NCBI GenBank assembly: GCA_030601305.1 | Contig: JAUVTV010000005.1 | Span: forward strand, 1-33,310 | Direction of reading: 5' to 3' | DNA length: 33,310 nucleotides | From: Candidatus Eiseniibacteriota bacterium | Lineage (GTDB): Bacteria > Eisenbacteria > RBG-16-71-46 > CAIMUX01 > WJJG01 | In this document: positions 1 to 33,310 of the stretch, piece by piece | How the letters are laid out: each line of letters begins with the position of its first letter | How positions within the stretch are numbered: the stretch's first letter is position 1 | The notes under the pieces: model-generated | Database searches by the model: none | Told to the model about the DNA's origin: nothing | The model's input: only the letters and a program-made list of their open reading frames with translations | Position numbers and translations under genes: made by a program

Positions 1-158
1 GATGCGACCCACCGCCTCGGCCTCCGCGTTCAGTTCTAGTTTTCGGCATGGCGCCTGCACCCCGACCCGGCCCCGACCGCGGCGAAAGATTCGCTCTTCG
101 CAGGACCCAGCAGAGCCGGCGGGAGCGTGACCGCAATCGAGAAAGGAGGATCCCGCCG

Positions 159-2096
159 ATGCCGCGGACGAAAAAGGAGCAGAGCCCCTACGGGGTGGAT
201 GAATGGGGATCCGGGTACTTCGCCATCGGTGGCAGCGGCCACCTGCTGGTGCGGCCGTTTCGCGATCAGCGCTCCATCGATCTGGTCGAGATCGTGCGCC
301 GCTGCGCCGCGGAAGGGCTGACGCCCCCACTCCTCGTGCGCTTCCCACAGATCCTGCACACCCGGCTGCAGCACCTCTATGCCTGCTTCGACCGGGCCAT
401 GGAGGAGTTCGACTATGCCGGCCACTACCGGAGCATCTTCCCGCTGAAGGTGAACCCGATGCGGGCGCCCGTCGCGAGCTTGATCCGTGCCGGGCGACCG
501 GGGGCCTTCGGCCTGGAGGTGGGCAGCAAGGGTGAGCTTGCCATCGCCCTTGCCCAGCGGTTGCCCGCGGGCTCCTGGATCTGCATCAACGGTTTCAAGG
601 ATCGCCGCATCGTCGAGATGGCCACCGCCGCGGCGGGCCGCGATCCTGAAGTGGTCGCCGTCATCGAACGCCTCAGCGAGATCCCGCTGCTCGTCGCCGA
701 GGCCCGGCGTCAGGGGCGCTGTCCACTCCTCGGGGTGCGCTGCCGGCTCAACAGCCGCGGCAGCGGCCGCTGGGAGGCGTCCGGCGGCGAGACCTCCAAG
801 TTCGGTCTGGGGGCCTCCGAGCTTCTCTACGCGGTGGAGATGTTGGAGCGCGAACAGCTGCTGCCTCGGCTGCAAGTGCTCCACTACCACATCGGCTCGC
901 AGATCACCAGCGTGCGGCGCATCAAAGACGCGGTGAAAGAGGCCGCTCGCATCTACGCCAAGCTGCAGCAGCGCGGGGTCCCGCTCACCACCCTCAACGT
1001 CGGTGGCGGACTGGGCATCGACTACGACGGCAGCAGGACCCCGTCGGATAGCAGTGTCAACTACACCCCGCAGGAGTTCGCCAACAACGTGGTCTATACG
1101 GTGCGGGAGGTCTGTGACGAGGAGGAGGTGCCGCTGCCTGCGCTGGTTTCCGAGAGCGGCCGGGCACTGGCTGCCCACCACTCCCTGCTGATCACCAACT
1201 GCGAAAGCCGCGAAAGCGACGTCCCGATCCACTTCACCCCCCGCGAGGTGTCCTCGCCCCCCGAGCCGCGGTCTCCGAAGTCGCCCGATGACGAGGAACC
1301 CACCCAGATCGCGGAGATGGCCGCCATCGCGGCGGAGATCTCGGTGAAGAACTTCCGCGAGTACTATCACGACGCCGTGGTCACCCGCGGGGAGATCCTC
1401 ACCCTCTTCGATCTCGGCTACCTGACCCTCGAACAGCGGGCGGTGGCCGAACAGCACTTCTACGACATCTGTCGCCAGGCACTCGCCTTCGCCCGCCAGA
1501 CGCGCTTCGTCTCCGACGAATTTCGGGTGCTCGAGAAGGCTTTTCGCACCAAGTACGTCACGAACTTCAGCGTCTTCCGCTCGGTCCCCGATGCCTGGGC
1601 CGTCAAGCAGCTCTTCCCCATATTGCCGATCCACCGGCTGCACGAGATCCCTACGGAGAAGGGGATCCTGGTGGATCTGACGTGCGACTCCGACGGCGTG
1701 ATCGACACCTTCGTGGACGTGCGCGACGTGAAGGAGGTGCTCGAACTCCACGCCGGAACCAACGGTCGTCCCTACCTCTTGGCGATCTGTCTTCTGGGCG
1801 CGTACCAGGAGATCATGGGGGATCACCACAACCTCTTCGGAAAGCCGGCCGAGGTGGTCGCCCGCCTCGACGGCACCGAGCTCAGCATCGAGATCATCTC
1901 ACACGGCGACAGCATCGGTGAGATGGTGCGTCTGGCGGGCTACGATCTCGAGGAGATGAAGACGACCCTCGGCGAGGTGTTCGGTGGCCCGGGATCCACG
2001 CCTCGGAACCCGGGGATCCTCGAGTGCTGGGAGGAGCTCCGGGCGGGTGACTCCTACCTCGTAGGGGACCGGGAGGCATTCGAGAGCGTCGACTAG
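159..2096 (+). CDS. speA: Biosynthetic arginine decarboxylase (PLP, SpeA-type)
   Basis: ORF 48..2096; ATG at 159 follows AAAGGAGG. Motifs YRSIFPLKVN (PLP lysine), HYHIGSQI, NVGGGLGIDYDG, VSESGRA, FGGPGSTP. Confidence 0.93.
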   Translation: MPRTKKEQSPYGVDEWGSGYFAIGGSGHLLVRPFRDQRSIDLVEIVRRCAAEGLTPPLLVRFPQILHTRLQHLYACFDRAMEEFDYAGHYRSIFPLKVNPMRAPVASLIRAGRPGAFGLEVGSKGELAIALAQRLPAGSWICINGFKDRRIVEMATAAAGRDPEVVAVIERLSEIPLLVAEARRQGRCPLLGVRCRLNSRGSGRWEASGGETSKFGLGASELLYAVEMLEREQLLPRLQVLHYHIGSQITSVRRIKDAVKEAARIYAKLQQRGVPLTTLNVGGGLGIDYDGSRTPSDSSVNYTPQEFANNVVYTVREVCDEEEVPLPALVSESGRALAAHHSLLITNCESRESDVPIHFTPREVSSPPEPRSPKSPDDEEPTQIAEMAAIAAEISVKNFREYYHDAVVTRGEILTLFDLGYLTLEQRAVAEQHFYDICRQALAFARQTRFVSDEFRVLEKAFRTKYVTNFSVFRSVPDAWAVKQLFPILPIHRLHEIPTEKGILVDLTCDSDGVIDTFVDVRDVKEVLELHAGTNGRPYLLAICLLGAYQEIMGDHHNLFGKPAEVVARLDGTELSIEIISHGDSIGEMVRLAGYDLEEMKTTLGEVFGGPGSTPRNPGILECWEELRAGDSYLVGDREAFESVD

Positions 2097-2132
2097 AAGC
2101 AGCCCGTGGCCGAAGTCATCTGCGCCGTCTAC
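2093..2132 (+). repeat. Dispersed 36-bp palindromic element, copy 1 (left arm and loop kept, right arm degenerate)
   Basis: CTAGAAGCAGCCCGTGGCCGAAGTCATCTGCGCCGTC; begins at the speA stop codon. Confidence 0.6.
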
Positions 2133-2286
2133 TGCGCCTTCAACCGAATCGCGCTCTCGGCCTCGCGAGGCGTTCCTCGGGTGCGCTTCCCCAGACGTGA
2201 CGCGCGCGGCGCCGGGCTCCCGATCTGCGGTACAATGAAGCGGAACGCGAGTCGTGAGCGGTCACCCCTTCACCGGAGGACGAATC

Positions 2287-3870
2287 ATGCGCACCTGTGC
2301 AATTCTGGCGGCCACCCTCTGTATCCTCGCACCCGTCGGTGCGACCGGACCCGACCCCGCAGGAACCCTCGTCTGCAGCGCGCCTCGCGAGGCCACGATC
2401 CTCTGGCAACGGCACATGGACGACGCGATCTACACCTCCACGGGGCTCAGCGCCCCGGCGGAGATGGTCTGCGCGGGAACCGAGTTCGACCTGCCGACGC
2501 ATGTCGAGGCAACGCCCCTCTTCGGTGACGGCACGGCGGACTGGACACACGACGGCCATGAGCTCTACGTGGACGCCTCCCGCCACGGCGAGGTGCTGGC
2601 CGCGGTGGACTTCAACGCCGCCGACTCGACGGCGACGATCATGGAGTGGCGACCCGAGGCGGCCACGCCTCTCTGGTCCCACGTCGTGCATCCCTGCCGC
2701 TCGCTGGTCTACCAGGGTTGGGCCAGCCGCAAGCCGATCCAGGTGTCCGACGACGGCTCGACCATCGCCGCCGCCATCGTCATGTACATGCCCGCGGGAC
2801 AGACCGGCCGGCTTTACGTTTTCGACGCCGGCAACGGGACGCCCGACGTCAGCTACGACTTCCCCACCGGCAACGTCGTGGCAACGGCGATCTCGGCCGG
2901 CGGCGACTACGTTGCGATGGCCGGATGGCCGAACGTGTACGTGTACGATCGCGCCGCCCATGCGCTGCGCTGGAGCGGCCCGATCTATAGCGGCAACGAT
3001 GCCCTCGCGATTTCCGGCGACGGACGCTACCTCGCCTGGGGGTGGACCACCTTCTACCTCCGGGAGTGGAACGGCGCGACCTACGACCTGCTCTGGTCGC
3101 ACAGCCCCGGCGGCGGAGCCTACGTCGGCCAGTGTGCGCTGACGACCGATGAAAGCACGCTGGCCGTCTCCTGGGACAACGGCAGCAGCGTGCCCAACGA
3201 GATCTCCGTCGAACTCTACGCGTTGCCGGCGCTGGATCTACTGTGGGGCTACGACTACGTGCCCGCGCCCGCGCGAGGCGCCCGCGATCACGTCGACATG
3301 CCGTCGCAGATGGTCTTCGCCCCCGACGGCGAGCATCTGGCCGTTGCCTCGTGGGGCGGGACCTTCCCCGAGATCCACGTCTTCGAGCGCGCGGCGCCTC
3401 AACCGATCTTCACCCTCGACACACCCGGATCGATCTTCGACGTGGACATCGCCGGCACCCCGGGCGGCAACGTCTACGTCACAGCGTGCGGAAAGGCGGT
3501 GCACGCCGGCCAAGGCGGCCGGGGCGGCGACCTCTACGCCATCGAGATTCCCGGATCTGCCGCGGGACCCGGTGACCACGACGCCCCACATCTCGCCTTC
3601 GGACTCGAATCGATCGCCCCGAATCCGGTGATCGCCGGTACGCACGTCGTCTACCGCTTGGCCGGTCCCGGACCCCTGCGCTTGACGGTCCACGACGCGG
3701 CGGGCCGCCTCGTGCGACACCTCGCCTCGGGATTCGGGCGCGAGGGGCTCCATCGCGTGGCCTGGAGGGGGACCGATGACGCTGGCACCGCGCTCCCCAC
3801 AGGCATCTACCTCGTCAAGCTGGAGTCATCCGGACGGCACAGTCAAGCCAAGGCCCTGCTCGCCCGATAG
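2287..3870 (+). CDS. Secreted beta-propeller/WD-like repeat protein with C-terminal FlgD-Ig-like sorting domain
   Basis: ATG 2287 after CCGGAGGACGAATC; signal peptide MRTCAILAATLCILAPVGATG; repeated blade-like segments; C-terminus LTVHDAAGRLVRHLASG..GLHRVAWRGTDDAGTALPTGIYLVKLES. Confidence 0.75.
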   Translation: MRTCAILAATLCILAPVGATGPDPAGTLVCSAPREATILWQRHMDDAIYTSTGLSAPAEMVCAGTEFDLPTHVEATPLFGDGTADWTHDGHELYVDASRHGEVLAAVDFNAADSTATIMEWRPEAATPLWSHVVHPCRSLVYQGWASRKPIQVSDDGSTIAAAIVMYMPAGQTGRLYVFDAGNGTPDVSYDFPTGNVVATAISAGGDYVAMAGWPNVYVYDRAAHALRWSGPIYSGNDALAISGDGRYLAWGWTTFYLREWNGATYDLLWSHSPGGGAYVGQCALTTDESTLAVSWDNGSSVPNEISVELYALPALDLLWGYDYVPAPARGARDHVDMPSQMVFAPDGEHLAVASWGGTFPEIHVFERAAPQPIFTLDTPGSIFDVDIAGTPGGNVYVTACGKAVHAGQGGRGGDLYAIEIPGSAAGPGDHDAPHLAFGLESIAPNPVIAGTHVVYRLAGPGPLRLTVHDAAGRLVRHLASGFGREGLHRVAWRGTDDAGTALPTGIYLVKLESSGRHSQAKALLAR

Positions 3871-3890
3871 GCGCGCGTTTTCCAGACGGC

Positions 3891-3920
3891 TTGACAGGGG
3901 ACCGAGGGCGCTGCTAGATT
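3891..3920 (+). promoter_or_regulatory. Candidate sigma70-type promoter for the ferredoxin gene
   Basis: TTGACA (3891-3896), 18-nt spacer, TAGATT (3915-3920). Confidence 0.45.
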
Positions 3921-4054
3921 CTGCGGCTGGTATTGTCTTGCAGGATCCAGCCCATCCCGCCGATCGCCTGCACGCGACGCAGCGAGGGTTGTGGCGCCGC
4001 GTGGGTGTCCGGGGAGGGATGGATGCCGGGAGAGAAGCAGGGAGGAATTGGGGC

Positions 4055-4342
4055 ATGGCTCTGAAAATCACTGATGACTGCATTTCCTGTGGGGCGTGCG
4101 AGGCCGAGTGCCCGAACTCGGCGATCACCCAGGGCGATGAGATCTTCGTCATCGATCCCGAGAAGTGCACCGAGTGCGTTGGCTTCTTCGATGAAGAGCA
4201 GTGCACGTCGGTCTGCCCCTCGGATGCATGTGTCGCCGATCCCGATCATCAGGAGACCGAGCAGGAACTCGTCACCAAGGGCAAGCGCCTGAATCCGGAC
4301 AAGGACTACAGCGGCCACTATCCCTCGAAGTTCAAGAGCTAG
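4055..4342 (+). CDS. 2[4Fe-4S] ferredoxin (YfhL/Fdx type)
   Basis: MALKITDDCISCGACEAECPNSAI and CTECVGFFDEEQCTSVCPSDAC; SD-like GGGAGGAA upstream. Confidence 0.92.
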   Translation: MALKITDDCISCGACEAECPNSAITQGDEIFVIDPEKCTECVGFFDEEQCTSVCPSDACVADPDHQETEQELVTKGKRLNPDKDYSGHYPSKFKS

Positions 4343-4430
4343 ACCGCGCGGCCGGCCGGCAGCCGTACCCGACAGAGTTTCCCTTGTGCAGACCGGGGCC
4401 CGGCCGAGGGTCCCGGTTGCCTATTGCCCA

Positions 4431-6560
4431 TCAGATTCGCACCCGGTAGGCGACCTTGACGAACAGCGCCTGCTCGGAGGCGCGCCCGCCCGCCGTATCC
4501 CGCAGGAGACTTCCGTGGCCGAGGTGCAGGATTGCGCCCCACCGGGTGCTTAGCGAGATCAGGCCGTCGGTCACCAGCTCTCGCGCGGCGCTGTTCCACT
4601 CTCCCCAAGCTCGCACGTACACGCTGCGAACCGGCCGGCACTCCAGGCAACCGCGCAGGAGCGTTACGTCGTAGAGGTCATCTCGCGCCGCCGGAAGCCG
4701 AAACCGCTCGTGCTGGATCTTCAGCTCGCAGGATAGCGCGCTGACCGGCGAGATCTCGATCGATGCGCTCACCTCACGCCGCATCCCCTGCCGCGGAGAC
4801 CGGGGATCGTAGTAGATGGCGGCGGCGCGGCTGCAAGCGCACGCGAGATCCAACCCGCCCACCGCGCGCGATGCGGCCGCGATCTGCCAGCCCGCTCGCC
4901 GGAACCAGCGCCCTGCGAAGCGCTCGCGGGCCACGGTGCGCGTTCCCTGCAGGTGGCTTCCGCCGGCGAGGGCGAGATCCAGCCGGATATCGGCGCCCAG
5001 TTCGGTCGGCTCACCCGCCCACGTGGTCGACCGCCAGGTGACGAGGCGGGGCGTGACACGCTGCAGCCAGCGAAGTGGCGGGTGAAGGGTCGCGCCATAA
5101 TCGACGCAGAGGTCGCGCAGGTCGCTCTGCGACACGTAGCCGCAGGCCAGGCGGAATCCCGGATCGGCGCAGCCGTAGGTGACTTCGAGACGATGGTGAC
5201 GGCCGCGCAACGTGACGGCCGCGGCAGACGCGAGACCCGCGCGGCCCTGCCCTGCGGGCACCTTGCGTTCGCGCGTGTGGCTAACCAGCGCATGCAGCGC
5301 CAACCGGCAGCGAGGCGTGAGCAGGAGGTCGGCGTCCAGACCGCCGGCGCGGTTGTGCGCACCGCCGGTCTCGAGATTGCTCGCGAACGCACCGACGAGG
5401 CGATTCTCGCCAAGAGCAAGGCGACCGCGCGCAACCGCGATCTGCGCGCCGCACCTTTCCGCCTGGTCGGGGGGCGACCACCTCGCGAGACCGCCCACCT
5501 CGTCGGAGACGAAGAGCGCCGCGAGCGAGAGGCGCGGCGACGGGTTGCCGGTCACGAGCGCGCCCCAGCGCGGGGACTGAACCGTCCGGCTGTGGAAGGC
5601 CTCCCCCACCGGGTGCCCCTCTGCGGCCAGCCGGAAGATCCCGCGGCCTTCCATGAAGAAGGGCCGCTTCTCGGGGTAGTTGACCGGAAACCTGCGGTTG
5701 ACCTCCACCTGGGCGGCATTCGCCTCGACCTGGCCGAAGTCGGGTCGCCAGGTGACGTTCAGGGTGAGATCCCGGGTGAGGTCGCACTTGAAATCGCAGC
5801 CGAGCGAGGCCCTGGCCGCCTGGGGCGCTGCGCCGGTTCGCTGCGCCGCAGTCCACGCGGGGAGAAGCTCGAGACGTCTCCGGCCCGCAATGCCTTCGAA
5901 CCGAATGAGCGGCCCACTCGTGAGCCAGTCCTGGCGACTGACATCGAGCGGCGGACAGAGCACCATCTCACCGCTGCGACCGATCTGTCTCACGGCGATG
6001 ATGCGCATGCTGGGCGCCGCATCGCCTCCGGGAACGAGGCTCGTGAACGGCACCGCCAGTTCGGCGATCCATCCATCGTCATACCGCCTGGCCGCGGCCG
6101 TGAACTCGAAATCCACGCTGACATCGTCTCCCTGTCCGGTGTGCAGGGCGTCCATCTGCACGCCTTCCGGATTGACGAAGAGCTCCACGGTGCCCGCGGC
6201 CATCTCGCCCGGACCGAAGAAGACGGCCACCCAATCGTCGTCGAAGGCCCCGTCTCGACGCGTGGCGCGCCCGCGGATGCGATCGGCATCGGTGTCGTGG
6301 CAACGAAACGCGAGGTAGATGTGACTGTCGTCGTAGGCCAGCCAGAACTCCGTGCGCTGACTCGCCGGCCGCCCCGGGACGGGCAGCGCACCGGCGAAGT
6401 GCGTGGCCGGCTCCGAGTGCCACGGGGGCTCGTCGAGGTGGGCGTCGATGTGCACCGGCCCGAGCGCACGCACCGCGCGCATCGCGGCCGCGGCACTGCC
6501 GGGGCCGCATCCCGCCAGGAGGGCCAGGGCGGTCACCGCGAGGTCGATACGTCTTCGCAT
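4431..6560 (-). CDS. DUF5916-type protein: N-terminal CBM9-like domain plus C-terminal putative outer-membrane barrel
   Basis: Signal peptide/lipobox-like N-terminus; IDAHLDEPPWHSEPATHFAGA.PVPGRPASQRTEFWLAYDDSHIYLAFRCHD; NYPEKRPFFMEGRGIFRL motif typical of the DUF5916 group. Confidence 0.72.
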   Translation of the reverse strand: MRRRIDLAVTALALLAGCGPGSAAAAMRAVRALGPVHIDAHLDEPPWHSEPATHFAGALPVPGRPASQRTEFWLAYDDSHIYLAFRCHDTDADRIRGRATRRDGAFDDDWVAVFFGPGEMAAGTVELFVNPEGVQMDALHTGQGDDVSVDFEFTAAARRYDDGWIAELAVPFTSLVPGGDAAPSMRIIAVRQIGRSGEMVLCPPLDVSRQDWLTSGPLIRFEGIAGRRRLELLPAWTAAQRTGAAPQAARASLGCDFKCDLTRDLTLNVTWRPDFGQVEANAAQVEVNRRFPVNYPEKRPFFMEGRGIFRLAAEGHPVGEAFHSRTVQSPRWGALVTGNPSPRLSLAALFVSDEVGGLARWSPPDQAERCGAQIAVARGRLALGENRLVGAFASNLETGGAHNRAGGLDADLLLTPRCRLALHALVSHTRERKVPAGQGRAGLASAAAVTLRGRHHRLEVTYGCADPGFRLACGYVSQSDLRDLCVDYGATLHPPLRWLQRVTPRLVTWRSTTWAGEPTELGADIRLDLALAGGSHLQGTRTVARERFAGRWFRRAGWQIAAASRAVGGLDLACACSRAAAIYYDPRSPRQGMRREVSASIEISPVSALSCELKIQHERFRLPAARDDLYDVTLLRGCLECRPVRSVYVRAWGEWNSAARELVTDGLISLSTRWGAILHLGHGSLLRDTAGGRASEQALFVKVAYRVRI

Positions 6561-6671
6561 CGCTCTAGCGCGTCCCCACGTTCCGTTCGCCGAGGAGCAT
6601 TCCGTGGGAACACAGCTAGCAATGCGCGTGCCGGTCGCGCTCGGGGTCGGAGCTGCGGGTGGTGGGGCTGC

Positions 6672-6707
6672 CTAGCAGCCCGTGGCAGAAGTCATCCGGG
6701 CTGCTAG
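6672..6707 (+). repeat. Dispersed 36-bp palindromic element, copy 2 (best copy, perfect 11-bp stem)
   Basis: CTAGCAGCCCG-TGGCAGAAGTCATC-CGGGCTGCTAG; overlaps the stop codon of the FN3-repeat gene (6704-6706). Confidence 0.9.
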
Positions 6708-9700
6708 GGACGCCTCACGTAGACCTTGGTCAGCTTCGCGCCTGTGCCGGCCTCCAGCTTGAGGAAGTAGAGCCCCGGTGCGACTCGGGCGCCGTGGTCG
6801 TTGCGCGTGTCCCAGGTGAGCGTGACCTCGCCGCCAGGCGGGAAGGCCTCGTCGATCCAGCGACGCACGAGCTGACCGGAAGCACTGAAGATGCGCGCCT
6901 TGACGGACACACGTCCCGAGGCATCCGGAGGCAGGACTAGCTGGAAGCGCCCTTCGTCCTCGATGGGGTGCGGAAACGGGCCGCGCAGATCGAGTGCCTC
7001 GCTCAGCACCGCGACCTCGGCCCCCCAGGCGCTCTCGTTGCCCGCGCGGTCGACGGCCGAGAGCGAGACGAAGTAATTCCGCGTCCGGTCGGGCAGCTCG
7101 AACGACCAGTTCGTCTCCTGGACGACCACGTCCGTGAGCCGGTCGCGCGACGTACGGTCCGCGCTGCGTCCGTAGACATGGTAGCCCAGGACGTCGTCTT
7201 CCAGGGAGCGCAGCCAGGTCAGGGTGACGTCATGGCGGTCCGCGTTCACGTCTGCCAGCGGCGCATTCGGCGGGGCCGGAGGTTCTCGGTCCTCCTCTCC
7301 CTCCGCGGGCGTGCTTACGGTCACCACGTTGGAGAGATCCGACCAGCGGCCGGCCTCGTCCGCGCTGCGCAAGGCCACCCAGTAGGTCTCGTCGCTCTCG
7401 AGCGCGCTCACGCGCAGATGCTCGCGGTTGCCGGCGGCGGCGGGTGTCGGCGGGGCGGGCAGCTTGGGCAGTTCCGCCCACGCCTCGGGTGTGATCTCCT
7501 CCCGAACGCAGGCGATCTCGTAGGCCGCGGCGGAGCCGCCCGCGTCGTGCGCCGCGGGCGCGGTCCACGTGATGTCGATCCAGGCGGCGCCGATGCCGGT
7601 GACGATGAGATCCAGCACCGCATCGGGCGGCGGCGGTGACGCAGGCGTCTCCACGTGGAGCGTGTTCGAGAGCTCGGAGCCGTTGCCGGCGGCATCCGAG
7701 GTCCGCATGGCGACCCCATAGGCAGAGGCCGGGTCGAGCCCGGTCAGCAGGTAGCTCTCAGCCTCCCCCGCGGGCGCGGGTGCGGGGAGGTCGTCGAGAT
7801 CGAGAAGCGCATCGTCCCAGTTCTCGTCCGCCACCGTCTCGTCCGCGAGCGCGCCCAGGGCGTACGCTCCTGCCTGCCCACTCGTGCCGTCATCCCCGAC
7901 TGCGGTCCACGTCAGAAGGACCCACGACTCCCCGACCTCGGCGGCCGTCAGATCCTCGACGCGCGCGGGAGGGATCGTGTCGGGCAGCGCATCCGTCGTG
8001 AAGACCAGCGGCGGGTGCAGGGGCGAGAGCAGGTCGGCATCGTCGATGGCCCGCACCACCACGTTGTAGCCCTCTGCCGGTTGGAGACCCTCCAGCCGGT
8101 AGGCGACCGCGACGCCGGCCGAGTCGGGCTCCGGAAGCCCGGCCGTGACCTTCTCCGCCGCCTCCCAGGCCTCTTCGTCGGTGAGCTCGGTACCCGCGTC
8201 GAAACCGAGCACGAAGGCGCTGGCGATCCCCTCATCGCCGTCGTCACCCGGACAGGACCAGGTGAGGCGGGCCCACGTCGTCCCGTGGTCTGCGAGCGTC
8301 AGGTCCCCGATGGCGGCCGGGGCAAGACTGTCCGGGTCCCCGCCGGGACCATCGCCAGGGTCGTCCTCTGGAAGGGTCTGCGCGAGGAGCGGCGCACCCA
8401 GACTTGAGAGGTTGTCCGCCTCGTCGCGCGCCCGCAGGCTGAGTCCGTAATGGCGGTCGGGCTCGAGACCGCTCAGATGGAACGTCTGCTCCGTCCCCGC
8501 CACCTCCGGCGTGGGGAGCTCATCGGTGACGAGAGCGGCAGACTGCCAGTCGCTTTCCTCCGCGATCACGCGTCCCTCGAGGACGCCCAGGATGTAGCTC
8601 GCCGCCGTGCCGCTGGCGCCATCGTCCCCGGGCGCCGTCCACGCAAGATCAAACCCGTCGCTGAAGGCCGTCAGCGGCACCAGGTCGTGGATGGGGGACG
8701 GCGGCGTGAGATCGGGTGGTCCGAGCGTCTCGACGAGCAGCGGCACGCTCAGGGGGGCGCGGTTCTCGGCCTCGTCCACTGCCCGCAGGCAGATGCCGTA
8801 GGCGGTCGCCGGCTGCAATCCCTCGAGGTCGAACGACTGCGCGGTTCCCGCGTCGGCCGGTTCCGGGAGCCCCTCCGTGACCTGCTCTGCGGCTTCCCAA
8901 TCGGCTTCCGTCTCGATCGCCTCTCCGACCCGGAAGCGCAGGAGGTAGGTCGCCGCGCGGCCCGTGTCGCCGTCGTCTCCGGGGGCGTGCCAGGAGAGTT
9001 CGATCGCGGTTTGCGCAGCGGTTCCCGCCAGATCCTCGACGGCTCCCGGGGGCAGGGTGTCGGGTGCGGGATGGGTGGTGGCGACCAGTGGCGGCCCCAG
9101 GGAGGAGAGGTTGTCGGCATCGTCGAACGCCCGCAATGCGAGACCGTACGACGTCTCGGCCGTAAGGTCCTCAAGCCGGAAGGCCTGCGGCGTGCCCGCT
9201 GCGGCCGGCGCCGGCAGTCCGCTCGTGATCCGGGTCGCCGCTTCCCAATCGACTTCCCCTACGATCGCCTCCCCCTCGCGGTAGCCGAGGATGTAGCCGC
9301 TCGCGGTCCCCTCGTCACCGTCGTCGCCGGGAGAGGTCCAGGCGAGGTCCAGCGCGGTGACCAGGGCTTCGGCCTCGAGATCGTCGATCGCGCCGGGAGG
9401 CACCGTGTCGGGTGGCGCAGGCGTGGCCACGAGCAGCGGATTGGAGAGGTCCGACATCCGGCTCTCATCGTCGACGACGCGCACGCAGATCCCGTAGCTC
9501 GTCTCCGGTTCGAGCGTGGAGAGCAGGAAGGTCTCGGCGGTCCCCGGCGGGCCCGGCTCGGGCAGTCCCACGGCCACGGCCGTGGCCTCCTGCCAGTCGC
9601 CCTCCGTCGTGATCGCGCGCCCCTCGAGGTAGCGCAACTGGTAGTGATCGGCCAACCCCTCGTGGCCGTCATCGCCGGTTGCCGTCCATCCGAGTGCGGC

Positions 9701-11452
9701 CCAGGTCGGCCCCACGTCGGTCGCCTCCAGATCATCCACCGCCGCCGGAGGCGCACCGTCCGGCGCGGCTTGGGTCGTTGTCGACACGACGTTCGAGACG
9801 TGCGGCTCCAACCGGCCGTAGATCAAGTTCTTCGCCGCGAAGTAGTAGGTCGTCTCCGGATCGAGCCCGCCCACGATGTAGGAGATTTCCTGTCCGGGAA
9901 GGCCGACCGCACCCCCCGCGGGCGCTTCCGCGCACGTGTCCCAGTTCTCCGCGGTGATGGGATACGTGGCGTACCGGACGTAGGTCGAATCGATCCAATG
10001 CTCGCCCACCGGCACGGTCCAGCCGAGGGCGACAGCGTCGAACCCGGTGCCCGTCACGGCGATGTCGTCCAAGGTCATCCAGAACGCGAAGCGTGTGTTC
10101 TGTGGTGATACGCCTCCCACGTAGTGCTCGTACGGATTGACCTCGATGAATCCGTTCTCGAAGAGTCGTACGTAGAGCGTGTCGACGCCCATGACCTCCT
10201 TGCCGAAGTCCCCGAGCGGATCTCCGAACTCCCAATCGAATTCCTCCAGCCAGTAGAGATCGTGCTGGTTGACCGTCGTGGTGAAGTACCCGTCACCGAG
10301 CATCGCGGTGCCGATGCCCCAACGCTGCATGCGGCGCGTGAACGAAACGTCCCAGTCGGGTTCCTCCCACACCTGGATGAGCGTCATGTCCCACCCCTCG
10401 CGCTCGTCGACGCCAAAGGGGTGCATGACGCGCTCGGCGAACTCGTAGCCATCACCGAGGAGCTCCCCACTGCCGAGGCGGCGGCCGTAGAAGTAGCTCC
10501 ACCAGGTCGACGGCGCGTGATCGACGCGATCGGGGCGCCAGTGCTCCAGCTTCAGGCCGTGCATGTCCCAGGCCCATTCCGGATTCATATACTTCCCGCC
10601 GCGGTTGATGCGGAGGATCAGGTCCGGCTCCAGCACGATGCGCAGTCGCTCGTAGAAGTACTCGTTCACCTCGCGGTAGAGGTTCGAAAGCGGATCGTCC
10701 CAGCCACCGTCCCAGCAGTTCGTGTCGATCCCCTCGGCCACCCCGTCGCGATTCGGGTCCGCGTACATGTAGAGATCGCCCTGACAGCAGGCGGGGCAGT
10801 CGACCATGAACTCCCACTCGAAACCCTGGTAGGCTGACGAGCTCCAACCCCACGGTTCGAGGTCGGGAGAGTGATAGGCGACCTGGGGCATGGCGACATT
10901 GACGTACCACTCGGGGTAGGTCATCCCCCGCGACGTGCCGTAGGTGCCCTCGGGGCAATGGCGTGTCCAGTTCGCCGCGTAGCCACCCCACTCGTCGATA
11001 CGCTCGCCGTAGATGTCGTAGAGATACCAGTCGTTCTGTTCGGCGTAGAACTGCGCGAGGCGCGTGATGCTCCAGCTCGTGTCGGCGTGCCACCACGTGT
11101 CGCCCTCGTTCCAACGCACGAAGTTCTGCGGCATGGTGCGGAAGAACAGGATCTGGTGCGGATTGCGCTCCCGCAACTCAGCGATCATGTCGGGGGGATC
11201 CTTACAGCTGACCTGGTCGTACCAAGAGAGGGTCTCCCTCTCTGCCTCGGTGAACTGCCGGATGCGGCTGGTGTGGATCATGGTCTTGGGGTAGCCGGGA
11301 GGTCCGCCGCGGGAGGCGTCGGCGCGGGTCATAGCGAGAACGGTCAGCACGATGAGCGTGCCGAGGACGGCAGCCCGAAACCCGGCGCCGTGCGCGGGGC
11401 GTGCGGCGTACCGTCTCCGGAGAGGTCTTCTCGTCGCTGGTGTTTGAGCCAT
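6704..11452 (-). CDS. Giant secreted protein: N-terminal putative glycoside-hydrolase-like domain, about nine fibronectin type III modules, C-terminal FlgD-Ig-like sorting domain
   Basis: Single ORF (caller start 11485 is GTG; ATG at 11452 precedes the hydrophobic signal segment). Repeated PP.AI.DL...L.W..PGDDG.EG......Y.LR....Y.L..RA.DDA.N.S modules; C-terminus GQLVRRWIDE..GGEVTLTWDTRNDHGARVAPGLYFLKLEAG. Confidence 0.8.
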   Translation of the reverse strand: MAQTPATRRPLRRRYAARPAHGAGFRAAVLGTLIVLTVLAMTRADASRGGPPGYPKTMIHTSRIRQFTEAERETLSWYDQVSCKDPPDMIAELRERNPHQILFFRTMPQNFVRWNEGDTWWHADTSWSITRLAQFYAEQNDWYLYDIYGERIDEWGGYAANWTRHCPEGTYGTSRGMTYPEWYVNVAMPQVAYHSPDLEPWGWSSSAYQGFEWEFMVDCPACCQGDLYMYADPNRDGVAEGIDTNCWDGGWDDPLSNLYREVNEYFYERLRIVLEPDLILRINRGGKYMNPEWAWDMHGLKLEHWRPDRVDHAPSTWWSYFYGRRLGSGELLGDGYEFAERVMHPFGVDEREGWDMTLIQVWEEPDWDVSFTRRMQRWGIGTAMLGDGYFTTTVNQHDLYWLEEFDWEFGDPLGDFGKEVMGVDTLYVRLFENGFIEVNPYEHYVGGVSPQNTRFAFWMTLDDIAVTGTGFDAVALGWTVPVGEHWIDSTYVRYATYPITAENWDTCAEAPAGGAVGLPGQEISYIVGGLDPETTYYFAAKNLIYGRLEPHVSNVVSTTTQAAPDGAPPAAVDDLEATDVGPTWAALGWTATGDDGHEGLADHYQLRYLEGRAITTEGDWQEATAVAVGLPEPGPPGTAETFLLSTLEPETSYGICVRVVDDESRMSDLSNPLLVATPAPPDTVPPGAIDDLEAEALVTALDLAWTSPGDDGDEGTASGYILGYREGEAIVGEVDWEAATRITSGLPAPAAAGTPQAFRLEDLTAETSYGLALRAFDDADNLSSLGPPLVATTHPAPDTLPPGAVEDLAGTAAQTAIELSWHAPGDDGDTGRAATYLLRFRVGEAIETEADWEAAEQVTEGLPEPADAGTAQSFDLEGLQPATAYGICLRAVDEAENRAPLSVPLLVETLGPPDLTPPSPIHDLVPLTAFSDGFDLAWTAPGDDGASGTAASYILGVLEGRVIAEESDWQSAALVTDELPTPEVAGTEQTFHLSGLEPDRHYGLSLRARDEADNLSSLGAPLLAQTLPEDDPGDGPGGDPDSLAPAAIGDLTLADHGTTWARLTWSCPGDDGDEGIASAFVLGFDAGTELTDEEAWEAAEKVTAGLPEPDSAGVAVAYRLEGLQPAEGYNVVVRAIDDADLLSPLHPPLVFTTDALPDTIPPARVEDLTAAEVGESWVLLTWTAVGDDGTSGQAGAYALGALADETVADENWDDALLDLDDLPAPAPAGEAESYLLTGLDPASAYGVAMRTSDAAGNGSELSNTLHVETPASPPPPDAVLDLIVTGIGAAWIDITWTAPAAHDAGGSAAAYEIACVREEITPEAWAELPKLPAPPTPAAAGNREHLRVSALESDETYWVALRSADEAGRWSDLSNVVTVSTPAEGEEDREPPAPPNAPLADVNADRHDVTLTWLRSLEDDVLGYHVYGRSADRTSRDRLTDVVVQETNWSFELPDRTRNYFVSLSAVDRAGNESAWGAEVAVLSEALDLRGPFPHPIEDEGRFQLVLPPDASGRVSVKARIFSASGQLVRRWIDEAFPPGGEVTLTWDTRNDHGARVAPGLYFLKLEAGTGAKLTKVYVRRP
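7250..9760 (-). repeat. Protein-level tandem FN3 module array within the large ORF
   Basis: Six modules carry GDDG ([A/S/C]PGDDG, ATGDDG, AVGDDG) and a seventh has APAAHDAGG at the same place. Confidence 0.8.
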
Positions 11453-11772
11453 GGCAATGGAACGGGCGTACACGACCTGTGCCACACCCGCGTCCGCGAC
11501 ATGATATCATAAGATGCATATCTGCAAAAGGTTGGGAGTCCGGGCAGGCTCACCAAAGCGGCATCGCCGCCTGCGCGCGTGCAGTCTGCAATCAGAGCGT
11601 TCCCGGGGCGCAAGGACCTGCGGCCCAAGACGATCGGGAACAGCAACGAGTGCAGCGGTGTTTCTCTTGCCGAGATCGGACTCGATGTACTAGATGGACT
11701 GGAAATGGACTAGGAGATGAACCCACCCCGTCGCCCGACGTGCGGCGGTGCGCATCTGGGAGGGAAAACGTG

Positions 11773-13287
11773 ATGAACATCCGCATGCAGCCCGCGCGCA
11801 GATCCCGCACGCTGTGGCCGATCGCCGGGGCGCTGTTCCTACTCGTCGTTGGCATCCTGATCGGTTCCTCCGGTCCTTGGCTCGGACGCAGCCCTTTGTC
11901 GCTGGCCGCGCCGGCGCAGGCCACCCCACCCAGCGACCCACAGGCGGTCGCTGCCTCGCTCAGCCAGGCGTTCGCGGACGTCGCCGACCGCGTCTTGCCC
12001 TCCGTGGTCACCATCACCAGCGAGAGGGTGGTGAACGTGTCCGGATCACCGTTCCCGGGTTTCTTCGACTTCTTCCATCCCCGGCAGCGCGGACAGCGGG
12101 GGGCGCCGCGTGAGTATCGTCAGCAGGGGTTGGGATCGGGAGTGATCGTCCGCGGGGACGGCATCATCATCACCGCCAACCACGTGGTGGAGGGCGCCGA
12201 GAACGTGCGCGTCCTGCTCGGCGACGACCGCGAGTTCCTCGCCGAGGTCGTGGGCACCGACCCGGGCACCGACGTTGCCGTCCTGCGCGTTGAGACGGAC
12301 GATGCGCTTCCCGCGGTGCCGCTCGGCACCGGCGATGTGCCGCCCGTCGGCGAGTGGGTACTGGCCCTCGGCAACCCGTTCGCCCCGGGTCTGCGCGGCA
12401 CGGTGACCGCCGGAATCGTGAGCGCGCAAGGCCGCCAAGGCATTGGCCTCACACCCTACGAGAACTTCATCCAGACCGACGCGGCGATCAACCCGGGCAA
12501 CAGCGGCGGGCCGCTCGTCAATCTGCGCGGGGAGCTGATCGGCATCAACACGGCTATCGCGAGCCGCTCGGGCGGCTATCAGGGCGTCGGGTTCGCCATA
12601 CCGGTGAGCATCGTCAGCTCGGTGCTGGAGAGCATTCTCGAGCATGGACGCGTGGAGCGCGGTTGGCTGGGCGTCTACATCAAGGATCTCGACGAGTCGC
12701 TGCGCGAGGCGTTCGGAATCCCTGATGACGTGCGCGGCGGCGTGCTCATCCAGGAGGTCATGGACGGCAGTCCGGCTGACGAGGGCGGCGCCGAGGCCGG
12801 GGACGTCATCGTCGAACTCGATGGCGCGCCGGTTGCCGACACGCATGACCTGCGCTTTCGCGTGGCCGCGACCCCGCCCGGGGATGACGTCACGCTGATC
12901 GTCTTGCGCGATGGGGAGCGCAGGACGCTGGACGTCGAGCTCGGGGAATTGGATGCCGAAGAGACCTTGGCCGAGGACAGTCGCGGCCCGGATGTGCAGG
13001 AGCGGATGGGTTTCGACGTTCAGGCGCTGGACGACGACCTGCGCCAGCGGCTCTCACTCGATTGGGATGCTACCGGCGTGGTCGTCACGTCGGTCGAGCG
13101 CTACTCGGGGGCCGAGGAGGCGGGGTTGCGTGAAGGCGACGTCATCGTCTCCGCGGACCGCCAGGTGATCGAGAGCCTCGGTGACCTCCAGCGCGTCATC
13201 GCCGGGTTGGAAGCCGGGGACGTTCTGCTCCTTCGGGTGGTGAACGAATCCGCGCGGCGCTTCGTGGCCGTCCGGATCCCCGAGTAG
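11773..13287 (+). CDS. Do/DegQ-family periplasmic serine protease with two PDZ domains (HtrA)
   Basis: Membrane/signal segment; catalytic triad motifs TANHVVEG, GTDVAVLRVE, NPGNSGGPLVN; two PDZ-like C-terminal regions. Confidence 0.93.
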   Translation: MNIRMQPARRSRTLWPIAGALFLLVVGILIGSSGPWLGRSPLSLAAPAQATPPSDPQAVAASLSQAFADVADRVLPSVVTITSERVVNVSGSPFPGFFDFFHPRQRGQRGAPREYRQQGLGSGVIVRGDGIIITANHVVEGAENVRVLLGDDREFLAEVVGTDPGTDVAVLRVETDDALPAVPLGTGDVPPVGEWVLALGNPFAPGLRGTVTAGIVSAQGRQGIGLTPYENFIQTDAAINPGNSGGPLVNLRGELIGINTAIASRSGGYQGVGFAIPVSIVSSVLESILEHGRVERGWLGVYIKDLDESLREAFGIPDDVRGGVLIQEVMDGSPADEGGAEAGDVIVELDGAPVADTHDLRFRVAATPPGDDVTLIVLRDGERRTLDVELGELDAEETLAEDSRGPDVQERMGFDVQALDDDLRQRLSLDWDATGVVVTSVERYSGAEEAGLREGDVIVSADRQVIESLGDLQRVIAGLEAGDVLLLRVVNESARRFVAVRIPE

Positions 13288-13427
13288 CGTCCATGGCTCG
13301 GGCGCGGGGCAGGCGCCGCGCCGGCAGCGAAGCGCCCTTCACGTGCGCGCCGGAATCGTGCGCCGGTTGCGCGAGCGAGACAGAGGTCAGGGCCACCGGG
13401 CGAACACCACCGGAGAGGAAACGCGCG

Positions 13428-14252
13428 ATGTCCACGGATGGGGTCGGCCCACGTTCGGGCGACACACCACCGCATCTCCCCGCGCCCCAGATCACCTTCG
13501 CCCTCGTGCAACCGTCCGAGCCGGAGAACATCGGGGCGGCCGCGCGAAGCCTCGGCGCTTTCGGGTTTGAGCATCTCGTGGTGATCGCCCCGACCCGCCG
13601 GCTGCGCTCGCGCGAGCGCAGCCTGGCCGTACGGGGCGGCCGGCGGGTGCTTCACGACGCGCACACCGTGAGCCTGGAGGAATCGGATGCGCTCCTCGCC
13701 GAGCACGCGGAGATCTGGGGAACCAGCGCCCGGCAGGGTCGGCGACGCCGCAACGGCGGTGCATCCCCCGCGGTGGCGGATTACCTGCGGCGCCGCCCGG
13801 GCAAACTCCTGATACTCTTCGGCACCGAGCGCGACGGCCTCAGCCTCGATTGGCTCGATCGCTGCCATCGGCAGGTGCAGCTCCCGACACCCGGGGGGCC
13901 GCTAAACCTGGCGCACGCCGTCACGGTGATGGCCTATGAACTGCGTTTCCAACTCGGGGAACCTCGATCGTGGACGGACGCGCGCATCCCGTCGCCGGAC
14001 GGCAACCGGGAGACGCGCGCACCGCGGAAAGAGCCTCTCGCCTCCCCCCTCGAGCGGCGTGAGCTACTGCGGCGCGCCGAAGCGTTGCTGTTGCGGATCG
14101 GATACCCCACCCGCGCACTGCGCGGACATCCCCCGCAGGCCTATCTCGAGCCGCTCCGCAGCGGGGCGCTCTCCGTGGGTCAGGCGAGGTGGCTCATGGG
14201 TCTCTTGACCCACTTGGAATGCCAGCTCCGCGACCCGGGGGGCGCGGTCTAG
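13428..14252 (+). CDS. TrmJ-like SpoU/TrmH-family RNA 2'-O-methyltransferase
   Basis: FALVQPSEPENIGAAARSLGAFGF, LILFGTERDGLSLDWLDRC, PTPGGPLNLAHAVTVMAYEL. Confidence 0.85.
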   Translation: MSTDGVGPRSGDTPPHLPAPQITFALVQPSEPENIGAAARSLGAFGFEHLVVIAPTRRLRSRERSLAVRGGRRVLHDAHTVSLEESDALLAEHAEIWGTSARQGRRRRNGGASPAVADYLRRRPGKLLILFGTERDGLSLDWLDRCHRQVQLPTPGGPLNLAHAVTVMAYELRFQLGEPRSWTDARIPSPDGNRETRAPRKEPLASPLERRELLRRAEALLLRIGYPTRALRGHPPQAYLEPLRSGALSVGQARWLMGLLTHLECQLRDPGGAV

Positions 14253-15697
14253 CAGCCCGGCTCGGACGGAAAGCCGGGGCAGGCGCGAAACGAGAAGCTA
14301 AATCCCTCGGGAACGAATTCGCCCGTGATGAACTTCTGGTGATACGTCCCCCGCCACTCCTTGGCCGCGATCGCGCGCAGCGCTTCGAGGAAGCGGCCGA
14401 CGTCCTCGTCCGTGTTGTGCAGTCCAATGCTGACGCGCACCCCGCCGGGGATGTCCCGGCGATCGCCGCCGCGGATGCGATCCTCGAAGGCCTTCTCCCG
14501 TTCCTTGTCGACGTCCAAGAAGCTCTTGATCAGCGGGTGCGCGCAGAAGCAGCCGGCGCGCACCGAGATGCCGTACTCGTACGAGAGGACCGACGCCACC
14601 AGGTTGTGGTGCAGTCCATCGACCGCGAAGGTGACGACCCCCAGACGGTCTTCGAGATCCGTGGGATCACCGGGACCCATGATCCAGACACCGGGAATGC
14701 CGCGCATGCCCTCGAGCAAGCGACGCGTCAGAGATCGCTCGTGCTCGGCGACGCGATCCATCCCGATCCGCTCGTACAGGTTGATTGCCGCCGCCAGTGC
14801 AAAGAGCCCGAGGATGTTGGGCGTCCCCGCCTCTTGGCGGTCCGGCGGGTCGGCCCAGATGACGTGGTCGAGGCTGACCGAGTAAACGGTGCCACCGCCC
14901 TGCAGGTAGGGCGCCGCCCCGGCAAAAGCGTCCCGGCGCCCGACGATGGCTCCCTCCCCATAGGGCGAGTTCATCTTGTGGGCGCTGAAGACGACGAAGT
15001 CGAGGTGTCCGGGGTCGTCGTGGGGCCTCATGTCGATGCGCCGGTGGGGGGCGAGTTGGGCGGCGTCGATCACCACGCGGGCATCGTGCTGGTGGGCCCG
15101 CGATGCAATCTCGTGGATGGGAAGCACCTCGCCGGTCACGTTGGAGGCGCCGGTCACGGCCACGACGCGAATCCGTGAGCCGAACTCCGCGAGGCTGCGC
15201 TCGAAGCCCTGCATGTCCAACCGCCCGTCGGGGAGGCGGCCCACGTAGGCCACATGGGCCTTGCCGCGCCACGGAAGATCGTTCGAGTGGTGCTCCAGGA
15301 TGGTCGTCAGCACCACGTCGTCGGGCGACAGCGCGAAGGTCATCGCCAGGAGATTGAGGCCCTCGGTGGTGTTGCGCACCGGGATGACGATGTCACGCTC
15401 CGGGTCGCCGCCCACGAAACGGCTGACGATCTCGCGCGCTTCCTCATAGCGCTCCGTGCAGAGAAGCGAATCGAAGCCGGTCCCGCGGTGAATGTTCGAA
15501 TAGTAGCCCTCCATGTCGCGCAGAAAAGTGCTCACCGCACGGAACGGTTTGGTGCTGGCCGCGTTGTCCATGAAGATCTGACGCACCCACTCGCCGCTCA
15601 GCGTCGGCACCCGGTGGTCGGCGCCCAAGACCTCCGGAATGAAGAAGGTCTCGCTCTTACCGGACGGCGCCTGCCGCGCGTCCTTCTCCGTGTCCAT
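14249..15697 (-). CDS. Class V PLP aminotransferase, cysteine desulfurase-like
   Basis: ATG 15697 preceded by GGGAGG; FMDNAASTKPF, DAAQLAPHRRIDM, FSAHKMNSPYGEGAIVG (PLP Lys), SVRAGCFCAHPL (candidate catalytic Cys). Confidence 0.85.
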   Translation of the reverse strand: MDTEKDARQAPSGKSETFFIPEVLGADHRVPTLSGEWVRQIFMDNAASTKPFRAVSTFLRDMEGYYSNIHRGTGFDSLLCTERYEEAREIVSRFVGGDPERDIVIPVRNTTEGLNLLAMTFALSPDDVVLTTILEHHSNDLPWRGKAHVAYVGRLPDGRLDMQGFERSLAEFGSRIRVVAVTGASNVTGEVLPIHEIASRAHQHDARVVIDAAQLAPHRRIDMRPHDDPGHLDFVVFSAHKMNSPYGEGAIVGRRDAFAGAAPYLQGGGTVYSVSLDHVIWADPPDRQEAGTPNILGLFALAAAINLYERIGMDRVAEHERSLTRRLLEGMRGIPGVWIMGPGDPTDLEDRLGVVTFAVDGLHHNLVASVLSYEYGISVRAGCFCAHPLIKSFLDVDKEREKAFEDRIRGGDRRDIPGGVRVSIGLHNTDEDVGRFLEALRAIAAKEWRGTYHQKFITGEFVPEGFSFSFRACPGFPSEPGC

Positions 15698-15854
15698 GGG
15701 ATCCTCCCGTGAGCCTGACAACCGTCCCCCGGCAATGGGGGCCTCTCGCGTGCGCCGCATTGCGGCGCGCACCGCTCATCACGGTCCCGAATTCTGCACG
15801 TCGCGGCGGCCCGCTGCAACCGGCACATACCGCTGTCCACCCCCTGAAGCACGG

Positions 15855-15883
15855 TTGACTTGCCCGCCCAAGGTCCATAATCT
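15855..15883 (+). promoter_or_regulatory. Candidate sigma70-type promoter for the GAPDH-like gene
   Basis: TTGACT (15855-15860), 17-nt spacer, TAATCT (15878-15883); overlapping CATAAT at 15876-15881 is an alternative -10. Confidence 0.4.
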
Positions 15884-15895
15884 CTGCGGCATCTG

Positions 15896-15917
15896 ATGTC
15901 CGGAGCGGTCCGGACAT
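15896..15917. promoter_or_regulatory. Perfect 9-bp inverted repeat in the 5' UTR of the GAPDH-like gene (operator or RNA hairpin)
   Basis: ATGTCCGGA-GCGG-TCCGGACAT, read directly, between the promoter and the G-rich SD. Confidence 0.6.
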
Positions 15918-15936
15918 TGAAAGGGGGGGGATCAGT

Positions 15937-17007
15937 ATGGGCAAGACAGGCAAGCACGTCCACGTGGTGGGAACGGGAACGATCGGCGAACCTCTGATCG
16001 GGCTGCTCCTCGACTTCCGCAAGGACCTCGGAATCGATGAGATCAGCTTCAACAAGAAGCAGGCCCTCACCTACGACCGCCCCAAGGTCAAGAACCTGAT
16101 CCGCCGCGGGGCACGGCTGGTCGCCGACCAGGAGATGATTCCCCAGTTCGAGGATCTGGGCATGAAGATCACCTACGAGTACAACGAGGTGCTCGCGAAA
16201 GCCGACGTGATCATCGACTGCACTCCGGCCGGCAACCGCCACAAGGAGAACCAGTACCAACGCATCGAGGAGACCACCGCCGGTTTCGTCGCCCAAGGCA
16301 GCGAGTTCGGCTTCGGCAAGATGTATGCGCGCGGCATCAACGACGAGGCCCTCGAGCGGGGCAAGGACAAGTACATCCACGTGGTCTCCTGCAACACGCA
16401 CAACCTGGCCGTGCTCATCGACACCCTGGCCCTGCAGGACAAGGACGCCGGCAATCTGGTCGAGGGACGCTTCGTGCTCATCCGGCGCGCCAACGACATC
16501 AGTCAGGACAGCAAATTCATCCCGGCACCGCAGGCCGGCAAACACGACGACGAGCGCTTTGGTACGCACCACGCCCGCGATGCGTACCATCTGTTCAACA
16601 CGCTGGGGCACGAGCTGAACCTGTTCAGCTCGACGATGAAGGTGAACACCCAGTACATGCACTCGATGTGGTTCAGCATTCGGTTGCGTGAGAGGATCTC
16701 GCTGCCGCAGGTCATTTCCCGGCTGCGCGAGAACCAGCGCGTCGCGCTGACCGAGAAGCGTTCGGCCAACTCGATCTTCTCGTTCGGGCGCGACCAGGGC
16801 CACTACGGGCGGCTGCTCAGCCAGACGGTCGTCTCGGTGCCCACCCTGCACGTACGCGGCGACCACGAGGTGGTCGGCTTCACCTTCACGCCGCAGGACG
16901 GCAACTCGCTGCTCTCGTCCGTGGCCATCACCGCGTGGTTCCTCTATCCGGACGACTACGTCGAGCGGTTGCAGCCGTTGCGGGAGTACTTCTTCGAGGA
17001 GATTTGA
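15937..17007 (+). CDS. Type II (archaeal-type) glyceraldehyde-3-phosphate dehydrogenase-like protein
   Basis: VHVVGTGTIGEPL nucleotide-binding motif; VIIDCTPAG; VVSCNTHNLAVLIDTL (catalytic-Cys motif); IRRANDIS..FIPAP...GTHHARD; TMKVNTQYMHS. Confidence 0.7.
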   Translation: MGKTGKHVHVVGTGTIGEPLIGLLLDFRKDLGIDEISFNKKQALTYDRPKVKNLIRRGARLVADQEMIPQFEDLGMKITYEYNEVLAKADVIIDCTPAGNRHKENQYQRIEETTAGFVAQGSEFGFGKMYARGINDEALERGKDKYIHVVSCNTHNLAVLIDTLALQDKDAGNLVEGRFVLIRRANDISQDSKFIPAPQAGKHDDERFGTHHARDAYHLFNTLGHELNLFSSTMKVNTQYMHSMWFSIRLRERISLPQVISRLRENQRVALTEKRSANSIFSFGRDQGHYGRLLSQTVVSVPTLHVRGDHEVVGFTFTPQDGNSLLSSVAITAWFLYPDDYVERLQPLREYFFEEI

Positions 17008-17073
17008 TTCGCCGGCGGGGAAGCCGTCTGGCTCACGCGCCCGGGACCTGTGCTTCCCGGGCGTGGTCGCAGG

Positions 17074-17109
17074 CTAGAGGTCCGTGGCAGAAGTCATCCG
17101 GGCGGCTAA
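17074..17109 (+). repeat. Dispersed 36-bp palindromic element, copy 3
   Basis: CTAGAGGTCCG-TGGCAGAAGTCATC-CGGGCGGCTAA; loop identical to copy 2; overlaps the folE stop codon (17106-17108). Confidence 0.85.
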
Positions 17110-17669
17110 CGCACGTGTTTCTTCTTGAGCAGGTCTAGGAACTCGCTGCGCGTCGCCCGATCGTCGCGGAAATCCCCCAGGACGGCACTCGTCGTCATGT
17201 AGGCGTTCTGCCGCTCTACGCCGCGCATGGCCATGCAGAGGTGGAACGCCTCGAGTACCACGGCGACGCCCCGCGCCCGCACGGCGTTCTGCAGGCTCTC
17301 GGCGATTTGATTGGTGAGGCGCTCCTGAAGCTGCAGGCGGCGCGAGAAGACCTCGACCAGGCGCGGGATCTTGCTGAGACCAATCAAGCGTCCATCCGGG
17401 ATATAGGCCACGTGGGCCTTGCCGAAAAAGGGCAACAGATGGTGTTCACACAGGCTGTAGAAGTCGATGTCCTTGACGATCACCATCTGGTCGTACGGCT
17501 CATCGTAGATCGCATCGCCGAGCACCCCGGCAGGGTCCTCGCCGTAGCCGCGGGTCAGAAAGCGCAGCGCATCTTCCACGCGCTCGGGCGTACGGCGCAA
17601 TCCACGACGGGACGGATCCTCACCCAGTTCCCGTAGCAGCGTGTGGATGACCTTGCGGATCTCACCCAT
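17106..17669 (-). CDS. folE: GTP cyclohydrolase I
   Basis: [73 protein letters not shown] 17669 overlaps the upstream gene by 8 nt. Confidence 0.95.
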
Positions 17670-18696
17670 GATCGGACTCCTTCCCGCCCGCGCCATCTCC
17701 CGCGGACAGACCGCTGCGTGCCACGCCGAGCACTTCACTGATGGTCTCCTTCAAGGGGCGTTGCAGCGTGACGCCGGACGCGGTCAAGCGACCGCCGCCG
17801 CCGAGCTGCTCGGCGAGACGACTCACGTCGGGCGTCCCCTTGGAGCGGAAGGTCACCTTCACACCGCCGCCGGGCAGTTCGCGAAAGAGGACGGCGAGAT
17901 CAACGCCCCGCACGGTCATCAAGTGGTCGATGATGCCGTCGGCATCGACGGCCGTGGTTCCCGTGCGTTGGAACATGTCGCCGGTCAAGTAGGTCCAGGC
18001 GATGCGTCCCTGGGCCTCGCTCTTGACGCGACTGAGCGCGGCGGTCAGCAACTCGACGCGCGGGAACGATTCGTTCTCGAAGAGCCGCGCCGCGGTCTCG
18101 ATGTGGCTTGCGCCGCGTCGAATGAGCTCCGCCGCGATCAGGACGGTCTCGTCGCGCGTGTTCCGGAAGCGGAAACCACCGGTGTCGAAGAGTATCGAGG
18201 CGTACAGGGACGCCGCCATCGGCGTGTCGATCTCCGCACCCGTGGCCAGGAAATAGCGGTACAGCACCTCGCCCGTCGCGCTGGCTTGCGGATCGATGAG
18301 CGCCGCATCACCGATCACCTCCTCGTTATGGTGGTGGTCAAAAAGCAACTTGGGCGCCGGCGAGCGCGCGAGGATCTTCCCCAGGGCACCCATGTAGTCC
18401 CAGTGACTGACGTCGAGGAGAATCACCAGATCGTGCGCGGGCAACTGGTCGGGCCCCTCGATCCACGCCTCGTGCGGCAGACCGGAGAGGTCGATGAGGA
18501 AACGGTAGATCTCCTGGACCGGCGTCGGATTGCAGACCTGAACCTGCTTGCCCAGCTGGAGGAGATGGCGGGCCAGCGCGGCCTCGGAGCCAACCGAATC
18601 CGCCTCCGGGAAGATGTGCGAGGCCAGCAAGACCCGCTCGGCCGCGGCAATCTGCGCGCGGGCGCGTTCACAGAATTCGATGAGGCTCATCGCCAT
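17662..18696 (-). CDS. DHH/DHHA1 phosphoesterase, NrnA-like (oligoribonuclease/pAp phosphatase family)
   Basis: [53 protein letters not shown]. Confidence 0.88.
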
Positions 18697-18713
18697 CGCA
18701 GCGGGTCGCTCCG

Positions 18714-20534
18714 CTAGTGCAGCAGGAGCTGCAGGCTGGCGTCCAGATCCCGCTGCATGAGCGGGCGAGCGGCCTCTTCGAGCTCCTGGGCACACGTGCG
18801 AATCTCCATCAGATCAGCGCCCTCGAGAACCTCTTCGAGCTCCTTGGCCTTCTTCGCGATCAGCTGCTTCTCGTCGCGAGTGATGATCCCGGCGCGCCGC
18901 CGGGAAAGCTCGCGGAGCGATTCGAGGACGAACCGCCCGCGGGCGCGAAGCTCCTCCCGCAAGGCCTCCTCGAACTCGGCCGCCTTCACCTTCGGCACGC
19001 TCTCGAGCGTCGCCCGGACGGCCGAGGAACTCAATCCGCGAATGGGCCGCAGTTCCAGGCCGAGTGGCTTCTGCTTGGTGGTTTCGAGAGCCGTCACCTC
19101 CAGGACACCGTCCTCGTCGACGGCGAAGCTTACCTCGATCGCCGGGAGCCCCGCCTTCATCGGCGGGATCTGGGAGAGCTCGATCCGGGCGAGCGGTGCC
19201 CAGTCGGAAGCCGCTTTCGCGAACAGCTGAATGGCCACGTCGGTCTGTCGCTCGAGGTAGGTCGTGAATACCTCGCGCTTCCCTCCGGGGATGACGGCGC
19301 CGCGCTTCAGGATCGGGCTCATCGAGCCCGCCTGCGCCTCCAATCCCAAGCTGCAGGGCAGCACATCCAGAACCAACGGCTCCGATTGAGCGTGATCCAG
19401 GAGTCGTGCGCGGGCCAGCGCCCCCAGCACGGCGGCCTCCTCGGGATCCGGCACGTCGCCGGCACTCAGCCCGAAGCAGGTCTCGAGATGTTCGCGCAGT
19501 GCGGGGATGCGCGTCAGCCCCCCGGCGAGAACGAGGGCGTCCAGGTCGCCCTTGAGGAGGCCGGCATCGGTCAACAACTGCTCGCAGACGCGCGATGCCT
19601 CGGTCCTGAGGCTCTCGCACCAACGATCGAGGTCCTCATTCGTGTAGGTCTGTCGAACCGCTTCCTTGCCACCGACAATCGGCAGCTGCAGTTCCGCATG
19701 GCCGCGCTCGCAGATGCCGTGCTTGGCCTTCTCCGCGGCGACGAGCACATAGCGTGCGATGTGGGACTCATTCTCGAGCTGCCCGCGCTTCTCCTTCACC
19801 TTGCCCAGGAAATCGCCGGCCAGCTGCAGATCGATCTGGTCGCCGCCGACCTCCGCCGAGCCGGCGGTCGAGAGAACGCGGAGAAACCCATCCTGGAGCT
19901 CGACCAGGGCAGCGCTCAAGTAACCGGCACCCCAGGTGCAAACGGCCGCGCGCCCGCTGTGCCCGGCGGCGAGCCACGCCTCGGCCACGGCGATGGGTTC
20001 GTCGATTAGCCGGACCCGCTCCAGGCCGGCCATGCGGGCGGCCACGCGGAGTGTCTGCCGGTCGAACGGCGTGAAACAGGTCGGTACGGTGACGACGCCC
20101 GCGGTCACGGGTCGCTCGAGCGCCAGCTCCGCCGAACGGCGCAGGAACGCGAGGAAGAGCGCGATCAGCTCGATGGCCGGGCGCTCCCGCTCCCCGACAT
20201 CGACCTGCAGCATGGTCTGCACGTCGGAATTGACCGGATGGGGAAAGAACGGTCCGCGCGGGGTCACGGTGCCCGGGCCGGCGGTGAGCAGAGACCTCAG
20301 CGAGCGGAGCGTGTGCTGCGGATAGAGCGCCTGCCGATCGCGGGCCGCCGCGCCCGCCAGAATCCCGCCCCCTCCGGAAAGCGCGATCACCGACGGTATG
20401 CGTGCATCGCCGGCCAGGTCCGTGACGAAGGCATGCCCCTCACCGCGGGCGTAGGCGATGCGACTGGTGCCGGTCCCGAGATCGAAGGCCACGAAGTCCG
20501 GCTCGGTTGACTGCCTTGTGGGTTGTGCCGCCAA
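18714..20534 (-). CDS. Hsp70-family chaperone, HscA/DnaK-like, with degenerate ATPase motifs
   Basis: VAFDLGTGTSRIAY, TVPTCFTPFDRQTLRVAARMAGLERVRLIDEP, VLAGGLTRIPALREHL, DVLPCSLGLEAQAG, IPPMKAGLPAIEVSFAVDEDGVLEVTA. Confidence 0.87.
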   Translation of the reverse strand: MAAQPTRQSTEPDFVAFDLGTGTSRIAYARGEGHAFVTDLAGDARIPSVIALSGGGGILAGAAARDRQALYPQHTLRSLRSLLTAGPGTVTPRGPFFPHPVNSDVQTMLQVDVGERERPAIELIALFLAFLRRSAELALERPVTAGVVTVPTCFTPFDRQTLRVAARMAGLERVRLIDEPIAVAEAWLAAGHSGRAAVCTWGAGYLSAALVELQDGFLRVLSTAGSAEVGGDQIDLQLAGDFLGKVKEKRGQLENESHIARYVLVAAEKAKHGICERGHAELQLPIVGGKEAVRQTYTNEDLDRWCESLRTEASRVCEQLLTDAGLLKGDLDALVLAGGLTRIPALREHLETCFGLSAGDVPDPEEAAVLGALARARLLDHAQSEPLVLDVLPCSLGLEAQAGSMSPILKRGAVIPGGKREVFTTYLERQTDVAIQLFAKAASDWAPLARIELSQIPPMKAGLPAIEVSFAVDEDGVLEVTALETTKQKPLGLELRPIRGLSSSAVRATLESVPKVKAAEFEEALREELRARGRFVLESLRELSRRRAGIITRDEKQLIAKKAKELEEVLEGADLMEIRTCAQELEEAARPLMQRDLDASLQLLLH

Positions 20535-20576
20535 GTAGGACTCCTGTGACGTGGCGCCGGGGGCGCGCAGATCATC

Positions 20577-21248
20577 TCAGCTGCCCGGCCATTGCCTTCC
20601 GGTCCGCACCCTGCGCGTCAACGTCTCGAGATACTGCCGCTCGCCAAGCCACCGGATGGCCTGTGTGTACCAGCCCTCCGAGACCCGCGGCCACTCGCCC
20701 CTCGAACTCGCGACCGCATCGTCCCACTCGTTGAACAATCGGCCGAGTGCGGCTTTTGATTCCTGCTCAGCCTTGTCGGTCTGCACTTCCAGCGAAGCCA
20801 GATGATCCTGCTGGGCTTCCCAGGCCTCGCGATTGCCCTGCACTACCGCCGTCTCCACGGCGGCCAGCACCCGCCCGATGATCTGTGCCGATCCCTGCAG
20901 CCCCTCGGGCACCGTGTGCGTCGGCTCCTCGAAGCGACCGCTGGCACTGAGCGCATAGCGCAGTCGTCCGACGCGGTTCTTGAGCGCGCGGTGCGCATCG
21001 TTGAGCGTGCGCATCGCGCCGCGAGCCGCCTGCAGGACGCGCTCGTCACGGTGGGCCTGGAAGAGGTCCGGGTGACACCGCCGGGCGAGATCCTGATACG
21101 TGGCGTGCAGTTCCGCGGCCTCCCACGTGAGGCGCGGCGGGATACCGAAGACGGCAAAGGGACCGACGTCCTCGACGGGTTGCGGCATGCCACAGCGGCC
21201 GCAGACCAACGGCCCCTCCAGGGCACCACTGCAGTTCCAGCAGCTCAC
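20577..21248 (-). CDS. HscB-like J-domain co-chaperone with N-terminal CxxC...CxxC zinc finger
   Basis: CWNCSGALEGPLVCGRCGMPQPV then FAVFGIPPRLTWEAAELHATYQDLARRCHPDLFQ (HPD motif). Proposed GTG start 21248 (VSCWNC); the ORF caller extends upstream to 21515. Confidence 0.75.
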   Translation of the reverse strand: MSCWNCSGALEGPLVCGRCGMPQPVEDVGPFAVFGIPPRLTWEAAELHATYQDLARRCHPDLFQAHRDERVLQAARGAMRTLNDAHRALKNRVGRLRYALSASGRFEEPTHTVPEGLQGSAQIIGRVLAAVETAVVQGNREAWEAQQDHLASLEVQTDKAEQESKAALGRLFNEWDDAVASSRGEWPRVSEGWYTQAIRWLGERQYLETLTRRVRTGRQWPGS

Positions 21249-21513
21249 CGGTTCAGCGCCGCTCCTCTTCCCAGGGTGATGGCCGGGCCCTTGCCCAGGC
21301 TGCGCCAGCCGCCTCGCGGAGCCTCGGTTCACCGCCGTAGACCCCAACCTTCTCTGTATCTTGCGGCCAAGAGTAGAACCCGCCCATGCTAGGTTGTCGC
21401 ACCGGCGGCTGTCAATCTGCATCCGAGCTACGGGGCAAGGAAGCCACTCAGCTGCCGATATATGGTAGGCGTACCCCCGGGGCCGCGGCCCCCCCAAGGA
21501 AAGGCACCCCATC

Positions 21514-22110
21514 ATGACGCACGTGTCCCCACCGCTGCGCGTCAGCAGCCAGTTGATCTCGATGCCGCGCGCGGTCCCCGACTGGCCGGGTCAGGTCCTG
21601 GAGTATGTCTTTCTCCTCGGCGCCACGCTGTGGCTCGGCATCCACGCTTCCACCGCCCTGCTGACGGCCCCCCTGATCGCGAGGAACGCCGAGCCGACCT
21701 TCGAGATCATCAAGCTGCTCATCTGGCTGCTCGAGGCGCTGGGCTACACGTCCGCGGTGGTCTCCGGAATCCTCCTCCTGACCACCCTCGGGATGCACCT
21801 GCTCAAGCTGCGGACGCAGACGGCGGTTCTCGTACAACTCGGCCTGGTCCTGTTCATGACCGTGGCGGCGATTGTGCCACAACTCTGGATCGTGCCGAAG
21901 CTCTCATCCCTTCTGCGTCTGGCGAGTCTCTTCCCAGAGGAGGCCGGGGGCGCGGGGAGCGACGCTCTGGTGATCACCACCACCGGGCTGGGGACCATGG
22001 GGTTGCTGCATCTCTTGTTCGGATCCATCCTGGTCGCCCTGGCGACGCGGCGGTGCTACCGATATCCGCGCAGCGAGGAGCCGAAGCTCAGCGTCTGCGA
22101 ACTCCCTTGA
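21514..22110 (+). CDS. Small multi-pass membrane protein (about four TM segments), unknown function
   Basis: Hydrophobic segments VLEYVFLLGATLWLGIHASTAL, LLIWLLEALGYTSAVVSGILLLTTL, VQLGLVLFMTVAAIVPQLW, TMGLLHLLFGSILVAL; SD AAGG upstream. Confidence 0.65.
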   Translation: MTHVSPPLRVSSQLISMPRAVPDWPGQVLEYVFLLGATLWLGIHASTALLTAPLIARNAEPTFEIIKLLIWLLEALGYTSAVVSGILLLTTLGMHLLKLRTQTAVLVQLGLVLFMTVAAIVPQLWIVPKLSSLLRLASLFPEEAGGAGSDALVITTTGLGTMGLLHLLFGSILVALATRRCYRYPRSEEPKLSVCELP

Positions 22111-23407
22111 GCGTGTGCGAGGAAGCCGCCGTGATCTCCACGCGAGCGATCTCGCCCGCCCGAATCTCCTCCGCTTCCTCCGCTTCGCCCGGCGAGAACA
22201 CCGCCGCCTTCATGTCGCTGCAGCGCCCGAAGAGGCGGTCGGGCGTTCCCCTTGCAGGACCCTCCACGAGCACCTCCTGTGTCGTGCCGATCCTGGCCTG
22301 GTAGCGCTCGAGTGAATGGCGCTCCTGAAGTGTGATGACCGCGGAGAGGCGGTGCTGCTTGACCTCGGGGGGTACGTCGTCGGCCAGGAAGCGCTGCGCA
22401 TGAGTCCCCTCGCGTGGCGAGTAGGCGAACGTGAACGCGCTGTCGAAGCGCACCGTCTCCATGACCTCGACCGTGCGCGCGTAGTCCTCGTCGGATTCGC
22501 CCGGGAACCCCACGATGATGTCCGTCGTGATGGAGATCTCCGGCAGGGTGCGTCGCGCCCGCGCCACGAGGTCGACGAACTCTGCGGCCGTGTAGCCTCG
22601 GCGCATGGCCGTGAGGATCCGGTCGGAGCCGGCCTGCAGCGGCAGATGCAGATGACGGGCGATGACCGGATGACGCCGCATCACCTCCAGCAGACGCACG
22701 GACAGATCGCCCGGATGGGGGGCCAGGAAGCGGAGGCTGCAGAGCCCGGGGATCCCAGCCAACGCCTCCAGCAGCGCGGCGAAATCGCGCTCTCCCTCCC
22801 GATACGACGTCACCGCCTGGCCCAGCAACGTCACCGCGACGAACCCGCTCTCGACCGCCTCGCGGGTGGCGCGGATGGCCGCTTCCGCGGGCAGACTGCG
22901 CTCACGGCCGCGACCGAAGGGCACGGCGCAGTAGGTGCACGCTCGATCACACCCGCGCATGATGCTGACGTACGCGTGGATGCCGTCAGCCCGCAGAGGA
23001 GACAGGTCTTCATAGGTCTCCCCCCTGTCCCGGGCCAGGGCGAAGTGGGGGTCGCGCGAGGGATCCGCCACCAGTTCCGGGAGCCGGCGATAGGCGTCGG
23101 GGCCGATGAAGAGATCCACGTCCGGAAGCCGTTCGGCAAGCCGCTCCCCGAGATGCTGCGGCAGACATCCGGCGACCACGATCCGGAGACCGGGGCGCGC
23201 GCGTCGCAGCGGCGCCAAGCTGCGCAGGTAACCGACGACGCGGTCGGCGGCCCGCTCGCGCACCGAGCAGGTGTTCACCACGATGAGGTCCGCGCCGTGC
23301 GCATCGGTCGCTCGCACCCATCCGTCGTCTTCCAGGATTCCGGCGATCAGCTCGGAATCGGCGACGTTCATCTGGCAGCCGTAGGTTTCGATGCAGTAGT
23401 GTCGCAT
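22088..23407 (-). CDS. miaB: tRNA-2-methylthio-N6-dimethylallyladenosine synthase (MiaB)
   Basis: ETYGCQMNVADSE, VNTCSVRERAADRV, VAGCLPQ, RGCDRACTYCAVPFGRGRERS. Confidence 0.93.
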   Translation of the reverse strand: MRHYCIETYGCQMNVADSELIAGILEDDGWVRATDAHGADLIVVNTCSVRERAADRVVGYLRSLAPLRRARPGLRIVVAGCLPQHLGERLAERLPDVDLFIGPDAYRRLPELVADPSRDPHFALARDRGETYEDLSPLRADGIHAYVSIMRGCDRACTYCAVPFGRGRERSLPAEAAIRATREAVESGFVAVTLLGQAVTSYREGERDFAALLEALAGIPGLCSLRFLAPHPGDLSVRLLEVMRRHPVIARHLHLPLQAGSDRILTAMRRGYTAAEFVDLVARARRTLPEISITTDIIVGFPGESDEDYARTVEVMETVRFDSAFTFAYSPREGTHAQRFLADDVPPEVKQHRLSAVITLQERHSLERYQARIGTTQEVLVEGPARGTPDRLFGRCSDMKAAVFSPGEAEEAEEIRAGEIARVEITAASSHTLKGVRRR

Positions 23408-24789
23408 GCCTCGTCCACGGTGTTCGCGATTGTACCGGGAGCATCCAGAGTGCACGCCTGGAGACCGGGGCGCAACGACCGACCGGCAATCACCTGCAGC
23501 CACTCGCCGCAGCGGACGTGCCCCCCATCGCCCCTGCGCCCGAGTGCCCCCGCCATGCGCACGAACTCGCCGCTCGTGCCCTCGAAGCGGCCGCCGCGTA
23601 TGCGCTCGACCACCAGATGACAGACCTCCCCTTCGATCTCACGTTGAAACCGCAGGCGCAATCGATCACCCAGCTCGCGCAACGCGGCAACCCGCTCCTT
23701 GCGCCGGGCGTGAGGCACGCTGCCGGGGTCCGTGGCGGCGGGCGTCCCTGGCCGCTCCGAGTAGGCGAAGGCGTGAAGATACGTCGCGCCGAGTTCCTCC
23801 ACGAGGTGCAAGGTGCGGCGGAACGACTCGTCCGTCTCTCCCGGGAAGCCGGCGACGATGTCCACGCCGAGACCCAGGCGCGGCAGCCTCGCGTGTAGCT
23901 TCTGTACGAGTGCCCTGAGGTCAGCGACGCCATAGGGGCGTCCCATGCTCCGCAACACGCGATCATCGCCGGACTGAACGGCGACATGGAGGTGGCGGGC
24001 GGCCTTCCCGGAAGCGGCAAGCTGGGTGATCAGCGAATCGGTGAGCGTCATCGGCTCCAGCGAGCTCAGCCGGATGCGTTCGAGCCCGGGAATCCGCTCG
24101 AGCTGCTCGAGGAGGGCCGCCAGGGGGTGCCGGGCAGTCGGCGAGAGCGCGCGGGGCTCCCGGTCGAGGCCGTAGCATCCCAGATTGACCCCGGTGAGCA
24201 CGATCTCACGGAATCCCGCTTCCGCCAGACGGCGTGCGGCGCGGATCACCTCACCGGCCGCGCGCGAGCGGGGATCGCCGCGCAGGCGCGAGACGATGCA
24301 GAAACGGCAGGTGTATGGACAGCCGTCCTGGATCTTGAGCGCCGGCCGGGCGCGGGTGCGGGGAACGGCCCCGGTGCGATCCAGAAACGCCATCGCGGTT
24401 GGATCGGCATCCCAGATGATCTTCTCGACCTCACCCGGGCCCGGCTCCCACCCGCGGAGCAGCCGGGGCAGATCGGCCTTGGCGCGGTTTCCAACGACCA
24501 GGTCGACGCCCTCGATACGCGCCAGACGCTGCGGATCGAGCTGCGCCGCGCAGCCGGTGATCAGCACGCGGGCCCCGGGTGCCTTGCGGACGGCCCGTCG
24601 AATGGCTTGCCGGGATTGCGCCTCGGCCGCACTGGTCACGGCACAGGTGTTGACGAGCACCAGATCGGCGGGTCCCGGAAAGGCGACCTCTGCATACCCC
24701 ATTTCGAGGAGGTGCGAGCGGAGGGCATCGACCTCCTCCTGGTTGGTTCGGCAACCGAGCGACGCGATGGTGAAACGCAACCGGGTCAC
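23368..24789 (-). CDS. mtaB: MtaB-type tRNA t6A37 methylthiotransferase
   Basis: SLGCRTNQEEVDALRSHLLEMGY, VNTCAVTSAAEAQSRQAIRR, ITGCAAQLDP, QDGCPYTCRFCIVSRLRGDPRSR; likely GTG start (VTRLRFTIASLGC). Confidence 0.9.
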   Translation of the reverse strand: MTRLRFTIASLGCRTNQEEVDALRSHLLEMGYAEVAFPGPADLVLVNTCAVTSAAEAQSRQAIRRAVRKAPGARVLITGCAAQLDPQRLARIEGVDLVVGNRAKADLPRLLRGWEPGPGEVEKIIWDADPTAMAFLDRTGAVPRTRARPALKIQDGCPYTCRFCIVSRLRGDPRSRAAGEVIRAARRLAEAGFREIVLTGVNLGCYGLDREPRALSPTARHPLAALLEQLERIPGLERIRLSSLEPMTLTDSLITQLAASGKAARHLHVAVQSGDDRVLRSMGRPYGVADLRALVQKLHARLPRLGLGVDIVAGFPGETDESFRRTLHLVEELGATYLHAFAYSERPGTPAATDPGSVPHARRKERVAALRELGDRLRLRFQREIEGEVCHLVVERIRGGRFEGTSGEFVRMAGALGRRGDGGHVRCGEWLQVIAGRSLRPGLQACTLDAPGTIANTVDEACDTTASKPTAAR

Positions 24790-24869
24790 GAGTACCTCCG
24801 GGGCCGGTGAAGGGCGGGCACCTGCCGCGCTCGGCAGCACGCCCCCCCGGGAACGACATCGGACGCCTA

Positions 24870-24899
24870 AGCGTAGTGAGCCACGGGCCGCGATGTCAA
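24870..24899 (-). promoter_or_regulatory. Candidate sigma70-type promoter for mtaB-miaB
   Basis: Minus strand: TTGACA (24899-24894), 18-nt spacer, TACGCT (24875-24870). Confidence 0.35.
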
Positions 24900-25049
24900 C
24901 TCGCGCCGCCCCTCTTCGACTGGACAGAGATCCAACATCTATGCTACTAGAAACGATTAGGCTCGAGAACTCGGAGGTGCCACCGAGTGGCTTCCGGGTC
25001 GGTCGGCCACGCAGTGCCGCGCCCTTCGCGGCCGAAGGGGGAACCGTAG

Positions 25050-25931
25050 ATGCAGCTCGAAACGTTGAAGGTCTTTTGCGACGTCGTGGAGACCAAGAGC
25101 TTCTCGAAAGCCGCCGTGCTGAACTTTGTGTCGCAGTCGGCGGTCAGCCAGCAGATGCGAAGTCTGGAGGAAAAGTACGATCAGAAGCTCGTTGAGCGCG
25201 GCAAGCGCAACCTGTCCCCCACGATGGCCGGGCAAGTTCTCTACGAGGTCGCCAAAGACGTGCTCCTGCGCCTCGAGGCGATGGAGACCCGCCTGCAACA
25301 GCTATCGAAGAGCGTCGTGGGCGAGGTGCGCGTTGCCACCATCTACAGCGTGGGCATGCACGAGCTGCACCCCTACCTCACCGAGTTCATGCGCCGCTAT
25401 CCCGGCGCCCGCGTCCGGATGGAGTACAGCCGCGCGAATCGCATCTACGAAGCGGTGGTGGGCAACACGACCGATGTGGGCATCGTGGCCTACCCGGCCC
25501 GCCGCTCGGGCATCGAGATCCTGCCCTTCAAGCAGGACGAGCTGGTTCTCGTCTGCAGTCCCGAGCATCCGCTCGCACGCTACCGCAAGGTGGAGATGGC
25601 GAAGCTGGCCGGGCAGCCGTTCATCGCCTTCGAGCGGGACATCCCCACGCGCCGCGCGGTGGATCGCATCCTCAAGAGCCACAAGATCAAGGTCAAGATG
25701 GTGATGGAATTCGACAACGTGGAGACGATCAAGCGCGCGATCGAAATCAACGCGGGGGTGTCCGTTCTGCCGAACATGACCGTCAGCCGCGAGGTGGCGC
25801 TGGGCACCGTGGCCACCGTGCGCTTCGCAAAGGAGTCGCACTTCCGCCCACTGGGCGTCTTGGTCAAGCGGGGGCGCGACATCCCCACGGTCATGAAGCG
25901 ATTCCTCGACGTTCTCCTCGAGGAGACCTAG
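25050..25931 (+). CDS. LysR-family transcriptional regulator
   Basis: MQLETLKVFCDVVETKSFSKAAVLNFVSQSAVSQQMRSLEEKYDQKLVER helix-turn-helix plus type-2 substrate-binding fold. Confidence 0.93.
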   Translation: MQLETLKVFCDVVETKSFSKAAVLNFVSQSAVSQQMRSLEEKYDQKLVERGKRNLSPTMAGQVLYEVAKDVLLRLEAMETRLQQLSKSVVGEVRVATIYSVGMHELHPYLTEFMRRYPGARVRMEYSRANRIYEAVVGNTTDVGIVAYPARRSGIEILPFKQDELVLVCSPEHPLARYRKVEMAKLAGQPFIAFERDIPTRRAVDRILKSHKIKVKMVMEFDNVETIKRAIEINAGVSVLPNMTVSREVALGTVATVRFAKESHFRPLGVLVKRGRDIPTVMKRFLDVLLEET

Positions 25932-25948
25932 AGGCCCGTCGAGGAGGC

Positions 25949-25984
25949 CTGGAGGCCCGTAGGAGAAGCCATCCGGGCTGCTGG
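25949..25984 (+). repeat. Dispersed 36-bp palindromic element, copy 4, with a partial 5' duplication at 25928-25944
   Basis: CTGGAGGCCCG-TAGGAGAAGCCATC-CGGGCTGCTGG; preceded by CTAGAGGCCCGTCGAGG overlapping the LysR stop. Confidence 0.7.
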
Positions 25985-26048
25985 ACCACTCGCCCGCCGG
26001 TCCGATGCTCCGGCATTTCGCGAGGCGCGATGTGGAGCGAAGACGGGT

Positions 26049-26196
26049 GCGACGCGGGCCTTCAAACGCAAGATGTTGGTCTGTCCGCAATTAGGGAACC
26101 GCGCACCAGACCGCTGGTGCACGAGGGATTGGTTGCACCTTGGGGCGAAACCCGAACCCCATGGGGTCAAGGCGATTAGCCTCCGCGTGCTTTTTT
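26049..26196 (+). ncRNA. Candidate structured RNA or leader with 3' T6 run
   Basis: Long-range pairing GC(g)ACGCGG (26049-26057) with CCGCGTGC (26183-26190) followed by TTTTTT (26191-26196); internal hairpin GCACCAG-ACCG-CTGGTGC (26103-26120). Confidence 0.35.
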
Positions 26197-26394
26197 CGGT
26201 TTGACGATCCCCACATTTGGTACTACGAGTGAGATCCGCCCCAAGATGTTGGGGTTGGTCCCATGCGAGCCAGCCGCTAAGCTCTTCGGACGCGGGGTGG
26301 GCTCTCAAGAGAGATCCACTCTAGGGAGGGATTTGCTGGCTCTGGGGGACCCGACGACGACGGGGGAGTCGGGGAAGCGGCAGGAACGGCGGAT

Positions 26395-26434
26395 CACCGA
26401 GGGAGCTTAGGCGGGAACACCGAGGGAGCTTAGG
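26395..26434 (+). repeat. Two perfect 17-bp direct repeats in the nrdJ leader
   Basis: CACCGAGGGAGCTTAGG at 26395-26411 and 26418-26434; CACCGAGG again at 26460-26467. Confidence 0.85.
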
Positions 26435-26475
26435 GCTTCACCAATGAGGCAGTGGGCCTCACCGAGGAGGAATCC

Positions 26476-29235
26476 ATGGAGGAGAGGGCTCAGGCGCAGG
26501 GCGGTCAGAGCACGCAGCAGGTTGGCCAAACGTCCAATGAGAAGCAGGAGATGGCCGCCGTTCGCGGACTGAAGATCCCCAGATTCTTCACCACCCCCGG
26601 GAGACACCCCTTCGACTGCGTCGACTGGGAAGTGCGCACGGCCAACCTGACCAACGACAAGGGCGAGGTCATCTTCGAGCAGGAGGGAATCGAGGTCCCG
26701 CGCTCCTGGTCGCAGATGGCCACCAACGTCGTTGCCTCCAAGTACCTCTACGGCGATCCCGCGAGCCAAGCGCGCGAATCCTCCGTGCGTCAGCTGCTGA
26801 CCCGCGTGACGTCGACGATCTCGCGTTGGGGAACCGAGCTCGGCTACTTCGCCTCCCCCGAGGACGCCACCTCTTTCGAGGCGGAGCTCACCCACCTGCT
26901 GCTGCACCAGCAGGCGTCCTTCAACAGCCCGGTGTGGTTCAACATGGGCATCGAGGAGAAACCGCAGTGCTCGGCGTGCTTCATCAATTCCGTGGAAGAC
27001 ACCATGGAGTCCATCCTCCAACTCGCCCGGACCGAGGGAATGCTCTTCAAGTTCGGCTCCGGCACCGGCACGAACCTCTCTCCCCTGCGCTCATCGAAGG
27101 AGAAGCTCTCCACGGGCGGCACCGCCTCGGGACCGGTCTCCTTCATGCGCGGCTACGACGCCTTCGCCGGCGTGATCAAGTCTGGCGGCAAGACGCGCCG
27201 GGCGGCCAAGATGGTCATCCTCGACATCGATCACCCGGACATCGCGGACTTCATCCGCTCCAAGACCGAGGAGGAGCGCAAGGCGTGGGCGCTGATCGAC
27301 GCGGGCTACGACGGTTCCCTCAACGGCGAGGCCTACAGCTCGGTCTTCTACCAGAACTCGAACAACTCGGTGCGCGTCACCGACGAATTCATGCAGGCCG
27401 TGGAGAGCGACGGCCTCTGGCAGACGCGGGCGGTGACCACCGGTGAGCCGGTCGACACCTACCGGGCACGCGATCTGATGAAGATGATCACCCAATCGGC
27501 GTGGCACTGCGGCGATCCCGGCCTTCAGTTCCACACGACCATCAACCTGTGGCACACCTGCCCGAACACGGCGCCGATTCAGGCCAGCAATCCGTGCAGT
27601 GAGTACATGTTCCTCGACGATTCGGCCTGCAATCTGTCGTCGCTCAACCTGATGCAGTTCGCGGACGAGCAGTCCTCCTTCGACGTGGATGCGTTCCGGT
27701 CGGCCGTGGCGATCATGATCCTGGCGCAGGAGATCATCGTCGACAACGCCAGCTATCCGACCGAGCGCATCGGCCGCACGAGCTTCGACTACCGGCCGCT
27801 GGGCCTGGGGTACGCCAATCTGGGCACGATCCTGATGTCGCGCGGCGTGCCGTACGATTCGGATCGCGGGCGCGCATTCGCCGCGACCCTCACCGCGATC
27901 ATGGCCGGACAGGCCTACGCGACCAGTGCCGAGATCGCTCGGGTGGTCGGCCCCTTCAAGGGCTTCGCGAAGAACCGTGAGCCGATGACGGAGGTCATCC
28001 GCCGCCACCGCGATGCGATCGGCGGCATCAACCCCGATCACGTCCCCCAGCGCCTTCTCGCGACGGCGCTCAAGGTCTGGGACGAGGCCATCGAGAATGG
28101 CGGCCGGTGGGGCTACCGCAACGCCCAGGTCACCGTGCTCGCCCCCACCGGGACGATCGCCTTCATGATGGACTGTGACACGACGGGCATCGAACCGGAT
28201 CTGGCGCTCGTCAAGTACAAGAAGCTGGTCGGCGGCGGCCTGCTCAAGATCACCAATCGTGCGGTCGACAAGGCGCTCGCCCGCCTTGGCTATGGCGACG
28301 ACCAGATCCGCGACATCGTCGCGCATCTCGAGGAACAGGAAACGATCGAGGGCGCTCCGGGACTCAAGGACGAGCACCTGCCGATCTTCGACTGCGCGTT
28401 TCGCCCGCGCAACGGAGAGCGCTTCATCCACCACACGGGTCACATCCGCATGATGTCCGCCGTGCAGCCGTTCTTGTCGGGGGCGATCTCCAAGACAGTC
28501 AACGTCCCACATGACACGGACCCCGATGAGATCGCCGAGATCTACATGCAGGCCTGGAAGCGGCGTCTGAAGTCGGTCGCCACCTACCGCGACGGCTCGA
28601 AGCGCGTGCAGCCTCTCTCCACCAGCCGTGACAAGGACAAGGCAACGCAGGACGAAACCGCGGGCGCGCGGCAGCCGGTCCGTTCGCGCCTGACCGCCGA
28701 GCGCCATTCGATCACGCACAAGTTCGTCATCGGCGACCACGAGGGCTATCTGACGGTGGGCCTCTACCCGGACGGGCAACCCGGCGAGATCTTCCTGGTG
28801 ATGGCCAAGGAGGGGACGGTGGTTTCGGGGCTCTGCGACTGCTTCGCCACCGCCATTTCCATGGCATTGCAGTACGGCGTTCCGCTACGGGCTCTGGCGG
28901 ATAAGTTCGTCCACACCCGTTTCGAGCCCTCCGGGTTCACGCAACATCCGGAGATCCACTACGCAAAGAGCATCGCCGATTACATCTTCCGCTGGCTGAC
29001 GCTGAAGTTCTTGAAGGACGACGACGAGGAACCGGGGAACGCGGGAGACGACGTTTCGATCGGGCGCGGGCAGCGAACCGGCGCGATTGCACGCAGCGGT
29101 CTGCAGGACGAGCAGGGCGTCACGTTCGTTCGTGACGCCGACGCCCCACCCTGCCCGAACTGCGGTTCCTTCATGGCGCGCAACGGCGCCTGCTATCGCT
29201 GCATCAACTGCGGGGAGTCGGACGGCTGCTCCTAG
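26476..29235 (+). CDS. nrdJ: Vitamin B12-dependent (class II) ribonucleotide reductase
   Basis: ATG 26476 after GAGGAGG; FNSPVWFNMG, FKFGSGTGTNLSPLRSS, NPCSEYMFLDDSACNLSSLNL, VLAPTGTIAFMMDCDTTGIEPDLALVKYKKLVGGG, C-terminal zinc-finger-like CPNCGSFMARNGACYRCINCG. Confidence 0.95.
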   Translation: MEERAQAQGGQSTQQVGQTSNEKQEMAAVRGLKIPRFFTTPGRHPFDCVDWEVRTANLTNDKGEVIFEQEGIEVPRSWSQMATNVVASKYLYGDPASQARESSVRQLLTRVTSTISRWGTELGYFASPEDATSFEAELTHLLLHQQASFNSPVWFNMGIEEKPQCSACFINSVEDTMESILQLARTEGMLFKFGSGTGTNLSPLRSSKEKLSTGGTASGPVSFMRGYDAFAGVIKSGGKTRRAAKMVILDIDHPDIADFIRSKTEEERKAWALIDAGYDGSLNGEAYSSVFYQNSNNSVRVTDEFMQAVESDGLWQTRAVTTGEPVDTYRARDLMKMITQSAWHCGDPGLQFHTTINLWHTCPNTAPIQASNPCSEYMFLDDSACNLSSLNLMQFADEQSSFDVDAFRSAVAIMILAQEIIVDNASYPTERIGRTSFDYRPLGLGYANLGTILMSRGVPYDSDRGRAFAATLTAIMAGQAYATSAEIARVVGPFKGFAKNREPMTEVIRRHRDAIGGINPDHVPQRLLATALKVWDEAIENGGRWGYRNAQVTVLAPTGTIAFMMDCDTTGIEPDLALVKYKKLVGGGLLKITNRAVDKALARLGYGDDQIRDIVAHLEEQETIEGAPGLKDEHLPIFDCAFRPRNGERFIHHTGHIRMMSAVQPFLSGAISKTVNVPHDTDPDEIAEIYMQAWKRRLKSVATYRDGSKRVQPLSTSRDKDKATQDETAGARQPVRSRLTAERHSITHKFVIGDHEGYLTVGLYPDGQPGEIFLVMAKEGTVVSGLCDCFATAISMALQYGVPLRALADKFVHTRFEPSGFTQHPEIHYAKSIADYIFRWLTLKFLKDDDEEPGNAGDDVSIGRGQRTGAIARSGLQDEQGVTFVRDADAPPCPNCGSFMARNGACYRCINCGESDGCS

Positions 29236-29267
29236 CCGCCCGGATGACGTCTGCCACGGGCCTATCC
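29232..29267 (-). repeat. Dispersed 36-bp palindromic element, copy 5
   Basis: Minus-strand reading GGATAGGCCCG-TGGCAGACGTCATC-CGGGCGGCTAG; loop 13/14 identical to copy 2; overlaps the nrdJ stop. Confidence 0.82.
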
Positions 29268-29275
29268 GTCCCCCG

Positions 29276-29305
29276 AGCAGGTCGTTCATGAGTCGTCTGG
29301 GCTAG
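29276..29305 (+). repeat. Possible degenerate copy 6 of the palindromic element
   Basis: AGCAGGTCGTTCATGAGTCGTCTGGGCTAG; partial match, overlaps the stop codon of the next minus-strand gene. Confidence 0.4.
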
Positions 29306-30744
29306 CGCACCCAGACGAGGCTGCGCATGGCCGACGCCCCCGCGGCGGTGTGCAGGCGGAGCGCGTAGACCCCGGCCGGCACCTGGCGTCCGGCGCTATC
29401 CTCTCCCTGCCAGCTCACCTGATGGCGACCGGCGGGCAGCTGGCCCGCAACCAGATCGGTCACCTTGCGCCCCGCCGCGTCGAAAACCTCCAGCCAGACC
29501 TGCTGCGGCCGGGCCAACTGGAAGCGGACGTCCGCCCGCCCGTGGGCCGGATTGGGACCGGCGAGCAGCGCGATGCGCCCCTCGATCGTGGGTCCGGCCA
29601 ACGGTACGTCCGCTGCGGGCGGGAGACGCTCGTCCAGTCCCATGTAGACCAGGTAGCTGGTGACCCAGGTCTGATCCATGTCGTCGCTGTCCTCGGGACG
29701 CGCCGGGATGCCGCCGTCCAAGTCGCCGTCCTGGGCGCTCAGATAGTCGGTGAGATCCGAGTGCACACCGATATGGTAGGCATCCTCGAGGGCGGCGCCC
29801 GTCGCCCAGTGACCCAGCGCATACCAGCCGTTCCACGCGTTTTGGAAATCGCCGGGTGACGAGAAGACGTCCATGTAGTCCTTGTAGAGGGGCACCCAGG
29901 TGTCGATCTCCGCGGGGTGCGCACAGAAGTAGGATTCGAGAAGGCCCCACATCGTCGCGCCACCCGACATCGCCCAGGTCTCGTTGGCGAGCAGCGTCGG
30001 CTCGTCCTCGATCCAGACCTTGATCTTCTCCTCCGCCTGACGCACGGCCTCGGCGCGCCACTCGGCGTTGTTCTGGCGCATCCCCACGTAGTAGAGGTTG
30101 CCCATTGCCCAGGAGAGCACCGGCGGGTTCACGTACTGGTAGAAGCCCGACCCCGGCCGGCTGAGCGTGTGATACCGGAGGTACGACGCACATGAGTCGG
30201 CGTAGTCCTGGTATGTGTCGTCCCCGTAGATGTCGAGGTACTTCTGCGCCGCACGGACGGCCCAGCCGCAGTTGTACATCCGATAGTAGCCGTTGTACTC
30301 CGTGGAGCCGCCCTCCTCGAGGTACGCCGGGTAGTTCATGCAGTAGGTCCAGGCATCGAGAACGTTCTGGTCGTACCGGTTGTCCCCGGTGAGCTCGTAG
30401 TAGCGCGTCCAGACCCAGATCGCTTCCGACGTGTTGTCGGTCTGGATGATGCCCGGCAGATGCTCGCCTTCGCGCATGCCTCCGAACTCCGGGTCGCCGG
30501 GGATGTCGACCTGCCAGATGCTGAGGAACTCGGCGGCGAGACCGAACATCGCGAGATCGTCTCGCGTATCCCCTACCGCGTTCGGCAGATCCGCCCAGGG
30601 ATGTGTGTCCTGCGCGGCGGTGCGGCCGACTTGCCACGCCTCGGCCTCCGCCGGTCCCCAGTAGGGAGAGGCCTCCGCCACCGGGACCCAAGAGACGACC
30701 AGCCCGAGCATGACCACTGGGATCCAGACCTGGAGCGCTTTCAT
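29302..30744 (-). CDS. Secreted protein, probable alpha/alpha-toroid (glycoside-hydrolase/lyase-like) domain with C-terminal FlgD-Ig-like sorting domain
   Basis: Signal peptide MKALQVWIPVVMLGLVVSWVPVAEA; Trp/Tyr-rich helical body; C-terminus LEVFDAAGRKVTDLVAGQLPAGRHQVSWQGEDSAGRQVPAGVYALRL. Confidence 0.7.
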   Translation of the reverse strand: MKALQVWIPVVMLGLVVSWVPVAEASPYWGPAEAEAWQVGRTAAQDTHPWADLPNAVGDTRDDLAMFGLAAEFLSIWQVDIPGDPEFGGMREGEHLPGIIQTDNTSEAIWVWTRYYELTGDNRYDQNVLDAWTYCMNYPAYLEEGGSTEYNGYYRMYNCGWAVRAAQKYLDIYGDDTYQDYADSCASYLRYHTLSRPGSGFYQYVNPPVLSWAMGNLYYVGMRQNNAEWRAEAVRQAEEKIKVWIEDEPTLLANETWAMSGGATMWGLLESYFCAHPAEIDTWVPLYKDYMDVFSSPGDFQNAWNGWYALGHWATGAALEDAYHIGVHSDLTDYLSAQDGDLDGGIPARPEDSDDMDQTWVTSYLVYMGLDERLPPAADVPLAGPTIEGRIALLAGPNPAHGRADVRFQLARPQQVWLEVFDAAGRKVTDLVAGQLPAGRHQVSWQGEDSAGRQVPAGVYALRLHTAAGASAMRSLVWVR

Positions 30745-30826
30745 CGGTCTCCTCCTCCCCCGATGCGTGCCGGAACGGGCGCGGGCACGGATGTACCCCG
30801 CCGACGAGCGTTGCAGGACTATTGTA

Positions 30827-32377
30827 CTAGAGTTCGAAGGTTGAACTGAAGCGCAGAACGGTGATGCTCCGATCGACGAGGACGGCGCGGTCGTACGGAT
30901 CGTTGAAGCTGAAGCCGATGTTCTCCTCATGAGGAGAATTGAGGAACCAGTTCCGGTAGTCGTAGCTCTGGAACCGCACACCCGCTTCGAAGGAGATCTT
31001 CGCCGACGTGCGCAGCCCGAAACCCAGGCTGTACGCCTGGCTCTCCACCTGATCGCCGTAGTAGTACGGGTCCGCACCGTTCACGAGATCGATCGAGTAC
31101 ATGCTGAGCGGCAGGTAGCTGTAGCCGAGCATCATGTTCAGGATCATCCCCGCGTTGTTCAGCGTGCGGCGCAGCACGGGGAATTCGAAGCGGGCCCCGA
31201 GGTTGTAGGTGGTGACATCCGCCGCCGGATACGGTCCGTCGAAGATGCCGTAGGCATCGTCGGTATGCCGGATGTCGGTCTCGGACCACGGCCGGTAGTT
31301 GATGTCGCCGGCCAGCTCGACGCCATAGAGCGGACCCACCGCGATCCCCGCGCTGGCGAAGAGCGGAATCTGCATGTCGAAGCTGGCGATGTTGCCTCGC
31401 GTGCGCAACACGAAGCCGGAGTTGGGATCGGCGATCGACTGCGAGACGAAGTCGCTGTTGTACACCTCCAGGTCGTACGGCAGGCTGATCCAGCCACCCA
31501 GGCGGACCTTGTCGGCAATGCCGGCCTGCAGGCCGAGCTCTCCCGAGAAGCCCTTGTAGTCCCGCTTGTAGTGCAAGTAGCCCTCGTCGAAGCCGCGCAC
31601 GTTGACGCGCAGCTGAACCTCGGAGCGCAGACGACCTTTCAGGAAGTTGGCGCTGCCACCGATCGAGATCCACAGATTGGGAATGTCGAGGGCCTTGTAC
31701 GCCAGGGAAAGCGTCGTGCTCTCGATGGAGCCGCGCTCCCGGTTGTCGCTGCCGTAGGCGAACGGGAAGCCGACCCCCTCGAGAATGTCCAGCTCCATGA
31801 CGATCTCCTCGCCGTAGGAGACATCCGTGTGGCGGCGGTGGGCAATGCCCGCCACTAGGGGGTTCCGCCCCACCTGGACGATCGGAAAAGCGCCGCCGAG
31901 AAAACCGAAGTTCTGCGTGCTGCCCAAGCGGTCGTCGTAGTTCTGCACCATGAAGACCGGTTGGCCCTCGACCTCGACCGTATCCGGGTATCCGGCAGTG
32001 GCGCTCGAAGAGGACTTCAGGAAACCGTCGACCGCGATCGCCGACTCCGTCATGAGGCCGAGGCCGGCAGGATTCCAGCCCATGGCCATCGGCCCCTCGA
32101 CCAACGCCAGGTTGGCGCCGCCCATGCTCATCGCCTCGGCACCCGGCCGCGCGGACAGGTCGTCGAGGGGGCGCTGGACGTATTGCGGCAAGAGATTGGC
32201 CACATCGATCACCTGGTCCCCGAAGATCACGGGTCCCGCTTCGCCGGCGAAATACGGCACCGGGAACGGGATGACGTTCTCGATCACCCGCGGCTGCCCC
32301 GAGGCGGGGGAAGCCAGTAGGATCAGGAGTCCTGCCGCACCCGCCAATACCTGCAGACTCCGGGAACGCCTGGTCAT
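30827..32377 (-). CDS. Outer-membrane beta-barrel protein, PorV/FadL-like N-terminal signature
   Basis: Signal peptide; GAEAMSMGGANLALVEGPMAMGWNPAGLGLM; alternating amphipathic strands to the C-terminus. Confidence 0.7.
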   Translation of the reverse strand: MTRRSRSLQVLAGAAGLLILLASPASGQPRVIENVIPFPVPYFAGEAGPVIFGDQVIDVANLLPQYVQRPLDDLSARPGAEAMSMGGANLALVEGPMAMGWNPAGLGLMTESAIAVDGFLKSSSSATAGYPDTVEVEGQPVFMVQNYDDRLGSTQNFGFLGGAFPIVQVGRNPLVAGIAHRRHTDVSYGEEIVMELDILEGVGFPFAYGSDNRERGSIESTTLSLAYKALDIPNLWISIGGSANFLKGRLRSEVQLRVNVRGFDEGYLHYKRDYKGFSGELGLQAGIADKVRLGGWISLPYDLEVYNSDFVSQSIADPNSGFVLRTRGNIASFDMQIPLFASAGIAVGPLYGVELAGDINYRPWSETDIRHTDDAYGIFDGPYPAADVTTYNLGARFEFPVLRRTLNNAGMILNMMLGYSYLPLSMYSIDLVNGADPYYYGDQVESQAYSLGFGLRTSAKISFEAGVRFQSYDYRNWFLNSPHEENIGFSFNDPYDRAVLVDRSITVLRFSSTFEL

Positions 32378-32443
32378 CTGATCACACCTCTTTCCTGGGC
32401 TCCGAACTGCCAGCCGCTCGCCGCTGTGAGCCCGCCGGCACGG

Positions 32444-32914
32444 CTAGGAATTCTCCTGCATGAGGAAAATGGAGACGAATGCCGTGAAGGTCCAGAAGAC
32501 AGCTTGGGTGGTGGTGCGCAGTGCGTCCGTCTTCACCTGCTCGACGCGCTCGATGTCCTCGCGGACGAAAACGAAGCTCGCGCTCTCCACGTCCAGCTTG
32601 ACCCGCGCGTCCGCCATGCGTTGCTGCTCGGCAGTGTACTTCCCAACCTCACGCACGAAGCGGCAGTCGTCGAGGATGATCTCTTCGTCGGTGAGCTCGG
32701 CGACGACACCGCGGTAGACCCGCCCGCCCGTCACGACCTCGATGCGCTCGTCGAGGCCGATCTTGCCGGAAAGCTCCGAGCCGTCCTTGAACGTCAGGAC
32801 GACCTTGCGGCGCCCGTCGAAGACCGGTTCCTCGAGCGGAACCCGCTTGGTACATCCCAGCCCGGCCGAGGCCAGTAGGATGACCGCCAGCAACATGCAA
32901 AAGCCCCGCCTCAT
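32444..32914 (-). CDS. Small predicted lipoprotein
   Basis: MRRGFCMLLAVILLASAGLGCTKR lipobox; SD GGAGG upstream of ATG 32914 (alternative start 32938). Confidence 0.7.
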   Translation of the reverse strand: MRRGFCMLLAVILLASAGLGCTKRVPLEEPVFDGRRKVVLTFKDGSELSGKIGLDERIEVVTGGRVYRGVVAELTDEEIILDDCRFVREVGKYTAEQQRMADARVKLDVESASFVFVREDIERVEQVKTDALRTTTQAVFWTFTAFVSIFLMQENS

Positions 32915-33024
32915 CTTTGCCTTGTCCTCCAGGCCCATCCGCCCGTCGGCAGGCCAGCGTACAGCCTGCCTGCCCGAGACAGAATCTCGGCACTTGCCAG
33001 ATAGCCAAGGTCGATTAGGTATGC

Positions 33025-33053
33025 AATATAGGTGGGTTGGGCAGGACGGTCAA
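33025..33053 (-). promoter_or_regulatory. Candidate sigma70-type promoter for the lipoprotein/OMP/secreted-protein run
   Basis: Minus strand: TTGACC (33053-33048), 17-nt spacer, TATATT (33030-33025). Confidence 0.6.
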
Positions 33054-33187
33054 CAGGATTGATTGTGGAACGAAGAGCCGGCACGCTCTCTCCTTAGGTT
33101 GTGAACTGGGTGGCCGTTGCACGCCCCTTGCTTTTCTCCTGTGTCAACTCGCCCCCTCTGGCCCGATTCCGGCTACTTCCCTCCCGC

Positions 33188-33310
33188 GTGAACCGCAACC
33201 GTCCACACCGCGTCAGACGCCACGGGGGCTTCCACCCGCCCCATTGCCCCAACCCCCACTGCAGCGCCCATAACCCCGACACCGACTGGCACTACGTCAA
33301 GCGCGGCACC
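33188..33310 (+). CDS. Partial ORF truncated by the window edge; zinc-ribbon N-terminus, possibly an insertion-element transposase
   Basis: From GTG 33188: MNRNRPHRVRRHGGFHPPHCPNPHCSAHNPDTDWHYVKRGT..., open to the window end; CPNPHC...WHYVKRGT resembles transposase zinc-ribbon starts. Confidence 0.4.
   Translation, partial: MNRNRPHRVRRHGGFHPPHCPNPHCSAHNPDTDWHYVKRGT

Follow-up and report, generated by a model that had tools for sequence, protein, structure and literature searches.

The window, by which we mean the whole stretch of 33,310 nucleotides analysed here, belongs to a 2.24-Mb Candidatus Eisenbacteria MAG that is 69% complete. Five copies of a palindromic 36-mer lie in it at or close to the ends of genes, at the positions where an earlier note had placed them (5 matches compared to 0.00 in shuffles), and one of them is fused to the end of a second repeat, MITE B:

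2093..2131, plus strand: copy 1, a degenerate 36-mer, the left CTAG of which (2093-2096) contains the TAG stop of a plus-strand gene ending at 2096
6672..6707, plus strand: copy 2, a perfect 36-mer with an 11-bp stem and a 14-nt loop
6704-6707: right CTAG of copy 2, containing the stop of the minus-strand gene 6704-11332
17074..17109, plus strand: copy 3, with a right flank CTAA (17106-17109) that contains the TAG stop of the minus-strand folE-like gene 17106-17669
25949..25984, plus strand: copy 4, degenerate and with CTGG flanks, starting 17 bp past the stop (25931) of the plus-strand gene 25050-25931; an apparent second partial left end (CTAGAGGCCCGT) stands ahead of it
29232..29267, minus strand: copy 5, inverted, the CTAG of which (29232-29235) contains the native TAG stop of nrdJ (26452-29235)
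29255..29306, minus strand: MITE B end fused to copy 5, with IS1380-type ends CCCGGACTATTCATGA; its terminal CTAG (29302-29305) contains the stop of the minus-strand gene 29302-30744

The anatomy of copy 2 is exactly as the earlier note had described it. Its placing of all copies at stop codons is approximately correct for the window, as the stop falls exactly in the terminal CTAG or CTAA of copies 1, 2, 3 and 5 and shortly before copy 4. What had been counted as a likely sixth copy (29276-29305) is part of the MITE B end and thus of a different repeat. At copy 5 the nrdJ product of the window ends in ...CGESDGCS. Because the NrdJ proteins of 11 relatives stop at the equivalent position and lack the element there, the stop of nrdJ is native and does not result from truncation.

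A search of the whole MAG for further copies, which had been proposed on the basis of the window, gave 117 copies with the 19-mer TGGCAGAAGTCATCCGGGC as query and up to three mismatches allowed, compared to 1 in the reversed control. With the arms fixed and the loop left free, 65 copies were recovered against 1 in the control, and every copy listed from this arm-only search has the one 14-nt loop family; no alternative loop families were found beneath the same arms. Neither the 14-nt loop nor its length can therefore be an artefact of the search, as the same loop is recovered when it is left free. The 36-mer is absent as an element from 46 further Eisenbacteria genomes, where the few pattern matches lack the arms. 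Pattern scans elsewhere matched no viral contig and returned one true copy in addition to chance coding matches. This genuine copy lies at 3215-3250 of JAUWTE010000241.1 (L097), a contig of cold-seep type that had been assigned to Acidobacteriota bacterium CSMAG_2572; the contig may have been misbinned and belong to the present lineage, or the host range is possibly broader.

The gene context of the copies was read from stretches around them that sample ~0.52 Mb, with gene calls on 520 kb coming from a simple codon-usage finder rather than a standard annotator. In 61 of the 110 copies inspected, in either orientation, the TAG at one or both ends of the element is exactly the stop codon of a gene (37 left, 32 right, 8 on both sides), and 88 of the 110 have a gene stop within ~60 bp. 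The elements point either way relative to the gene, as they had been seen to do in the window, and their orientation is random (29 versus 24). CTAG itself is rare in the sampled genome, with 228 sites outside the elements against 1601 expected, a ~7-fold under-representation, and 79 of these 228 are stop codons. The stops outside the elements in the 0.52 Mb sampled comprise 176 TAG, 130 TGA and 30 TAA codons. TAG as the commonest stop in a genome of 67% GC is unusual for bacteria. Classified by position, 59 elements are at a stop, 26 near one and 13 far from one, compared to 76, 18 and 66 of the spare CTAG sites. As the elements are more 3'-biased than the spare sites, selection against other insertions is also needed, and the association with stop codons stems largely from the CTAG target plus this selection.

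The footprint of an insertion can be read at convergent gene pairs. Pairs without a copy have a modal overlap of 4 bp (-4; 7 of 32), which is the CTAG common to two TAG stops, and pairs with a copy have a modal gap of +28 bp (8 of 33), so that the shift of 32 bp is as expected if 28 bp had been inserted into CTAG and 4 bp duplicated. The two flanks are not equivalent. On the left (n=110) there are 50 CTAG and 6 GTAG, and on the right 38 CTAG and 24 CGAG; where the flank is not a stop, the counts of CGAG and CTAG are 20 and 9 on the right and 3 and 18 on the left (p = 2e-4). Copies with CGAG on the right tend to have CTG as their internal triplet (p = 0.001; p = 0.026 when copies that keep some tail are excluded). 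The asymmetry of the flanks weakens the simple view that mobile 36-mers duplicate their target symmetrically. Flanks that are not stops retain CTAG in 30 of 73 cases on the left and 14 of 78 on the right, a decay that far exceeds the 7% of the core and for which CTAG avoidance may account. The three nucleotides adjoining CTAG are variable, and left and right agree only weakly in them.

One explanation is that the 36-mer is a functional element of the gene 3' end and is under selection as a bidirectional terminator without a T-run, as an mRNA stabiliser or as a protein-binding site, a transposon origin being possible but secondary. This would fit the 3' bias, which is strong and above that of spare CTAG sites, the better preservation of the core than of the non-stop flanks, and the RNA fold of copy 2 at -24.2 kcal/mol. 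The pattern of substitutions argues against it. The loop had been described as more conserved than the stem, and this holds for the outer arms, which diverge by 26.6%, but not for the inner stem, where the divergence (8.7%, in copies selected by loop) nearly equals that of the loop (6.7%, in copies selected by arms). The inner stem has 83 one-sided changes, 60 broken pairs and 0 compensatory changes, and it pairs no more than expected from shuffles; in the outer arms, pairing is slightly above that of shuffles (p = 0.0015). As RNA, copies 3 and 4 fold little better than shuffles, and the 36-mer has no match in Rfam. Reading the sequence after each window copy confirmed that there is no T-run, so the GC stem followed by a T-run that defines an intrinsic terminator is not found at the window copies, and copies 3-5 are not among the terminator-like sites of 16900-33310. 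In addition, orientation is random, the repeat is lineage-specific and relatives do without it at nrdJ. A functional 3'-end element is accordingly improbable in our view. The RNA-structure reading was rejected on the inner stem without covariation, the random orientation and the lack of an Rfam match, and the 36-mer is probably not a regulatory RNA. The earlier suggestion of a 3'-end element that binds protein or RNA finds no support either, given the same orientation, the same want of compensatory changes and a loop that is the inside of a transposon's left end. The copies are probably not regulatory, despite their appearance, and we infer that the 36-mer has no present function.

The earlier note had also suggested a REP/BIME-like selfish element. 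The 36-mer resembles the GTAG REPs and BIMEs associated with RAYT in size, palindromic form, copy number (>100), location at 3' ends, lineage specificity and mosaic copies. Such short-palindrome REP families have been described (PMC3733652, PMC2817692), and the P. mendocina family GTAGCCCGGATGCAATCCGGG is superficially alike. The spread of the 36-mer by a RAYT (Y1) transposase is nevertheless very improbable. GTAG REPs carry their head, GTAG (GTRG), at a single foot of the palindrome, but the 36-mer has CTAG on both sides, with GTAG limited to the few left flanks counted above; the palindrome of GTAG REPs is kept by complementary changes, which are lacking here against the 83 one-sided ones; and the parent is an element with terminal inverted repeats (TIRs) and without a rayt gene. 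The Y1 (RAYT/TnpA-REP) transposase that the suggestion called for was found neither in the 69% of the genome that is assembled nor in four family relatives. The REP/RAYT reading was rejected because this search gave no Y1 transposase and because of the wrong tag, and by the tests made the 36-mer is not a REP. The selfish, mobile-DNA part of the suggestion is supported by the existence of the TIR-bearing parent.

This parent, which we call MITE C, is a non-coding element of ~165 bp with the ends CAGCCCGTGGCAGAAGTnnTCCG, present in three full copies in the genome. Its left end is the 36-mer sequence and its right end the inverted relative of it. The terminal inverted repeats, CAGCCCGTGGCAGAAGTCATCCG on the left and CAGCCCGTGGCAGAAGTGCTCCG (reversed) on the right, enclose no ORF, and in this the three full copies correspond to a MITE of a DDE-type IS. 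Directly past the loop, inside the left end, lies CGGGCTGCGAG, which matches the right terminus CGGGCTG-CTAG at 10 of 11 positions; full-length MITE C thus carries the direct repeats at the ends of the deletion that characterise nearly precise excision. The full copies are flanked by TTAG/CTAG, CTGG/CTAG and TTAG/CTGG. There are 3 full-length parents versus ~95 minimal copies. Only about three minimal copies have the right-end loop, for which the matching repeat is missing, and partial deletions that retain some of the tail occur at L047, L077 and L081. As for a cognate transposase, the assembled genome (69% complete) has no DDE_Tnp_1 or DDE_Tnp_1_4 match. The repeat is real, dense, lineage-specific and of transposon origin.

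We consider it rather probable that the 36-mer is what remains of MITE C after reduction to a minimum, MITE C being a non-autonomous DNA transposon with CTAG as its target. MITE C would insert at CTAG and, presumably by itself, duplicate the tetranucleotide. Because CTAG contains the stop codon TAG, an insertion there would leave the gene whole on either strand, and selection would remove most insertions outside stop codons. A deletion between CGGGCTGCGAG and the right terminus with its CTAG, perhaps helped by hairpin formation, would then leave CTAG-CAGCCCGTGGCAGAAGTCATC-CGGGCTG-C(T/G)AG, which is a scar of 36 bp. The position of the crossover would set CTAG or CGAG as the right flank, and the constant 14-nt loop would simply come from within the left inverted repeat. 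Since insertions at CTAG spare the genes, the stubs would pile up at gene ends. In favour of this reading are the copy numbers with their controls, the full-length parents, the stops in terminal TAGs, the shift at convergent gene pairs, the relatives that lack the element at nrdJ, the excess of CGAG on the right with its tie to CTG, the single CTAG between tandem copies, and the duplications and deleted hairpins of MITE B. Against it count the decay of CTAG at flanks that are not stops, the small number of parents compared to minimal copies, the variable nucleotides adjoining CTAG, and the lack of a cognate transposase among the matches in the assembled 69%.

Such a deletion has a counterpart in the nearly precise excision of Tn10-type elements, a copy-choice process that acts on short repeats (PMC12524634). 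The remnants of that process are, like those here, stubs of palindromic ends between duplicated target, and the direct repeats at the ends of the deletion are there as in MITE C. The present case differs in that the stubs, ~95 in number, are dispersed, uniform in form and derived from a MITE of ~165 bp, that the target sequence belongs to the repeat, and that the deletion is one that we infer.

The alternative closest to this is that the 28-bp palindrome is itself mobile under some transposase, moving into CTAG with a 4-bp duplication after originating once from MITE C. The high copy number, the single form with its single loop, the +32 shift at convergent gene pairs and the small number of full-length parents all speak for it. 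We nonetheless regard it as doubtful, as a DDE transposon of only 28 bp would be very short, as neither the asymmetric CGAG on the right nor its association with CTG would be expected, and as neither a Y1 nor a DDE_Tnp_1 or DDE_Tnp_1_4 transposase was found in the assembled genome. It is slightly less likely still that the palindrome alone is a mobile element, maybe one of the smallest known, whose insertion at CTAG gives the genes on both strands their stop back; if it were, a mobile 28-bp palindrome would be spreading through gene ends and leaving the genes unharmed.

The CTAG target itself has precedents, as IS5 in E. coli prefers CTAG (PMC5493358). MITE C shares with IS5 and with the IS1380-type MITE B (target YTAR/CTAG) the inverted ends, the lack of an ORF, the CTAG target and, probably, the 4-bp duplication. 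Its ends match neither of them, and unlike in IS5 or IS1380-type MITEs most of its copies are cut to 36 bp. As the ends differ, IS1380 was rejected as direct parent of the 36-mer and retained for MITE B only. Searches of the literature on IS1380 with CTAG, on MITEs of Eisenbacteria and on MITE slippage gave no match.

MITE B (~175 bp) is found in 15 of 47 Eisenbacteria genomes, with the most end matches (189) in genome G040, and one of its ends adjoins a transposase of Pfam DDE_Tnp_1_4, IS1380 type (L141). The 4-bp target duplications of MITE B in the phylum are CTAG/CTAG, CTAA/CTAA (three times) and TTAG/TTAG. There are also internally deleted MITE B hairpins of 26-99 bp, two of which sit between identical duplicated tetranucleotides. 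The three full copies of MITE B in this genome stand at a CTAG-like flank of 36-mers, and in five fused copies, including copy 5 of the window, MITE B is joined to the 36-mer at a common AGGCCC stretch.

Short palindromes at the 3' ends of genes are routinely taken for REPs, terminators or RNA elements. The remnant reading of the 36-mer offers a concrete alternative, namely a transposon the target of which contains a stop codon and the own end of which carries a direct repeat for trimming. If it is true, both the association with stop codons and the conserved loop would arise from insertion and deletion and not from function, and similar stubs, such as the MITE B hairpins across Eisenbacteria, would need to be read again.

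Some copies have neighbours of their own. Tandem copies have one CTAG in common (L008, L078). At the tandem pair of L008 (~1494-1562) a dapF-like gene continues across one copy in a different frame, by which its product gains the C-terminal residues LEAPDKSHPGL out of the element. The copies at L055:229 and L059:~3994 (contigs C146 and C162) have nearly identical flanks on both sides and are therefore part of a larger duplicated segment, and their left flank, GTCCGGG-CTAG, resembles the end of another MITE.
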